The notes under the pieces are model-generated. The model did no database searches, was not told the origin of the DNA, and saw nothing but the letters and a program-made list of their open reading frames with translations. A program made the position numbers and the translations under genes. Positions 1 through 56,213 of a stretch of DNA of 56,213 nucleotides are shown piece by piece (positions within the stretch are counted from its first letter, which is position 1; every line of letters begins with the position of its first letter). The stretch is taken from positions 1 through 56,213 of the forward strand of contig NZ_GG695977.1 in NCBI RefSeq assembly GCF_000159955.1, read 5' to 3'. This stretch comes from Paenibacillus sp. oral taxon 786 str. D14 (GTDB taxonomy: Bacteria; Bacillota; Bacilli; Paenibacillales; Paenibacillaceae).

Positions 1-330
1 GAATTTATCACATGGTTGGGACAAGCTGATAAGGTAAAGTACATAGTGTCTGTTTGTACAGGCTCGCTTTTACTAGGAGCTGCAGGCTTTTTAAAGTACA
101 AGAAAGCAACAACACATCCCAATGCTTATGAATTACTAGAGCCATATTGTGAAGAAGTGATTAAATCAAGAATAGTTAAGGATGGGAATCTCATAACTGC
201 CGGGGGAGTATCGACATCAATTGATCTTGCTTTATATATTGTTAGCCTATTAGTTAATAAGGATGCTGTAGAAATCATCAAGAAACAAATTGACTATCCA
301 TATGAATCACAAGGAATTGTTGAGGTGTAA
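1..330 (+). CDS. DJ-1/PfpI family protein, 5' end outside window
   Basis: The reading frame is open from base 1 to TAA at 328-330; the N-terminal part lies outside the window. The visible 109 residues contain VCTGSLLLGAAGFL, the nucleophile-elbow cysteine region of the DJ-1/PfpI superfamily, followed by KKATTHP and the AGGVSTSIDLAL helix typical of the isonitrile-hydratase/ThiJ-like branch. Such proteins are small cytosolic hydrolases or glyoxalase/chaperone-like enzymes; the substrate here cannot be told. It is the cargo of cassette 1: the stop codon is 25 bases before the left box of the first attC-like repeat. Family is fairly certain, function is not. Confidence 0.8.
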   Translation, partial: EFITWLGQADKVKYIVSVCTGSLLLGAAGFLKYKKATTHPNAYELLEPYCEEVIKSRIVKDGNLITAGGVSTSIDLALYIVSLLVNKDAVEIIKKQIDYPYESQGIVEV

Positions 331-355
331 GTGAATCGAAGAGAACGGGTACTTC

Positions 356-519
356 ATCTAACACCGTATTCACGCATCGCAGCCTGGTGGCTGCTCGGTC
401 CGCCCGAGGAATTTCGAAGAAGTGGATCCAAGCGGACAACCCTGCGAACCTAACCGCGTCGCGGCCGGCTCCTCCGGAGCCTTAAGATTCTCGGGGTCGT
501 GAATACACAGACGTTAGAC
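356..519 (+). repeat. attC-like site 1
   Basis: The left box is ATCTAAC (356-362) and the right box GTTAGAC (513-519). The inner stem is GTATTCACG with CGTGAATAC, separated from the boxes by unpaired ACC on the left and ACAGAC on the right. A second pairing joins CCGC (about 400) with GCGG (about 452). The inner part carries a CCTAACCGCGTCGCGGCCGG block shared with sites 5 and 6. The right box belongs to cassette 2, whose far end (1511-1528) is its reverse complement. Confidence 0.85.
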
Positions 520-550
520 GAAATACTTGTAAGTGATCAGAACATTAAAA

Positions 551-1450
551 TCAGCGCATGATTTTAATTATCTCTAAATGCGCCTTTCTTAAGCCATTAG
601 TATTCTTGTACTTTTCGTTAAGATCTTTCTCTGAGTGGGCTGGTTTTAACAAATTAGTTCTGCGTGCAACATAGCCATTACTAATGTAATAGTTAAAGGT
701 CACTACTGGAGCATTTGCATTTAGGACGGATTCAATAATTTTATACAATTTCTCTGGGTGCCTTGTTATCATCTTGAAAGAGTCCGAAAAGAAAAAGTGC
801 TGTTTCCTGTTTCTAATACTTTCAAGTATTTTGTTTAAGGTATGATTAATAGTGGGGTCAATTCCACTTTGAACTTCTACAAAGATATCCGATGCATTAC
901 TTTTGTTGGTAGTATAGTCATTACTTTTCAAAATTTCTTTGGCCCCAAATGTTGTAAAATTAGTACATTTACTAAGTTTTCTCATTACATACCAGGCTAG
1001 AGGATACTCAAATTGAATCTTTTCGAAAGGATCCACTAGAGGCTTAGTGATTTGTTGGGATGCTGACAGCAGGTCGTTATTTGAGAAGAAAGTAATAGCA
1101 TCCGAAGTAATTTTCTTAATTTGGTCATCTGAGATAATAGGATTTGATAAACCAAGACTTTTGGCTGCAGATCTTGTGCTTGAAAGGTCCTCTAGCAAGC
1201 TATTTCTAATACAAACTACCACAAGTGCCCTTATATTTATATCACTCACAGGGCTATAGTATGTGGCTTCTTCAATTCCATGTAGGAGTATTGTTGAACG
1301 GAATTCTTCATCACTCCAACGATAAATTATTGACGATAACCTTGAGTTGATATCAGCGCAGACTTTCGAGACAACTTCTGTATTTGCACCAAATTCTAAA
1401 AGTAAAGGGGTTAAATTATGAGTTAAATAATCGTCCACAAGATTTCTCAA
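551..1450 (-). CDS. Uncharacterised protein, reversed cassette gene
   Basis: A 299-residue protein that I do not recognise. It starts at TTG (1448-1450), placed by GGAGG eight bases upstream on the minus strand. The sequence looks soluble and mostly helical, with no signal peptide or membrane segment and no motif I can name. It is the only gene of cassette 2 and the only one in the array running against the cassette direction, so it cannot use a promoter at the integrase-proximal end and should carry its own, just upstream in 1451-1510. The AT-rich base use matches the other cassettes. A role in defence or stress is possible from context only. Confidence 0.75.
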   Translation of the reverse strand: MRNLVDDYLTHNLTPLLLEFGANTEVVSKVCADINSRLSSIIYRWSDEEFRSTILLHGIEEATYYSPVSDINIRALVVVCIRNSLLEDLSSTRSAAKSLGLSNPIISDDQIKKITSDAITFFSNNDLLSASQQITKPLVDPFEKIQFEYPLAWYVMRKLSKCTNFTTFGAKEILKSNDYTTNKSNASDIFVEVQSGIDPTINHTLNKILESIRNRKQHFFFSDSFKMITRHPEKLYKIIESVLNANAPVVTFNYYISNGYVARRTNLLKPAHSEKDLNEKYKNTNGLRKAHLEIIKIMR

Positions 1451-1521
1451 GATATTACCTCCAAGGACATTAAGGATTTAATAATAACTATATCAGTAAA
1501 CTCAAAGAGGACAAGTACTTC

Positions 1522-1682
1522 GTCTAACACCGTATTCACGCTGCAGGGCTAATGCCCCTTGGTCTGCCCGCGGCATTTCGAAGAAGGGGATCAGGCAGAC
1601 AACCACTGCGAGCCTAAGTCTGGCGACCCGTTCCCGTTGTTCACTTAAGGCTCTCGGGTTCGTGAATACAAGAACGTTAAGT
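1522..1682 (+). repeat. attC-like site 2
   Basis: The left box is GTCTAAC (1522-1528) and the right box GTTAAGT (1676-1682). The two boxes do not match each other. The left one pairs with the right box of site 1 (GTTAGAC) and the right one with the left box of site 3 (ACTTAAC). This is what cassette exchange predicts. The inner stem GTATTCACG/CGTGAATAC is perfect, and TCTGCC pairs roughly with GGCAGA further in. Confidence 0.85.
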
Positions 1683-1768
1683 GAAATCTCCCTTTAAAGA
1701 CAATACGAACAAAATAATATCCATTAGGTTATAATGAAAACATAATCTTGAAACAAGGAGGGAATTCA

Positions 1769-2056
1769 ATGAAGCGAGAAGATATTGAAAACAAGTTAAG
1801 GATTGAAAAGAGATTTTTGATGGATCGTTTTTATGTTTCGAAGATAGGATTATTTGGTTCTTTTGCTCGAGATGAACAGACGGAAACAAGTGATATCGAT
1901 TTATTAGTTGAATTTTCTCGTCCAGTAGGATTTGAATTTTTGGATTTGAAGGATTATTTAGAGTCTGTATTTGGCAGAGAAGTCGATCTTGTAACCCCTA
2001 ATGCCATTAAATCTTATATGAAAGATGAAATTCTTAGCGAGGTACAATATCAGTGA
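1769..2056 (+). CDS. mntA: MNT-type nucleotidyltransferase antitoxin (MntA-like)
   Basis: A 95-residue minimal nucleotidyltransferase. The GS-X10-DXD signature is present as GSFARDEQTETSDIDLLVEF (about residues 32-51), with the two catalytic metal-binding aspartates. MntA antitoxins inactivate their HEPN partner by adding AMP to a tyrosine in the partner's active site. The start is ATG 1769 because AAGGAGGG lies seven bases upstream. The stop overlaps the GTG start of the downstream HEPN gene (GTGA), implying translational coupling. Together they form the cargo of cassette 3, and toxin-antitoxin pairs are common passengers of sedentary integrons. Confidence 0.9.
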   Translation: MKREDIENKLRIEKRFLMDRFYVSKIGLFGSFARDEQTETSDIDLLVEFSRPVGFEFLDLKDYLESVFGREVDLVTPNAIKSYMKDEILSEVQYQ

Positions 2057-2400
2057 AGCGATCGGTTAATGTACTAATGGACATTCTAGAGTCAATTAAT
2101 CGGATAGAAACTTATCTCGGTGCCGTTAAATATGATGAGTTTTTAGCTAATCAAATGCTTCTGGATGCAGTAATAAGAAACTTAGAAATTATCGGAGAAG
2201 CCGCTAGAAATCTTAGCGATGAAGTTAAGAGGAAGTATCCAGAAGTCCCTTGGAAGAATATGATCGGACTAAGGAATATCTTGATTCACGAATATTTTGG
2301 AATTGATGAAAGTATCGTTTGGGAAGTAGCTACAAGAAACCTAAAAGAAGTTAAACCCATTATCGTGAGGGCAATTCAAGAAGAGGGAGACTTCACTTAA
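2053..2400 (+). CDS. hepT: HEPN ribonuclease toxin (HepT-like, DUF86)
   Basis: A 115-residue DUF86/HEPN protein, the likely toxin of the pair. The motif RNILIHEY near residue 78 fits RX4HXY exactly: Arg and His form the RNase site and the Tyr is the residue AMPylated by MntA in characterised pairs. It starts at GTG 2053, overlapping the mntA stop by four bases. The TAA stop (2398-2400) lies inside the left box of attC-like site 3 (ACTTAAC), and the last residues are encoded by the cassette-terminal inverted repeat. The coding sequence therefore runs right to the recombination site. Confidence 0.9.
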   Translation: MKRSVNVLMDILESINRIETYLGAVKYDEFLANQMLLDAVIRNLEIIGEAARNLSDEVKRKYPEVPWKNMIGLRNILIHEYFGIDESIVWEVATRNLKEVKPIIVRAIQEEGDFT

Positions 2401-2542
2401 CACCGTATTCACGCTGCGAGACTTAATTGTCTCTTGGTTGTCAGACGAATAACCGAAGAAGCAAGCTCAGACAACAAACGACCCAGCCTAAGATAAGAGC
2501 TATCTAAGGCTGGGTCGTTTCGTGAATACAAAAACGTTATCT
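2395..2542 (+). repeat. attC-like site 3 (identical core to site 7)
   Basis: The left box is ACTTAAC (2395-2401) and the right box GTTATCT (2536-2542). Bases 2398-2540 are identical over 143 positions to 5932-6074 in site 7; the cassette-specific outer bases differ. Inside is a strong hairpin, ACGACCCAGCCT paired with AGGCTGGGTCGT and followed by TT, which could also act as a weak intrinsic terminator for the upstream gene. Confidence 0.85.
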
Positions 2543-2586
2543 GCAATTCCTCGAAAGCAAATTATTAATAGAGAGACGTGGAATGA

Positions 2587-3114
2587 ATGACAACATATTA
2601 TTTAGTTCGCCATGGCGAACCATTATGGGAAATTAACGAAATATATAAACTTAGAGGACATGGACGGGATTTAGTCCCACTTACAGAAGGCGGTATCAAA
2701 CAAGTACATAGTGCATCACGAGATCCAAGACTAAAAAAGGGAAATATTATAATAAGTTCTCCATATACAAGAGCAATGCAGACAGCCGCGATCCTGTCCA
2801 AAGAACTAAAGCTAGAGCTAAGAGTCGAATTTGATCTAAGGGAATGGCAGCGAGATCTCACCTTTCAATATGATTCATTAGAGCAATTAAGAGAATTAAG
2901 TATAGATTATGATAATCATAAAGGAATTTATCCAGCAGGAGAAACGAGGAAATGGGAATCTAAACAAATGATGAAAGATAGAATGGACAAAGTGATTGAT
3001 AAATACAAAACATATGACTATGTGATTGTAGTAGGACATGGAATGGCATTTAGGACACAGTACGAAATCGAGGAGATTCCACATGCTTCAATCATCGAGA
3101 TAACAAAGAATTAG
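2587..3114 (+). CDS. Histidine phosphatase family protein
   Basis: A 175-residue phosphoglycerate-mutase-like phosphatase. The N-terminal YLVRHGEP holds the RHG motif whose histidine becomes phosphorylated; SSPYTRAMQTA holds the second arginine, and VVGHGMAFR near residue 148 holds the second catalytic histidine. The substrate cannot be inferred; related small enzymes act on sugar phosphates, nucleotides or phosphoproteins. The last residues are short compared with many relatives but the catalytic set is complete. It is the sole gene of cassette 4. The start ATG 2587 has only a weak GTGGAA ribosome site, so an alternative start is possible. Confidence 0.9.
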   Translation: MTTYYLVRHGEPLWEINEIYKLRGHGRDLVPLTEGGIKQVHSASRDPRLKKGNIIISSPYTRAMQTAAILSKELKLELRVEFDLREWQRDLTFQYDSLEQLRELSIDYDNHKGIYPAGETRKWESKQMMKDRMDKVIDKYKTYDYVIVVGHGMAFRTQYEIEEIPHASIIEITKN

Positions 3115-3149
3115 TACTTGAAAGTATTTCATTGGAGTCGAGGAACAGC

Positions 3150-3311
3150 AGATAACACCGTATTCACGCTGCGGGCCTAACGGTCCTTGGTCTGCAAGAG
3201 GGTTTTCGAGGAAGTGGAATCAGCAGACAACCCTGCACTGGCAAAGTCCGTCGGACCCGGGGCTAAAGCCTCTTAAGCCAGTGAGGGTTCGTGAATACGA
3301 GAACGTTAGCT
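3150..3311 (+). repeat. attC-like site 4
   Basis: The left box is AGATAAC (3150-3156) and the right box GTTAGCT (3305-3311). The left box pairs with GTTATCT at the start of cassette 4, and the right box with AGCTAAC at the end of cassette 5. The inner stem is GTATTCACG/CGTGAATAC. The GGGCC-taa-CGGTCC hairpin near 3173 and the TCTGC/GCAGA pairing around 3191-3227 resemble site 2. Confidence 0.85.
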
Positions 3312-3349
3312 GACATTGCTGCGAAAACACAAAAGAGCGAGATGATAAA

Positions 3350-4270
3350 ATGTGGCTCTCACAATTAAATCAAGTATTTAGCAATAGGGAACTAGCTATT
3401 GGATTTTGGATATTGATTTTTATTTTGTATGCACTCTCTTTACATAATGTAAGAGCACAAATTCCAGGTATGCTAAAAATTATGTTTAGTAGAAAGTTAG
3501 TATATTGGTATATCACTATGTGTATTTATTACTTGTTAATGATCTATATTTTAATAAAGATTGGATTCTGGGAATATAGACAGTTGAAAGACACACTTGT
3601 ATGGTTTTTCGTTACCGGTGTAATTTCTGCGTCATCTGCAATCGGAAAGGCAAAAGATATTAGCTACTTTTATAATATGATTAAAGAAAATGTCAAAATA
3701 GTCGCTATCGTAGAGTTCATTACTAACCTTTATAGTTTCAGAGTAATATGGGAGATTGTAATTGTGTTTCTTATTATCGTTTCTTCTATATTTGTAGGAT
3801 TTATAGAACATTCGGCAGATTACCAAAATAGAAATGCAATCATAAAGAACTTCTTCAACGCTATATTATTTATAATAGGGTTCATTGTAATAATTCACTC
3901 AATAAGATCAATTATATTAGGCTTAGATCAAATTAACGTAAGTGAATTAATTAAGGACTTTCTTTTACCGCTACTCCTTTCATTGATGTTTGTAATCTAC
4001 ATATATTTTTTTGTACTCTATGCTGCGTATGAGATATTCTTTATAAGACTTAGCTTTAAGAAAACCATAGATGATAATTTAAGAGGTAAATTAAAACTAA
4101 GGATTCTTTTCTTCTGTAACATCAATATTAAGAAAGTTAGTAACTTTGTTCAGAATAGTCAAGTATTAACTAGCTATGTAACAAGAAAATCGGATATAAA
4201 AAAATTATTTGATAATTATAGAAGAAATACCTCGCGGGAAATTTCAAGAGAAGGCAGCAACATCAGCTAA
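3350..4270 (+). CDS. Multi-spanning membrane protein of unknown function
   Basis: A 306-residue protein that I do not recognise. It has about six to seven hydrophobic segments: near residues 15-32, 48-70, 78-95, 140-158, 172-192, and a long one near 203-232. A basic, probably cytoplasmic C-terminal tail of about 70 residues follows. No enzyme motif is visible. It is the only gene of cassette 5. The TAA stop (4268-4270) lies within the left box of site 5 and the last six residues are encoded by the cassette-terminal repeat. The base composition is strongly AT-rich compared with the core genome to the right. A defence effector with a membrane domain is one possibility, but nothing in the sequence proves it. 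Confidence 0.8.
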   Translation: MWLSQLNQVFSNRELAIGFWILIFILYALSLHNVRAQIPGMLKIMFSRKLVYWYITMCIYYLLMIYILIKIGFWEYRQLKDTLVWFFVTGVISASSAIGKAKDISYFYNMIKENVKIVAIVEFITNLYSFRVIWEIVIVFLIIVSSIFVGFIEHSADYQNRNAIIKNFFNAILFIIGFIVIIHSIRSIILGLDQINVSELIKDFLLPLLLSLMFVIYIYFFVLYAAYEIFFIRLSFKKTIDDNLRGKLKLRILFFCNINIKKVSNFVQNSQVLTSYVTRKSDIKKLFDNYRRNTSREISREGSNIS

Positions 4271-4431
4271 CAATGCATTCACGCATCGGGTCGGCTTCGC
4301 CGTCCCACGGTCGCCCGAGGCATTTCGAAGAGGCTATCACAGGCGACACACCCGCACCACCTAACCGCATCGCGGCCGGTTCCTCTGGAGCCTTAAGGTG
4401 GTGGGGCGTCGTTAATGCAAGAACGTTAGAC
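4265..4431 (+). repeat. attC-like site 5
   Basis: The left box is AGCTAAC (4265-4271) and the right box GTTAGAC (4425-4431). The inner stem is varied on both sides: GCATTCACG faces CGTTAATGC, so the T-A pair of other sites is replaced by C-G. That compensatory change supports real pairing. It shares the CCTAACCGCATCGCGGCCGG block with sites 1 and 6. Confidence 0.85.
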
Positions 4432-4521
4432 GAAATTATTGCAATACAGTAAAAACCTCACATCAAATGACTTTAAATTTGTTGATTTAAATCGAAATAA
4501 TAATTTGATTGGAGGATTACT

Positions 4522-4806
4522 ATGCCGTATTTTGAAAGAGCCAAAAAACTATCAATCTGGCTTATTTTAGTAGGGGTTGTATTCTTTTTCTTAGGTATTA
4601 TTTTCTTTAGTACAAGCAACTTTAATGAGCTTATAGATTACGATATTAAAGATAAATTGCTTGGAAAACTTATAACAATATTTTCATTTCTAGTTTCTAT
4701 ATTTCTTATTTTATTGGGAATTATATTGAAGATTATTGCTAAGGATGCAAGAGAAGATTTACTTGTTATTGAGAATAGAATTAGAAATGAAATGAAAAAT
4801 GAGTAA
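4522..4806 (+). CDS. Small two-helix membrane protein, unknown
   Basis: A 94-residue protein with two clear membrane helices (about residues 11-33 and 48-71), a short loop between them and a charged C-terminal tail (REDLLVIENRIRNEMKNE) that may form a coiled coil. I do not recognise a family. The start ATG 4522 is well supported by GGAGG eight bases upstream. It is the sole gene of cassette 6, one of the smallest units (about 0.6 kb), with about 90 bases of leader between the right box of site 5 and the start codon. Confidence 0.8.
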   Translation: MPYFERAKKLSIWLILVGVVFFFLGIIFFSTSNFNELIDYDIKDKLLGKLITIFSFLVSIFLILLGIILKIIAKDAREDLLVIENRIRNEMKNE

Positions 4807-4847
4807 TAAGAACATTAATGCAGGCATATCAAGATGGCAATAACTTC

Positions 4848-5038
4848 GTCTAACACCATGTTCACGCTTCGGGGCATTCGCCCCTCGGTCCGGCAGGAGT
4901 AAGATGTGGATTCAGGGATGTAATTGGCAGCTGCTGGGAAGCAGAATCAGCCGGACACATCCGCACCGACTAACCGCATCGCGGCCGCCACTTCGTGGCT
5001 TAAGTCGGTGGGACGTCGTGAACACGGAAACGTTAGAT
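4848..5038 (+). repeat. attC-like site 6 (long subtype)
   Basis: The left box is GTCTAAC (4848-4854) and the right box GTTAGAT (5032-5038). The inner stem reads TGTTCACG/CGTGAACA, again a paired change (A-T to G-C) compared with other sites. The middle carries a longer insert with CCGG near 4900 and CCGG before ACACATCC, shared with sites 9 and 10. At 191 bp it is the longest copy. Confidence 0.85.
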
Positions 5039-5075
5039 GAAATGTCACAATATGTTTTTGAGGGTGTGATCATTG

Positions 5076-5903
5076 GTGTCAGACTTGACAAACATTGAAA
5101 AAATAAAACTCGAGAGAATTTTTAATATGGGGGGTGGATATGTACTGAATTTTTCTAATAATAGTTTTCAGCAATCCGTATTTGATTCTGTGAATATTGA
5201 TGTTTATGACCCCAAATATTCTATCTTTGGAGACTCAAAAGCAAATAGACTTAGAGCAATATGGAGATTGGAGAACAATTATATTGTTTCTGTCCTTACC
5301 ATTGATTTGTTGAACTATTGGAAGGAAATGAAAGCAAGGTTTGAGGAAGAAATAAGCGATAAAGAACAAGAGCTGTTTGATGAATGTATCAAGATCGCAG
5401 AAAAACTTAAACGTGAAAATATCTCTGAACACTTAGCTGATTTGACTGAACCCCAGATTGATGATATGAACTTTAAACTCCTTGCCAAGAATATAAGAGA
5501 GGCAATTGAAAAAAATGAACCAGAAGTAGCGTTAGATAGACTTCATACTTATATGGTCAAATATATAAGAAGTCTGTGTGATCGGCATGGGATATCGTAT
5601 GACAAGAGTAAACCGCTTCATAGTTTTTATGGAGAGTATATAAAATTCCTCAAAAAGAATGGATATATAGAATCATCAATGACAGAAAGAATACTAAAAA
5701 GTTCGATATCGATACTGGAAGCTTTTAATGAAGTAAGAAATGATAGGAGTTTTGCTCATGACAACAGTATTTTGAATTATCAAGAAAGTTTATTAATCTT
5801 TAAGAATATTTCAAGCATTGTTTCATTTATAGAATCAATTGAGTCTAGCAAAGTCAAAAATAAAGTTATCTCAGAAGAAGAATGGAATGAAATATTATCG
5901 TAG
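5076..5903 (+). CDS. Abortive-infection-like protein (Abi C-terminal type)
   Basis: About 275 residues. The C-terminal third has a helical pattern with HSFYGEYIKFLKK, ISILEAFNEVRNDRSFAHDN and a final helix pair, resembling the abortive-infection C-terminal domain found in phage-exclusion proteins. The NDRSFAHD stretch is the best-matching part. The N-terminal half is charged and helical and I cannot assign it. Start choice is open: TTG 5073 or GTG 5076, both after GAGGGTG; GTG gives the better spacing. It is the only gene of cassette 7. A role in phage defence is an inference from the domain resemblance and the mobile context. Confidence 0.7.
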   Translation: MSDLTNIEKIKLERIFNMGGGYVLNFSNNSFQQSVFDSVNIDVYDPKYSIFGDSKANRLRAIWRLENNYIVSVLTIDLLNYWKEMKARFEEEISDKEQELFDECIKIAEKLKRENISEHLADLTEPQIDDMNFKLLAKNIREAIEKNEPEVALDRLHTYMVKYIRSLCDRHGISYDKSKPLHSFYGEYIKFLKKNGYIESSMTERILKSSISILEAFNEVRNDRSFAHDNSILNYQESLLIFKNISSIVSFIESIESSKVKNKVISEEEWNEILS

Positions 5904-5928
5904 TACTTTCAATGAAGAGTGACACTTC

Positions 5929-6076
5929 ATATAACACCGTATTCACGCTGCGAGACTTAATTGTCTCTTGGTTGTCAGACGAATAACCGAAGAAGCAAGC
6001 TCAGACAACAAACGACCCAGCCTAAGATAAGAGCTATCTAAGGCTGGGTCGTTTCGTGAATACAAAAACGTTATAG
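5929..6076 (+). repeat. attC-like site 7 (identical core to site 3)
   Basis: The left box is ATATAAC (5929-5935) and the right box GTTATAG (6070-6076). The left box differs by one base from the ATCTAAC expected from the start of cassette 7 (GTTAGAT). The core 5932-6074 is identical to 2398-2540, including the ACGACCCAGCCT/AGGCTGGGTCGT hairpin. Two perfect 143-bp direct repeats 3.5 kb apart suggest a recent duplication or gene conversion. Confidence 0.85.
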
Positions 6077-6375
6077 GAAATCAGCGAAAAAAAGGAAAAA
6101 ATCAAAAGAGATTTCTTCTTAGTTAGTAAACTACGGGCAAGGGCAGAATAGTTCAATCATTTTTTTGAATACCTAGGCATATGGGAAATTACGAAGTCCA
6201 CTAAAGCAAATGATTGTTTGATAGAAACAATGTCCGAAGTAATTAAAAGACCGAAACAATGTCAGGTCAGTTTGGGTTGTATACCAGCTTAAGCTATCCC
6301 TTAGACGTTCGCACCCCCGTTTGAAAAGTTTAAAGGAATAAACGTCAGACGCACACAATGAAAGGGAGTGAAGTT
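6077..6375 (+). other. Long leader of cassette 8, no gene seen
   Basis: About 300 bases lie between the right box of site 7 and the first gene of cassette 8. I find no convincing coding frame and no further attC-like repeat. The composition changes from AT-rich on the left to GC-rich just before the gene, which could mark a join between captured sequence and older cassette sequence. Confidence 0.5.
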
Positions 6376-7044
6376 ATGGAATTTCTGCTCACATCTGGAG
6401 GCATCAGTAACAAAAGCATACACGACGCGCTGGTTGGCATGCTGGGCAAGCCGATCTCCGACTCCAATGCCCTGTGCATCCCCACCGCGATGTACGGACA
6501 CCCCTGGGTCGGCCCCGGCGTCAAAGCCTGGGAATTCATCAGCGGAAATTCCGAGGATCACATGGTCGGCCTGGGCTGGAAGTCCGTCGGCGTGCTGGAG
6601 CTTACAGCGCTGCCAAGCATCGGCGAAGACCGCTGGGTGCCGCTGGTCCAGAAGACGGACGTCCTGCTAGTGGCGGGCGGGGACGCCCTATACCTGTGCC
6701 ACTGGATGCGGCAATCCGGGCTGGCAGACCTCTTGCCGTCGCTGCACACAGTCTATGTGGGACTGAGCGCCGGGAGTATGGTGATGGCACCTAACATCTT
6801 GGAATTTTTCGTTGGCTGGACTCCGCCCACCGGTGGCGATGAAGCGCTGGGACTGGTTGATTTTGCAATATTTCCGCATCTGGACCACGAGATGCTTCCG
6901 GAAAACACCATGTCAGCTGCAGAGAGATGGGCCGCCGGGATGCAGGGGCCGGCGTATGCGATTGATGATCAGACCGCCATCAAAGTGACCGACGGAGCAG
7001 TCGAAGTTGTTACCGAAGGGCATTGGAAACTTTATTCGCCCTGA
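6376..7044 (+). CDS. Peptidase E-like (S51) / class I glutamine amidotransferase-like protein
   Basis: A 222-residue protein. VLLVAGGDALYLCHWMR (about residues 98-114) and GLSAGSMVM (about 133-141) match peptidase family S51, where the serine in the G-x-S-A-G elbow is the nucleophile and the fold is that of class I glutamine amidotransferases. Bacterial members cleave Asp-X dipeptides or have unknown roles. The start is ATG 6376, because AAAGGGAGTG sits six bases upstream; ATG 6358 has no ribosome site. It is clearly more GC-rich than every other array gene and resembles core-genome codon use. It lies in cassette 8, so it may have been captured recently from a chromosome. Confidence 0.85.
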   Translation: MEFLLTSGGISNKSIHDALVGMLGKPISDSNALCIPTAMYGHPWVGPGVKAWEFISGNSEDHMVGLGWKSVGVLELTALPSIGEDRWVPLVQKTDVLLVAGGDALYLCHWMRQSGLADLLPSLHTVYVGLSAGSMVMAPNILEFFVGWTPPTGGDEALGLVDFAIFPHLDHEMLPENTMSAAERWAAGMQGPAYAIDDQTAIKVTDGAVEVVTEGHWKLYSP

Positions 7045-7103
7045 TATTACACCGCTGTTAACATATAAGATAACTTACTTGGTTGGTGGAACCTTGGTGA
7101 GTC

Positions 7104-7247
7104 TTGACGAAGGCGATTTTAGAAGAGTTTGTGAGTAATTGGTTACCCGGACTAGAAAAAGATGAGTATAAACCATTGCTTTTTTGGAACCGAGAGGATT
7201 CTTCTATTTTAGAGGTTATGTTTCTGCTGAACGAATTGGAGAACTAA
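7104..7247 (+). CDS. Small ORF, unknown, possibly 5' half of a split gene
   Basis: A 47-residue frame from TTG 7104 to TAA 7245-7247, encoding TKAILEEFVSNWLPGLEKDE near its start and ending in LLNELEN. It is AT-rich like the other cassette genes and is followed after one base by another AT-rich frame in a different phase. The two may be coupled small genes or one gene broken by a frameshift. There is no strong ribosome site. I do not recognise a family. Confidence 0.4.
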   Translation: MTKAILEEFVSNWLPGLEKDEYKPLLFWNREDSSILEVMFLLNELEN

Positions 7248-7248
7248 C

Positions 7249-7578
7249 TTGAGATTTATCTCTCACTTCTTAATTGCAACAATAATTGAAGTATTTAAAT
7301 CAAAGGGAATTACAAAAATCCAATACTCTGAACCAATATTCGATACAAGTGGCGAAATACTAGTAGATGATATTACAAATAAAAACTTCTATGAAATGGC
7401 ACCTTCAGAGATTATTGTAACGTACGAGACTAATGATACAGCATTTTTAAGTGTTCATGATTCATTGATTACACTTATGTTAAGCAATGATATAAACACG
7501 AAAGAAATAATTACTAGTGAAGGTTGGGAAGCGATTGAATGTAATGAAGCTACAATGATAAATTGGTATCTTGAGTAA
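7249..7578 (+). CDS. Small unknown protein in cassette 8
   Basis: A 109-residue frame starting at TTG 7249, one base after the stop of the preceding small frame. It looks like a soluble alpha/beta protein, with FLIATIIEVFKSKGITKIQY near the start and an acidic C-terminal part ending in TMINWYLE. I do not recognise the family. It ends about 40 bases before the left box of site 8. No good Shine-Dalgarno is seen, which fits either translational coupling or a frameshifted pseudogene together with 7104-7247. Confidence 0.55.
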   Translation: MRFISHFLIATIIEVFKSKGITKIQYSEPIFDTSGEILVDDITNKNFYEMAPSEIIVTYETNDTAFLSVHDSLITLMLSNDINTKEIITSEGWEAIECNEATMINWYLE

Positions 7579-7620
7579 TAAACTTCGGTATATAGATGAT
7601 TCAAAGAAGTCGCTGACATC

Positions 7621-7780
7621 CTATAACATAGTATCTACGCTGCGGGATACGCCCTTGGTTCGCAAGAAGAAATAGCAGAGAAGTTAAATCAGCTCACAAC
7701 CCTGCGAGACTAAGTCCGTGGGACCCAGTCGCTATCGCTCCTTTAAGCCTCTCGGGTTCGTAGATACAGTAACGTTAGCT
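7621..7780 (+). repeat. attC-like site 8
   Basis: The left box is CTATAAC (7621-7627), pairing with GTTATAG at the start of cassette 8. The right box is GTTAGCT (7774-7780), pairing with AGCTAAC at the end of cassette 9. The inner stem is GTATCTACG/CGTAGATAC: two adjacent bases differ from the usual GTATTCACG and both are compensated on the other arm. This double covariation is the strongest support for selected base pairing. Confidence 0.85.
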
Positions 7781-7822
7781 GAAATTGCTGTAAAGAACGA
7801 AATTAAAAGGGAGGGAAACTCA

Positions 7823-8602
7823 TTGAATCCCGATGAGTGGTTCACAATTGAAGAAATCCACCCAATGACTTTTGCCATAAGTGAATATGGCCATTGGGAG
7901 AAGGTGCATTCATATTTAGTTATTGGTGATGAATACGCTGCGCTAATAGATTCAGGAATTGGAATAGGAAATATCAAAAGTGTTGTTGATCAATTAACTT
8001 CTTTGCCTATTAAAGTCTTAACAACACACGTTCATTGGGATCATATTGGGGGTCATGGGCAGTTTAATGAAATATACGTACATGAGTTAGAGAATGATTG
8101 GTTAGAGAATGGAATACCTGGACTTCCTATTGAGGTAATACGTCGTGATGTAGGTAGAGATATTACAAAACCGTTACCAGTTGATTTTAGAATAGAAGCT
8201 TATGAGCCATACAGGGGTAAGCCCACTGCCGTATTAAAGGATAATCAAACGATAAATTTAGGAAACAGAACATTAACTTTCTTACATACACCTGGGCATT
8301 CACCAGGGCATCTATGTATTTATGAAGAAGAGCGCGGCTATTTGTATACTGGAGACTTAATCTACAAGGGAACTTTGTTTGCATTTTATCCAACGACAGA
8401 TCCATTGTTGTTTATCAAATCTGTAGAGAAGATAAGTCGAATCGATCATATAACAAGAATACTGCCGGGACATAATGAATTAGACTTGAGCAAGGATTTT
8501 ATAATTGAGTTGAATAAAGCCTGCCAGGAGCTGTTTAATAAAGGATTAGCCAGGCATGGAACAGGGATACATGATTACAAAGATGTAAAGATCTATTTTT
8601 AG
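7823..8602 (+). CDS. MBL-fold metallo-hydrolase
   Basis: A 259-residue metallo-beta-lactamase-fold protein. THVHWDHIGGH (about residues 70-80) gives the HxHxDH zinc site, and HTPGHSPGHLC, YTGDLIYKGTL and LPGHNEL supply the remaining zinc ligands in the usual order. The substrate is unknown; glyoxalase-II-like, lactonase-like and thioesterase-like members share these motifs. The start is TTG 7823, supported by GGGAGGG five to eight bases upstream. The longer open frame back to 7718 would begin inside attC-like site 8 and is rejected. It is the only gene of cassette 9. Confidence 0.9.
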   Translation: MNPDEWFTIEEIHPMTFAISEYGHWEKVHSYLVIGDEYAALIDSGIGIGNIKSVVDQLTSLPIKVLTTHVHWDHIGGHGQFNEIYVHELENDWLENGIPGLPIEVIRRDVGRDITKPLPVDFRIEAYEPYRGKPTAVLKDNQTINLGNRTLTFLHTPGHSPGHLCIYEEERGYLYTGDLIYKGTLFAFYPTTDPLLFIKSVEKISRIDHITRILPGHNELDLSKDFIIELNKACQELFNKGLARHGTGIHDYKDVKIYF

Positions 8603-8626
8603 TAATTCGTAGAAGACAGCAAATTC

Positions 8627-8804
8627 AGCTAACACCATATTCGCGCATCGGGGGACGAGCCTCCTCGGTCCGGACCGGAGTCGGAAGTGGATTCGGGGAT
8701 GTCATTGGCAGAAGCAGGGAAGTGAATTCAGCCGGACACATCCTTCCCCCTAAGATAGGAGCTATCTAAGGGGGAAGGACGTCGTGAATACACGAACGTA
8801 ATCT
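8627..8804 (+). repeat. attC-like site 9, right box mutated
   Basis: The left box is AGCTAAC (8627-8633). The right box reads GTAATCT (8798-8804) where GTTATCT is expected from the end of cassette 10 (AGATAAC). The T-to-A change hits the GTT core at the presumed cut site. The inner hairpin TTCCCCCTAAGATAG / CTATCTAAGGGGGAA is a near-perfect palindrome, and the loop bases TAAGATARGAGCTATCTAA are shared with sites 3 and 7. Confidence 0.8.
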
Positions 8805-8841
8805 GTAATAATCGCAAAATTCATAAGAGCCAAGAGGAAAA

Positions 8842-9219
8842 ATGAAAAAGAAAAATAATACACCAAGACATAAAAGACTTAATCAAGAAGGCAGACTACA
8901 AGCTGCGAAGCATTGGTTAGTTAAGTACAATGGAAAGAATCTTGTTAGAGGATATAGCAATCATTTTGCTGTTGATCTATTGTGTGCAGTAAGAGAACTA
9001 GAAAAACTGGGAATCCAAATTGATAAAGAATATAAGAAGCAATTGGAAATAGATTTACAAAATAAAATTAGAAGGACAGATATGAAAAAGAAGAAGATAA
9101 TAGAAAACCAAGAGATTGAACGATTATTATTTTCTGAAATGGATGAGGATTATGAAATAGAAGAATATATAGAACTGCCGTTTGGAAGAGGGGACGAAGA
9201 TGGCGATTACTACAGATAA
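8842..9219 (+). CDS. Small conserved-looking protein, unknown function
   Basis: A 125-residue basic protein with acidic C-terminus. The first 75 residues (RHKRLNQEGRLQAAKHWL, then YNGKNLVRGYSNHFAVDLL and AVRELEKLGIQID) resemble an uncharacterised family I recall from diverse bacteria, possibly with integron cassettes among its carriers; I cannot verify this here. The start ATG 8842 follows AAGAGG. The TAA stop (9217-9219) lies in the left box of site 10 and the last residues GDYYR are encoded by the cassette-terminal repeat. It is the sole gene of cassette 10. Confidence 0.75.
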   Translation: MKKKNNTPRHKRLNQEGRLQAAKHWLVKYNGKNLVRGYSNHFAVDLLCAVRELEKLGIQIDKEYKKQLEIDLQNKIRRTDMKKKKIIENQEIERLLFSEMDEDYEIEEYIELPFGRGDEDGDYYR

Positions 9220-9321
9220 CACCATATTCACGCATCGGGCATTCGCCCTCGGTCCGGCACGAAGTTAGGAGTGGATTCGGAGAGCATTTCAGTAGCAAGG
9301 AAGCGGAAGCAGCCGGACACA
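9214..9321 (+). repeat. attC-like site 10, truncated
   Basis: The left box is AGATAAC (9214-9220), followed by the left stem ATATTCACGC and the long-subtype middle (TCGGTCCGG ... AGCCGGACACA). Similarity to sites 6 and 9 stops near 9321. No right stem CGTGAATAC and no GTTA box follow. The array's right border has been cut here. Confidence 0.8.
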
Positions 9322-9344
9322 AAACATTTTTTGGAAGAAGAGTA

Positions 9345-9470
9345 ATGGAAGAAAAAAACAAAATATTTCATTGGCTAATTGAAATAGCAATACTTTTAGG
9401 AGTATGGGGCTTTGAAAATCCATTTATTACCTATAATAACATATTGTTTCAATCGCTGCTAATAGTCTGA
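9345..9470 (+). CDS. Short hydrophobic ORF, possible cassette remnant
   Basis: A 41-residue frame (ATG 9345 to TGA 9468-9470) with one hydrophobic segment, HWLIEIAILLGVWGF. It follows the broken attC-like site and ends where the IS3 remnant begins, so it may be a small membrane protein or the surviving N-terminus of a cassette gene cut by the insertion. The ribosome site GGAAGAAGAG lies about ten bases upstream. I do not recognise a family. Confidence 0.4.
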   Translation: MEEKNKIFHWLIEIAILLGVWGFENPFITYNNILFQSLLIV

Positions 9471-9487
9471 GGATGCGTACTGGCTGC

Positions 9488-9800
9488 CGCGATCAGAATG
9501 ATGCAGCCACGTTCCCTTTGGGCTTCTGAAGGCGATACGCCTGATCCAGGGCCTTCAAACAAAGCTCCTTCGTCATTCGTTCGTCCATATGGAAGCCGAC
9601 AATTTTACGCGTGCAGGGGTCCTCCAGACCTGATTCGGCTTCTCCGCTACTCTTGAATTCGGCGATCCAGCGGTACAACGTACTCATGCAGCCCCATTTC
9701 TCGGGCTACCTGCGCCACCGTTTTCCCTTCTTCTTGGATGAGTCTTATGGTTTGAAGTTTGAATTCCTTGGTCGAAGAAGGCGAATCAATTATTGATTTG
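9488..9800 (-). pseudogene. IS3-family transposase remnant
   Basis: Minus-strand fragments of an IS3-family element. 9800-9690 encodes an OrfA-like helix-turn-helix start (KEFKLQTIRLIQEEGKTVAQ, then VAREMGLHE). After a frameshift, 9687-9493 continues with STLYRWIAEF and then jumps to OrfB-like IVGFHMDERMTKELCLKALD near the catalytic core, ending in QKPKGN. Most of orfB is missing. The remnant cannot transpose. It sits directly at the damaged end of the cassette array. Confidence 0.75.
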
Positions 9801-9951
9801 GGTCACTCTGCATTATTGTGGGATTGGTCTTTCTATTTCTAGATTTCAATACACAAAATCATCGACGTAATTTGTAGGTTCAATAAAGAATATTAGTTCA
9901 TGCATGCAAGAACAATAGATTCAATTACTGCAGAATGTATGGGAGATAAAT

Positions 9952-10419
9952 ATGGATGTGAAGATTAGATTACTTAAGGATCACGAAGATATTCCCCTTG
10001 ATCTATTACTCTTAGCTGATCCATCGCAAGAGATGATCGAGGAGTATTTGCAAAGAGGTCAGTGTTATGTTGGTTTGCATGATAGAGATAAAGTTATTGC
10101 TGTCATTGTATTACTACAAACACGACCAGGAACATTGGAGATTGTTAATATCGCGGTGCGTGAAGACTTTCAGGGAAGAGGAATCGGGAAGAAACTGATC
10201 CATTTTGCAATTGACAAAGCAAGAGAACAAAACGTCAAAACGATTGAAATAGGGACAGGAAACTCAAGCATAGGTCAGCTATTCCTTTATCAAAAATGTG
10301 GATTCCGAATTACTGGAATCGATCGGGATTTTTTTATAAGACATTATCCTGAAAAGATTTATGAGAACGGAATTCAGTGCAGGGATATGATCCGGTTAAG
10401 TCTTGATTTGATTGAATAA
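9952..10419 (+). CDS. GNAT family N-acetyltransferase
   Basis: A 155-residue GNAT protein. EIVNIAVREDFQGRGIGKKL (about residues 63-82) is motif A with the acetyl-CoA-binding Q/RxxGxG/A loop, and LFLYQKCGFRITGIDRDFF is the C-terminal motif B region. The substrate is unknown. The start ATG 9952 follows GGGAGAT. It lies outside the recognisable cassette array, between the IS3 remnant and core genes, and is still AT-rich. Confidence 0.9.
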   Translation: MDVKIRLLKDHEDIPLDLLLLADPSQEMIEEYLQRGQCYVGLHDRDKVIAVIVLLQTRPGTLEIVNIAVREDFQGRGIGKKLIHFAIDKAREQNVKTIEIGTGNSSIGQLFLYQKCGFRITGIDRDFFIRHYPEKIYENGIQCRDMIRLSLDLIE

Positions 10420-10469
10420 CTTGAAGACTCCGTAACATCCTTCAGGTTTCATCTTATGGAGGTGACCAA

Positions 10470-10943
10470 TTGAAGAAGAGAGTGATCATAACATTATGTT
10501 GTATATTCCTTATTGTAATTCTTTATCTCACTTATGACTTTCATCGTCCCCGTCATGTAGAAGTAAGTCTGAGAAGCACTATTTACTCGGTAGAAACGGA
10601 GTTCGAAAAGCAAACGCAAATATCAATCATCGGCGAGCACTATAAAGTGCTTTTTGGGAAAGATAGGTTCATCGGAAAAATGATTGTAGATAACGATTTG
10701 GTCTATGATATCAAGCTCAAGAGAGAAGGCAACAAATATTTTGAAACACTTACAAAGAATAATGAGTTTCATGTACTAAATTCAATCGGCTCCATAATGA
10801 CATCCGCTGATTTTAATAAGGTATGGTTACAATTGAATGATATAAATGAGAGATATCATCTTACTGAGGGATATGTATCAGGACCAGCGGGAAATAAAAA
10901 TGAAGCAAACCAGGTTGCTAGAAACATCCTTGAGGGAATGTAA
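10470..10943 (+). CDS. Membrane-anchored protein, unknown
   Basis: A 157-residue protein with one N-terminal hydrophobic segment (about residues 5-22, ITLCCIFLIVILYLTY) that may be a membrane anchor or signal peptide, followed by a soluble extracytoplasmic domain. It starts at TTG 10470, fixed by a strong GGAGGTGA seven bases upstream. I do not recognise the family. The next gene follows after 17 bases, so the two are probably co-transcribed. Confidence 0.75.
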   Translation: MKKRVIITLCCIFLIVILYLTYDFHRPRHVEVSLRSTIYSVETEFEKQTQISIIGEHYKVLFGKDRFIGKMIVDNDLVYDIKLKREGNKYFETLTKNNEFHVLNSIGSIMTSADFNKVWLQLNDINERYHLTEGYVSGPAGNKNEANQVARNILEGM

Positions 10944-10960
10944 TAAAAAGGAGCTTATCA

Positions 10961-11350
10961 ATGATCCATCATGTCGAAATCAATGTTTCCGACCTCCAAA
11001 CAAGTAGAGCGTTCTGGGATTGGATTTTTCAAGAGCTTGGATATTCGGTCTATCAAGAGTGGGACCAGGGAGTGAGTTGGATCAGCGGAACTACATATAT
11101 TGTCTTTGTACAAACAGGAGAAAAATACTTAGATATTCCCTATCACCGAAAAAGAGTGGGATTAAATCATCTTGCTTTCCAAGCTAATTCCAAGGAGCAG
11201 GTAAATAAGATTACGAATCAGCTTGAAGATCGTGGGGTTACTATTCTGTATAAAGATAGACATCCTTATGCAGGTGGACCGGATCATTATGCGGTATTTT
11301 TTGAGGATCCTGATCGAATGAAGGTAGAAATTGTTGCTCCTTTGCATTAG
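10961..11350 (+). CDS. VOC family protein (glyoxalase/bleomycin-resistance fold)
   Basis: A 129-residue VOC protein. MIHHVEINVSDLQTSRAFWD is the first beta-alpha unit with the metal-site His, and the second half has GLNHLAFQA and ends in FFEDPDRMKVEIVAP, where the Glu is a usual metal ligand. Such single-domain proteins dimerise and can be metal-dependent isomerases, dioxygenases or drug-binding proteins. Ribosome site AAAAGGAG is well placed. It is likely in one operon with the membrane-anchored protein upstream. Confidence 0.9.
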   Translation: MIHHVEINVSDLQTSRAFWDWIFQELGYSVYQEWDQGVSWISGTTYIVFVQTGEKYLDIPYHRKRVGLNHLAFQANSKEQVNKITNQLEDRGVTILYKDRHPYAGGPDHYAVFFEDPDRMKVEIVAPLH

Positions 11351-11690
11351 TAAGATTATTTTTATTTAATGAACACGGCTATTCAGGCAAGCAAGTGCAA
11401 GAGGCACATATGAAACTGGCGAAACACGGAATAAAATGGTCAAGTTTAGAACCCCCCAAACATTCAGGCGAGTTGAATGTATCCCTAATTCTGAATGCGG
11501 ATGAGGGCAATCCACGTGATGAAATGATCAAGAAATGGGATGCCAAACTCGACTTCTACCATTAAATCGGGTAAACTCACTCAGAAAAAATTAGTGTACG
11601 TCCGTGGGGATTACCAGCTTGAATTTATTTTTGATAGCAGTACGGACCTGAATCACATCCATTTAACTTACAAAGGTGCAAAGTAAAAAA
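11351..11690 (+). pseudogene. Decayed gene of unknown family
   Basis: Two plus-strand stretches in different frames appear to be one broken gene. The first, 11409-11564 with a few codons upstream, encodes KLAKHGIKWSSLEPPKHSGE, then LNVSLILNADEGNPRDEM and ends in KLDFYH. The second, about 11573-11686, includes KKLVYVRGDYQLEFIFDSST and ends HLTYKGAK. No intact start region is seen. The family is unknown to me. Confidence 0.45.
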
Positions 11691-11760
11691 GCAGCTTAAA
11701 CAACAAACGCCCCAGCCAAAGAGCGATCTAAGGCCGGGGCGTTTCGCTATATTCGTGCAT
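11691..11760 (+). repeat. Possible relic of an attC-like site (sites 3/7 subtype)
   Basis: The stretch GCAGCTTAAACAACAAACG, followed by CGCCCCAGCC ... GGCCGGGGCG and TTTCGCTATATTCGTG, matches the right half of sites 3 and 7 base by base with scattered changes, including compensatory ones in the hairpin (CCCAG/CTGGG to CCCAG/CCGGG). The outer boxes are gone. It may be a degenerate end of a formerly longer array, or a terminator of the same shape for the upstream genes. Confidence 0.45.
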
Positions 11761-11845
11761 TTAAGGAGGAAACCAATCCGGGTAAGAGGAACGCGGTGAA
11801 TTCTAGCTTCTTTAGATCTGCTTCCAACGATGAGCCTGTAATCAA

Positions 11846-12220
11846 TTATTGTCTAATAATAAGAATGTCTCTAGGTGGTCTTCCGGTGCGTTGGATTTCA
11901 GCGATCTCCGAGTTCGTCAGATTACGGCCAACTAAAATGAGCGAAGATGTCACGTTATTGAAGTTGAAATTGCCCAAGTTGGACACATTTTGACTGCCCC
12001 GGAATACCCGGAAGGAACCTTGAAAGTTCGTTCCCGAGAACAACACCAGGGTGACGCGAGAGCTTTGCACAATATTTCTGAGACGGAAGCTGGTAAGTGC
12101 ATTGTTGAATCTGAACGCTCCAAGATCGCGGACAGCGACCCCGCCGCGTCTGAAGAGAATCCGGCGGCCAGTAAAATTAGTACCTGACCATAATGCAAGA
12201 CGTACATCGCGGTTTGCCAA
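11846..12220 (-). CDS. Beta/gamma-crystallin-like protein
   Basis: A 124-residue protein of two tandem repeats. The first has LALWSGTNFTGRRILFRRG, then DLGAFRFNNALTSFRL. The second has LVLFSGTNFQGSFRVFRGS, then NLGNFNFNNVTSSLIL. The spacing of the aromatic-Gly corner and the N-N-x-x-S-S/F strand is that of Greek-key beta/gamma-crystallin domains, which in bacteria often bind calcium. No signal peptide is present, so it is probably cytosolic or spore-associated. The start is TTG 12220: AAAAGGAG is eight bases upstream, whereas GTG 12229 would overlap it. Confidence 0.75.
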   Translation of the reverse strand: MANRDVRLALWSGTNFTGRRILFRRGGVAVRDLGAFRFNNALTSFRLRNIVQSSRVTLVLFSGTNFQGSFRVFRGSQNVSNLGNFNFNNVTSSLILVGRNLTNSEIAEIQRTGRPPRDILIIRQ

Positions 12221-12449
12221 ATCTATCACTCCTTTTCATAGGGGTGATATAATATATTTCCGTTTCTATGAATCGGTGTGGACAAGAGAGTAGGGCACTT
12301 GTTTGATTTTAAGAGGAATCGAATTGCGGCTTTCCGAACTTGCTGATATACTTTTTCCTATTCGATCGCCCAAAATTCATTTTATCGTTTCTAATAACAG
12401 GCTTTGCACCTTATTGAATTGATTCATTACAAATAAGGGGCTGAAAGCT

Positions 12450-13097
12450 ATGTGTACACCATTTATTAGAAACCACCAGTATAACGTGATCAAGAAACAA
12501 GCGGAATTTCTTCAGAAAACCCTGCGAACCGTCGCGGATCGAAGCGTTCTGGAGACAGTAAGGTTTAGTGCCGTTACGAATATCGTTGAGGCCTTTCTGA
12601 CGCTGACGGAGGAGCAGAAGCAGATGCTCGGTCAAATCGCGACCTTCGAGACAGCTTATGAGTTCCAAAGATATCTTGGCGCGTTGGAACAATATCTGGA
12701 GCCTTTTCCGCCGATTACGGTGAAGCAGATTGAGAAGCTATTCCCTAAAAATAAAAAGCTGAAAGTACCGGATCTCGCCGCCATCGACTTTCGTTACGTG
12801 ACGTACTTAAGTTGGGTGGACATCGCGACGAACAAGCTATACATCGTCTACCCGTACGAAGGCCGGTTCATCGGCATCGAGGGCCGCATCACGCCGACCA
12901 ATAAGAAAGGGTATTGCTTGTTCTGCAATCGGCATCAGGAGCTTGCCTTTTTCTCGGTGAAAACCAAGTCCGCCCATGCTTCGCCGGACAACTTCTCCAT
13001 GTACGGGAATTATGTCTGCCTGGAGAACCGGGATTGCAACCATAGCATTACGGATACGGGGGCTTTGGAGCGGTTCTTGCTGTCGGTTGGAAAATAA
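12450..13097 (+). CDS. FusB-like elongation factor G-binding protein
   Basis: A 215-residue two-domain protein. The N-terminal helical half (to about residue 105) and the C-terminal zinc-binding half (CLFCN near residue 152, then CLENRDCNHS near 190) match the FusB/Fbp family. These proteins bind EF-G on the ribosome and, in staphylococci, rescue it from fusidic acid. Chromosomal homologues in Bacillales have the same architecture without proven resistance. The start ATG 12450 follows AAGGGG. A short hairpin with TCTTCTTTT follows the gene. Confidence 0.85.
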   Translation: MCTPFIRNHQYNVIKKQAEFLQKTLRTVADRSVLETVRFSAVTNIVEAFLTLTEEQKQMLGQIATFETAYEFQRYLGALEQYLEPFPPITVKQIEKLFPKNKKLKVPDLAAIDFRYVTYLSWVDIATNKLYIVYPYEGRFIGIEGRITPTNKKGYCLFCNRHQELAFFSVKTKSAHASPDNFSMYGNYVCLENRDCNHSITDTGALERFLLSVGK

Positions 13098-13107
13098 GTG
13101 AATAAGC

Positions 13108-13141
13108 GAAGAAGATCGTCGTTGATCGGCGGTCTTCTTTT
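13108..13141 (+). terminator. Intrinsic terminator after the EF-G-binding protein gene
   Basis: GAAGATCGTCG faces CGGCGGTCTTC across a short loop and is followed by TTTT. The stem is imperfect. Confidence 0.55.
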
Positions 13142-13246
13142 GCATTTGCATAGGATTGTGGGTGTCAAAGGATTGGAGTAAAATGGAAGCGGAACCCAGG
13201 CCGTGCGGAGCACTGCTGGAAATATGATTTGAGGGAGGCACTCTCA

Positions 13247-13672
13247 ATGAAAAAAGCACTGAAAATTATGCTGATGCTGTCCTTGATTTGGGTTTGCTTG
13301 GTTCAGCCTGTGTCGGCGGCTACAACAAAGACGATCAAACTCAAGGTGACCCTCGTTAGCGTTGAGTTGGTGGAGAACAATCATGTTGGCAATGAGTGGT
13401 ATACCAAGGCATCGGTGAATGGCAAAGAAATCGAGGAAGGCTCAACCGTCACTCTGAAGCTAAAATCATCGGAGAGTCTGAAGTTAAAAGCGTATGCGGA
13501 AGAGCAGGACAAAATTCCGGAGAGCGGCTCAGCTAACGCAACGGTGAAAGGGTCCTCCGTGACCAAGGACATTACCAAGTCACTTAAAGTAAAGGTTACC
13601 GAAAATCGAGGCCGGTATTCCGGGAATACGGCGGAATGGAAATTTACGTTTAAGGTGCAAAAATCGAAATAG
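13247..13672 (+). CDS. Small secreted beta-rich protein, unknown
   Basis: A 141-residue protein with a clear signal peptide (MKKALKIMLMLSLIWVCLVQ, then PVSAA as cleavage site). The mature part is rich in Lys, Ser, Thr and Val, alternates as beta strands, and ends in WKFTFKVQKSK. It may be a wall-associated domain; I do not recognise it. The start is ATG 13247 with GGGAGG upstream; an open frame back to 13229 has no better start. Confidence 0.75.
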   Translation: MKKALKIMLMLSLIWVCLVQPVSAATTKTIKLKVTLVSVELVENNHVGNEWYTKASVNGKEIEEGSTVTLKLKSSESLKLKAYAEEQDKIPESGSANATVKGSSVTKDITKSLKVKVTENRGRYSGNTAEWKFTFKVQKSK

Positions 13673-13680
13673 ACAAGGGA

Positions 13681-13714
13681 AAAGGGCCTTCCGATCGTCG
13701 GAAAGGCCCTTCTT
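13681..13714. terminator. Bidirectional intrinsic terminator
   Basis: AAGGGCCTTCC pairs with GGAAAGGCCCTT, with a T-rich tail on the plus strand and an A-rich flank (GGGAAAA) serving the minus strand. It lies between the convergent secreted-protein gene and the response-regulator gene. Confidence 0.8.
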
Positions 13715-13732
13715 CATGCGCTTGGGGAGCGT

Positions 13733-15361
13733 TCAAGCCCGCTCCGCCACCGGCCATCGTGCAGCAGTGCGCGGGTTCTTCTTGTACTCGTTGGGCGTGA
13801 CTCCGACCTCTTGCTTGAACAGCTTGGAGAAGTAGGAGTAGTTGGCGTAGCCGACTTGGTTCGCTACGGCGTACACGGACAGTTTGGTAGTTTCGAGCAG
13901 CTGCTTGGCAACGGAGATCCGGACCTGGATGACGTAGCTGCCCAGCGAGATGCCCGTTTCTTTCTTGAATAAGCGGGCGAGATAATCCGGGTTGAGGTAG
14001 ACGACCTCCGCGAGGTCGTTCCGGGTCAGCTCATCCCCGTAATGGGCGTGGATGTACTGTTTGATCTCCTCGGCAACGGATTTCGGTTCCGCCGCAAAAT
14101 CCCGATAGGCCATGGCCGTATTCACCAAATAAGTGACGTATTCCTGCATGTCCTCGATGGAATGGAGAGACTGCGCCAACAGCTGCTCATTGGCCCGCGC
14201 CGCATATAATTTGTGCGCTTCGATGCCTTTTAACTTCAAGAAGGCGTAGACAAGCTGCACAATATCCAGGCGGAATAAGGCAAGGCAAGAGGTGTCCAGC
14301 GTCTTGCGGTCCAGGCAGTCGCGAAGGTATCGCGCCGTCTCGGCGAGGAACGAAGCCGAATCGTTCTGATGAAGCAGTTCCTCCAAACGGGTCAAATTCG
14401 GGGGATGATATACCGTTTGCTTTTTTAGATCATCGCGCTCTGCCCAATAGGTTCGGTTGCGGGTTTTGGTCAAACTCTCGTTCATCGCCAGCAGTTGGTG
14501 CAGTACGTGGCCGATACTCTCCAGCCGATCGGAGAGACCCACTAAGCAGCAAGCATCGCAATGCAAATAGGCGTTGGCTCTGCGAATCCCTTCGGAGCAT
14601 AACTCCGCGAGTACGTCGGGTTCCGGCGGGGCGTTCCACTTGAGGATGGCCATCCATTGATGCTCCTTCACCTCCAGGATCGTCTCGACGGCAAACTGCG
14701 GATGTTTGAGCAGTTCGCCCAATACATTCCCGAGGGCAAAATCGAACAACCCCTTCTCCTCCCGGCCTAAGCTGCCGTTGTATGGAAACACGTGAATCAG
14801 CACTGGCTGAAGGATGTCGGACGGAAGGTAGGAGAGCTGCTGATCTTCCACCGCCTGAGCCACCGCTGCAGGCTTAACGGGTGCGGCCACGCTCGCGTTC
14901 ACCAGCTTACGCCAGAAATACTCCAAGAGGTTGGCCTGATTTCGCTGCCATAGCACCCCTTCTTGCATCGCCTTCTCCCGCTGATGCTGCTCCTCGGCCC
15001 GCGCGACCGCTTTACGAAGGATCAGCATCAGCTTATCGAACTCGATTGGCTTAAGAAAATATTCGAAGCTCTGAAGCTCAATCGCTTTCTGCGCATAGTT
15101 GAAATCCGCATAGTTTGTCAGGAAGATAGCCTGGACGGCATAGTTCTCTTCCCGGATCCAAGCGAGCAGCTCAAGTCCGCTCCCCTGCGGCATCTCGATG
15201 TCAGAGATCAGAATTTGTACCGAGTGCTGTTGCAGGATGTCACGAGCCTGGGCGACGTTGTTTGCGGTATAGACCTTATCGATCCCCAGAGCCTTCCACT
15301 CGATTTTCTTCTCTAAAGCAGCGACGACGTAAACATCGTCATCCACGACTAATGCATTCAT
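13733..15361 (-). CDS. YesN-type response regulator, AraC output domain
   Basis: A 542-residue regulator. The receiver domain (about 1-120) shows the acidic pocket VVDDD, the phospho-acceptor in LISDIEMPQ and the conserved Lys in YFLKPIEF. The last 100 residues are an AraC helix-turn-helix pair (DELTRNDLAEVVYLNPDYLA, then VGYANYSYFSKLFKQEVGV). The start ATG 15361 has AGGAG upstream and overlaps the stop of the kinase gene by four bases. It very likely controls the divergent sugar transporter operon, as is usual for YesMN pairs beside LplBC-type transporters. Confidence 0.9.
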   Translation of the reverse strand: MNALVVDDDVYVVAALEKKIEWKALGIDKVYTANNVAQARDILQQHSVQILISDIEMPQGSGLELLAWIREENYAVQAIFLTNYADFNYAQKAIELQSFEYFLKPIEFDKLMLILRKAVARAEEQHQREKAMQEGVLWQRNQANLLEYFWRKLVNASVAAPVKPAAVAQAVEDQQLSYLPSDILQPVLIHVFPYNGSLGREEKGLFDFALGNVLGELLKHPQFAVETILEVKEHQWMAILKWNAPPEPDVLAELCSEGIRRANAYLHCDACCLVGLSDRLESIGHVLHQLLAMNESLTKTRNRTYWAERDDLKKQTVYHPPNLTRLEELLHQNDSASFLAETARYLRDCLDRKTLDTSCLALFRLDIVQLVYAFLKLKGIEAHKLYAARANEQLLAQSLHSIEDMQEYVTYLVNTAMAYRDFAAEPKSVAEEIKQYIHAHYGDELTRNDLAEVVYLNPDYLARLFKKETGISLGSYVIQVRISVAKQLLETTKLSVYAVANQVGYANYSYFSKLFKQEVGVTPNEYKKNPRTAARWPVAERA

Positions 15362-17103
15362 ACTGCCACGCTCCTGTTCGTCCCGGCATCTGCCGGAAGG
15401 GATAAGATCACGCATGCACCGCCGTCCTCCCGGTTGGAGAACGATACGGCTGCATCCCCGTTGTAGAGAGACGCCAAACGCTGCAGTGTGTTCATGATTC
15501 CGATATGGTTTCCAGCGGATTGATCCAGAGGTCTGCCGTTCTGCAGACACTCCAGGATCTCCGGCGGGAATCCGGGTCCGGTATCGGTGATCCGGATCGT
15601 CATGCGCTCCTCGCCATCCTCCCGCTCCAATCGCACCGCCAATTCGATGTGTACTTGTGAAATACGGGACACCGCATATTTCACCGCATTTTCCACAAAG
15701 GTCTGCAAGACGAGCGGCGGGATTCGAGTCTCTGCGGCCAAAAGCTCCTCTACGTCAATGCGATAAACCAGTGCATCTGGATACCGGTGTTTCTGAATAT
15801 CAAGATAAATCCGCACGTGCTCGATCTCATCTCTCAACTTAACGAAATCGCCATCGTTTTGGAAGATGTAGCGGAAATACCGCGAGGTGGATAAGGCCAT
15901 CTGCTCGATTTCCTGATATAGCTGCATTTGCGCCATGCTATAGATATTCGTCAGGCAATTCAGGAAAAAATGCGGATTAATCTGCAGCTTCATATAATCC
16001 AATTGGATCCGCTGCTTCTCCAGTTCCCGTTCGTACAAGTCGATTTTAAACTTCTTGATCTGGTCGACCAGGTTCATGAATTGTTTATTTGCTCTTTCCA
16101 GCTCGATGATCTTACTGCTTTCGAACGCCAACGGCTCCCCTTCCTCCGTCCAAAACGCCAGGTTATAGGAGAAGCTCTTGATTGGAAGAAGGACCTTGTT
16201 CCGGAAGTAGATCAGGATGAACCCCAGGCTGCAGGTGATCATAACGGCGAGCAGGAGGATCAGCAGCTGGGCGATCATGATTTTCTCAAATGTCCCGAAC
16301 TGGATCACCAGCTTTACGTGAAAAGAAGCGTTCGTGAACTCCCCGTTAACCGTCGTTCCACCCTTAAACAAGTTCTGAAAGAACGAGGGTCGCCGATCCT
16401 CGTCCAGCAGCGCACCGTTGTTGGAGATCGGGCTGGTTAAGACCTGGCTGCGATTATCCACCAGGGAGACGAACCCGTTCTCGCCGAGATTCAGCTCCCG
16501 TAAAGGACGAATCAGTTGATCCGCGGACACCAGGCTGATCATGTAGCTATCGTGAAAAGGAACGATGTTCGTAATATAGTACCTGCCGTTAATTTCAACC
16601 GGTGTCCACTTGGAGTAAATTTTCTCGTAAACATCCCGTCCCGCCTCCACGTTGGCGATGACCTGTTCCTTGAGCTCCAGGTAATCTGAATACGGAATAC
16701 TGATCGGCGCACAGTTGAGGAAAAAATCCTGTTTCTTCAAATACACGAAGAAATTGTATTCCTGGCCGTAGTTTTTTTGCAGCTCATTAAAGCGCTTGTG
16801 CAGATTTTCATTCCCCTCAAAAAACTCCACGCTGTTCATCGGGTGATCGTTCATCGCCTGCAAGTTCTCATCGTTCGCCAGCGTCCAGCCCGTATAGTGG
16901 TTGATATAAGCGAAATCGTGGTTGATCCGGTTGATGTATAAATCCGCGGTATCCTGCAGAAAACGCGTGGATTGCTGCTTGACGATCGATACCGCAGATA
17001 AGCTGATGACAAAATCCAGGATCAGGATGATGAAGGAGATTAGAAACATGAAGTTAACGTAGTGACGAATCGGATATGGTTTGTTTTTCGCGGTGTTAGC
17101 CAT
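15358..17103 (-). CDS. YesM-type sensor histidine kinase
   Basis: A 581-residue membrane kinase. There are two membrane helices (about 17-38 and 280-302) enclosing an extracellular sensor domain, and a HAMP-like linker follows. The His_kinase box is QINPHFFLNCLTNIYSMAQM (phosphorylated His near 376) and the C-terminal HATPase has LVLQTFVENAVKYAV and TDTGPGFPPE. The start ATG 17103 has a GAGGGGG site. It is translationally coupled to the response regulator. It probably senses an oligosaccharide outside the cell. Confidence 0.9.
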   Translation of the reverse strand: MANTAKNKPYPIRHYVNFMFLISFIILILDFVISLSAVSIVKQQSTRFLQDTADLYINRINHDFAYINHYTGWTLANDENLQAMNDHPMNSVEFFEGNENLHKRFNELQKNYGQEYNFFVYLKKQDFFLNCAPISIPYSDYLELKEQVIANVEAGRDVYEKIYSKWTPVEINGRYYITNIVPFHDSYMISLVSADQLIRPLRELNLGENGFVSLVDNRSQVLTSPISNNGALLDEDRRPSFFQNLFKGGTTVNGEFTNASFHVKLVIQFGTFEKIMIAQLLILLLAVMITCSLGFILIYFRNKVLLPIKSFSYNLAFWTEEGEPLAFESSKIIELERANKQFMNLVDQIKKFKIDLYERELEKQRIQLDYMKLQINPHFFLNCLTNIYSMAQMQLYQEIEQMALSTSRYFRYIFQNDGDFVKLRDEIEHVRIYLDIQKHRYPDALVYRIDVEELLAAETRIPPLVLQTFVENAVKYAVSRISQVHIELAVRLEREDGEERMTIRITDTGPGFPPEILECLQNGRPLDQSAGNHIGIMNTLQRLASLYNGDAAVSFSNREDGGACVILSLPADAGTNRSVAV

Positions 17104-17466
17104 GGCCCCCTCGCCTCTTCCTGCCGATACTAGCTTGTTTTTTCAGTGTGAACACCTTTATGAATGCGCTGTCAAAGGTATTAACCCTATTATAAATCCT
17201 TCCTTTAGAAAAAGAAGACCGAATCCCATCCACACCAACGGAAAGTCCGGAAAGCGTCAAATCAAGTCCGGATTCCGTTATTCCCTTCGGCCGCTGGTTA
17301 AGGGGACAGGCTTCGGACCCATGGGAGCCGGCGAGCAAAAGTCCGTTTACTGCCGAGTTTGAGTCCGATAAACGCACCAGGCTGGGCACTATACTGAAGA
17401 CATGAAGCCGCCGGACATACGAAAGGCGTGACTAGGAGTTTAGACGATCAAGAAGGAGGGGATGTC
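17104..17466. promoter_or_regulatory. Divergent regulatory region between kinase and transporter operons
   Basis: This 363-base gap should hold promoters for both operons. TATACT at 17390-17395 could be a -10 box for the transporter operon, but I see no good -35 at the usual distance, which fits activation by the AraC-type regulator. GAAAGTCCGGAAAGCG and AAGTCCGGATTCCG near 17240-17277 form a pair of similar short repeats that might be operator half-sites. This is a guess from position. Confidence 0.35.
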
Positions 17467-18390
17467 ATGAAATCCGGCGCAGTGGGCCTAAGGCGGACGC
17501 TTGGACAAATCAAAAGAAACCGGGGACTGTACTTGCTGCTGTTGCCTGCGGTGGTGCTGACGCTGTTATTCGCGTACAAACCGATGTACGGCGTGGTCAT
17601 TGCGTTCAAGGATTATAGCCCGGCGCTTGGCATTGACGGTAGTCCTTGGGTGGGGTTCAAGCATTTTGAGAAATTTTTTCATTCGTATCAATTTTCGACG
17701 ACGATTAAGAACACCATCATTATCAGCTTATACAGTATCGCCACGTTTCCGATTCCGATTGGGCTGGCCTTGATGGTCAATCAGATGCGGCCGAACCGGT
17801 TCCGACGTTTTTTTCAAACCGTCTCGTATATGCCGCATTTCATTTCTACCGTCGTCATGGTCGGGTTGATGCTGATTCTGCTCTCTCCGAGCACCGGACT
17901 GGTCGGCAATTTGTACAAACTGTTCGGCGGAGATGCACCTGATTTGATCGGTTCTGCCGGTTGGTTCAGCAGCATCTACGTCTGGTCGGACGTGTGGCAG
18001 CATGTTGGATGGGACAGCATCATCTACATTGCTGCGTTGTCTACAGTTGATCCCAGCTTGTACGAGGCGGCTACCGTTGATGGAGCCAGCCGCTGGCACA
18101 AAATCCGCTACATCGATATTCCGATGCTGATGCCGACGGCGATCACGCTGCTCATTTTGCGGGTTGGCGGTCTGCTGGGCGTTGGATTCGAGAAGGTCTA
18201 TCTAATGCAAAACGACCTGAACATTACCGCAAGTGAAATCTTGTCCACGTACATCTACAAGATCGGCCTGCTGAGCAGCCAGTACAGCTTCTCCTCGGCG
18301 GTCAACCTGTTTAACACGGTCATTAACTTCCTGCTGCTGATTCTGGTGAACCAGATCTCCAAGAAATACAGCGAGAACAGCCTGTGGTAG
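17467..18390 (+). CDS. Sugar ABC transporter permease, LplB type
   Basis: A 307-residue permease with six predicted membrane helices and the EAA loop YEAATVDGASRWHKIRYIDI (about residues 199-218), where the ATPase docks. The N-terminal FAYKPMYGVVIAFKDYSP is characteristic of the LplB/YtcP group, which usually pairs with a shared ATPase encoded elsewhere. The start is ATG 17467 with AAGGAGGGG six bases upstream. It is first in an operon with the second permease, the binding protein and a GH43 enzyme. Confidence 0.9.
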   Translation: MKSGAVGLRRTLGQIKRNRGLYLLLLPAVVLTLLFAYKPMYGVVIAFKDYSPALGIDGSPWVGFKHFEKFFHSYQFSTTIKNTIIISLYSIATFPIPIGLALMVNQMRPNRFRRFFQTVSYMPHFISTVVMVGLMLILLSPSTGLVGNLYKLFGGDAPDLIGSAGWFSSIYVWSDVWQHVGWDSIIYIAALSTVDPSLYEAATVDGASRWHKIRYIDIPMLMPTAITLLILRVGGLLGVGFEKVYLMQNDLNITASEILSTYIYKIGLLSSQYSFSSAVNLFNTVINFLLLILVNQISKKYSENSLW

Positions 18391-18408
18391 GGAAGGGGGG
18401 AGAAGGAG

Positions 18409-19335
18409 ATGAAAATGGAGACAGCCCATTCAGCAACAAATCCAGCCGTGCAGCCAATTAACAATCGATCTTCCGACAGAGTGATGGAAGTGCTGCTTTA
18501 TGTCTTTGCGGTGCTGTTTCTGATTGTGTTAATTTACCCGCTTTATTTTATCGTTATCGCTTCTTTCAGCGACCCGTCAGCGGTGGCGAACGGGCAGGTG
18601 TGGTTTGTTCCCAAGGGGTTTACCCTGGATGGCTATAAGGAGCTGCTGAAGCACGAAAATATTTGGATCGGCTATCGAAACACGATATTGTATACGGTAG
18701 TAGGCACGGCCATTGGCCTGATCGTGAACGTGTCAGCGGCGTACGCGTTGTCGCGGAAGGATCTGGTCGGACGGAAGTTCCTTTCGTTGTTTTTCATCTT
18801 TACGATGTTTTTCAGCGGCGGACTCATTCCAACCTTCCTAACGATCCGGGATTTCCATCTGTACGATACGTTTTTGGTGATGGTCTTGCCGTTTTCCGTG
18901 ATCGTGTACGATATCATTGTTGCAAGGACGTTCTTTCAGTCGAGCATTCCCGAGGATTTGTGGGAGGCGGCGCAAATTGACGGCTGCGGCAATCTCCGTT
19001 ATTTCGCCCAGATCGTGCTGCCGCTGTCCAAGGCGATCATCGCCGTGCTGGGGCTATGGATCGCGGTTGGTTACTGGAACTCTTACTTCAATGCCTTGAT
19101 TTATTTAAAAAATCCGGACCTGCATCCCCTGCAGCTGATCCTGCGCAACATCCTGATCACAAACCAGATGCAGTCCGGCATGGGGACCGGGGAAGCAGCC
19201 CAAATCGCGCTTCGGCTCGCCAATCTGATGCGCTACTCCGTCATTATTATCGCCACCGTCCCGATCATGTGCGTGTATCCCTTCCTGCAGAAATATTTCA
19301 ATCAGGGGGTGATGATCGGAGCGGTCAAAAGCTAA
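18409..19335 (+). CDS. Sugar ABC transporter permease, LplC/YtcP type
   Basis: A 308-residue partner permease with six membrane helices and the EAA loop EDLWEAAQIDGCGNLRYFAQ. The C-terminus FNQGVMIGAVKS is typical of this group. The start is ATG 18409 or 18415; GAAGGAG directly before 18409 suits 18415 better, a difference of two residues. It forms the membrane channel with the upstream permease. No ATPase gene is present in the operon. Confidence 0.9.
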   Translation: MKMETAHSATNPAVQPINNRSSDRVMEVLLYVFAVLFLIVLIYPLYFIVIASFSDPSAVANGQVWFVPKGFTLDGYKELLKHENIWIGYRNTILYTVVGTAIGLIVNVSAAYALSRKDLVGRKFLSLFFIFTMFFSGGLIPTFLTIRDFHLYDTFLVMVLPFSVIVYDIIVARTFFQSSIPEDLWEAAQIDGCGNLRYFAQIVLPLSKAIIAVLGLWIAVGYWNSYFNALIYLKNPDLHPLQLILRNILITNQMQSGMGTGEAAQIALRLANLMRYSVIIIATVPIMCVYPFLQKYFNQGVMIGAVKS

Positions 19336-19382
19336 TTGGACACCGTAAGGCATGGTACAATCAAAGAATGGGGGAACGAGCA

Positions 19383-21002
19383 ATGAGCAAACAAACAGGC
19401 AGATTCACGGTAAAAAAATGGACCGCGCTGATTCTTGCGGGAGCGCTCGCCTTTGGCCTCGCAGGGTGCGGCGGCGGTAAATCCGCGGATTCCGGAAGTC
19501 CGGCGCCAAGCGATACGAGCTTCTTCAATAAAGAGGGGCTGCCGATCGTAAACGAACCCGTTACGCTAAAGGTGTTGACGATGCGCTGGGGGAACATGGG
19601 CGATACGTTTACCCAGAATCAGTGGCTGAAGGATTTGGAGAAGAGTACGAATGTCAAAATTGAATGGCAGGTCGTGTCCTCGAACGATTGGAACGAGCAG
19701 AAATCGATCATGCTGGCCAGCGGCACGCTGCCGGACATTATATTAGGCGACCAGACTTTTTCCGACTCCGATATCGTGAATAACTTAAGTTACTTCCGTC
19801 CGCTGGACGAGTACATTGACCAATACATGCCGAACCTCAAAGCCGCGATGGCCGAGACGCCGGAGCTGAAGAAGATCAGCACGTTCCCGGACGGCAAAAT
19901 CTATTCCTTGCCGACCCGGCTGCCGTCGCGTCCGAAAACGAAAAACCAGCCGGTCATTAACAAGGCTTGGCTCGATAAATTGGGACTCCAAGTGCCGGAC
20001 ACGGTTGATGATCTATACAACGTGTTGAAAGCGTTTAAAGAGCAGGATCCGAACGGCAACGGGAAAGCGGACGAAATTCCGTATACCGAAACCGGGTTGG
20101 CCCCGGATTTCCTGAATCCATTTGGCATTACCGACATCAACGCCAATAACATGTTGGTGAAGGATGGCAAACCGGTGTTCTATCCAACCAGCGAGGAGTA
20201 CAAGGAAGGCTTGAAATTCGCCCATAAGCTGTATGCGGATGGCCTGATCGACAAAGAGTTGTTCACCCAGGATGCCACGATGACATCGGCGAAACAGCAG
20301 AATGCGGATGCTCCGATCGTCGGATTTACGAACCAATGGACGCCGGACGCGGTGTTTGGCAAATGGAGTGATCAGTATGTCGCCATTCCGCCTATCGCAG
20401 GTCCCGACGGGAAGCGTTACAATCCGGGGAATCCGAACGGTATGAGTTTTAACCGCAACGAGTTGTTGATTACGACGTCCTGCAAATATCCGGAAGTGGC
20501 CGCCCGCTGGGCCGACCAGTTCTATACCAACGAAGCGAGCATCCAGAACTTCTGGGGCGCGATTGGCACGGTCATTCAGAAGAATGACGATGGCACCTAC
20601 ACCTTGATGGATCCGCCGGCCGGCACCAGCGCGGACGCATGGTACTGGGAGCAATCGCTGCGGGATTTCGGACCGAAATACGTCAGCCCTTCCTTCGAGA
20701 AGAACATCGTGCTTAACCCGAAAGCTGGCGACGGCCTGAAGCTGGAGATTGACAAAATGGGCAGCGAATACGTGACTACGCCATTCCCGAATGTCATGTA
20801 TACGGCCGAGGAGTTCCAGGAGCTCCCGACCCTGACCACGGACATCGACACTTATGTTTCGACGATGCGCGCCCAGTGGGTAACGAAAGGGGGCATCGAC
20901 GAAGGCTGGGACGCTTACGTGAAGAAGCTGAACGACATGGGCCTGGAGAAGCTGATGAAAATCCGCACCGACGCCTACGACCGTTACATGAGCGTGAAAT
21001 AA
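19383..21002 (+). CDS. Extracellular solute-binding lipoprotein of the sugar transporter
   Basis: A 539-residue family-1-type binding protein. The signal sequence ends with the lipobox LAFGLAGC, so the mature protein is anchored by a diacylglyceryl cysteine outside the membrane. DPNGNGKADEIPYT (about residues 223-236) is the calcium-loop-like motif common in this group. The start is ATG 19383 with GGGGG ten bases upstream. It is expected to capture an oligosaccharide for the two upstream permeases. Confidence 0.9.
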   Translation: MSKQTGRFTVKKWTALILAGALAFGLAGCGGGKSADSGSPAPSDTSFFNKEGLPIVNEPVTLKVLTMRWGNMGDTFTQNQWLKDLEKSTNVKIEWQVVSSNDWNEQKSIMLASGTLPDIILGDQTFSDSDIVNNLSYFRPLDEYIDQYMPNLKAAMAETPELKKISTFPDGKIYSLPTRLPSRPKTKNQPVINKAWLDKLGLQVPDTVDDLYNVLKAFKEQDPNGNGKADEIPYTETGLAPDFLNPFGITDINANNMLVKDGKPVFYPTSEEYKEGLKFAHKLYADGLIDKELFTQDATMTSAKQQNADAPIVGFTNQWTPDAVFGKWSDQYVAIPPIAGPDGKRYNPGNPNGMSFNRNELLITTSCKYPEVAARWADQFYTNEASIQNFWGAIGTVIQKNDDGTYTLMDPPAGTSADAWYWEQSLRDFGPKYVSPSFEKNIVLNPKAGDGLKLEIDKMGSEYVTTPFPNVMYTAEEFQELPTLTTDIDTYVSTMRAQWVTKGGIDEGWDAYVKKLNDMGLEKLMKIRTDAYDRYMSVK

Positions 21003-21019
21003 CATCTTAATCGCTAAGG

Positions 21020-21056
21020 AACCGTCCTGTACATGGATTGCAGGGCGGTTTTGTAT
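21020..21056 (+). terminator. Intrinsic terminator after the binding-protein gene
   Basis: ACCGTCCTG pairs with CAGGGCGGT and is followed by TTTTGTATTCTTT. The GH43 gene downstream may therefore need its own promoter or depend on read-through. Confidence 0.7.
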
Positions 21057-21158
21057 TCTTTAGGGATGACGGGATGATCCCATGCAGGTATGGATACCCG
21101 CGGCGGAGAATATAGCATTATGTGTCCGTTGATGCAATAAGCAAAAAGGAGGAGCCCC

Positions 21159-22088
21159 ATGAACGAAGAGCAGCTCAAGAGATCCGGCAATCCCTTATTT
21201 ACAGGCTGGTATGCGGACCCGGAAGCGAGGATTTTTCAGGATCGGTATTGGATTTACCTGACGTACTCGGCCCCTTACGATGAACAGACGTTTTTTGATG
21301 CTTTCTATTCCACGGATTTGACGGAGTGGACGAAGGTTGAGCGCATCCTGACGATGGAAGATATCGCTTGGGCGCGACGGGCGCTATGGGCTCCGTCGCC
21401 GATCGAACGAAACGGAAAGTTCTATTATTATTTTGCTGCGAACGACATTCAAAGTGACGAGGAGCTGGGCGGAATCGGCGTGGCGGTTGCCGATCGGCCG
21501 GAGGGTCCGTACCGGGATGCGCTGGGCAAGCCGTTGATTGATCGGTTTCATTTTGGCGCGCAGCCGATTGACCCCCATGTTTTTCTCGATGATGACGGAA
21601 GCGCTTACCTGTACTATGGGGGGTGGGGACATTGCAATGTGGCGAAGCTGACCGAGGACATGATTCATCTGGACACGTTCGAGGATGGAACCACGTTCAA
21701 GGAGATCACCCCGGATCATTATGTTGAGGGGCCTTGCATGTTCAAACGGAACGGCATTTACTATTTCATGTGGGCCGAGGGGGGCTGGACCGGACCGGAT
21801 TATTCCGTAGCCTACGCCATGTCCGATTCGCCGGTTGGACCGTTCAAGCGCGTAGGCAAGATTCTGCAGCAGGATCCGGAAATCGCCACCGGCGCCGGTC
21901 ATCACGGATTTCTGCAAATTCCGGGCAGCGACGAGTGGTACATCGTTTACCACCGCCGGCCGCTCAGTGAAACCGATGCGAATCATCGCGTGGTTTGCAT
22001 CGATCGCATGTTATTTGAAGAGGACGGGCGAATCCAGCCAGTGCAAATGACCCATGAAGGCGTCGCAGCCAGACCGCTGGTGCGTTAG
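21159..22088 (+). CDS. Glycoside hydrolase family 43 enzyme
   Basis: A 309-residue single-domain GH43 protein without signal peptide, so intracellular. The three acidic positions of the five-bladed propeller are visible: Asp in WYADPEARIF (general base), Asp in IDPHVFLDDDG (pKa modulator) and Glu in VEGPCMFKRNGIYYFMWAEG (general acid). Members release arabinose, xylose or galactose from short oligosaccharides. Its position after the transporter suggests that it processes the imported sugar. Ribosome site AAAAAGGAGGAG is strong. Confidence 0.88.
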   Translation: MNEEQLKRSGNPLFTGWYADPEARIFQDRYWIYLTYSAPYDEQTFFDAFYSTDLTEWTKVERILTMEDIAWARRALWAPSPIERNGKFYYYFAANDIQSDEELGGIGVAVADRPEGPYRDALGKPLIDRFHFGAQPIDPHVFLDDDGSAYLYYGGWGHCNVAKLTEDMIHLDTFEDGTTFKEITPDHYVEGPCMFKRNGIYYFMWAEGGWTGPDYSVAYAMSDSPVGPFKRVGKILQQDPEIATGAGHHGFLQIPGSDEWYIVYHRRPLSETDANHRVVCIDRMLFEEDGRIQPVQMTHEGVAARPLVR

Positions 22089-22192
22089 TCAGCTAAACGG
22101 GAAGATTCTTTGGTTGCTTGGCAGAGATAGGCCGAAACCATCGCGAAGTAGGATGGGAAGAAGCTTGGAAGGGCATCGGAGGGGGCATGATC

Positions 22193-22771
22193 ATGACAAA
22201 CAACTTCCTCGACCTCGCTTATTTGCAAAAAGGCAATGAGCGTCAGCGTCAGGCTTACATGGCGATGGAGGAGCTGCAGATGATAGACAGGCTGGCTTCC
22301 TATCATCCGGTCTTGGCTGGAACGATTCCGCTCGATATTGATATGCCCGACAGCGACTTGGACATCATCTGCGAGGTGTATGACGCCAAGCGGTTTGAGC
22401 AAGAGCTGGAGCGTTATTTTGGGGCATGCAAGGCGTACACCTGCTCCAGCAAAATTGTCGGCGGACTCCTGCGTACGGTCGCGAACTTTACCCATCACGG
22501 CTTGGCGTTCGAGGTATTTGGTCAGCCCAAGCCGGTGACGGAGCAGAACGCTTACCGGCATATGGTGATTGAGCACCGGATGCTGGAGATGGGAGGGGCA
22601 TCGGCCCGGGAGGCGATCCGGAAGCTGAAGGCAGAGGGCTTGAAGACGGAGCCGGCGTTTGGCAAGTTTTTTCGGCTGGAAGGGGACCCTTATGAAACGC
22701 TGCTGGCCATGTATGAGTGGGAGGATGCACGGCTGCTCCATTTTATCGAAGAAAGGATCGAAACGAAATGA
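22193..22771 (+). CDS. DUF4269 domain protein
   Basis: A 192-residue protein of the DUF4269 type, with a nucleotidyltransferase-like acidic motif in IDMPDSDLDIICEVYD (about residues 46-61). Function is unknown. The start is ATG 22193 (or 22187) after GGAGGGGG; the open frame extends to 22118 without a ribosome site. It may be transcribed with the GH43 gene 100 bases upstream, though function does not link them. Confidence 0.8.
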   Translation: MTNNFLDLAYLQKGNERQRQAYMAMEELQMIDRLASYHPVLAGTIPLDIDMPDSDLDIICEVYDAKRFEQELERYFGACKAYTCSSKIVGGLLRTVANFTHHGLAFEVFGQPKPVTEQNAYRHMVIEHRMLEMGGASAREAIRKLKAEGLKTEPAFGKFFRLEGDPYETLLAMYEWEDARLLHFIEERIETK

Positions 22772-22888
22772 TCCTAAGCAGGATGGTATGGAATAGGATA
22801 TCGACAACGCCAGCTTGATCAGGTATAAAAGAATCAATAAGAAAGTGAAAGTGGCAGTTTTATTTCCTGATCAGGAGGCGAACCAGAC

Positions 22889-23410
22889 ATGGACCCTAGA
22901 TATCCGATAGGCGAGTATGCCTTCACAGGCGAGATTACGGCGGCGCAGCGGGAGCAATGGATACGTGAAATCGAGACGCTGCCGGCGCGATTAAGGCAGG
23001 CGGTGGCCGGATTAAGCGAAGATCAGCTGAACCTCCCTTACCGCGAGGGCGGCTGGACTTTGCGGCAGGTCGTGCACCATCTGGCTGACAGCCATATCCA
23101 TGCCTACACCCGGTTTAAACTGGCGCTAACTGAAGAGACGCCAACGATCCGGCCTTATTTTGAAGACCGTTGGGCGAAGCTGGCCGACTACGAGGGAGAC
23201 ATCGAGGCTTCGCTGCTTCTGCTGGAAGCGCTGCACCGCCGCTGGACCCACCTGTTGAGATCGCTGAGCGAGGAAGACTTTGAGCGTTCGTTCCACCATC
23301 CCGAATCGGGGAAGACGACGAGCTTGGCTTATAATCTCGGCAATTACGCTTGGCACGGGAATCATCATCTTGCTCATATTACTGCTTTAAGAACGCGGCT
23401 GGATCTTTAG
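22889..23410 (+). CDS. YfiT/BstA-like bacillithiol transferase, DinB fold
   Basis: A 173-residue DinB-superfamily protein of the YfiT group. VVHHLADSHIHAYTRFKLAL and NYAWHGNHHLAHI supply the three-histidine metal site typical of thiol transferases. N-terminal DPRYPIGEY is characteristic of the group. In Bacillus such enzymes conjugate bacillithiol to electrophiles. The start ATG 22889 follows CAGGAGG. Confidence 0.85.
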   Translation: MDPRYPIGEYAFTGEITAAQREQWIREIETLPARLRQAVAGLSEDQLNLPYREGGWTLRQVVHHLADSHIHAYTRFKLALTEETPTIRPYFEDRWAKLADYEGDIEASLLLLEALHRRWTHLLRSLSEEDFERSFHHPESGKTTSLAYNLGNYAWHGNHHLAHITALRTRLDL

Positions 23411-23426
23411 TTCCAGTCTTCTCTTC

Positions 23427-23474
23427 TGCAGGCAGCCTGAAAGTCCCAATAAGGACGACGGGCTGTTTTTTGTT
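23427..23474 (+). terminator. Probable intrinsic terminator
   Basis: CAGCC ... GGGCTG with an inner TCC/GGA pairing, followed by TTTTTTG, downstream of the YfiT-like gene. Confidence 0.5.
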
Positions 23475-23601
23475 TGCTTAGAAAATGGAAAAGAACTTTA
23501 ATTTCCGCTATAAATCGGCATTTTGAGTTATAGAAAGAAAGCGCTGTCTATTTTAACATGGGGTTCGTAATCGAACTAATCGATGAAAGGATGGATGATT
23601 C

Positions 23602-26253
23602 GTGAAGGCTGGTACGGGGAAAAGGTTGAGGTTGAAGGCAGTGTTCCGATATGTGCTGATCGCGATATTGGCTTGTTCGCTGACAGGAGGCGCGCAGATC
23701 GCCCCGATGCAGGCTGCTCCTGAGGAAGCGAGCACGCAAGCGACGGGGGCGGTTTACACGTTCGAGGCGGAGGCGCCGGCGAACACCTATTCCGGCAAAG
23801 CCGGTCCGGTTGCCTGCGACACCTGCTCCGGCGGGGCGAAAGTAGGCAACCTTTACCAAGGCTCAGCGATGCAGTTTAACGGAGTCAACGTAACGGAGGC
23901 TGGCGTTTACAAGCTAAGCTTGTCCTATATTTCCGGGGATCCCCGTTCATTTATGGTCAGCGTGAATGGCGGAGAGCGGGAGCGCTTTTCGCCGCCGGCG
24001 ACGAAGGACTGGAATACGGTGGGCGTATTCGAGTTCGAGGTTCGTTTGCAGGCGGGCGACAATACGTTGTCTTTTGACGATGACGGCGGGTACGCTCCCG
24101 ATTTGGACAAAATCAGCTTGACCTTCGTCTCGTCTTCGGACCCGGGAACCGATCCAGGGGACGGCGAAGATTTGGAGCTTGGGGCGCCGGTGAAGACGGT
24201 GAAATACGGCCCGATCGCCGTGACCCGGCACGTGAAAGGGATGAGCGTGACCAGCGGCAATCTAAAGCTGTTTTACAATACGGAAAATGGGCTCTCGGCG
24301 TACAGCTGGAAAAGTCGCGGGGAAGAGGCGAAGATCCAAGGGGCTTACGGCTCCCTGCAGTTGGACCAATACTTAACCAGCAAGGATTACGCAAAGCACG
24401 AGTTTAAGCTGGAAGAGGTAGAGCGATTCCAAGACCGGGGCGGTAAAGGGATCAAGGTAACGGTGAACAATAAACAGGACGGTCTGCCGACCCTGAAGCA
24501 AATCTACTATATCTATGAGCAGCAGGATTACCTGCTCACCCAGGTCATTGCGGAGCAAGCTACGCCGCTCGCAACGAATTATATCGCTCCGCTGATCGTA
24601 GATCGCCGCGGAGGGGTGGATATCGGCCGGTACGGCGACAACCGGGTGCTGGTCGCTCCGTTTGATAACGATGCGTGGTCGCGGTATTTGTCCAAGACGA
24701 TCAACACGGATTTGAACAATCAAAACTATGAAAGCTCGGAACTGACGGCCATTTTCGACAACGACAGCCGTCGCGGCTTTGTGGTGGGTTCGGTAAGTCA
24801 TGATACGTGGAAAACAGGCATTTATTGGAGCGGATCCAATGACCGGCTGAATAAGCTGAACGCTTATGGCGGCTTCACTTCTCTGGCCTCCACGCACGAT
24901 TCGTTGCCGCATGCCAAGGTCAGCGGGACGACGATTGCTTCACCGAAGGTGTTTGTTGGATTTTTTGCCGACTATCGGGACGGTTTGGAAACGTACGGGC
25001 GGGCAAATGCAGTGGAAGCGCCGCCGCTGGCGTTTGGACCCGATGTTCCGCAAGGGGTTCCGGTGGGCTGGAACAGCTGGGGAGCTGTTGGCAGCAAATT
25101 AACCTACGATAAGGTGAGCGAGACCTCCAATTACTTTAAGGAGAAGCTGCAAGGGAAGTCGTTTAACAACAATGGTCAGCTGTATATCAACCTCGACTCC
25201 TACTGGGATAATATGAACGACGATCAGCTGGGCCAACTGGTTGATCATATCAAGGCGAACGGTCAAAAGGCCGGCATCTATTACGGCCCGTTCGTCTACT
25301 GGGGCGATAATTTGAACCAGACGGTGGAAGGAACGGACGGAAAATATACCTATGGCGATATCGTCCTTCGCGATGCGCAAGGGAACCCGCTGCCGAAGCT
25401 GGACGGCGCCTATGCCGTGGATCCGACCCATCCGGGTACAAAGCAGCGTATCGACTATTATATGAATCGCTTTAAGGAGCATGGCTTCGAGTATATTAAG
25501 CTGGATTTTCTGAGCCATGGCGCACTGGAAGGCCAACACTTTAACCCGCAAGTATCTACCGGCATCCAGGCTTACAATGAAGGGATGGCCTACATCGTTG
25601 ATGCGTTGGACGGTTCGATGTTTATCAGCGCGTCGATCGCGCCGCTGTTCCCAAGCCAATACGCGCACAGCCGCCGGATCTCCTGCGACGTCGACGGTTC
25701 GCTCAGCAGCACCGAATACCAGTTAAACAACCTGACCTATGGCTGGTGGCAAAACGGTACGATCTACCGCTACACGGATCCGGACTATATGACATTGGCG
25801 AAGGGCGGCTCGCTGCTCGCAGCGCAAACCCGCGTAAACGCAGCGGCGATTTCCGGTACCGTGTTCCTGAACTCGGATGATGTTGCGAATCAGATCGCCC
25901 GTGAATATATGGAACAGCTGTTGGTGAATGCGGCTGTCAACGCGGTGGCTAAGAAAGGGCAAGCGTTCCGCCCGATCGAGGGCAACACCGGAACCGCAGC
26001 GGCGGACGCTTACATCTTAAAGGACGGCGGCGTATATTATCTCGCTATCTTCAATTTCACGAACGAGCCGGCGGAACGGACGATTTCCTTCGAGCGGGCT
26101 GCAATGGACAACAAAGGGAAGTCCGGCTTCCGCGTGACGGATCTGTGGACCGGTGAGGAATGGCGTGAGAAAACGGAACTGAGCGTCACACTGCAAGGGG
26201 CAGAGTCGAAATTGGTTAAGCTTGTTCCTGTTGCGGGTGGCGGGAAAAAATAA
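23602..26253 (+). CDS. Secreted clan GH-D glycosidase (GH27/GH36-like) with N-terminal CBM
   Basis: An 883-residue protein. A signal peptide (about residues 1-36) is followed by a carbohydrate-binding module like CBM35/CBM6 (about 45-175: FEAEAPANTYSG to KISLTFVSS), a Gly/Asp linker, a beta-sandwich region, and a TIM barrel. VGWNSWGAVG opens the barrel, YIKLDFL (about 631-637) carries the likely nucleophile Asp, and RISCDVDGS carries the likely acid/base Asp. Clan GH-D covers alpha-galactosidases and beta-L-arabinopyranosidases. The start is GTG 23602 after GAAAGGATGG. It probably works outside the cell on a polymer related to the imported sugar. Confidence 0.82.
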   Translation: MKAGTGKRLRLKAVFRYVLIAILACSLTGGAQIAPMQAAPEEASTQATGAVYTFEAEAPANTYSGKAGPVACDTCSGGAKVGNLYQGSAMQFNGVNVTEAGVYKLSLSYISGDPRSFMVSVNGGERERFSPPATKDWNTVGVFEFEVRLQAGDNTLSFDDDGGYAPDLDKISLTFVSSSDPGTDPGDGEDLELGAPVKTVKYGPIAVTRHVKGMSVTSGNLKLFYNTENGLSAYSWKSRGEEAKIQGAYGSLQLDQYLTSKDYAKHEFKLEEVERFQDRGGKGIKVTVNNKQDGLPTLKQIYYIYEQQDYLLTQVIAEQATPLATNYIAPLIVDRRGGVDIGRYGDNRVLVAPFDNDAWSRYLSKTINTDLNNQNYESSELTAIFDNDSRRGFVVGSVSHDTWKTGIYWSGSNDRLNKLNAYGGFTSLASTHDSLPHAKVSGTTIASPKVFVGFFADYRDGLETYGRANAVEAPPLAFGPDVPQGVPVGWNSWGAVGSKLTYDKVSETSNYFKEKLQGKSFNNNGQLYINLDSYWDNMNDDQLGQLVDHIKANGQKAGIYYGPFVYWGDNLNQTVEGTDGKYTYGDIVLRDAQGNPLPKLDGAYAVDPTHPGTKQRIDYYMNRFKEHGFEYIKLDFLSHGALEGQHFNPQVSTGIQAYNEGMAYIVDALDGSMFISASIAPLFPSQYAHSRRISCDVDGSLSSTEYQLNNLTYGWWQNGTIYRYTDPDYMTLAKGGSLLAAQTRVNAAAISGTVFLNSDDVANQIAREYMEQLLVNAAVNAVAKKGQAFRPIEGNTGTAAADAYILKDGGVYYLAIFNFTNEPAERTISFERAAMDNKGKSGFRVTDLWTGEEWREKTELSVTLQGAESKLVKLVPVAGGGKK

Positions 26254-26347
26254 ATAGACGGTGATTCGTGCCAACTCAGTTGCCGAAGCCGTCATGGAGG
26301 TAAAACGGCTCTTGCCGAAGCCGATTTAATCATGGGTGTTTCCCAAT

Positions 26348-26379
26348 AGCTCGCAGAGGGTTCTGCGGGCTGTTTTTTT
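26348..26379 (+). terminator. Intrinsic terminator after the secreted glycosidase gene
   Basis: AGCTCGCAGA pairs with TCTGCGGGCT across GGGT and is followed by a run of seven T. Confidence 0.85.
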
Positions 26380-26439
26380 CGCTAAGCCGTTTTAGGGCTG
26401 GAAAATCCAGCCAACCCCATTTACAATGGAAAAGAAAAT

Positions 26440-28869
26440 ATGGGGAAAAGTGGGAAGGTGAAACGGTTGAAGCATCAGTTTAATCAATTCGGCAAAGCAG
26501 CACGCAGAAAGCCGACCGTCAAATTGGCATTCCTAGGTTTGGTTGCGCTATCAGTAGTCATGCCGCAGGGGGCGGTGCTGGCAGAGGAGGCGGCAGCTTC
26601 CTCATCAACAACGACGACGGTCATCGTAAATACTGGAAATATGGGAACCGGTGCGTCTACGAAGGGGGAGGCGACTGCCGATTCGTCCCGAGCCAAAATC
26701 ACGAAAGAGCAGGCCATTGCCAAGGTCCGGGAGTTGTTCCCGGTTTTGGCGGAGGCGACGGTATTTCAGGTCGAATACGGCATTCATAATGTGTACCCCG
26801 CACCAAGCAATCAGGATGTCTGGACCATTCATTGGCAGGTTGAAGTCGGCAATGGGAGCTACGGCTTTGACAGCAAAGTGGATGCCATCACCGGAGATCT
26901 GATGAGTACCTATATCAGTTTTCCGCGACAAGGCAACAAGGCATATTATCCTCCGAAATTGACGAGAGAGCAGGCCTTGGAAAAAGCGAAGGCTTTTATC
27001 GTCAAAGCCGTTCCATCGTTATCGGCCGACGAGGTGAAGGAAAACGATTCGATTTTTTACTCGGATACGCAGGCTTTATTTGGCCCCGTGTACTATAATT
27101 TTAGCTTCAGTGTTCTGAAGAACGGCCTGCCCTCCGGTTTTGAATCGATCCATCTCACGGTAACCGGCGATGGAGAAGTGATCCATTTCAGCCGGCCAGA
27201 GGAGAAGCTGGATTATCCGTCTTCCGTTCCAGCCGTTTCGCGAGCTGATGCGGAGAAGAAATTCCGGGACGAGTTCCAGGTTGAACTGGGGTATGTCCCG
27301 GTACAGAAGAACGCCGCCATCACGGATTGGGTGCTGGCTTGGCAGCCGGCTTCCGATGCTTCCCTGGCAATTAACGCCCAGACGGGGCACAAGATCAACG
27401 GCGAAGGCAAAGAGCTTACCTCCACCACAGTTACAATCAGCGATGTTCCGGCCGGGACCAAGCCATTCCAGCCGCGAACGTCCACCACGGAATTGTCGTC
27501 AGCTGAAGCCGCCAAACTGGTGGAACAAACCGTTTATATTCCAGAAGGACGGAAGCTCAGTTATCCGAATCTGGACAAGGATTACCGGAACCCGGAGCGT
27601 AAAACATGGCGCTTGAGATGGGAAGAGGAGCGTCAGAACCTGACGGGACCTTACTATTTTCCGGCACAATCGTACGCCACGGTCGATGCCTTGAGCGGAC
27701 AAATCCTCGAGTTCCAGATTGAAGCCTTTAATTATGGCGAGCCGCGCGAACCGTTAGCGCCCCCGTCGGGAGCAGCGAAACTGAACTATGACCAAGCCAA
27801 GCAGCGCGCTCTGGAATGGGTAAACCAGCTGTATCCGCAAGCGAGCCAGGACTTAAAGCTGATTGAACGCGGGGAGTCTTGGAGTCGCCTCTCGAACGGG
27901 GATCAATTCCGCTTCGAACTTAACCGTTACGTAAATGACTTTCCGTTGCTCAATGGAGGGGTACTCATTACGGTCGATGCTTATGGTCGATTGTTCTATT
28001 ATTCGGTGAACCACGGCCAAGTTCCGGCGAATCTGCCGGACGGCAAAGCCGTAACTGTAACGGCCGAGCAAGCGCTCCAATCGTATTTGGACAAATATAA
28101 ATTGGAATTGCAATATACCCAAATCGGCGGGTATATGATCGATAACACCTATGTGGATCCGAAAGTATACCTGGTTTATTCACCGCAGTTTAAGGATTCA
28201 GTGCTGCCTTTTCAAGTGCTGAATGCTGTGACAGGCAAATGGGTGACGACTTATGAGGACATTCGCACGGAACCAATGGGGAATAACATCGAGCCCAAGG
28301 ATGTGAAGGGCCATTGGGCGGAGGCGGATTTGAAGACCATGGTTCAGTACCGCATTCTTGAACCGGATGACCAAGGGAACCTTCATCCGAACGAGACGAT
28401 TACGGTGGGCGATTGGCTGACCTATGCCGTTAAGGCGGCGAATCCCTACTATACAAGCTACGTGCTGGCATCCCCGTCTGCAACGACCGCAGAGGTCTCA
28501 ACGGACGACAAGAATTCCCAGGTGGTGAAGTACGCTGCCGAGCTTGGTTGGATCGACCCGGCCCAGCCGTTGCAGCTGGATCAGAAGCTGACCCGGGAGC
28601 AGCTGGCCGTCCTGCTTACCTCAATCGTGAAATACGACCGATTAGCGGCGAATTTCTTCGGCAAAGACGCATTCATCAACCAGTTTAGCGATGCCAAACA
28701 AATCACTCGGCCCGGCGAGGTCGCCATTGCGGTTCGACTCGGTTTGCTGCAGGGGCAAAACGGCAAGTTCAACCCGCAGCGCCAAGTTACCAAAGCCGAA
28801 GCGGCTTCCATCCTGATGAGATTGGTGAAGCTCCAAGGCCGAACTGATCAGCCGATTGGATCGGAGTAA
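26440..28869 (+). CDS. Cell-surface protein with YcdB/PepSY-like repeats and three SLH domains
   Basis: An 809-residue secreted protein. The signal peptide region is about 24-49 (LAFLGLVALSVVMPQGAVLA). Four to five YcdB/PepSY-like units follow (for example TKEQAIAKVRELFPVLAEA and TREQALEKAKAFIVKAVPSL), each an alpha/beta unit with a W-x-W strand. Residues about 620-805 hold three S-layer homology domains, with KDVKGHWAEADLK, QKLTREQLAVLL and QVTKAEAASILMRL. SLH domains bind pyruvylated wall polysaccharide, so it should sit in the cell wall, perhaps modulating proteases. The start codon is weakly supported (GGAAAAG upstream). Confidence 0.82.
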   Translation: MGKSGKVKRLKHQFNQFGKAARRKPTVKLAFLGLVALSVVMPQGAVLAEEAAASSSTTTTVIVNTGNMGTGASTKGEATADSSRAKITKEQAIAKVRELFPVLAEATVFQVEYGIHNVYPAPSNQDVWTIHWQVEVGNGSYGFDSKVDAITGDLMSTYISFPRQGNKAYYPPKLTREQALEKAKAFIVKAVPSLSADEVKENDSIFYSDTQALFGPVYYNFSFSVLKNGLPSGFESIHLTVTGDGEVIHFSRPEEKLDYPSSVPAVSRADAEKKFRDEFQVELGYVPVQKNAAITDWVLAWQPASDASLAINAQTGHKINGEGKELTSTTVTISDVPAGTKPFQPRTSTTELSSAEAAKLVEQTVYIPEGRKLSYPNLDKDYRNPERKTWRLRWEEERQNLTGPYYFPAQSYATVDALSGQILEFQIEAFNYGEPREPLAPPSGAAKLNYDQAKQRALEWVNQLYPQASQDLKLIERGESWSRLSNGDQFRFELNRYVNDFPLLNGGVLITVDAYGRLFYYSVNHGQVPANLPDGKAVTVTAEQALQSYLDKYKLELQYTQIGGYMIDNTYVDPKVYLVYSPQFKDSVLPFQVLNAVTGKWVTTYEDIRTEPMGNNIEPKDVKGHWAEADLKTMVQYRILEPDDQGNLHPNETITVGDWLTYAVKAANPYYTSYVLASPSATTAEVSTDDKNSQVVKYAAELGWIDPAQPLQLDQKLTREQLAVLLTSIVKYDRLAANFFGKDAFINQFSDAKQITRPGEVAIAVRLGLLQGQNGKFNPQRQVTKAEAASILMRLVKLQGRTDQPIGSE

Positions 28870-29305
28870 GCCGGGAAGGAGCTATTTGTTGGGTTTGCCG
28901 ATGAGGCCGAGTGGCGTGAAGCGCTCAAGAAGCAGGAGGAGCATTTGCGCCACACCTATGGAGTGGAAGTTCCCGGAGCCGAGCCGATCAACGTCTCGGA
29001 AATGAACGAGCAAGCCCGGGAATCGATGGAGTTTACGGGGAAGCTGGCCGAGGCATTACGCTCCGGAATTTCCCACGGTGACGAGGAGGTCCGGCAGCTG
29101 ATCGAAAGACATCTGAATTTTATGGAAAAAACACAGTCACCCTGCTTCTCCGGATGATTTTGTGGCGCAGGCCCGTTTTTTCCTCAGCGTTGAGTTCCAT
29201 CGCACCATGCTGGAAGGACAACAAACCGGGCTGGCGTATTACTTGCTGGCGGCGGCTGAAGCTTATGCGGCTACCGCGCCGGATGCTAACGACAGTGACC
29301 AGTAA
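28870..29305 (+). pseudogene. TipAS-domain gene remnant with frameshift
   Basis: The frame right after the SLH gene stop encodes ELFVGFADEAEWREALKKQE and RHTYGVEVPG, and continues to HLNFMEK; after a one-base slip at the A6 run 29126-29131 it continues as HSHPASPDDFVAQARFFLSV and ends with TAA 29305. This matches the C-terminal ligand-binding domain of TipA/MerR-type regulators. The MerR DNA-binding part is absent. The gene is doubly broken and probably non-functional. Confidence 0.65.
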
Positions 29306-29325
29306 TACTCATGAGCCCAATACCC

Positions 29326-29361
29326 CAAAGGCTCCCGCGACATGAGGTCCGGGGGCCTTTT
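29326..29361 (+). terminator. Intrinsic terminator
   Basis: AAAGGCTCCCG pairs with CGGGGGCCTTTT across a short loop. Confidence 0.7.
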
Positions 29362-29469
29362 ACATTCCGCGTGCTGAATTGAGCCAGATACTTATGGTAA
29401 AATCAGGTTACTGCTGAGAAGAGTGGAGTTACGTCTAAGGTACCTTTACCAGGGAAAGGAGTTAGGTTG

Positions 29470-29928
29470 ATGTTAAAGTGGTTTCAATATAATTGGCAAG
29501 TCCGGGACGAATGGTTTCACTGGTGTGAGAATGTCCCTGAAGAAGAGCTGCTGCGCAAGCGGGTCGGCGGTGTGGGGAGTATTTTACAGACCTTATTTCA
29601 TATCGTTGATGTTGAATGGAGCTGGATCCGCACCATCGAAGGGAAACCGGATTTTCAGGAGGACTTCAAATCGTTTATGTCTTTAGAATTGGTGAAGAAG
29701 CTGTCGGATTCCTTTCATACGGAAGTCGAGGCGTTTCTTCAGACTTGGACCCCCGAGATGGACGGAATACTTGTGACTGATTCATGGGGAAGAGAGTTTA
29801 CGCAAGGCGAAATCCTCCGTCATGTGATTGCCCACGAGATTCATCATATCGGTCAGCTGTCAGTGTGGTCACGGGAGTTGGGGCGGGTGCCGGTGTCACC
29901 AAATTTTATTGACCGGGGACTTCGTTAG
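29470..29928 (+). CDS. DinB family protein
   Basis: A 152-residue four-helix DinB-like protein. The metal-binding histidines are in LFHIVDVEW (about residue 45) and HVIAHEIHHIGQLSVWSREL (about 119-138), the usual spacing. The family includes thiol transferases and damage-inducible proteins, and the substrate is unknown. The start is ATG 29470, eight bases after AAAGGAG; TTG 29467 is less likely. Confidence 0.88.
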   Translation: MLKWFQYNWQVRDEWFHWCENVPEEELLRKRVGGVGSILQTLFHIVDVEWSWIRTIEGKPDFQEDFKSFMSLELVKKLSDSFHTEVEAFLQTWTPEMDGILVTDSWGREFTQGEILRHVIAHEIHHIGQLSVWSRELGRVPVSPNFIDRGLR

Positions 29929-29991
29929 CTTTTGATAAAAAAAAGGGTAACCTATCCATATCTCCCAAATTACGACCGAGGAGGAAACGTC

Positions 29992-30534
29992 TTGAGACAG
30001 AATATTCAGGTGCCCTTTGGTTATGAGCCTCCGGCCCCGAGCCGGAAAGGGACGTTAATCTTCTACGATTCCTTTGAGTTGATTTCGGACGAAGAGCTGC
30101 TGCGGGCCGCGGAAGAGGCGGAGACCCGCAAGTTTGCGAAGCTGGTCCTTTATCCGCTCCATGAAGAAACGATGAGACGGATGTCGAAAGAACCGGTGAG
30201 TCCTTTCTATCGAAGGGAGGACCGGTTGCATGCGTGGAGACGGGAGCAGAAGGGAGCAGGGCCGGCGCTCCTTGTGGAAGGCTGGGAAGGCAAGCGGAAA
30301 AAGTATACGCCCTTCGACACAGCCCTTCGTCATCTAACGGAGGCTTATCCGGCCCCCCACTTCCTGTATCTGACACCGGAGCTGGCAAACCAGTTTGCTT
30401 CCTTCTCCTCCTTTGAGGAGTGGATCGTCAAGATCCGGCTTCTGCTTGCGGCCGAGCCGAGCCATCTGCATCCGCGGCTGAAGAAGTTCAGCCATCGTTG
30501 GGATCTGGCCGGCGCACGGTTAGATTTCGCTTGA
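29992..30534 (+). CDS. Uncharacterised protein
   Basis: A 180-residue soluble protein that I do not recognise. It begins [20 protein letters not shown] and is rich in charged helices. The start is TTG 29992, fixed by GAGGAGG eight bases upstream; the frame remains open to 29932 but without a ribosome site. It lies between the DinB gene and the LOG-family gene, on the same strand and closely spaced. Confidence 0.7.
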
Positions 30535-30571
30535 ACACGTGTTGTCTATTTATTTTGCAGGAGGGAAGAGG

Positions 30572-31156
30572 ATGAAATCGATTTGCGTATTTGCCGGCTC
30601 GCGATTTGGTGAAGGCGAGCAATACCGCGTCAAGGCGGAACAGCTGGGAAAAGTCATGGCACAGCGGGGATACCGCTTAATTTATGGAGGCTCTAGGCAC
30701 GGGCTGATGGGCGCCGTAGCGAATGCGATATTGGAGGCCGGCGGCGAAGCGATTGGCATCATGCCTTCCGGTTTGATTCACGGAGAAATGGCGCATCCGG
30801 GGTTGACGCAGTTTATCGAAGTCGAGGGTATGCATGCCCGGAAAGCAAAGATGAGCGAGCTGGCAGACGGGTTCATCGCTCTTCCCGGTGGATTTGGCAC
30901 GTTGGAGGAGCTGTTTGAGGTGTTATGCTGGCTGCAAATCGGCATCCACCAGAAGCCGGTTGGCGTTCTTAATGTGCAGGGCTATTTCGAGCCGCTGATG
31001 GAATTGGTGAATTCCTGCATCCGGGCCGGCTTTGTCCATCCTGGGCATGAAGCCTTGATCAATCTAGCCGAGGAACCGGGCGAGCTGCTGTCGCGGATGG
31101 AGAACTTTGTACCGGTTATTGCGGAGAAGAAATGGAAGCAGGGGCGAACCCTGTGA
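30572..31156 (+). CDS. LOG family protein (TIGR00730 type)
   Basis: A 194-residue Rossmann-like protein. [16 protein letters not shown] (about residues 42-57) and PGGFGTLEE (about 105-113) are the two signature motifs of the lysine-decarboxylase-like LOG family. Characterised members hydrolyse nucleoside 5'-monophosphates to a base and ribose phosphate, including cytokinin precursors. The start ATG 30572 follows GGAGGG. Confidence 0.9.
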
Positions 31157-31192
31157 AATATAGGCATTCAAAAAAGAGACGGAGGCGATAGA

Positions 31193-32515
31193 ATGGACAG
31201 AATCAACACATCGCATCGGAGCAGAAGCCTCTGGATGATCACTTGCTTGCTGCTGCTCGTGATCCTCGTAGTCGGGGGATGTTCGGGGGCAGCACGCAAT
31301 CCTTCGTCTTCTGTTGGAGAAGGAAACGGAGGTTCCACCTCCAACAGGACGGAAACGAACCAAGGAGAGACGTCCCCTTCAACCCCCGAAGCGCCGGAAA
31401 CCTCGGAGAAACCGGCCGATCCTGCCGCCAAACTGCTGGATGAGCTCAGCACCGAGGAGAAAATCGGCCAGCTTGTTCTGGTGGGCATGGATGGAACTGA
31501 GCCAAACGACGTGACTCGCCAGCTCATCGAGGAGTATCACGTTGGGGGCTTTATTTTCTATAAAGACAACATCCAGGACACCAAGCAGGCGCTTACCTTA
31601 TTTAACGGCTTGAAGACCGCCAACCAGAACAAGGCGGTACCGCTGTTTCTGAGCGTTGACGAAGAAGGCGGGCGGGTCAGCCGCATGCCTGGGGAACTCA
31701 CGAAGCTGCCTGCCGCTCGCAAAATCGGCAATACCGTCAGCGAGGAATTGGCCGGGCAAATTGGCGGAATCATCGGGCAAGAGCTGGCCGGCTTCGGACT
31801 GAATCTGGACTTCGCCCCGGTGCTTGACGTCAACAGCAATCCGGATAATCCGGTGATTGGGGATCGGGCATTTGGCACGAAGCCGGAAATCGTTAGCCGC
31901 ATGGGCATTGCCGTGATGAAGGGAATCCGGGAGCAAGGCGTAATTCCGGTCGTTAAGCATTTTCCGGGACATGGCGATACTTCGGTGGATTCGCATCTGG
32001 GGCTGCCGGTTGTGGAGCATGATTTGGACCGGCTGCGGAAGCTGGAGCTGGTGCCCTTTAAGCAGGCGATTCAAGAGGGGGCCGACGTCGTCATGATCGC
32101 TCACCTGTTGATGCCGAAGCTGGACCCCGAGCATCCGGCTTCCTTCTCTAAGGCGGTCATTCATGACTTGCTGCGGGAGGAGCTGGGATACGAGGGGACG
32201 ATCATTTCTGATGATATGACGATGGGCGCCATCGTGGAGCATTACGATATCCGTGACGCGGCCGTGCAGTTCATTCAGGCCGGCGGGAACATCGTGCTGG
32301 TGGGCCATGACGAAGAGAAGGAGAAGCAGGTGATCCAGGCGCTGCGCGATGCCGTCAGCTCCGGCACCATTTCAGCGGAAACGCTGGATGAACGGGTGTA
32401 TAACGTGTTGAAGCTGAAGCAGAAATATAAACTCACCAACGACCCTGCGCAAGGGCCGAATACGAAGCAGTTAAATCAGGATATCAGCGATATCCTTAAG
32501 CCTTACGGGCTCTGA
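31193..32515 (+). CDS. nagZ: Beta-N-acetylhexosaminidase, GH3 lipoprotein (NagZ-like)
   Basis: A 440-residue GH3 enzyme. The signal ends at the lipobox LVVGGC, then comes a Ser/Thr/Pro/Glu-rich linker (about 30-75) and the catalytic barrel. KHFPGHGDTSVDSHLGLP is the His/Asp loop that acts as general acid in NagZ, and SDDMTMGAI carries the nucleophile Asp. It should sit on the outer face of the membrane and trim muropeptides during wall recycling. It converges with the next gene, overlapping it by 13 bases. Confidence 0.9.
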   Translation: MDRINTSHRSRSLWMITCLLLLVILVVGGCSGAARNPSSSVGEGNGGSTSNRTETNQGETSPSTPEAPETSEKPADPAAKLLDELSTEEKIGQLVLVGMDGTEPNDVTRQLIEEYHVGGFIFYKDNIQDTKQALTLFNGLKTANQNKAVPLFLSVDEEGGRVSRMPGELTKLPAARKIGNTVSEELAGQIGGIIGQELAGFGLNLDFAPVLDVNSNPDNPVIGDRAFGTKPEIVSRMGIAVMKGIREQGVIPVVKHFPGHGDTSVDSHLGLPVVEHDLDRLRKLELVPFKQAIQEGADVVMIAHLLMPKLDPEHPASFSKAVIHDLLREELGYEGTIISDDMTMGAIVEHYDIRDAAVQFIQAGGNIVLVGHDEEKEKQVIQALRDAVSSGTISAETLDERVYNVLKLKQKYKLTNDPAQGPNTKQLNQDISDILKPYGL

Positions 32516-32838
32516 TCCTTGGGACTGTCCGGGCGGTACTGGTGCTGGTAACGATCCAGATCAATCCGTCCGCCTGGCAGCACTTCGACGCCTTCCGCTT
32601 CCAGGTTCCATGTCTGCTCTTGGAAGGCGGCTTCTTCTTGCAATGCGATTTGCCCCTTCCCGTTCACAACCCGGTGCCACGGCAATCCGTATTTACCGCT
32701 CATGCTATGCAGGATGCGGACGACCTGCCTGGCGGCGCGGGGACTTCCTGCTGCGGCAGCGATCTGGCCGTAGGTCATCACCTTGCCTGGCGGGATGGAG
32801 GAGATGATTTCAATCGTTCGTGCGGTAAACGGCTGCAT
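32503..32838 (-). CDS. Alkyltransferase-like (ATL) protein, MGMT family
   Basis: A 111-residue protein of the MGMT DNA-binding domain family. The helix-turn-helix region is KVMTYGQIAAAAGSPRAARQ with the arginine finger near the end. Where MGMT has PCHRV, this protein has PWHRVV: the alkyl-accepting Cys is Trp. ATL proteins bind O6-alkylguanine and flag it for nucleotide excision repair rather than repairing it. The start is ATG 32838. Confidence 0.88.
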   Translation of the reverse strand: MQPFTARTIEIISSIPPGKVMTYGQIAAAAGSPRAARQVVRILHSMSGKYGLPWHRVVNGKGQIALQEEAAFQEQTWNLEAEGVEVLPGGRIDLDRYQHQYRPDSPKDQSP

Positions 32839-33010
32839 GATGAAAACTCCTTATTTTTAAATGAAGATTGTCTATACCGTTATATACCACGCCGCAATAA
32901 CAAGTTCCAGCCTCAAAATCATCCGCCCCAGCCCGGAGCAGAGGAGGAACGCTGCCACGGTAACGATCCGCCGGCTCCAAACGTATATAGGTCAAAGGCA
33001 GACGGGAGGG

Positions 33011-33760
33011 ATGGGTTTGCAACGCTGGAGGATGCTGGGGTATCCGGAGAAATGGATTTTATATGTTGTTTTATTCATTTTCACGGTGATCGGGATGAAA
33101 TATGTAATCGGCACGCGGTTGCCGGATGGCGGACGGCCGCCTTATTTGTTCCTGATCTGGAACGTGTTTTTGGCTTGGATTCCGCTCGGGCTGGCGGTTC
33201 TGCTCGACATGATTCACTTGATCCCATCGCGGACGGCCAAGGTTGCATTAAGCGTTCCGGTTGGGCTGTTATGGCTGTTTTTCTATCCAAATGCCGCGTA
33301 TCTCATCACCGATTTGCTTCACCCGTTTAACCGTTACCCGATTGCGGCGGGCATCCGGTTCTGGGAAGAGCTTTCGTTCTGGGATCACCTCTTTACGTTG
33401 TTGTTTGCTGCGTTGCTGGGATTGGCGCTGGCGACGGTATCCCTGGCATCGGTGCATCACCTGGTGCGGCGAGCGGGAGGCGGCTTGGCAGGCTGGGCGT
33501 TTGCTGTTCTCGTGCTGCTGCTTAGCAGCTTCGGCATTTATCTCGGCCGCTTTATCCGCTGGAACAGCTGGGACTTGCTCAGGCATCCGGGATATGTGCT
33601 CCGAGAAACGGCGGATTATTTCACCGATGCCGCGAACGTGGCGCATATGGTGGGGTTTTGCAAATGGATCTTTTTGATTACCTTCTTCTGTTATGTGGTG
33701 CATTACGGGGTGGCAAGAATTTATCGCGCCTCGGAACGGATGCAAGGGGATAAGGTGTGA
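33011..33760 (+). CDS. DUF1361 membrane protein
   Basis: A protein of about 249 residues with six predicted membrane helices and the conserved WLFFYPNAAYLITDLLH and WNSWDLLRHP stretches of DUF1361. Function is unknown. GGGAGGG touches ATG 33011; the in-frame TTG 33017 has better spacing, so the start may be two codons later. The frame is open further upstream, but without a start signal. Confidence 0.8.
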   Translation: MGLQRWRMLGYPEKWILYVVLFIFTVIGMKYVIGTRLPDGGRPPYLFLIWNVFLAWIPLGLAVLLDMIHLIPSRTAKVALSVPVGLLWLFFYPNAAYLITDLLHPFNRYPIAAGIRFWEELSFWDHLFTLLFAALLGLALATVSLASVHHLVRRAGGGLAGWAFAVLVLLLSSFGIYLGRFIRWNSWDLLRHPGYVLRETADYFTDAANVAHMVGFCKWIFLITFFCYVVHYGVARIYRASERMQGDKV

Positions 33761-33801
33761 CAGGATTTTAGAAGCGAGATCCGGGGGGGGGGGGATGGGA
33801 C

Positions 33802-34365
33802 ATGACGGAAATGAAAGAGCAGCTGCGGCGGCAGTTTCCAGTCCTGGAAAGTGAGCGGCTGGTGCTGCGGCGGCTGCTTCCGGAGGATGCGGAGGCGATG
33901 TTTCGCTGCATGTCCGATCCGGCGGTGCGCGCCTTTACCGAACTCAATCCGGGCAAGCTGCTATTTCCCGGCCGGCTATACCGCTATTTCGAGGAATCCT
34001 ACCGTGTATTGCGGGATCTTCACTTTGCTGTGATTCGTAAAGCGGAAGGAGATTGGATTGGTTTATGCTCGCTGCAGCATTGGGACGTTGAGGGACAAAC
34101 TGCGCGACTCGGCTATCTGATCTCCCCGGCGCATTGGAACCAGGGCTATGCAACGGAAGCGGCAGCGAGTGTGCTGGATTTCGCTTTTGAGACACTTGGG
34201 CTCGGCTGCGTCGAAGCACGCTGCAGCCCGGACAATCCGGCATCGGAGCGCGTCCTTCGGAAATGCGGTCTGCGGGAAGCCGGAAGGCTCTCCCCGGCGG
34301 GGCGAAGAGGCCGAAGATTGGCGCTCAAACGATATATCATCGAAGGGAAGTCCTTTGAAACATAA
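33802..34365 (+). CDS. GNAT acetyltransferase, RimJ/RimL type
   Basis: A 187-residue acetyltransferase. LESERLVLRRLLPEDAEAMF opens the fold, YLISPAHWNQGYATEAAASV is the acetyl-CoA loop, and NPASERVLRKCGLREAGRL is the C-terminal motif. The substrate, perhaps a ribosomal or other protein N-terminus, is unknown. The start ATG 33802 has a poor ribosome site lying beside an unusual run of twelve G (33783-33794). Confidence 0.88.
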   Translation: MTEMKEQLRRQFPVLESERLVLRRLLPEDAEAMFRCMSDPAVRAFTELNPGKLLFPGRLYRYFEESYRVLRDLHFAVIRKAEGDWIGLCSLQHWDVEGQTARLGYLISPAHWNQGYATEAAASVLDFAFETLGLGCVEARCSPDNPASERVLRKCGLREAGRLSPAGRRGRRLALKRYIIEGKSFET

Positions 34366-34417
34366 GTGATCGTTTTTGTTACACAAATGAAATATAGCTG
34401 TGATCAAACCCTAATAG

Positions 34418-34450
34418 AAAGGGGGTACACTTATTACATGACCCCCTTTT
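34418..34450 (+). terminator. Intrinsic terminator after the RimJ/L-type gene
   Basis: AAAGGGGGT pairs with ACCCCCTTTT. Confidence 0.65.
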
Positions 34451-34467
34451 GAATATATATCTCTCTT

Positions 34468-34502
34468 AGAACCCGAAGGACGTGATCGGGTTCTCTTTTT
34501 TT
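34468..34502. terminator. Intrinsic terminator near the end of the PHP gene
   Basis: AGAACCCGA pairs with TCGGGTTCT and is followed by seven T on the plus strand. Confidence 0.75.
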
Positions 34503-34504
34503 GT

Positions 34505-35314
34505 CTACAGAGGAACGGTGACTTTCTGTTTATTTTTGAAATAGACCCATTCCTGAAATCCGATTTCCTTCAAGCGTTGGGCGACTTCCTCCCACTCATC
34601 CCCGACCCGTGACGGCGTGTGGGCGTCGGAGCCAAAGGTGACGGAAACGCCGAAATGAAGGGCCCGCTCGAGAATGGAATCATCAGGATACCATCCGCCG
34701 CTCAGCTTGGTTTTCCCGGAGGTGTTGATTTCGATGGCCACCCCGTGCTCTGCGATCGTTTTTAAAGTATCGTCAATCGCTTGTGCGGCGGGAATGTCCG
34801 TAAATGCCGGGTAGTTGCCCTTCATCGCGTCGATGTGTCCCAAAATTTGAAACATCCCGCTGCGCGCCGATTGGCGGATCAAATCGTAATAGGCCTCTTT
34901 GCTGGCCACTTTTTCCTCTTGGCTCAGGCCCTTCCAACGATTTTTGTTGAAGATGCTGACCTCTCCAACGCTGTGAACCGATCCGATAATGTAATCAAAA
35001 GGATACTGGTTCAGCATATTCCGATAAGCGCCCAAATGTTCCGGGAAGAAATCCGATTCAATCCCCAGTAGAACATCGATTCGGCCAGCGTATTCCTGCT
35101 TTAACTTCAGCACTTCCTCAACATATCCGGCAAAAGCTTGTTTGCCCATGGCGATCCGGGGAAAAGGCTGGTCCTCATCATGGCCGAAGTATGGCGTATG
35201 ATCGCTGATCCCGATGACCGATAATCCGGCAGCCAGGCCGGCTTCGATGTAATCCCGGATGTTCCCGTCCGCATGGCCGCAGCGGAAATGATGGGTGTGA
35301 AGGTCAAACTTCAT
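34505..35314 (-). CDS. Histidinol-phosphatase-like PHP-domain protein
   Basis: A 269-residue PHP-family phosphoesterase. DLHTHHFRCGHADG at the N-terminus and ISDHTPYF supply metal ligands; GIESDFFPE, IIGSVHSVG, ILGHIDAMKG and TFGSDAHTPSRVG give the remaining ones in the order seen in HisJ/HisK-type histidinol phosphatases. It could act in histidine synthesis or on another phosphate ester, as no his genes are nearby. Confidence 0.85.
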   Translation of the reverse strand: MKFDLHTHHFRCGHADGNIRDYIEAGLAAGLSVIGISDHTPYFGHDEDQPFPRIAMGKQAFAGYVEEVLKLKQEYAGRIDVLLGIESDFFPEHLGAYRNMLNQYPFDYIIGSVHSVGEVSIFNKNRWKGLSQEEKVASKEAYYDLIRQSARSGMFQILGHIDAMKGNYPAFTDIPAAQAIDDTLKTIAEHGVAIEINTSGKTKLSGGWYPDDSILERALHFGVSVTFGSDAHTPSRVGDEWEEVAQRLKEIGFQEWVYFKNKQKVTVPL

Positions 35315-35377
35315 GGGAGACGGCTCCTTTCTGTTGGCGTTGAGGTGTTGTGCTTATCTGCACGTGCGTATCCTGGT

Positions 35378-36280
35378 TTATTCAGAACTGATAAAATGGG
35401 TTTCCGGCATGCCCTTCAGGTCACCCAGAAACTGCTGCATCGCCGAGTTGATGTATCGGCTGGATTTGTAAATGACGCCCACCGGGTGAGTGACTTCAAG
35501 CTCAGGGATCGGCACAACCTTTAGCGTGCCTTGTTTCAACTCGCGTAATATCGATTGCCGTGAAATGATCGCCGCGCCCAGATTGATCTCCACCATCCGT
35601 TTGACTTCTTCACTGCTGGACAGTTCCATCACGATGTGCGGTTCGATGTCGTGTTGCCGGAAGACCTCGTCGATAAACCGGCGTCCGAACGTATCGGGAG
35701 ACAGCATGATCATAGGGATGCCGCGCAGCGATTCCAGAGTGGGAGATGGGTTGCTCGCCAAGGGGTGCAGCGGCGAGACGACGAATTCGAAAGTATCATA
35801 ATACAGCACCGACGAGAGAACTTGCGGGTTGTTTTCGATCAAATACCCGATGCCGATGTCGACAAGACCCTGCTCCACGTTCTGATAGATCTGGCTGGAG
35901 GGCATGGATTGAATGGTGGTTTTGATCAGCGGAAACTGGTCTTGGAAATACGATAAGATCCGCGGCAGAATTTGAATTGCGATCGACGTGGTTGTCCCTA
36001 ACACGATATGTCCTTGCGGGGTATGCTCCATATCGGACAGCTTCTGCTTGAGTTCTTCAACGATGTCCAGAATGCGTTCCGCCTGCTCAAGGAAAACTTG
36101 CCCCCGGTCCGTCAGGGTAACCGGTTGGTTGCGGTCAACCAATACGGTATTAAACTCATCCTCCAGGCTTTTGATTTGAGCCGAGACTGCGGGCTGGGTT
36201 AGGTTGAGCAATTCACCAGCCTTTCGGAAGCTTTTTGTTTTGGAGATCGTAATCAGCGTCTCCAACTGACTAATATTCAC
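35378..36280 (-). CDS. LysR family transcriptional regulator
   Basis: A 300-residue LysR regulator. The N-terminal helix-turn-helix is FRKAGELLNLTQPAVSAQIK (about residues 18-37) and the C-terminal effector domain starts near residue 90 (GHIVLGTTTSIAIQILPRIL). The start is GTG 36280 with AAGGAGG upstream. The target is unknown; the gene faces the PHP gene in the same direction and is divergent from the CheX gene. Confidence 0.9.
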   Translation of the reverse strand: MNISQLETLITISKTKSFRKAGELLNLTQPAVSAQIKSLEDEFNTVLVDRNQPVTLTDRGQVFLEQAERILDIVEELKQKLSDMEHTPQGHIVLGTTTSIAIQILPRILSYFQDQFPLIKTTIQSMPSSQIYQNVEQGLVDIGIGYLIENNPQVLSSVLYYDTFEFVVSPLHPLASNPSPTLESLRGIPMIMLSPDTFGRRFIDEVFRQHDIEPHIVMELSSSEEVKRMVEINLGAAIISRQSILRELKQGTLKVVPIPELEVTHPVGVIYKSSRYINSAMQQFLGDLKGMPETHFISSE

Positions 36281-36551
36281 CAGAAGGCCTCCTTTCTTTC
36301 CCGTTCCTTGGGAAATGCGCCGGATGCGGCGCCTTCCTCCATGATTAATTCATTATAGGGGAATTTCGTTGGCTAAATCAATGACACGCCATTCGGCCTC
36401 ATTCGACAAGATCATCCTTTAGAAGTACTTTTGTCCCCGTCATTCGATTTTTAATGACTTGTGCCTAGGAATAAAGTATAATAAGTTTTAACTAAATGCC
36501 GGGTCTATTGAATCGTAAAGTTATTCTTCTAGTGAAAAGGGGCGCATCCTT
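36281..36551. promoter_or_regulatory. Divergent intergenic region between LysR and CheX genes
   Basis: It should contain promoters for both genes. TTGTGCCTAGGAATAAAGTATAATAAG near 36459-36485 includes TATAAT at 36477-36482, a good -10 box for the CheX-side gene; a matching -35 is not obvious. Confidence 0.4.
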
Positions 36552-37010
36552 TTGAAAGCAGAAGTCATAAATCCTTTTCTTGAATCCGCACGTTCGGTTA
36601 TTCAACAGGTTGTTCAAGTTTCGCCTTCCACCGGGAGTATGGGGGTTAAAGAAGTAATTCCTGTGCAGGATCATATATGGATTCAAATCGGAATGACGGG
36701 CCATTTCAGCGGCATGGTGGTGTTCGGTTTGCAAGAGGCCGTGGCGCTGCGCATCGTTTCGGCGATGATGGGCGGATTCGTCCTGACGGAAATGGATGAG
36801 ATGGGACAAAGCGCGATCTCCGAGCTCGGCAACATGATCAGTGGGAATGCCAGCACCATTTTGTCCAATCAGGGAATTGTTGTGGACATTACGCCTCCGC
36901 AGGTCCTTAAGATGGAGCACGCGGCAGGGATTGGGCCCCGCAAGGCGCTTTACATCCCACTGCTGATGGACGGCATCGGCGAACTGGACATTCAAGTGAT
37001 GATCTCTTAA
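36552..37010 (+). CDS. cheX: CheX-like chemotaxis phosphatase
   Basis: A 152-residue protein of the CheC/CheX phosphatase family. ISELGNMISGNASTIL (about residues 94-109) carries the Glu-x-x-Asn pair that removes phosphate from CheY-P. Only one such motif is present, as in CheX. The start is TTG 36552, with AAAAGGGG eleven bases upstream. No other chemotaxis gene is adjacent. It may act on chemotaxis or on another receiver protein. Confidence 0.85.
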   Translation: MKAEVINPFLESARSVIQQVVQVSPSTGSMGVKEVIPVQDHIWIQIGMTGHFSGMVVFGLQEAVALRIVSAMMGGFVLTEMDEMGQSAISELGNMISGNASTILSNQGIVVDITPPQVLKMEHAAGIGPRKALYIPLLMDGIGELDIQVMIS

Positions 37011-37109
37011 GATTAGGTACAGCATAAAGTCATGGTTAAATCACTTTCTTGATGCGGCTTCGTGAACGGAAGATGACTTTTTGAACTACCTCTTGAAGGG
37101 AAGTTACAG

Positions 37110-37892
37110 GTGAGTATGTCGTTAGAGGGCAAAATCGTTGTCGTCACCGGCGCATCCAGCGGGATTGGCGCCTTGGCGGCGCAGAGGTTGTCTGAGCGCG
37201 GCGCTGTGGTCGTTCTGGCTGCCCGGAATGCGGAGAAGCTGAACCGGGTTGCGGCGAGTCTGGCCGGACCTTATCGGGTACTGGAGATGGACGTTGGCAG
37301 CGACGCTTCCGTGAAGGAAGGATTCGACCAGGTTCTGACGGAGTTTGGACGGGTGGATGTCCTGTTAAACAATGCAGGTTACGGCAAGTTCGAATCCTTG
37401 GACCAAATGCCGATTTCCGAATTTGCGGAGATGATGAACGTCAATTACATAGGTATGGTTCGGTGCACGAAGGCGGTTCTTCCCTCGATGAAGGCTGCCC
37501 GTTCCGGACGGATCGTTAATGTCGCTTCGATGGCCGGCAAAATCGGCACGGCCAAGTCTGCGGCCTACACCGCGACGAAGCATGCGGTTATTGGCTTTAG
37601 CAGCGCATTGCGCCAAGAGGTCCGGGAGTACGGCATTTCGGTGTCGACGATTAATCCGGGACCGATTGATACGCCTTTTTTTGACATTGCGGATCCAAGC
37701 GGCGGTTATGTCAAGAACGTGCGTTGGATGATGCTCAAGCCGGAGCGCGTGGCCAAAGCGATGGTAAAGGCGGCAGAGAAAGGCACGATGGAGATCAACC
37801 TGCCTTGGATCGCCGGCGCAGGAGCAAAGTGGTACCAGATGTTCCCGCGATTGGCGGACCGGTTAAGCTATCGAATGATGAATAAGAAATAG
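37110..37892 (+). CDS. Short-chain dehydrogenase/reductase (SDR)
   Basis: A 260-residue classical SDR. VVTGASSGIGALAA is the NAD(P)-binding glycine motif, LLNNAGYG follows, the catalytic Ser lies in VNVASMAGK and Tyr/Lys in YTATKHAV. The substrate is unknown. The start is GTG 37110 or the internal ATG 37116, both after GAAGGGA. Confidence 0.92.
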   Translation: MSMSLEGKIVVVTGASSGIGALAAQRLSERGAVVVLAARNAEKLNRVAASLAGPYRVLEMDVGSDASVKEGFDQVLTEFGRVDVLLNNAGYGKFESLDQMPISEFAEMMNVNYIGMVRCTKAVLPSMKAARSGRIVNVASMAGKIGTAKSAAYTATKHAVIGFSSALRQEVREYGISVSTINPGPIDTPFFDIADPSGGYVKNVRWMMLKPERVAKAMVKAAEKGTMEINLPWIAGAGAKWYQMFPRLADRLSYRMMNKK

Positions 37893-37917
37893 CCTGCCTG
37901 TGAAGGCAGGCTATTTG
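37892..37917 (+). terminator. Intrinsic terminator after the SDR gene
   Basis: GCCTGCCT pairs with AGGCAGGC across GTGA and is followed by TATTT. Confidence 0.75.
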
Positions 37918-38014
37918 CGTCGGTGTGGATTTGTTGTGACTTAGGCTTATCGCATATAATGAAAATATTGGCATAGGACATCAAGTACTTTGAAAATAAA
38001 GGATGAATGGCGAA

Positions 38015-39433
38015 ATGACGAATATTACATTTGCCGGGCTGGGAATTGGTGAACAGTTGACCGCAGCCTTGCTGGACTACGGAATATCGGAGCCGTCACC
38101 GGTTCAGGCGGAGTGTATCCCTGCGGCGCTGGAAGGCCGGGATATCCTTGCGCAGTCGCAGACGGGGACGGGGAAAACGCTGGCTTACCTGCTGCCATTG
38201 CTGCAACGGATTAACCCTGGGGAGAAGACGTTACAGGGGTTAATTTTGGCACCAACCCAGGAGCTGGCGATGCAAATTTTGCGGGAGGCGGAGAAGTACG
38301 GAGAACCGCTGGGGATCAGAAGTCAGGCGTTGATCGGCGGCGCAGCGATCAAGCGCCAGCTGGAGAAGCTGAAGCTGCATCCCCAACTTGTCGTGGGCAC
38401 GCCGGGACGCATCCGCGAAATTTTGGCGCTCCGCAAGCTAAAGCTGCATACGCTGCTCACCGTTGTTGTGGACGAGGTGGATCAAATGTTCCAGCTCGGC
38501 GGCACGGCAGACGTGGAGCATATTCTGCGCGGGACGTTGCGGGACCGCCAGCTGATGTTCCTGTCGGCGACGATTAACCCGGATATTCGGGCATTGGCGG
38601 CGAAAGAGATGAAGGAGCCGCTTGAAATCGGGATCGAACCGGAGCAGCGGACGTCCAAAACGGTGGAGCATCTTTACTTCGTATCCGAAGCGCGGGACAA
38701 AATCGATATGCTGCGGCGGATCGTACGCCACTTCGAACCGGAGCGGACGATTGTTTTTATCAACAATACGGATCAGATCGCCGAAGTTGAGGCGAAGATG
38801 AATTATGTTGGTCTCAGCGCCGGAGCTTTATATGGAGATGCGGACAAAACGGCGCGCAGCTTGACGCTGCAGCGATTCCGCGAGGGGAAAATCCGCGTGC
38901 TGGTGGCGAGCGACGTTGCTGCCCGAGGACTGGACATTGAGAATTTGGCCCTGGTCGTTAACCTCGATCCGCCCATTGATTCCGAGCATTACGTTCACCG
39001 GGTCGGCCGAACTGGCCGTATGGGCCGGAAAGGGCTGGCCGTATCGATCGTTACGCCGCAGGAAGAGTTCATCATGCGTAAATTCGCTCGAGAACTGGGC
39101 ATTGAGATTGAGCCCAAGGCGTTATATAGCGGGAAGCTGGTGGATGCCGGCGAGGCGGGTTCCGGCAAGCGAACTCGTTCCTCCGTTCGCGGCAAGGCCG
39201 GCGCAGACGCGGCTCCTCGCCGCGCAGGCTCATCGGGGACCGCAGGCCGTACAGCAGGGGAAGGCGGCAGCGGGCGAACACACCCGTCCGCGCAGATTTC
39301 CGGCCGGCCGGCTTCCGGTCACGGAGGACCGCGGAAGGCATCGCCAACCGCGGAGCGGAAGAAGGAGCGTCTTTCGGATCGGAAGAATAAAGGCGCTCCG
39401 AAGTGGTTGAAAAATAAGCCGCCGCGCAGTTAG
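38015..39433 (+). CDS. DEAD-box RNA helicase
   Basis: About 472 residues. Motifs in order: Q motif region PSPVQAECIPAAL, motif I AQSQTGTGKT, Ia PTQELAMQ, Ib TPGRI, II as VDEVD (in place of DEAD), III SAT, IV IVFINN, V ASDVAARGLD, VI HRVGRTGRMG. The basic, Gly/Arg/Ser-rich tail from about residue 385 should bind RNA. The start may be ATG 38015 (AAAGG twelve bases upstream) or 38003. Confidence 0.92.
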   Translation: MTNITFAGLGIGEQLTAALLDYGISEPSPVQAECIPAALEGRDILAQSQTGTGKTLAYLLPLLQRINPGEKTLQGLILAPTQELAMQILREAEKYGEPLGIRSQALIGGAAIKRQLEKLKLHPQLVVGTPGRIREILALRKLKLHTLLTVVVDEVDQMFQLGGTADVEHILRGTLRDRQLMFLSATINPDIRALAAKEMKEPLEIGIEPEQRTSKTVEHLYFVSEARDKIDMLRRIVRHFEPERTIVFINNTDQIAEVEAKMNYVGLSAGALYGDADKTARSLTLQRFREGKIRVLVASDVAARGLDIENLALVVNLDPPIDSEHYVHRVGRTGRMGRKGLAVSIVTPQEEFIMRKFARELGIEIEPKALYSGKLVDAGEAGSGKRTRSSVRGKAGADAAPRRAGSSGTAGRTAGEGGSGRTHPSAQISGRPASGHGGPRKASPTAERKKERLSDRKNKGAPKWLKNKPPRS

Positions 39434-39456
39434 GCGGATCGTGGGAGGCGTTAGGT

Positions 39457-40209
39457 TTGAGTGGAAGTGAACTGCCCGTATTGCAGGTCGACGAGCTGAG
39501 CGGCGGCTACAGCTTGGGAAGGCCTGTACTTCACGAGATTAGCTTCGAGGTGAAGCCGGGGGAAATGATTGGGCTGATCGGGTTAAACGGAGCCGGTAAG
39601 AGCACGACCATGAAGCATATTCTGGGGCTGATGACGCCGCATCGGGGAGAGATTCGCATCTCCGGCAACACGCGGGACGAAGCGCCGGAAACGTACCAAT
39701 CACAGTTGGCCTTCGTTCCGGAGTCGCCGTTGCTCTATGAGGAATTGACAGTACGGGAGCATTTGGAGTTTGCGGCCCGGGCTTACGGCGTGGAGCCGGC
39801 GGCTTACCGGGAGCGGGCGGACCATCTGCTGAAGCTGTTCCATATGGAAGAGAAGGCGGACAGCCTGTCAGCCCATCTCTCCAAAGGGATGAAGCAGAAG
39901 GTGATGATCATGTGTGCGTTCGTCGCCCGGCCGCCGCTGTATATTATCGATGAACCGTTTCTGGGATTGGACCCGCTGGGCATCCGGTCATTGCTTGATT
40001 TCATGTTGGAAATGAAACAAGGCGGAGCCTCGATTCTATTAAGCTCGCATATTCTATCAACGATTGAAAATTACTGCGACCGCTTTATCGTTCTGCACCG
40101 GGGGAGAGTGCTGGCCCAAGGGACGCTGGCTGACATCGGGGAGCAGGCGCAAGCCTCGGGAGCTTCGCTGGAGCAAATTTTCTACGCCTTAGTGAAGGAC
40201 GGCGAATAG
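39457..40209 (+). CDS. ecsA: ABC transporter ATPase, EcsA-like
   Basis: A 250-residue ATPase with Walker A GLNGAGKST, signature LSKGMKQKV (variant of LSGGQ), Walker B LYIIDEPF and the H-loop serine-histidine SSHIL. Together with the next gene, two bases downstream, it matches EcsAB, an exporter that in Bacillus affects protein secretion and competence. The start is TTG 39457 after GGGAGG. Confidence 0.88.
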   Translation: MSGSELPVLQVDELSGGYSLGRPVLHEISFEVKPGEMIGLIGLNGAGKSTTMKHILGLMTPHRGEIRISGNTRDEAPETYQSQLAFVPESPLLYEELTVREHLEFAARAYGVEPAAYRERADHLLKLFHMEEKADSLSAHLSKGMKQKVMIMCAFVARPPLYIIDEPFLGLDPLGIRSLLDFMLEMKQGGASILLSSHILSTIENYCDRFIVLHRGRVLAQGTLADIGEQAQASGASLEQIFYALVKDGE

Positions 40210-40211
40210 CG

Positions 40212-41438
40212 ATGGAGCTTCAAACGCTGCGAAGCCGGCGGAGAGCGGCCTTCTGGGGCAAAGTGCTCCCGTATTTGCCCTATGTCTTTCAGAGCGGCCT
40301 CGCCGTCTTGCTGCTCCTGCTTATTATTGCGTTTTCGGCCTGGTATACGGCGTTTCTGCAAAACATTCCGCCCGGTTTGCCGATTCGCTGGATTTTGCTG
40401 CTGTTATGGGGTCCGCTGACCGTATATGCCGGATTTCGAACCTATGCGCAGCCGGCTGACGTAATTTTCTTACTGCCGCAGGAGACGCAAATGAAGGCCT
40501 ACCTAGCCCCGGCTTTTCGGAACGGACTGATTTATAAGCTGGTTGGACTCTATATTGTGGTGTTGCTGGCTTGGCCGTTGTATCAGCGCAGCGGAGAGGG
40601 CGGGGTTATTCAGCCCCTATGGCTGATGCTGGTCGTCCTGCTGTTGCTCAAGGCGTTAAGTGCCTACGGAGCTTGGCAGGAGCTCAGAATTACGACGTCC
40701 CGGGCCAGAGCCGGGTACCGCTTGCTGCGCTGGTGCTTTGTGCTGCTGATGACGGCGGCTTGGATCTGGCAGCCAGCCTGGAAAAGCACCTTGTTCACGG
40801 TGCTCGTCAGCCTCAATTACGGCCTGATCTTGCGGTTTCCGATGAAATACAGGGTCCCTTGGGACAACCTGATCACCGCTGAACGTACGGCGGCGGCCCG
40901 GGTGCAGATGATTCTCGGCTGGTTCGTGGACGTGCCGTCGGAAGGACAGAAGGTGATCCGCCGCCGCTGGTTGTCCGGCATCGGCAACCGGATTCCGTGG
41001 CAGCCGGCCGAGGCCTACCGTTATTTGCTGGTCAAGACGTTTGTCCGCAGCGAGCTGTTGGGCATCCTGCTTCGCCTAACACTGCTGGGCATGGTGCTGA
41101 CGGGATGGAACGACAAATCCTGGCTCGGACCGGCGATTCACTTGCTGTTTGTGTTCCTGTCGGGCATGCAGCTAGCCGCCTTACGCCAAACCCATCGGGA
41201 CTCACCGGCAGCCTCCTTCTATCCATTGCCTGCCGGCGCACGGAAGACGGCGACGCTTCGATTAAGCTCCCGATTGCTGTTCGCGATCACGGTATTGCTA
41301 TGGCTGCCGATGGCCGTCATACCGGGCGGCGATGCCCTTTTGACGTTTGGTTCCTTGGCCGCAGGCTTGCTGCTGGCGATAGGCATGCGTTCTTCCTGGA
41401 AGCGCAGATGGCGCGAGGAGGACGAAGACGAGGAATAG
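40212..41438 (+). CDS. ecsB: ABC transporter permease, EcsB-like
   Basis: A 408-residue protein with about eight to ten membrane helices and no catalytic motif, matching the size and layout of EcsB. PADVIFLLPQETQMKAYL (about residues 77-94) is a conserved EcsB stretch. It follows the ATPase with a two-base gap, so it is translationally coupled. A strong terminator follows. Confidence 0.85.
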   Translation: MELQTLRSRRRAAFWGKVLPYLPYVFQSGLAVLLLLLIIAFSAWYTAFLQNIPPGLPIRWILLLLWGPLTVYAGFRTYAQPADVIFLLPQETQMKAYLAPAFRNGLIYKLVGLYIVVLLAWPLYQRSGEGGVIQPLWLMLVVLLLLKALSAYGAWQELRITTSRARAGYRLLRWCFVLLMTAAWIWQPAWKSTLFTVLVSLNYGLILRFPMKYRVPWDNLITAERTAAARVQMILGWFVDVPSEGQKVIRRRWLSGIGNRIPWQPAEAYRYLLVKTFVRSELLGILLRLTLLGMVLTGWNDKSWLGPAIHLLFVFLSGMQLAALRQTHRDSPAASFYPLPAGARKTATLRLSSRLLFAITVLLWLPMAVIPGGDALLTFGSLAAGLLLAIGMRSSWKRRWREEDEDEE

Positions 41439-41439
41439 C

Positions 41440-41479
41440 AAAAACGGACCGTTCCCGGGTGGGAGACGGTCCGTTTTTG
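41440..41479. terminator. Bidirectional intrinsic terminator
   Basis: AAAAACGGACCG pairs with CGGTCCGTTTTT; the T runs on both strands serve the convergent ecsB-like and YjcZ-like genes. Confidence 0.85.
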
Positions 41480-41503
41480 CTTGGAAACTTTTTATTCAGC
41501 AGA

Positions 41504-41638
41504 TTAATACAGGATGGAACGGCTAACGATAACCAACAGGATAAAGAGAACCAGGATCACACCCGTGCTCGTGAACAGGCCGCCGTGACCGCCGTAGCCG
41601 CCTCCGTAGCCGCCTCTCGCTTCTTCAATTCCACTCAT
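41504..41638 (-). CDS. YjcZ-like sporulation miniprotein
   Basis: A 44-residue protein: a Gly/Tyr-rich N-terminal part (GGYGGGYGGHGG) and one hydrophobic helix (TGVILVLFILLVIVSRSIL), the YjcZ/sporulation-protein pattern common in Bacillales. It should be a membrane or coat-associated peptide. The start is ATG 41638 with AAGGGGA eight bases upstream; longer upstream frames have no signal. Confidence 0.85.
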   Translation of the reverse strand: MSGIEEARGGYGGGYGGHGGLFTSTGVILVLFILLVIVSRSILY

Positions 41639-41746
41639 CTTCATTCCCCTTTCCCATTTAGGTGTATTGTGATAGTACACCGTATTGTATGAGAAGAGGG
41701 GCTGGCGTGCGTGGGCCAATGTGCCGTTCTCCGACGGACCCGCCGC

Positions 41747-43045
41747 CTATTTGCCCTGCAGGTCTTGGACCCCTTGATAGATCAGATCAAACAGTTCCTC
41801 CAGATGCTCCTCCGCGATACAGGAGAAGGCGATCCGCAGGTCGGTGTCGCCCAGCGCGATCGTGCCGATACCGTACTGGTGGATCAGATGCTGGCGCAGC
41901 GCTTCCGCCGCAACCGTCTTGAGCTTCAGGCACATGAAATAGCCGGAATTAAACGGATAGTATTCCCAAACGTCCCCATACTTGCCGCTGTCGAGCAAGG
42001 CTTTGACTTTATTGGCCCGGCCTTTCATAATCCGGAATTTCTCTTCCTTCTGGGCGGTAAATTCCGGAGATTTCAGGGCATGAAGCACAAACGTCTGCGA
42101 AGGATGGGCACCGCTCGAAATCGTGGCGCGGATGATCCCCAACGTCTTCTGTTCCAATGCGGTCAGCACCGCTTGGTCTTCGGCGGCGTAAGTAATAAAT
42201 CCGACGCGGAAGCCCCAGACGTATTCTTCTTTCGTTGCGCCGTCCACTTTGATCGGCAAAATGCGCGGATGCAGTCCTGCCAGCTTGCCAAACAATGATT
42301 CATGAAGGGAATCTTCGAAAAACAACCCAAAATAAGCGTCGTCGGTCACGACGACCACATTAATTCCTTCTTCGGCCGCTGCCTGGATGGCAGCTACGAT
42401 CTCTCCGCCTTCCTTGGCGCCCGGCGTATATCCGGTTGGATTGTTCGGGAAGTTCAAGATAACGATCGCTTTGCCTTTGTCCTTCTGAGCTAGCAGCGCT
42501 TCACGCAATCCGGCGCTGTTGAAGGTCATGTCTTCGGTGAACAGCGGGAAATTCACGATGTCGGCGTGACGGCGAATGCCGAAGGTAAGCTCGTAGTTCT
42601 CCCAGTTTTTGTCCGGATAAATGACAACATCGCCTTCATCAACGAACAGGTCGGCGACGATGCTGAGCCCGTGGGTCAGGGCGTTGGTAACAATCGGTTG
42701 GCCGAAGCTCTTGCCTTCGAGCGACGGGTTCTCCTGGATCATTTTGTCACGCCATACGCTGCGCAGCTCAGGTTTGCCTGCTGGCGGGGCATAAGGGTAC
42801 AAATCCTGCGGTTTATAGGCGGACAACGTGTCCTGAATCGCTGCCAGATGCATCGGGATGCCGTTTTCGGTAGCGATGCCGATCGTAGCGTTATATTTCT
42901 TAGCGTGGGCTGAAGCTTCGGCAGATTGGCTTAAAATGCCTTCCTTCGGGAAGTAAATTTCCTTGCCCAGCGTGGACAGCATGTCATACACGTGCCGGTT
43001 GCCGGATTTGACGCTCTCGTTTAACTGCTCCGCGAGTGGGTTCAT
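41747..43045 (-). CDS. Pyridoxal-phosphate aminotransferase, class I/II
   Basis: A 432-residue fold-type-I enzyme. FPNNPTGYTPG, VVVTDDAYFG and the region IKVDGATKEEYVWGFRVGF show the cofactor-binding Asn, Asp-x-x-Tyr and the Schiff-base Lys (in ATKEEY). The C-terminal domain has LRIAFSCI with the substrate-carboxylate Arg. Specificity is unknown. The start is ATG 43045, nine bases after GGAAGG; ATG 43054 is possible. Confidence 0.88.
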   Translation of the reverse strand: MNPLAEQLNESVKSGNRHVYDMLSTLGKEIYFPKEGILSQSAEASAHAKKYNATIGIATENGIPMHLAAIQDTLSAYKPQDLYPYAPPAGKPELRSVWRDKMIQENPSLEGKSFGQPIVTNALTHGLSIVADLFVDEGDVVIYPDKNWENYELTFGIRRHADIVNFPLFTEDMTFNSAGLREALLAQKDKGKAIVILNFPNNPTGYTPGAKEGGEIVAAIQAAAEEGINVVVVTDDAYFGLFFEDSLHESLFGKLAGLHPRILPIKVDGATKEEYVWGFRVGFITYAAEDQAVLTALEQKTLGIIRATISSGAHPSQTFVLHALKSPEFTAQKEEKFRIMKGRANKVKALLDSGKYGDVWEYYPFNSGYFMCLKLKTVAAEALRQHLIHQYGIGTIALGDTDLRIAFSCIAEEHLEELFDLIYQGVQDLQGK

Positions 43046-43167
43046 CACATTCATCCTTCCAAATCGGTTTGATATTTTAGGACAGTAACGTCTTAAACTG
43101 CCTAACATTATATCATTTCGACTCGGGCACGTCACGGTGAAATCACAACGGATTTGGCTTATTTTTC

Positions 43168-43452
43168 TTAGTGGGCCGGGCAGGCCAGCTTGGGATCGGT
43201 AAAACACGACGGAATGATCGCATACTCCTTGGCTACCGTGAAGCAGACCTGCGGATCCCGAGTGATCTGCTTCATTTTCTCTCCGGCCAGACTTCCGTGA
43301 AAATAGAAATGCTCGCCATCATAAACGAAGTTGAGCGGCGTGACCCGGCTCCAGCCGTCCTCGCCTACCGTACCGAGAAAACCGAAGCTCATCTCCTGCA
43401 AAAACTCGCGAATTTCCGCCTCTTCTGTGATGCTAAATTCTTTTCTGCGCAT
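43168..43452 (-). pseudogene. PPOX-fold flavin-binding protein, C-terminally truncated
   Basis: Ninety-four residues matching the N-terminal half of a pyridoxamine-5'-phosphate-oxidase-like protein (FGFLGTVGEDGWSRVTPLNF, then FYFHGSLAGEKMKQI and VCFTVAKEY). Family members usually run about 150 residues; here the frame stops right after FTDPKLACPAH and no continuation is seen in another frame. It may be a non-functional fragment or an unusually short form. Confidence 0.7.
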
Positions 43453-43696
43453 GGATGGTTCCCCCTCCGATTGTTTGACATTCAGCTTACGCCGGAAATT
43501 GACAAGAAAAAAGAACCAATTTACATTTGAGGGTGTATTTCGAATGAAAGCGGCCTGGGGGGATATTTAAACCCGTGCGCTTTAAAGGTATAATAAAGGT
43601 GATAAACTTGTCCTCGTTATTAAAATAGGAGGGCAGGATACTGTACGGATCAGGCAAAATGATGCGTTTGTAGTTTTTTTTATGGGGGGGAAGGAC

Positions 43697-44482
43697 ATGC
43701 TTCACGTTTCACCATCATCATTTGAATTGAAGCCGGCATTCGCCAAAATCGTATGCGAACCCGGTTGGAAATGGCACAAGCGGGAGAAGCCGTTGCAGAA
43801 TTATGATCTCTTCTATGTGTGGAGCGGTGAAGGTACGGTTGTCCTGAACGACCAACCCATTCCGGTCAGTAAAGGCAGCTGCTTCCTGTTCCGAAAAGGG
43901 GATCACACCAGTGCCACGCACAACCCGCAGAAACCGCTGGTGCTGACGTACATTCATTTCGACGTCCATGAGCCCGTGACGGAAGTGCCGGGTCCCTACC
44001 GCGTACTGGAGGATACGCTGGATTTCGAATATATGTTGTCTCGTTACGTCCGTTTATTCTTGATGAAAGCCTATGCCGCCGAGGAGGAGGCCCAGCTGAT
44101 TCTCAAGCAGCTGTTGATCCATTTGCTGCGGGAGGAGCGGCAAGTGCCGGTGGAGAAGAAGGTCAGCAACCAACTGCATGAAGTGATTCATGAAGTGGCG
44201 AATTATGTGCTGCAACATCCCGGACTTCCCCACAAAGTGCAGGATTTGGCTGCCCGGGCGGGCTTATCCCCGCGCTATTTCTCGATTAAATTCAAGGAAA
44301 TTATCGGGATGTCCGTGCAGTCTTACATCATCAAGTCAAGGATCGACCGGGCGCAGCATTTGCTCCTGCATGCCGGCATGAATGTGACCGAGGTTGCGGA
44401 TGCGCTGGGGTATCGGGATATCTTCTTCTTCAGTCGCCAGTTCAAACAATATACGGGAAAAAGCCCGTCCGAAATCCGCTAA
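43697..44482 (+). CDS. AraC family transcriptional regulator with cupin domain
   Basis: A 261-residue regulator. The N-terminal half is a cupin-like sensor (NYDLFYVWSGEGTVVLNDQP, KGSCFLFRKGDHTSATH). The C-terminal half has both AraC helix-turn-helix units (KVQDLAARAGLSPRYFSIKF; VADALGYRDIFFFSRQFKQY). It probably senses a sugar. The start is ATG 43697 with GGGGAAGG upstream. Confidence 0.9.
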   Translation: MLHVSPSSFELKPAFAKIVCEPGWKWHKREKPLQNYDLFYVWSGEGTVVLNDQPIPVSKGSCFLFRKGDHTSATHNPQKPLVLTYIHFDVHEPVTEVPGPYRVLEDTLDFEYMLSRYVRLFLMKAYAAEEEAQLILKQLLIHLLREERQVPVEKKVSNQLHEVIHEVANYVLQHPGLPHKVQDLAARAGLSPRYFSIKFKEIIGMSVQSYIIKSRIDRAQHLLLHAGMNVTEVADALGYRDIFFFSRQFKQYTGKSPSEIR

Positions 44483-44539
44483 GCAGGCTACTCTAATCTA
44501 ACCCAACCCACCCTAAAGTTAAATAAGCTTCATTTATCG

Positions 44540-44568
44540 ACCGCCGGGCTTCATGCTCGGCGGTTTTT
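44540..44568 (+). terminator. Intrinsic terminator after the AraC gene
   Basis: ACCGCCGGGC pairs with GCTCGGCGGT across TTCAT, followed by TTTTT. Confidence 0.8.
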
Positions 44569-44691
44569 CCGCTTGCCCTGCGAACCGTCTCCTTGACCAA
44601 AGTCTAGGGAGCAAACCGGTCCCGCGCCTGTGGTGGTTCACGGGAACCTTGATATAAGCTCAGGATAGATGGAAATAGAAGGAGGACGAAA

Positions 44692-45627
44692 ATGCGAAAG
44701 AAACGTACATCCCAAATCGCATGGCTGGCGGCATCGGCCGTACTTCTGGCCCTGGCTTCAGGTTGCGGTCCGGCGGAAAATGAAACGCTGCAGCAGCAAT
44801 GGGGGCAGACCTTGGGGAATACCGTTGATTCGATAAGCCAATCGATTAGCGAGACCGCGGCATCCGTGCAGCAGTCGGTGGCGCTGGCCGCAGACGAGTG
44901 GAAGGACGATTTGACGTTCACGGGACGCTCGCATGACCTTTCGACAAGCGAAGCCATCGGCAACGCCAGCAAGCTGCAGCTGGAGAATGCCGTAGGGCGT
45001 CTTGAGTTGAAGGAAGGCACGTCCGATCAGATCGTGGTGAAAGCGACCATCCAGGCCGCGGATCTGCCGGCACGTAAGGAGAAGCTGGATACGTTGTTTG
45101 AACAGAGCGAGGTGACCGTCACCTCTCAGGGCAATACGGCTCAGGTGCGCGTGCACGCCAAAGGCGCGCCGGACCAAAATTTATGGGATTGGGCGCAGAA
45201 GGAGCTGCATTTTACCGAATTCCGCATCGATTATGTCGTTGAGGTCCCTGCCGGGATTCAGGAGTTTGAAGTCACGAACCATGTCGGGGAGATCGCGGCG
45301 AGCGGGCTTACGGGAACCTACCGGCTGAAGGGAGAGGTCGGGTCGATTCGGGTCGAGGATGCCCGTCTGTCCGGGGATTCATCGATCCGTACAGCCACCG
45401 GCAGCATCAATCTAGATATTCTCACGCTGGATACGGGCGGTCAGCTTCAAGCCATCACCGATGTTGGCAGCATCACGGCAACGCTTGATCCGTCGTTAGC
45501 CTGCGATCTCGAAACGTCCAGCGAACTGGGCGAAGTCATTGGAGCCGCGAAGGGACGAAGCGAGCGGGGCGGCGGAGGGCCGTTGGTCGCGCTGGAGACT
45601 TCCATCGGCAGCATTACGGTGCAATAA
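44692..45627 (+). CDS. Lipoprotein with DUF4097-like beta repeats
   Basis: A 311-residue lipoprotein: signal ending in LALASGC, a coiled-coil-like stretch (about 30-75), then a repetitive beta domain with VEVPAGIQEFEVTNHVGEIA, GEVGSIRVEDARL, TATGSINLDI and TDVGSITATL. This is the DUF4097 beta-helix pattern of bacterial adhesin-like proteins. It should be anchored outside the membrane. The start ATG 44692 follows AAGGAGG. Confidence 0.85.
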   Translation: MRKKRTSQIAWLAASAVLLALASGCGPAENETLQQQWGQTLGNTVDSISQSISETAASVQQSVALAADEWKDDLTFTGRSHDLSTSEAIGNASKLQLENAVGRLELKEGTSDQIVVKATIQAADLPARKEKLDTLFEQSEVTVTSQGNTAQVRVHAKGAPDQNLWDWAQKELHFTEFRIDYVVEVPAGIQEFEVTNHVGEIAASGLTGTYRLKGEVGSIRVEDARLSGDSSIRTATGSINLDILTLDTGGQLQAITDVGSITATLDPSLACDLETSSELGEVIGAAKGRSERGGGGPLVALETSIGSITVQ

Positions 45628-45669
45628 AGGGGAAGAGCCGGCCGAAGCCGGCGGGCGATGATCACTGAA

Positions 45670-46467
45670 TTAGCTTGGTTTTGCGGAGTTAAACCGGCCC
45701 AGCGCTTCGCCCATCCGTACCTTCTGTCCGGGCGTAAGTTCAGGCAATGGGGTGAAGGTGCCGTTCTGGGTGAGCAGAACGACGGTGGATCCAAACTCGA
45801 AATAAGCCAGGTCGTCGCCTTGCTCCCAGGATTTTGCCGAAGGGTCGGTGTACTGGATGCTGCTCACGTTCATCGCGCCGACCTTCACGAGGGCGATTTC
45901 CCCATAGTCGTGGGAAATGTAAGTGATCAAGCGTTCGTTTCGGCACAACACCTTCTTCATATGGCGCATGCCAAAATCGTTCACCGGGTAGACCCGGCCT
46001 TTGATGTGCTCGCATTCCAGCTTCTTGCCCGTCACGGGTGCGTGAATCCGGTGATAATCGGTAGGACTCAGATAAAGAACAAAGGCGTAACCGTGTTTGT
46101 ACAATTCTACACGAGGGGAGCCGTCCAGCAGCGCTTCCAAGGAATAATCCTGTCCTTTGACGTTCAAGATCGTGCCGGATTGCACCTCGCCCATAAACGT
46201 AATCAGCGCGTCCACTGGACTGATCATCACTCCCGGCTCCGCGTGCAGCGGGCGCATGCCCGGCTTTAATTTGCGGGTGAAGAACTCGTTTAACGTGCGA
46301 TATTCCCGAAGCTCCTTCTCCGCTTCATGCAGCGGAATGCCATACGATTTTGCGAAAAAAGGGATCATTGCTCGGCTAACCCCCGAATGGGAGAACTTGC
46401 CCATCAACCGGGATAACCATTTCCGGGAGGAGAGCTCTGTCATCCATTTCATCCATGTCGCGGCCAA
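45670..46467 (-). CDS. psd: Phosphatidylserine decarboxylase
   Basis: A 265-residue proenzyme. The autocatalytic site is FGST (in YFEFGSTVVLL, about residues 224-234) where most relatives have LGST; cleavage before Ser would give the pyruvoyl alpha chain. TDYHRIHAPVTG is the conserved His region. It makes phosphatidylethanolamine in the membrane. The start is TTG 46467, seven bases after AGGAGG. Confidence 0.9.
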   Translation of the reverse strand: MAATWMKWMTELSSRKWLSRLMGKFSHSGVSRAMIPFFAKSYGIPLHEAEKELREYRTLNEFFTRKLKPGMRPLHAEPGVMISPVDALITFMGEVQSGTILNVKGQDYSLEALLDGSPRVELYKHGYAFVLYLSPTDYHRIHAPVTGKKLECEHIKGRVYPVNDFGMRHMKKVLCRNERLITYISHDYGEIALVKVGAMNVSSIQYTDPSAKSWEQGDDLAYFEFGSTVVLLTQNGTFTPLPELTPGQKVRMGEALGRFNSAKPS

Positions 46468-46654
46468 ATCGCATCCTCCTAGTCTGTCCAGTAATGCTGC
46501 ATTGGTATTGATGAATTCGTTGCCACTTCCGCTTATCTTGACACAGAATCAGGCCGAAATCAATACAGGACGGGTAACTCCTAGTTTACAGATTTGTACA
46601 AATTTAGGCTTGATGCCTGGGCGGAGTTGGTGTATGTTTATATCAATCGCATAG

Positions 46655-46745
46655 GGATACGGGGGCTTGAGCGAATCAGGCTGAGATAGCGGCATATTGC
46701 GCCGCGGACCGTTAATCTGATCTGGATAATGCCAGCGTAGAGAAT
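46655..46745 (+). ncRNA. TPP (thiamine pyrophosphate) riboswitch
   Basis: The conserved cores are present in order: CGGGGGC near 46659, CAGGCTGAGA (46677-46686), GCGGACC before the second core, and CTGATCTGGATAATGCCAGC with GTAGAGA close to the end. These are the thi-box signatures. A terminator follows, then the transporter operon. TPP binding should reduce transcription of the transporter. Confidence 0.93.
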
Positions 46746-46789
46746 CGATCGTCCGGGACTTTTTGTGCCTACGTGCGTCCCCGTGACCT

Positions 46790-46824
46790 GACCGCCGTCT
46801 GAGCTTATTCAGGCGGTTTTTTTT
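46790..46824 (+). terminator. Riboswitch-controlled terminator
   Basis: ACCGCC with CTGA pairs with TCAG and GGCGGT, followed by eight T. It lies between the riboswitch and the first transporter gene. Confidence 0.8.
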
Positions 46825-46868
46825 ACGATGCGAGGATTTAAACCAAATGATCAAGAGGAGAGATGAAG

Positions 46869-47474
46869 ATGTCGGAGGTTGTTCAAAAAAGAACGGGGCG
46901 TGGCCTCAAGCTAAGCGATGTGCTGGTGACGGTGTTGGTTTCGTTGGTGCTGGGCGTGGTGTATCACTTCTGGAGCTCGGTGTACAATTTGTTCTCCCCC
47001 CTGTTCTTCCAGGCCGATGAACTGGTGTACGGAATGTGGTTCCTGGCTGCAACGCTGGTGTTCTTGCTGATCCGCAAACCGGGGGTGGCGTTGATCGCGG
47101 AGGTCGCTGCGGCCCATGTGGAAATTTTGTTCGGCAGCGAATGGGGAGTTCAGCTGATTCTTTACAGCGTGCTGCAAGGCTTAGGGGCGGAGCTGGTGTT
47201 CGCTGCGTTCCGGTATCGGAAATTTTCCGGCTCCGTTGCTGCATTAGCCGGGATCGGAGCTGCCGTGGGTTCGGTTATCCCGGATTTCTTCTACGGATAT
47301 GTGCAGGATTACGAGCCATGGCTCTTGACCGCCAAATATGCGATGCGGGCCGTCAGCTCGGCGCTGATCTGCGGGTACTTCGCTTATGCCGTCGTGAAGG
47401 CCGTAGAGGCGACAGGGGTTACGACGCTGCTGCGACCGGTTGATCCGAAAGACTATGCGGCGTTGAATGACTGA
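46869..47474 (+). CDS. ykoE: ECF transporter S component, YkoE-like
   Basis: A 201-residue membrane protein with five to six helices, matching YkoE, the substrate-binding subunit predicted to take up the thiamine precursor hydroxymethylpyrimidine (HMP). HFWSSVYNLFSPLFF and PGVALIAEVAAAHVEILFGS are in the conserved part. The riboswitch upstream supports this. The start is ATG 46869, eight bases after AGAGGAG. Confidence 0.88.
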   Translation: MSEVVQKRTGRGLKLSDVLVTVLVSLVLGVVYHFWSSVYNLFSPLFFQADELVYGMWFLAATLVFLLIRKPGVALIAEVAAAHVEILFGSEWGVQLILYSVLQGLGAELVFAAFRYRKFSGSVAALAGIGAAVGSVIPDFFYGYVQDYEPWLLTAKYAMRAVSSALICGYFAYAVVKAVEATGVTTLLRPVDPKDYAALND

Positions 47475-49099
47475 TGCGGAAGGAAACGACGGCAGCTGAG
47501 GTCCGGGAGCTGCGGCTCAAGTTCCCGGGTGAAGACCGGTTTGTGTTTAAGGATTTGGATTTCTCGGTGCGGCGCGGGGAGCATGTGCTGCTGCTGGGTC
47601 CCAGCGGATGCGGCAAATCGACGCTGCTCCAGGTGCTGAGCGGCATCATTCCAGACTTGGTAGAGATTCCGATGCGCACGTCCGCGCAGCAGCTTCCCTC
47701 GTCGTGGCGCTTTCTGTTCCAGGATCCGGATACGCAGTTTTGTATGCCTTATGTGGATGAGGAGTTGGCTTTTGCCTTAGAAAATTTAGGCGTGCCGAAG
47801 CAGGATATGCCCGCGCGGATGCAGGCCGCATTGGCCAAGGTGGGCCTGGACCTGCCTGAGATCCATGTGCCGATCGATTCGCTGTCCCAAGGGATGAAGC
47901 AACGGTTGGCGCTCGCATCGGTGCTGCTTGGCGATCCGGAGGTGCTGCTGCTGGATGAGCCTTCGGCTTTGCTGGACCCGCAGGGCCGCGAGCAAATCTG
48001 GCAAGCGATCGCCAAGGTGGCCGAGGATCGCACCTTGATTATCGTGGAGCACCGGATCGAGGAGTTGACGGCACTGGGGCTCGTTGACCGCGTCGTGTTG
48101 TTTGGACCGGACGGGCAGGTGCTGGGCGAGGGGGCACCGGACGTAGTGTTTGACACGTACCGTTCCGAGCTCATTGAGTTTGGGATCTGGTATCCCGGCG
48201 TCTGGGAGGCGTATTTTGCCACCGAAGCCGGCCGTCGATTGCTAGAGCCGGTGAAAGATGAACGGCGATTGGATGGACCTGCCGCCGTGGAACTGACCGA
48301 TTTTTGCGGGTTCCGGCAAGGGCGGCCGGTGATTGAAGTCGGGCAAGCCGCCGTGTATCCCGGGGATTGGATTGCGATCACAGGACCTAACGGTGCTGGG
48401 AAAAGCTCGCTGTTGCTCAGCCTGATCGGCTTGTTGCCATCAGAGGGAGCATTCGTGCTGCAGGGAAAGCGGATCGAGACAGGGAAGCTCAGCCGCCGTG
48501 CCCGCAGACGAATGCTGGAGTCGACCGCTCGTGAGATCGGATTTGTGTTCCAGAATCCGGAGTTTCAGTTTGTCGCCGATCGGGTGGTGGACGAAGTCGC
48601 CTTCTCGCTGAGGGAGGACGGACTTGGCGACGATGCGCTGAACCGTCGGGTGACGGCGTATCTGGAGCAGTTTGGTCTAACCGGCTTGGAGATGCGGCAT
48701 CCTTACCAGTTGTCGCTGGGCCAGAAGCGGCGTCTTAGCGTGGCTGCGGCTGCGGTGCGCGAGCAACGGCTGCTGTTGCTAGATGAGCCGACCTTCGGCC
48801 AGGATGCGGCGAACACGTTCGCCATCCTGCAGCTATGCGAGGCGTTGCGCCGGCGCGGGACGGCGATTCTTATGGTTACCCATGAAGAGCGGATTGCGGA
48901 GCAGGTGGCCACCCAGCATTGGGAGGTGCGGGACGGACGGCTAACGTCGCAGCGGTTGACCCGGCGGGTGGATCGATCTCCGGCAGGTGCCGGTGAGTCA
49001 CCTGGATCAAATGGATCGGCCGGACGGGGAGCGGATACCACCTCCGCGAAAATCAAACAACACGGGAGTTCCGGTCCAGAGGCGGTGATATCAAGATGA
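47474..49099 (+). CDS. ykoD: ECF transporter duplicated ATPase, YkoD-like
   Basis: A 541-residue protein with two ATPase domains. Domain 1: Walker A GPSGCGKST, signature LSQGMKQR, Walker B VLLLDEPSA. Domain 2: Walker A GPNGAGKSS, signature LSLGQKRR, Walker B LLLLDEPTF. It energises HMP uptake. It starts one base into the stop of ykoE (TGATG) and ends overlapping the next gene (ATGA). Confidence 0.9.
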   Translation: MRKETTAAEVRELRLKFPGEDRFVFKDLDFSVRRGEHVLLLGPSGCGKSTLLQVLSGIIPDLVEIPMRTSAQQLPSSWRFLFQDPDTQFCMPYVDEELAFALENLGVPKQDMPARMQAALAKVGLDLPEIHVPIDSLSQGMKQRLALASVLLGDPEVLLLDEPSALLDPQGREQIWQAIAKVAEDRTLIIVEHRIEELTALGLVDRVVLFGPDGQVLGEGAPDVVFDTYRSELIEFGIWYPGVWEAYFATEAGRRLLEPVKDERRLDGPAAVELTDFCGFRQGRPVIEVGQAAVYPGDWIAITGPNGAGKSSLLLSLIGLLPSEGAFVLQGKRIETGKLSRRARRRMLESTAREIGFVFQNPEFQFVADRVVDEVAFSLREDGLGDDALNRRVTAYLEQFGLTGLEMRHPYQLSLGQKRRLSVAAAAVREQRLLLLDEPTFGQDAANTFAILQLCEALRRRGTAILMVTHEERIAEQVATQHWEVRDGRLTSQRLTRRVDRSPAGAGESPGSNGSAGRGADTTSAKIKQHGSSGPEAVISR

Positions 49100-49899
49100 G
49101 ACGTTTTCTGACCCCGAAGCGGCGGACTTGGCTGCACCAGGCGAATCCGGCCGCCAAGCTGGCGTTGATGATCCTGCTGTTTCTGCTGACGTTATTTACG
49201 CACCGGCTCGATTTTATTTTTTATCAGGCGATCTTGTTTACGTTCCTGCTGTTCCTGTTCAGCGGATATGAGCCCTGGAAAGTCGCCTTGCTTCTGTTCC
49301 CCTTTGCACTGATTTTTGCCTCCTCAGCGGCGACGATGATTCTGTTTGGCAAAGGGACGGAAATTTGGTGGTCGTGGGGATTGTTCCGCATCTCCGAAGA
49401 AAGCTTTTACCGGGGGATTCATATCGGGTTTAAAGCGGTGGCCTTTGCCGCCGAAGGGCTGTTGTTCGTGTTGACGACTCCTTCGGTCGCCTTGTTTTAC
49501 GCGCTGATGCAGCAGGCGAAGCTGCCGCCAAAATACGCCTACAGCTTTATGGCCTCGGTCCGGCTACTTCCCATGGTCTGGGAGGAGCTGCTTGTCCGAC
49601 GCAATGCGCTGCTGATCCGCGGCGTTCGCCGTCCGCGCGGACTGCCCGGCCTTGTCGCGCATGCGAAGCTGTATGCTGTGCCGCTGCTATCCCAGAGCAT
49701 CCGGCGGGCCCATCGCGTTGCTGTCGCCATGGAAGCGAAAGCGTTCGACGGGAATCGGCCGCGCACGTATTATTACCCGACTTCCTATTCCCGGTACGAT
49801 GTGCTGACATTGCTGCTCATCGCCTTGTTTGCGGCTGCAGCTTACTTGCTGGCGGTCTTGTACCCGCCATTTCACATTGCGGATGTCCGTTATCATTAA
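49096..49899 (+). CDS. ykoC: ECF transporter T component, YkoC-like
   Basis: A 267-residue membrane protein with about five helices and the two cytoplasmic coupling motifs of EcfT (SVRLLPMVWEELLVRRNALL; RRAHRVAVAMEAKAFDG with the A-R-G-like element). It couples the ATPase to the S component. It overlaps the ATPase gene by four bases. No YkoF homologue is present in the operon. Confidence 0.88.
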   Translation: MRRFLTPKRRTWLHQANPAAKLALMILLFLLTLFTHRLDFIFYQAILFTFLLFLFSGYEPWKVALLLFPFALIFASSAATMILFGKGTEIWWSWGLFRISEESFYRGIHIGFKAVAFAAEGLLFVLTTPSVALFYALMQQAKLPPKYAYSFMASVRLLPMVWEELLVRRNALLIRGVRRPRGLPGLVAHAKLYAVPLLSQSIRRAHRVAVAMEAKAFDGNRPRTYYYPTSYSRYDVLTLLLIALFAAAAYLLAVLYPPFHIADVRYH

Positions 49900-49911
49900 A
49901 TCTATGAAACG

Positions 49912-49978
49912 AAAGGGCATGATTCCTTCCGGAGGCGGTTTGCAGCCTGCTCTGTGGAGAGGAATCTGCCCTTTTTTT
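49912..49978 (+). terminator. Intrinsic terminator after the HMP transporter operon
   Basis: AAAGGGCATGATTCC pairs with GGAATCTGCCCTTT, followed by a T run; the loop is long. Confidence 0.75.
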
Positions 49979-49995
49979 GGGCTTTGGTCATTTGG

Positions 49996-51093
49996 CTAGG
50001 CCCGGTCCGATTGGTCTAACAAATAACGGGCGTAAGCCATCGGCTGACGATACGAATCCTTCCAAGCATCCAGCAATCCGGCTTTTCGAAAGCCGTAACG
50101 CTGGTCACGCCCATTGCATTCGATAAAGTAAGGCTTCCCGCTTGCGGTTAAGCCAATGTCCAGCCCCAGGTCGGCGAGATGCGGGAGACGGTTGCCCAGA
50201 TAGCGGGAGATGGTCAGGGCAAGCTCATTGACGTGAGCAAGGGCCGCCGGGACGATCCGCTCCGGGAGCGCTTTGGCCAGCAGCTCCTCAGCGGGAAGGG
50301 CTTCGCCGCCTCTGGCGAGGTTACACACAAAGCTGCCTGCAGCAGCGACTTTGGCGAAGCGCCCGGTCACGCTCCAATCGCCTCCGCCGCCCCGCTGGAC
50401 GGTGATCCGCAGATCGATGGGGCGCTGCGCGTATTCCGCCAGCGGAATACGCTCTTGCACGAGATACGGCGTACGCCGTAGCATGCGCCGGGCCCAGGGC
50501 GGCAGTTGTCCCCGGTGCAGTTGAACCGTCCTCCATTGCTGCTTGCCTAGTGGCGAAGCATAAGTGAGTTCCCACCCTGACGACGGCATATATCGCAATC
50601 GCATTACGCCATGGCCAACGGAGCCGCGGATCGGCTTTAGGATGAGGTCACTATGGCGGGACATCATTTTCCGCAAGTTGCCGGAGTTTAACGGCATCGC
50701 CGCCGGAAGGTACGGCCGCAAGTGAGGAGCGCCCCAAAGCAAGCGGTGGATGAAGTCTTTTCCATAACGGTTGGTCGTATTAAAGATCGTGATGCCCCGG
50801 GCATTCAGGGATTGGAGTCTTTTTCGAGCTGCGAGTCTGGGGTATAACGCTCGGTTATGGATCACCGCAGGCAAGGGCAGCTGTTGCTCTACGTATTCGA
50901 TGCCATTATAAACATACGCGACACATCTGGCCCCTGCCGGATCGATGCCAGCAAGACGCAAGAAAACGGGGGTTAATCCATATTCCCGCGCCGCTTCTTC
51001 ATACCCTGTGATCCACTCTTGGCCAGTTCTGCGCGTGGGGATCCCTCGGTACATGCTGGAATTCAGCAGGATTCCGATAGTGTCCTGACTCAA
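49996..51093 (-). CDS. YheC/YheD-type endospore coat ATP-grasp protein
   Basis: A 365-residue ATP-grasp protein of the YheC/YheD group. The conserved LILKPIRGSVGHGVMRL region (about 153-169), DLRITVQRGGGG and GLDIGLTASGKPYFIECNGR carry the ATP/Mg-binding residues. These proteins are associated with the spore coat; a ligase role is likely but unproven. It is divergent from the glycosyltransferase cluster. Confidence 0.85.
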   Translation of the reverse strand: MSQDTIGILLNSSMYRGIPTRRTGQEWITGYEEAAREYGLTPVFLRLAGIDPAGARCVAYVYNGIEYVEQQLPLPAVIHNRALYPRLAARKRLQSLNARGITIFNTTNRYGKDFIHRLLWGAPHLRPYLPAAMPLNSGNLRKMMSRHSDLILKPIRGSVGHGVMRLRYMPSSGWELTYASPLGKQQWRTVQLHRGQLPPWARRMLRRTPYLVQERIPLAEYAQRPIDLRITVQRGGGGDWSVTGRFAKVAAAGSFVCNLARGGEALPAEELLAKALPERIVPAALAHVNELALTISRYLGNRLPHLADLGLDIGLTASGKPYFIECNGRDQRYGFRKAGLLDAWKDSYRQPMAYARYLLDQSDRA

Positions 51094-51317
51094 GTGGGTT
51101 TCCTCCTTCCCGTGCGTCTTCCTTCAGTGTATGTTGTCCCGGTTCATTAGCGTGGACGACTGTGCTGCGACAGCCGCCTGTTTTCGGGCGAACTGCGGAT
51201 GGATCGTCGCCTTTGGCAAATTAGGCTCATCTTCCAAGAAGGTGTCACAATTGCCGGGAGGTTTTCGTATATTTAGGATATCGAATGCAAGCGAAACGGT
51301 AAGGAGGGGGACTTCAC

Positions 51318-52496
51318 ATGGATCGGGAAAAAGTCGCGGTGATCGCGCCTGACGCCCTTGCGGCTGCATCAGGAAAACACCGTCCAGTGAAGAGGGTGCT
51401 GGAACGAATGCTCCCTCATGCGGCAGAGCAGCTGCACATTCGCCTCTTTGGCGTTGCTGACGGGCATTTACCGTCCCAAGGCTGGATGGGGGGCGTCCCT
51501 TTTTATTGCTTGCCCGGAGGACGTCTCTACCTGGAGTCACTGCTGCGGCACTTGCGCAAGTGGCGGCCGGATACGGTGGACGTTCATGGCCGACCGCTGC
51601 TGGCCTGTCAACTTAAAGCTCGGCTTCCACTCTCCCGCGTACTGTTGACGTTGCCCTCTGCCCGGATCTTTTCTCCTCCCTGCCATCCCAAGGCATGTAC
51701 GACGCAAATTCTGGAAAGCGTGGACGGCCTGATCGTCGGCAGTGAACGGACTAAAGCCGAGTTGCTGGCGCAGTTCCCCTCCTTGGTCACTCCGGTATGG
51801 GTGCATTTGCCGGGGGCGAGCTTAGAGGAGCAGGCGGTGCTGCGTTGGACGCCAGATGGGGAACAGCAGCGTCAGCAGCGGCTGATGGAGCTGGGATGGA
51901 CGAACCGCAAAATCGTTCTGCTGGCCGGCAGTTGGCCGCCGCTTAGGGATGAGGGGCACATTGTCTCGGCTCTTACGGAAGTGCTGGATCGCGTACCGGA
52001 GGCGATGTTGGTGTTCCTTGCCGCCGACTCCCCCGGATCCGGGTCTTCCCGTGAATTGCTTGAACGACCGAAGCAGCATGGGCTTGCCGCCTACGCTCCG
52101 GAACGGATTGCCTGCCTGCCGGCCGGGTCGCCCTATTCCATCTCGGACAGGTACCTCTTGGCGGATTGCCTGGTGCTGTTACCGGGCGATGAGCCGGCGT
52201 CGATGTTAACGCGCATCGAAGCGATGGCCGCCGGCTTGCCCACGTTGGACGCCAGCGACGCCCCGGTGCTCGAATTTGCGGTAGATGGTCTGCTCGCCGA
52301 AGGGGCGGGGGACAGCTTGGCAGATCGGATCGTACTGCTGCTGGAGGAAGAGGAGTTTCGTCAAGTCATCGGCCGGGCCAGCCGAGAAATCGTTCGTCGT
52401 CATTACCGCTGGGAGCACGCCGCAGACCGTTGGGTAAGTCTCGTTCGCGCTAGAGGGATTCAGACGAACGCAGGCCGCCGCAGCGCCAAAAACTGA
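51318..52496 (+). CDS. Glycosyltransferase family 4
   Basis: A 392-residue GT-B enzyme. The C-terminal domain has the sugar-nucleotide pocket: LADCLVLLPGDEPASMLTRI and EAMAAGLPTLDASDAPVLEF, an E-x7-E-like element. GSERTKAELLAQFP is in the N-terminal half. The start ATG 51318 is eight bases after AAGGAGGGGG. A terminator follows at 52528. It is probably part of a spore-surface glycan pathway. Confidence 0.85.
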   Translation: MDREKVAVIAPDALAAASGKHRPVKRVLERMLPHAAEQLHIRLFGVADGHLPSQGWMGGVPFYCLPGGRLYLESLLRHLRKWRPDTVDVHGRPLLACQLKARLPLSRVLLTLPSARIFSPPCHPKACTTQILESVDGLIVGSERTKAELLAQFPSLVTPVWVHLPGASLEEQAVLRWTPDGEQQRQQRLMELGWTNRKIVLLAGSWPPLRDEGHIVSALTEVLDRVPEAMLVFLAADSPGSGSSRELLERPKQHGLAAYAPERIACLPAGSPYSISDRYLLADCLVLLPGDEPASMLTRIEAMAAGLPTLDASDAPVLEFAVDGLLAEGAGDSLADRIVLLLEEEEFRQVIGRASREIVRRHYRWEHAADRWVSLVRARGIQTNAGRRSAKN

Positions 52497-52527
52497 CGAT
52501 GTCTGGATATCCATAGCTAATCTTAGG

Positions 52528-52552
52528 AAAACGCCGAAAGGCGTTTTTTTCT
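52528..52552 (+). terminator. Intrinsic terminator after the GT4 gene
   Basis: AAAACGCC pairs with GGCGTTTT across GAAA, followed by a T run. Confidence 0.85.
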
Positions 52553-52680
52553 TTTGGCTCACAGCAGGGCCTGTGCCGCATTCGTCAGGACAACTGTACG
52601 TTTGCCGTTACCAGCCCCCCGGCCAGACATACACTGAGGTATATGCTCCGGTATTATTATGTTTTTGGGAGGAAATTGAT

Positions 52681-53511
52681 GTGGTCAAAAAACGCAAGCC
52701 GCCGCGCATCCGACTGAACCGCAAACCGATTCAGCGCAAAAAAGTGCTGCCGCGTTTGGTCAATCATCCCGATCCCATCGTATCCATCATCATTCCGGCG
52801 ATGAATGAAAGGGCGACGATCGCCAGCGTTCTGCGCGAAGCCAGCCGGGTGCATCCGCGCAGCGAGACGATCGTCGTTGTTAACGGCTCAACCGACGGGA
52901 CCGCCGCGCTGGCTGAAGCCTGCGGCGCTCGCGTCATCCACGTACCGGAGCCGCTGGGACATGATGTGGGCCGGCGCGTTGGGGCGGAGGCGGCCCGCGG
53001 TCAAGCGCTGCTGTTCATCGACGCCGATATGGTGATTCCGGCTCGGGAGCTGCGGCCTTTTGTCACCGCGGTGCTGATGGGTGTCGACGTGGCGCTGAAC
53101 GGCTACTCCGGCCCGGCGCGAGGGAAGGTGGCTCATCCGGTCATTCTGGCCAAACACGTCCTGAACGGTGTGCTGCAGCGCCCTGACCTGCGTGGAGCTT
53201 CCTTAACGGCGGTCCCGCATGCGATGAACCGAACAGCGGTGGACACCGTCGGCTTGGATACGCTGGAGGTTCCGCCGCTCGCCTTAGCTAGAGCGATCCG
53301 GCTGGGGTTAAACGTCCAGCCGGTGCATACCGTCCCCGTCGGCAAGCTGAATCCTGCCCGGGGACGAATATGGAACAAGGGAAGTCGCGTCGATCCGCTG
53401 ACCGCATTGGTGGCAGGGGATCATCTGGAGGCCATCCATTGGCTGCTCCGCCAGCTGGGACCGCGCGGCGGATACAGCGATCTGGGCCGGCAGCGCGGTA
53501 AGGTGAGGTGA
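52681..53511 (+). CDS. Glycosyltransferase family 2
   Basis: A 276-residue GT-A enzyme: VSIIIPAMNERATIASVLRE (about 38-57), VVNGSTDGT, and the metal-binding D-x-D equivalent in LLFIDADMV. The C-terminal segment GDHLEAIHWLLRQL resembles that of the next protein. The start is GTG 52681 after GGGAGGAA; the frame is open further upstream without a start signal. It is probably co-transcribed with the following genes. Confidence 0.87.
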   Translation: MVKKRKPPRIRLNRKPIQRKKVLPRLVNHPDPIVSIIIPAMNERATIASVLREASRVHPRSETIVVVNGSTDGTAALAEACGARVIHVPEPLGHDVGRRVGAEAARGQALLFIDADMVIPARELRPFVTAVLMGVDVALNGYSGPARGKVAHPVILAKHVLNGVLQRPDLRGASLTAVPHAMNRTAVDTVGLDTLEVPPLALARAIRLGLNVQPVHTVPVGKLNPARGRIWNKGSRVDPLTALVAGDHLEAIHWLLRQLGPRGGYSDLGRQRGKVR

Positions 53512-53518
53512 ACCATTG

Positions 53519-54655
53519 ATGGTCATGGTAACTAGGCAAACGATGAAGCATCGTCGGAAACGAAGAAGCGGATCGCTGACCCGCTTGCGCGGAGCAGCAA
53601 GCCGGAGAACGAGCGGCTTCATCCGCAAAGGCCGCCGTTTGGCCCGTCCGTCGACGGGGAAAAGATATGCCAGCGCCCCGCTCCAACGCCTCAAAGCCAA
53701 AGCTTGGGCCGCAGGAGTCCGTGCGGTGGCAGCACAGGATGGGGCGGAGAAGGGTTCGCCTCATATGCAGGATTGTTTTCAAGCGTGGGCGCAGGCGGAG
53801 CGGGTGGACCAACTGCCTTTCACGGCTTTGCTGACGGCCTCCTTGGCGTATCGCCGTGGTTATGCCCATGCGGCCGGGCTTAGTAAGCCGTGGATTCCGC
53901 TGCCGCTGAAGGGCCGTGCCTCGGCCATCGTGACGGCGAGTAATGAGGAGAAGACGTTGCCGGCGGTTTTGGCGGAGCTCCGCAAGTTGCCTCTGCATGA
54001 GATCATTGTCGTCCTGAATGGTTGTAATGACGCAAGCTTTGCCGTCGTGGATCGGGATCCGCGTATCACGCGGCTGAGCTTCCCCGAACGGTTAGGGCAT
54101 GACGTAGGACGGGCGATTGGGGCAGCGGTAGCCACCGGAGATATTTTGCTGTTCACGGACGGGGATATGTGTGTTGCCGCAGAGGATCTGGCTGCTTTTT
54201 TGATCGCGATCGACCGGGGGGAGGATTTGGCTCTCAACGATTTGACGCCGCATCTGCCGCCGTTCTCCCAGCAGGATGAGGTGACGCGCTGCAAGGCATT
54301 CCTGAATCTGGCGCTGGGACATCCGGAGTTGAAGGCGAACTCGTTAACTGCGGTGCCAAACGCTTTGTCCCGCCGCGCTGTGCGGACGGTGGGCATCACT
54401 GCGCTGGTCGTTCCTCCGAAAGCCCAGGCGCTGGCGTTGGTTCGTGGACTGAAGGCAGTAGCGCCGATTTCCGTGGACGTTATCCGCAAGAACCGTCTCC
54501 GCACCAGCAACAGCGGGGCAGGCAATGCGGTCGCGCAGATGATCGTTGGCGACCATCTCGAGGCGCTTGGCGAGGTTATGAAAACGGAAGGTGTCCGGTT
54601 GCGATTTTCCACACTGGGCCGGAGCGAATTGGCGAAAGTGAGGAATGCCCGATGA
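53519..54655 (+). CDS. Glycosyltransferase family 2, paralogue of the preceding gene
   Basis: About 378 residues. An Arg/Lys-rich N-terminal extension of about 130 residues precedes a GT-A domain (SAIVTASNEEKTLPAVLAEL, VVLNGCNDASF, LLFTDGDMC) that aligns well by eye with the preceding enzyme, including GHDVGRAIGA and the end GDHLEALGEV. The two genes look like a tandem duplication. The starts TTG 53516, ATG 53519 and ATG 53525 are all possible. Confidence 0.85.
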   Translation: MVMVTRQTMKHRRKRRSGSLTRLRGAASRRTSGFIRKGRRLARPSTGKRYASAPLQRLKAKAWAAGVRAVAAQDGAEKGSPHMQDCFQAWAQAERVDQLPFTALLTASLAYRRGYAHAAGLSKPWIPLPLKGRASAIVTASNEEKTLPAVLAELRKLPLHEIIVVLNGCNDASFAVVDRDPRITRLSFPERLGHDVGRAIGAAVATGDILLFTDGDMCVAAEDLAAFLIAIDRGEDLALNDLTPHLPPFSQQDEVTRCKAFLNLALGHPELKANSLTAVPNALSRRAVRTVGITALVVPPKAQALALVRGLKAVAPISVDVIRKNRLRTSNSGAGNAVAQMIVGDHLEALGEVMKTEGVRLRFSTLGRSELAKVRNAR

Positions 54656-55395
54656 CGGCTGGAGTGACGAGTATCATCATTCCGACCTATAACGGGCTGC
54701 ACTTGCTTGCCCCTTGCGTGGCGGCGATCCGCCAGTATACGGAGACTCCCTATGAGATCATTGTGGTGGACAACGGCTCCGAGGACGACACGGCATCGTT
54801 CTGTCTGAGCGAGCGCCTGATCCTGGTGGCGCTGCCGCGCAATGAAGGATTTCCGGTCGCCGTGAACCGAGGATTGTCCGTCGCTTCGGGCGATCACCTC
54901 CTCGTTCTTAATAATGATATCCTCGTCTCCCCGCGATGGCTCTCGAATCTGCTGCTGGCGCTGCACAGCGCCGCTGATGTCGGCCTCGTCGGCCCGGTGA
55001 CCAATTATGCCAGCGGACGGCAGCAGGTGGCGATCAACTGGGCGGAAGGTGAGGATTTCGCCCAAATCGCCGAGCGCCATAACCATTCGGATCCGGTGAA
55101 ATGGCAGGAAGTCCAACGGCTGATCGGCATGTGCCTGCTCTTTAAGCGGGAGGTACTGGAGCGGGCAGGAGGATTCGATGAACGGTTTTCGCCCGGCCAT
55201 TATGAAGATGACGACTACTGCTACCGCGCTCGGCAGCTAGGTTACCGTCTGCTCATTTGCGGCGATACGCTGGTGTACCATGAAGGCAGCGCCAGCTTTA
55301 AAACCCGCCATCCGGAAGGGTGGAACGAGCTTATAGAACGGAACCGTATGCGGTTTATCGAAAAATGGGGCGTAGATCCTTGGCAATTTATTTAA
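54652..55395 (+). CDS. Glycosyltransferase family 2
   Basis: A 247-residue GT-A enzyme: TSIIIPTYNGLHLLAPCVAA, VDNGSEDDT, VLNNDILVSP (D-x-D equivalent) and FSPGHYEDDDYCYRARQLGY, which contains the E-D-x-D-active-site segment of rhamnosyltransferase-like members. It overlaps the previous gene by four bases (ATGA). Confidence 0.88.
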   Translation: MTAGVTSIIIPTYNGLHLLAPCVAAIRQYTETPYEIIVVDNGSEDDTASFCLSERLILVALPRNEGFPVAVNRGLSVASGDHLLVLNNDILVSPRWLSNLLLALHSAADVGLVGPVTNYASGRQQVAINWAEGEDFAQIAERHNHSDPVKWQEVQRLIGMCLLFKREVLERAGGFDERFSPGHYEDDDYCYRARQLGYRLLICGDTLVYHEGSASFKTRHPEGWNELIERNRMRFIEKWGVDPWQFI

Positions 55396-55433
55396 TGGGA
55401 GCCCCAAATTTTTAAGGTAAGGGAGGAGCGTTC

Positions 55434-56165
55434 ATGAAAGGTGTGATTTTGGCGGGGGGCACCGGCACGCGTCTATACCCGCTGACCCGATTGATCAACA
55501 AGCATCTGCTTCCGGTCGGGAATTATCCGATGGTCTGTTACGGCATAGAACGGCTGCGTCAAGCTGGAATCACCGACATCCTCATTGTGATCGGCAAACA
55601 ATCCGCAGGGATGTACGCTGACTTCCTTGGCAGCGGGGAGAACTTTGGAGTCAACCTGACGTATCGCATCCAGGAATCGGCCGGCGGAATTGCTGAAGCT
55701 CTGGAGCTGGCTGAAGGGTTTATCCCGCGCGGCAGCAAATTCGTTGTGCTGTTGGGTGACAACCTGTTCTTGGACGATTTAACGCCATACGTGGAGCGAT
55801 TTAAGCAGCAGCCGCTGGGCAGCGCACGGGTGATGCTGAAGCCGGTGGATGATCCTCGGCGTTACGGCGTGCCGGTGTTTGCTGAAGACGCCCCGGAACA
55901 TATTGCCTATATCGAAGAAAAGCCTAAGAAGCCGAAGTCGAAATATTCGGTTACCGGTATTTACATGTACGATGACAGCGTATTTGGCATTATCCGCAGC
56001 ATCGAACGTTCTGCCCGCGGCGAGCTGGAGATTACGGACGTGAACAACCGCTACGCGCGGGACGGAAAGCTCGAGTTCGACGTGCTCCAATTGTGGTGGG
56101 GAGACGCCGGCACGTTTGAATCGCTGCAGGAAGCCGCAATTCATATGAAAGGCGTACTTCCCTAA
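55434..56165 (+). CDS. Sugar-phosphate nucleotidyltransferase (RfbA-like)
   Basis: A 243-residue nucleotidyltransferase: KGVILAGGTGTRLYPLTRLI (pyrophosphorylase G-x-G-T-R-x-P motif), NKHLLPVGNYPM, and VVLLGDNLFLDD. It matches glucose-1-phosphate thymidylyltransferases of the short type; it makes the activated sugar for the glycosyltransferases. The start ATG 55434 follows GGGAGGAG. The next gene starts 30 bases downstream. Confidence 0.9.
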   Translation: MKGVILAGGTGTRLYPLTRLINKHLLPVGNYPMVCYGIERLRQAGITDILIVIGKQSAGMYADFLGSGENFGVNLTYRIQESAGGIAEALELAEGFIPRGSKFVVLLGDNLFLDDLTPYVERFKQQPLGSARVMLKPVDDPRRYGVPVFAEDAPEHIAYIEEKPKKPKSKYSVTGIYMYDDSVFGIIRSIERSARGELEITDVNNRYARDGKLEFDVLQLWWGDAGTFESLQEAAIHMKGVLP

Positions 56166-56195
56166 GCGATAGGGAAGCCGGAAAGGAGGCACGGG

Positions 56196-56213
56196 ATGGC
56201 TACACGCGACAAT
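56196..56213 (+). CDS. Start of next gene, cut by window edge
   Basis: ATG at 56196 with AAAGGAGG nine bases upstream; only six codons (MATRDN) are visible. It probably continues the surface-glycan operon. Confidence 0.6.

Follow-up and report, generated by a model that had tools for sequence, protein, structure and literature searches.

An integron-like cassette array in Paenibacillus and a candidate HARP-domain tyrosine recombinase that heads it in the nearest relative

In this study we focus on a window of 56,213 nucleotides (the whole stretch of DNA analysed) from Paenibacillus sp. oral taxon 786 str. D14, which starts inside an array of small cassettes separated by palindrome-rich sites that are predicted to fold. 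The portion of the array carrying sites spans 356-9321; its attC-like sites, of which nine are complete and a tenth is present by half, lie between unrelated AT-rich genes (Table 1). The original prediction had counted ten attC-like repeats; the repeats are real, and the count becomes nine complete and one half. The cassette gene of the DJ-1/PfpI family that is cut by the window start is whole in the nearest relative, genome G001 (192 aa, L025:12461-13039, minus strand), which is 99.5% identical over 12.8 kb. G001 keeps the nine window sites in the same order, and no cassette turnover was seen in the comparison of this near-identical pair. Within the window, sites 3 and 7 are 96% alike over 168 nt. 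Rfam at gathering score gave no family on the sites, its only match being a TPP riboswitch at 46649.

Table 1. Features of the cassette array in the window (R1, site model built from the nine complete sites).
Feature	Position	Strand	Evidence
Cassette gene, DJ-1/PfpI family, 3' part	1..330	+	PF01965, E 4.6e-13
attC-like site 1	356..520	- (folded strand)	R1 132.4 bits; TAAC at 359, GTTA at 513
Cassette body	513..1521	+	Ends 513-530 / 1511-1528 inverted copies, 94%
Gene in this cassette	551-1450	reverse	299 aa; no Pfam match
attC-like site 2	1522..1683	-	R1 135.4 bits
Cassette body, MNT/HepT toxin-antitoxin-like pair	1676..2394	+	Pfam
Nucleotidyltransferase in this cassette	1769-2056		PF01909, 3.1e-17; PADLOC PDC-S09, 2.4e-30
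HepT-like gene from this cassette	2053-2400		PF01934, 2.1e-31
attC-like site 3	2395..2543	-	R1 133.3 bits
Cassette body with histidine phosphatase (2587-3114)	2536..3149	+	PF00300, 1.5e-20
attC-like site 4	3150..3312	-	R1 157.3 bits
Cassette body	3305..4264	+	Ends 3305-3322 / 4254-4271 inverted, 89%
ORF of this cassette	3350-4270		306 aa; hydrophobic by eye; no Pfam match
attC-like site 5	4265..4432	-	R1 132.9 bits
Cassette body	4425..4847	+	Ends 4425-4445 / 4834-4854 inverted, 90%
Small hydrophobic ORF in this cassette	4522-4806		No Pfam match above cut-off
attC-like site 6, long form	4848..5039	-	R1 130.8 bits
Cassette body with gene 5073-5903	5032..5928	+	Abortive-infection C-terminal domain, PF14355, 4.1e-11; PADLOC search of the gene, no match
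attC-like site 7, short form	5929..6077	-	R1
Cassette body, 1.7 kb including its site	6070..7620	+	Two Pfam-matched genes
Peptidase S51 gene in this cassette, GC-rich	6358-7044		PF03575, 2.9e-19
DUF2711 C-terminal part in this cassette	7249-7578		PF10924, 1.1e-27
attC-like site 8	7621..7781	-	R1 133.1 bits
Cassette body with metallo-beta-lactamase-fold gene (7823-8602; TTG start at 7823 chosen by us, Pfam scan begun at 7718)	7774..8626	+	PF00753, 9.9e-21
attC-like site 9	8627..8805	-	R1 103.9 bits; right box decayed to GTAA
Cassette body, ORF 8842-9219	8798..9213	+	No Pfam match
Half site (site 10, left half only), array end	9214..9321	-	Left half aligns with other sites; R1 21.9 bits over 9214-9367

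Because R1 was built from the window's nine complete sites, the scores of these nine are circular, and the independent test of the model lies in full-length sites elsewhere, including 12 in G001, most of the window's sites being shared among these 12. The outer boxes of the sites are GTTA/TAAC, and the inner stem covaries: 95.3% of the cells of the fold alignment are paired and double changes occur in 17 of the 26 pairs, which none of 500 shuffles equals. Wobble bias (G-U 242 versus A-C 42) and fold prediction both point to the bottom strand as the favoured folding strand, which is antisense to the longest ORF in 183 of 238 distinct cassettes. At site 1 the DNA fold z is -2.96 on the folded minus strand and -2.80 on the other. 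Folding is strong in prediction: the site interior, 51-218 nt overall, is predicted to form a three-hairpin cloverleaf, and the outer arm to be extended.

A second regularity concerns the cassette ends, for which 279 of 283 R1 matches entered the analysis (four partial-model matches were omitted). The cassette start reads GTTAnnnGAAAnnnnnnn and the reverse-complemented cassette end reads GTTAnnnGA(T/A)Gnnnnnnn, the n's being identical. Exact GTTA/TAAC boxes and a length of up to 3.5 kb qualified 221 of the 250 cassettes for the end profile; within one cassette their n positions agree at 66-90%, versus 23-53% between the two sides of a site and 26-52% when pairs are shuffled. Among 202 distinct cassettes, at least 8 of the 10 n positions agree in 162, compared with 1.6% of shuffled pairs. 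The rule first proposed, in which the left box belongs with the gene before, the right box with the gene after and the pair flanking a gene are reverse complements, thus holds over 221 cassettes and reaches further than described, to a private end sequence of about 18 nt. An idea of strand preference in the private end pairs was dropped, since G-T counts (66 versus 83) give no preference for either strand. Compensated changes number 20, versus 206 one-sided and 26 uncompensated double changes; together with the lack of a G-T preference, this suggests that conservation of the end pairs may not come from folding. Comparison of the sequences indicates that the cassette units have defined ends, GTTA...[site]GTTA.

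The 250 cassettes mostly hold one or two genes and a site. The longest ORF of the 238 distinct ones is forward in 183 and reverse in 28, while 27 have no ORF of 60 aa, and the kinds of gene include toxin-antitoxin-like, abortive-infection-like, acetyltransferase, phosphatase and Nudix genes. Several cassettes recur: one of 1074 nt has 99% identity between genomes G010 and G019, one of 682 nt is 99-100% identical in G001 and two arrays of G010, and one of 522 nt is identical between G021 and G011. Around shared cassettes, the next cassette and the 300 nt ahead of the preceding site are 50-55% alike. In all 14 inspected pairs, hand-picked from 70 of 96 listed, the match begins at the first cassette base, the preceding sites being 28-73% alike. 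The likeness ends before the cassette end in five of the 14, and in some other listed pairs it begins inside the cassette, so homologous recombination is at work as well. A fixed synteny of these genes, which the original prediction had set against its own reading, was looked for between species and not found, near-identical cassettes standing in differing contexts. By sequence comparison, the cassettes appear to be mobile and to have defined ends.

The recombinase itself is encoded beyond the window and was seen only in relatives. In G001 the array is headed by a 380-residue tyrosine recombinase that reads towards it, with a promoter-like sequence and then an attI-like stretch behind the gene. 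Of 25 recombinase loci, 18 have a site within 1.5 kb; in each of these the site lies 3' of the gene, and the relative orientation is always the same. Phage_integrase matches in G001 number 12 in total. In Foldseek, the recombinase model matches the Vibrio integron integrase IntI4 best (2a3v, E 2.7e-15); a profile of 17 recombinases covers with 13 positions a region that takes up 55 residues in IntI4. An IntI with its extra alpha-helix had been expected to the left of the array; by this profile comparison, the array-side recombinase of the relatives is without it. Indeed, none of 59 genomes reaches the TIGR02249 cut-off, and in G001-type recombinases positions of about 182-230 of that profile are unmatched; the scores are 359-481 bits, in one stretch, for four IntI proteins and 189-234 bits, in two stretches, for six recombinases of the group. 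The best NCBIfam match, NF040815, gives 201 bits against a cut-off of 220, and the scores for TIGR02224 (185.8 bits, cut-off 335) and TIGR02225 (182.4 bits, cut-off 330) fall below XerC/XerD, a control XerD from Brevibacillus passing TIGR02225. A quick tree of 81 rows, from which named rows with an internal stop, shorter than 250 aa or on a list of our choosing were left out, separates the recombinases of the group from IntI and from XerA/XerC/XerD.

The N-terminal domain of the recombinase may be HARP-like. A profile of 32 domains weakly matches 4o66 (E 4.6e-4), its only PDB match below 0.001; two N-terminal pieces in the domain alignment (A7) come from genes with an internal stop (L088, L097). 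By Pfam, HARP (PF07443) is listed for 2 of 17 members, with a weak best E of 0.017. A Foldseek search of the domain gave no match to 0.001, and XPB chains are among its weak matches, from E 0.12 upwards. HARP domains bind branched DNA and are kin to the XPB damage recognition domain.

Between G010 and G019 the 3' end of the recombinase gene is 96% alike, the DNA stretch between stop codon and GTTA 98% and the first cassette 52%. Across five genomes of the G001 clade the same stretch is 63-88% alike, and the first cassettes are all different (49-54% alike). Such conservation beside a varying neighbour points to an attI-like stretch adjoining the recombinase, where new cassettes would enter. A promoter-like CTTACA-N17-TATAAT lies between recombinase and attI in G001, with similar sequence in five close relatives; the consensus has one match in G001 versus 0.5 in shuffles, and TATAAT is kept in seven loci (L056-L062).

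A model made from the repeats, which the original prediction had proposed for searching genomes, finds sites in 106 of the 148 genomes sampled from the family of G001, probably Paenibacillaceae. The recombinase occurs in 54 of the 148, all 54 of which have sites (p = 9.8e-11), and was found in none of the 42 site-free genomes of this sample; in 52 of the 106 genomes with sites, no recombinase reaches E <= 1e-45. Among 59 relatives, G001 included, 44 have an R1 match. In a sample other than the 148 genomes, 2 of 25 recombinase-positive genomes have no R1 site: in G028 the contig ends 289 nt behind the recombinase gene, and in G045 that gene has three stops. Arrays sometimes hold dozens of cassettes. 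Phage records searched with site 4, the sole site tried, gave no match, and the plasmid search gave one record, Cohnella herbarum NZ_CP051681.1, carrying one set of cassettes. The rarity or absence of integrons in Bacillota, as originally assumed, stands for classical ones in print, where they are described as extremely rare: in an excerpt of the IntegronFinder 2.0 survey, Limnochorda pilosa has the only complete Firmicutes integron, beside a few integrase-less clusters (PMC9024848). The assumption does not extend to the present system, which is common (106/148).

Run on 80 named recombinase loci, R1 found sites in two, namely L082 (Paenibacillus sp. NFR01, one site) and L116 (Peregrinibacteria, a weak match of 30 bits), so R1 is blind to Bacteroidota repeats. 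These came to light by self-comparison, which flagged 7 of the 80 loci, four of which were aligned. Some Bacteroidota relatives of the recombinase own arrays, and in one that was checked the ends obey a like rule. In Rufibacter (L089), thirteen repeats and 11 "cassettes" were counted, one of which spans two because a repeat has no left box by pattern; the final repeat, although cut at the wrong GTT, was included in the count.

Taken together, the window very probably holds one section of an integron-like array; circular cassettes would be inserted into such an array at an attI-like site by the HARP-domain tyrosine recombinase that heads the same array in the nearest relative, an enzyme that would also exchange cassettes between cassette sites. 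Circularisation would bring both halves of a cassette's private end sequence opposite one another and lengthen the outer arm to about 18 nt; insertion would split this arm between two cassettes, so the circular form would be the better substrate. Excision, integration and the role of the recombinase are what we infer from sequence comparison. The system works like an integron and is not a classical one; the first proposal of an integron-like array, and of a separate lineage, is right on both counts.

It is quite improbable that the repeats are structured RNA elements or terminators, or a MITE family, with cassettes moved solely by homologous recombination between them. The strong predicted folding, the likeness of sites 3 and 7 and the early end of likeness in 5 of 14 pairs would suit such elements, but Rfam at gathering score gives no family, the wobble bias lies on the strand antisense to most longest ORFs, and neither RNA elements nor MITEs give cassette-private inverted ends; moreover, the match starts at the first cassette base in the 14 pairs despite differing preceding sites, and a recombinase stands at array heads.

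A classical integron, with a diverged IntI and ordinary attC sites, would share the GTT/AAC outer boxes, inner stem, attI-like stretch, cassettes and promoter-like sequence, and IntI4 is the best structural match. Nevertheless, the 13 positions against 55 residues, the TIGR02249 result with its unmatched positions, the lower scores in two stretches and the quick tree make this very unlikely. That the recombinase is an unrelated Xer-like enzyme, another enzyme moving the cassettes in trans, is scarcely credible: in 18 of 18 loci where a site is within reach it adjoins that site in one orientation, it co-occurs with sites in 54 of 54 genomes, and a conserved attI-like stretch immediately follows its gene, before a varying first cassette. 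These findings weigh against the 12 Phage_integrase matches in G001 and the 52 of 106 site-bearing genomes without a close recombinase match. Integrase-less clusters are also common in classical integrons, according to the excerpted survey (PMC9024848).

Returning to the integron-like array, we lean towards a wider reading, a second IntI-independent kind of integron across Bacillota and Bacteroidota, in which a HARP-domain tyrosine recombinase would read cloverleaf-folded single-stranded sites, with the outer arm as a private code carried twice per cassette, giving gene capture to phyla where integrons were thought rare. If so, most members of one family (106/148) carry an integron-like system missed by the IntI cut-off, a cassette system can do without the IntI insert, and folded strands have become recombination sites in a second case. 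A large set of mobile genes would be opened up, and these bacteria would possess their own means of gene capture; the integron and HARP papers searched, published surveys among them and preprints being outside the search, hold no description of it.

Compared with IntI integrons (class 1, the Vibrio superintegron, sedentary chromosomal), the array has the same AT-rich cassettes of one or two genes, mostly in one direction, an attI-like stretch adjoining a tyrosine recombinase gene, GTT..AAC outer boxes with an inner stem and a favoured bottom strand, and clusters without integrase. It differs in a recombinase with an N-terminal HARP-like domain and no IntI insert, the IntI integrase having an extra domain around patch III in the part of PMC9668308 that describes it. 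It differs furthermore in the three-hairpin cloverleaf predicted inside the site and in private end pairing that extends over about 18 nt and has A/G at position 11; in a classical control (L155) end pairing reaches 11 and 3 nt in two cassettes, too few to set the classical extent. In class 1 integrons Pc and PintI1 are opposed, as stated in an excerpt of PMC8876359, whereas here recombinase and cassettes read the same way. With XerA/XerC/XerD the recombinase shares the catalytic core, and it differs in scoring below the XerC/XerD cut-offs, adjoining cassette arrays, bearing an extra N-terminal domain and forming its own tree group. Finally, the HARP domain of SMARCAL1 (PDB 4o66) and the XPB damage recognition domain are found on helicases, whereas the HARP-like domain described here is carried by a tyrosine recombinase.

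The first base of the window falls within an array in which nine complete attC-like sites (149-192 bp) and one half site divide low-GC genes from position 1 to about 9.3 kb, the GC content being 38% over positions 1-9400 and 54% for the remainder of the window. Among the encoded proteins are an MNT/HepT-like pair, an abortive-infection C-terminal domain protein, a histidine phosphatase, a metallo-beta-lactamase fold protein, a peptidase S51 and unknown proteins. Positions 1-12787 are 99.5% identical to the nearest relative, G001, with the sites in identical order. The G001 array comprises 12 sites and extends past window base 1 with cassettes carrying DUF6809 and HTH genes, a Nudix gene and a methyltransferase. 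Beyond these lie an attI-like stretch, a gene for a 380-residue tyrosine recombinase directed towards the array, and then two genes identified by eye as sdhB and sdhA.

Coordinates of features in the window and in the other stretches
Stretch	Position	Feature	Remark
Window, site 2		attC-like site, top strand	TAACACC-GTATTCACG-[interior]-CGTGAATAC-AAGAAC-GTTA
Window	6358-7044	Peptidase S51 gene	GC-rich in an otherwise AT-rich cassette, no site 3' of the gene; apparently inserted later, or part of a fused cassette
Window	9493-9687 (-)	Possible rve-type transposase remnant	Directly past the decayed array end; PF00665 E 2.5e-4, below cut-off
Window	11693-11746	GC-rich hairpin	Resembles the long arm of sites 3 and 7 (87-89%); no boxes; outside the array
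Window	46649-46760	TPP riboswitch	
L181	5714-20173	Site group, Cohnella herbarum plasmid	
L182	6435-8607	Site group, Cohnella herbarum plasmid	
L089	12035-20810	Bacteroidota array	Rufibacter
L094	11610-19500	Bacteroidota array	Flavobacterium enshiense
L107		Bacteroidota array	
L119		Bacteroidota array	
L116	6407-8394	Two weak R1 matches (30 and 19 bits)	Candidatus Peregrinibacteria (CPR); near a tyrosine recombinase

The original prediction of an integron-like array looked to the left of base 1 for an attI site and a tyrosine recombinase with the IntI-specific extra helix; in G001 an attI-like stretch and a tyrosine recombinase are indeed present, and its IntI character did not hold. The best NCBIfam match of the recombinase is NF040815 (201 bits, cut-off 220), followed by the integron integrase model TIGR02249 (188.6, cut-off 265). 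The latter scores 359-481 over a single stretch on the IntI controls (L148, L154, L155 and L156), and 207-234 in two stretches on L064, L081, L083, L089 and L094 (no array was seen for L081 and L083). No protein above the IntI cut-off was found in the 59 relatives. The recombinase family profile skips residues 183-237 of IntI4 (2a3v), and 2a3v is the top Foldseek match of the structure model (mean pLDDT 80, pTM 0.52). A quick tree of 81 proteins unites 17 recombinases with those of UBA5388 and Paenibacillus sp. NFR01 (SH-aLRT 87), and places the four IntI proteins (SH-aLRT 100) and the XerC/XerD-like ones separately. Residues 1-60 form a separate domain; its profile, containing 32 domains from Bacillota, Bacteroidota, Spirochaetota and one Undinarchaeales MAG, matches a single PDB chain below 0.001, that of the SMARCAL1 HARP domain (4.6e-4). 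A small model of this domain (pLDDT 70) gave weak matches only, XPB included.

R1, a model built from the nine complete window sites, was searched against 432 kb in 24 stretches, which came from the window, from G001 and fourteen more genomes belonging to the same order, and from a Cohnella herbarum plasmid. It gave 283 matches at E <= 0.001, of which 279 were used. The strand of the sites is uniform within each stretch, except for one of 11 in L178. Each cassette starts with an inverted copy of its own end, a private code. For 221 cassettes with intact boxes, the start and the reverse-complemented end agree in 84-87% at positions 5-7 and 66-90% at positions 12-18, compared with 23-53% when the two sides of a site are matched and 26-52% in shuffled controls. 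Among 202 distinct cassettes, which bear 183 different codes, 191 have A at position 11 of the start and G at position 11 of the end, and 162 agree in at least 8 of 10 variable positions (1.6% when shuffled). Related cassettes (65-96% alike; non-independent pairs) offer 620 code positions, of which 368 are conserved, 206 differ on one side, 20 differ on both sides with pairing kept and 26 differ on both otherwise.

In an alignment of 145 distinct sites, 95.3% of the cells are paired and double changes occur in 17 of 26 pairs; no shuffle or slide came near this pairing score, which benefits from the alignment having been fitted to the model. The letter bias is to the bottom strand (G-U 242 vs A-C 42), and the predicted DNA fold is stronger on that strand in 7/9 window sites. 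For the interior, a junction with three hairpins is predicted; the shortest sites among those listed measure 51 nt, with a single hairpin, and 97 nt, with three short hairpins.

Pairwise comparison of 250 cassettes gave 96 pairs, of which at least eight join the window to G001 in identical context. Fourteen different-context pairs were hand-picked for inspection from 70 of the 96. Likeness begins at the first base of the cassette in all 14, and in nine it reaches within ~6 nt of the cassette end, at 92-100% over the whole; in the other five it stops sooner or part of the site differs. In all 14, flanks are at the level of unrelated sequence (51-55% over the 300 nt ahead of the preceding site, 50-55% over the next cassette), the preceding site itself being 28-73% alike. 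The nine near-complete matches include one of 1074 nt in G010 and G019 (99%), one of 682 nt in G001 and both G010 arrays (99-100%) and one of 522 nt in G021 and G011 (100%). Some other listed pairs show likeness beginning within the cassette. As read from these alignments, cassettes move between contexts. Near-identical genes with different site interiors occur in cassettes 1 and 8 of L177 and in L162/L175, where interiors seem to be exchanged separately from the gene. Some genomes hold at least two separate arrays, namely G036 (21 + 17 sites in L161/L162, 10 in L163), G010 and G019, each with only one recombinase match found.

At the head of the arrays, a loose pattern finds a cassette-start-like GTTA or GTTG 27-193 nt 3' of the recombinase end in 19 of 20 loci examined; the contig of L061 stops right at GTTA, and L063, L070 and L081 are unconvincing by eye. 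From stop codon to GTTA, G010 and G019 are 98% identical, vs 52% beyond, and five G001-clade genomes 63-88% vs 49-54%. The end code starting the first cassette of G014 is that of a cassette within the G021 and G011 arrays. A promoter-like CTTACA-N17-TATAAT match lies between the stop codon and the attI-like stretch in G001; five close relatives conserve its TATAAT and surroundings, and G036 does so less strictly.

R1 sites occur in at least 44 of 59 relatives, 106 of 148 genomes of G001's family and 20 of 299 genomes sampled across the phylum, all lower bounds because few candidates per genome were scored in the wide scans. The family is presumably Paenibacillaceae, since the carriers known by name are Paenibacillus sp. 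NFR01 (one site, in L082) and Cohnella herbarum (Paenibacillaceae). The 20 phylum positives comprise G001 and G125 within the family, six others with at least two matches and twelve with a single, often weak match that may be chance. The recombinase is found at E <= 1e-45 in 54 of the 148 family genomes, every one of which also has sites (Fisher p 9.8e-11, which overstates independence because the genomes are related). At 1e-40 it is found in 25/59 relatives, 23 of them with sites; the exceptions are G028 (gene at contig end) and G045 (gene with three stops). Outside the family, a recombinase match and sites recur in the same layout in three Bacillota genomes (L183, L184, L186) from other families; the stretches taken of L185, L187 and L188 contain no recombinase match. 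The Cohnella herbarum plasmid (NZ_CP051681.1) bears 20 R1 sites in two groups flanking the start of the 174.5-kb record; the small genes between which they lie include RelE/ParE, Nudix and methyltransferase genes.

Self-comparison also revealed repeat arrays 3' of related recombinases in Bacteroidota (Rufibacter, Flavobacterium enshiense, Algibacter and Seonamhaeicola). Their repeats are short and palindrome-rich with TAAC/GTTA or CAAC/GTTG ends, and their recombinases belong to the same wider group. Cassette ends of Rufibacter, the sole Bacteroidota array counted, obey a similar rule (11 pairs). Within the stretch examined, such repeats were absent by self-comparison from 73 of 80 named loci. 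The same approach showed dispersed repeats around recombinase relatives in L096 (Oceanirhabdus, 8 places) and L131 (Firmicutes HGW-Firmicutes-8, 10 places), both Bacillota.

For integrons, PMC8876359 describes the folded bottom strand of attC. By analogy, the recombinase would pair a folded cassette site with attI, the folded arm perhaps held by the HARP-like domain; one strand would be exchanged at AAC|GTTA and insertion completed by replication, so that the newest gene would end up directly 3' of the promoter. The lack of strand bias in the end codes is unaccounted for by this integron-like mechanism. A search of published, mostly open-access papers on integrons and HARP found no description of the system. 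By the mode of action proposed here, the array system would work like an integron, and it differs from the IntI type in having a recombinase that does not qualify as an IntI.
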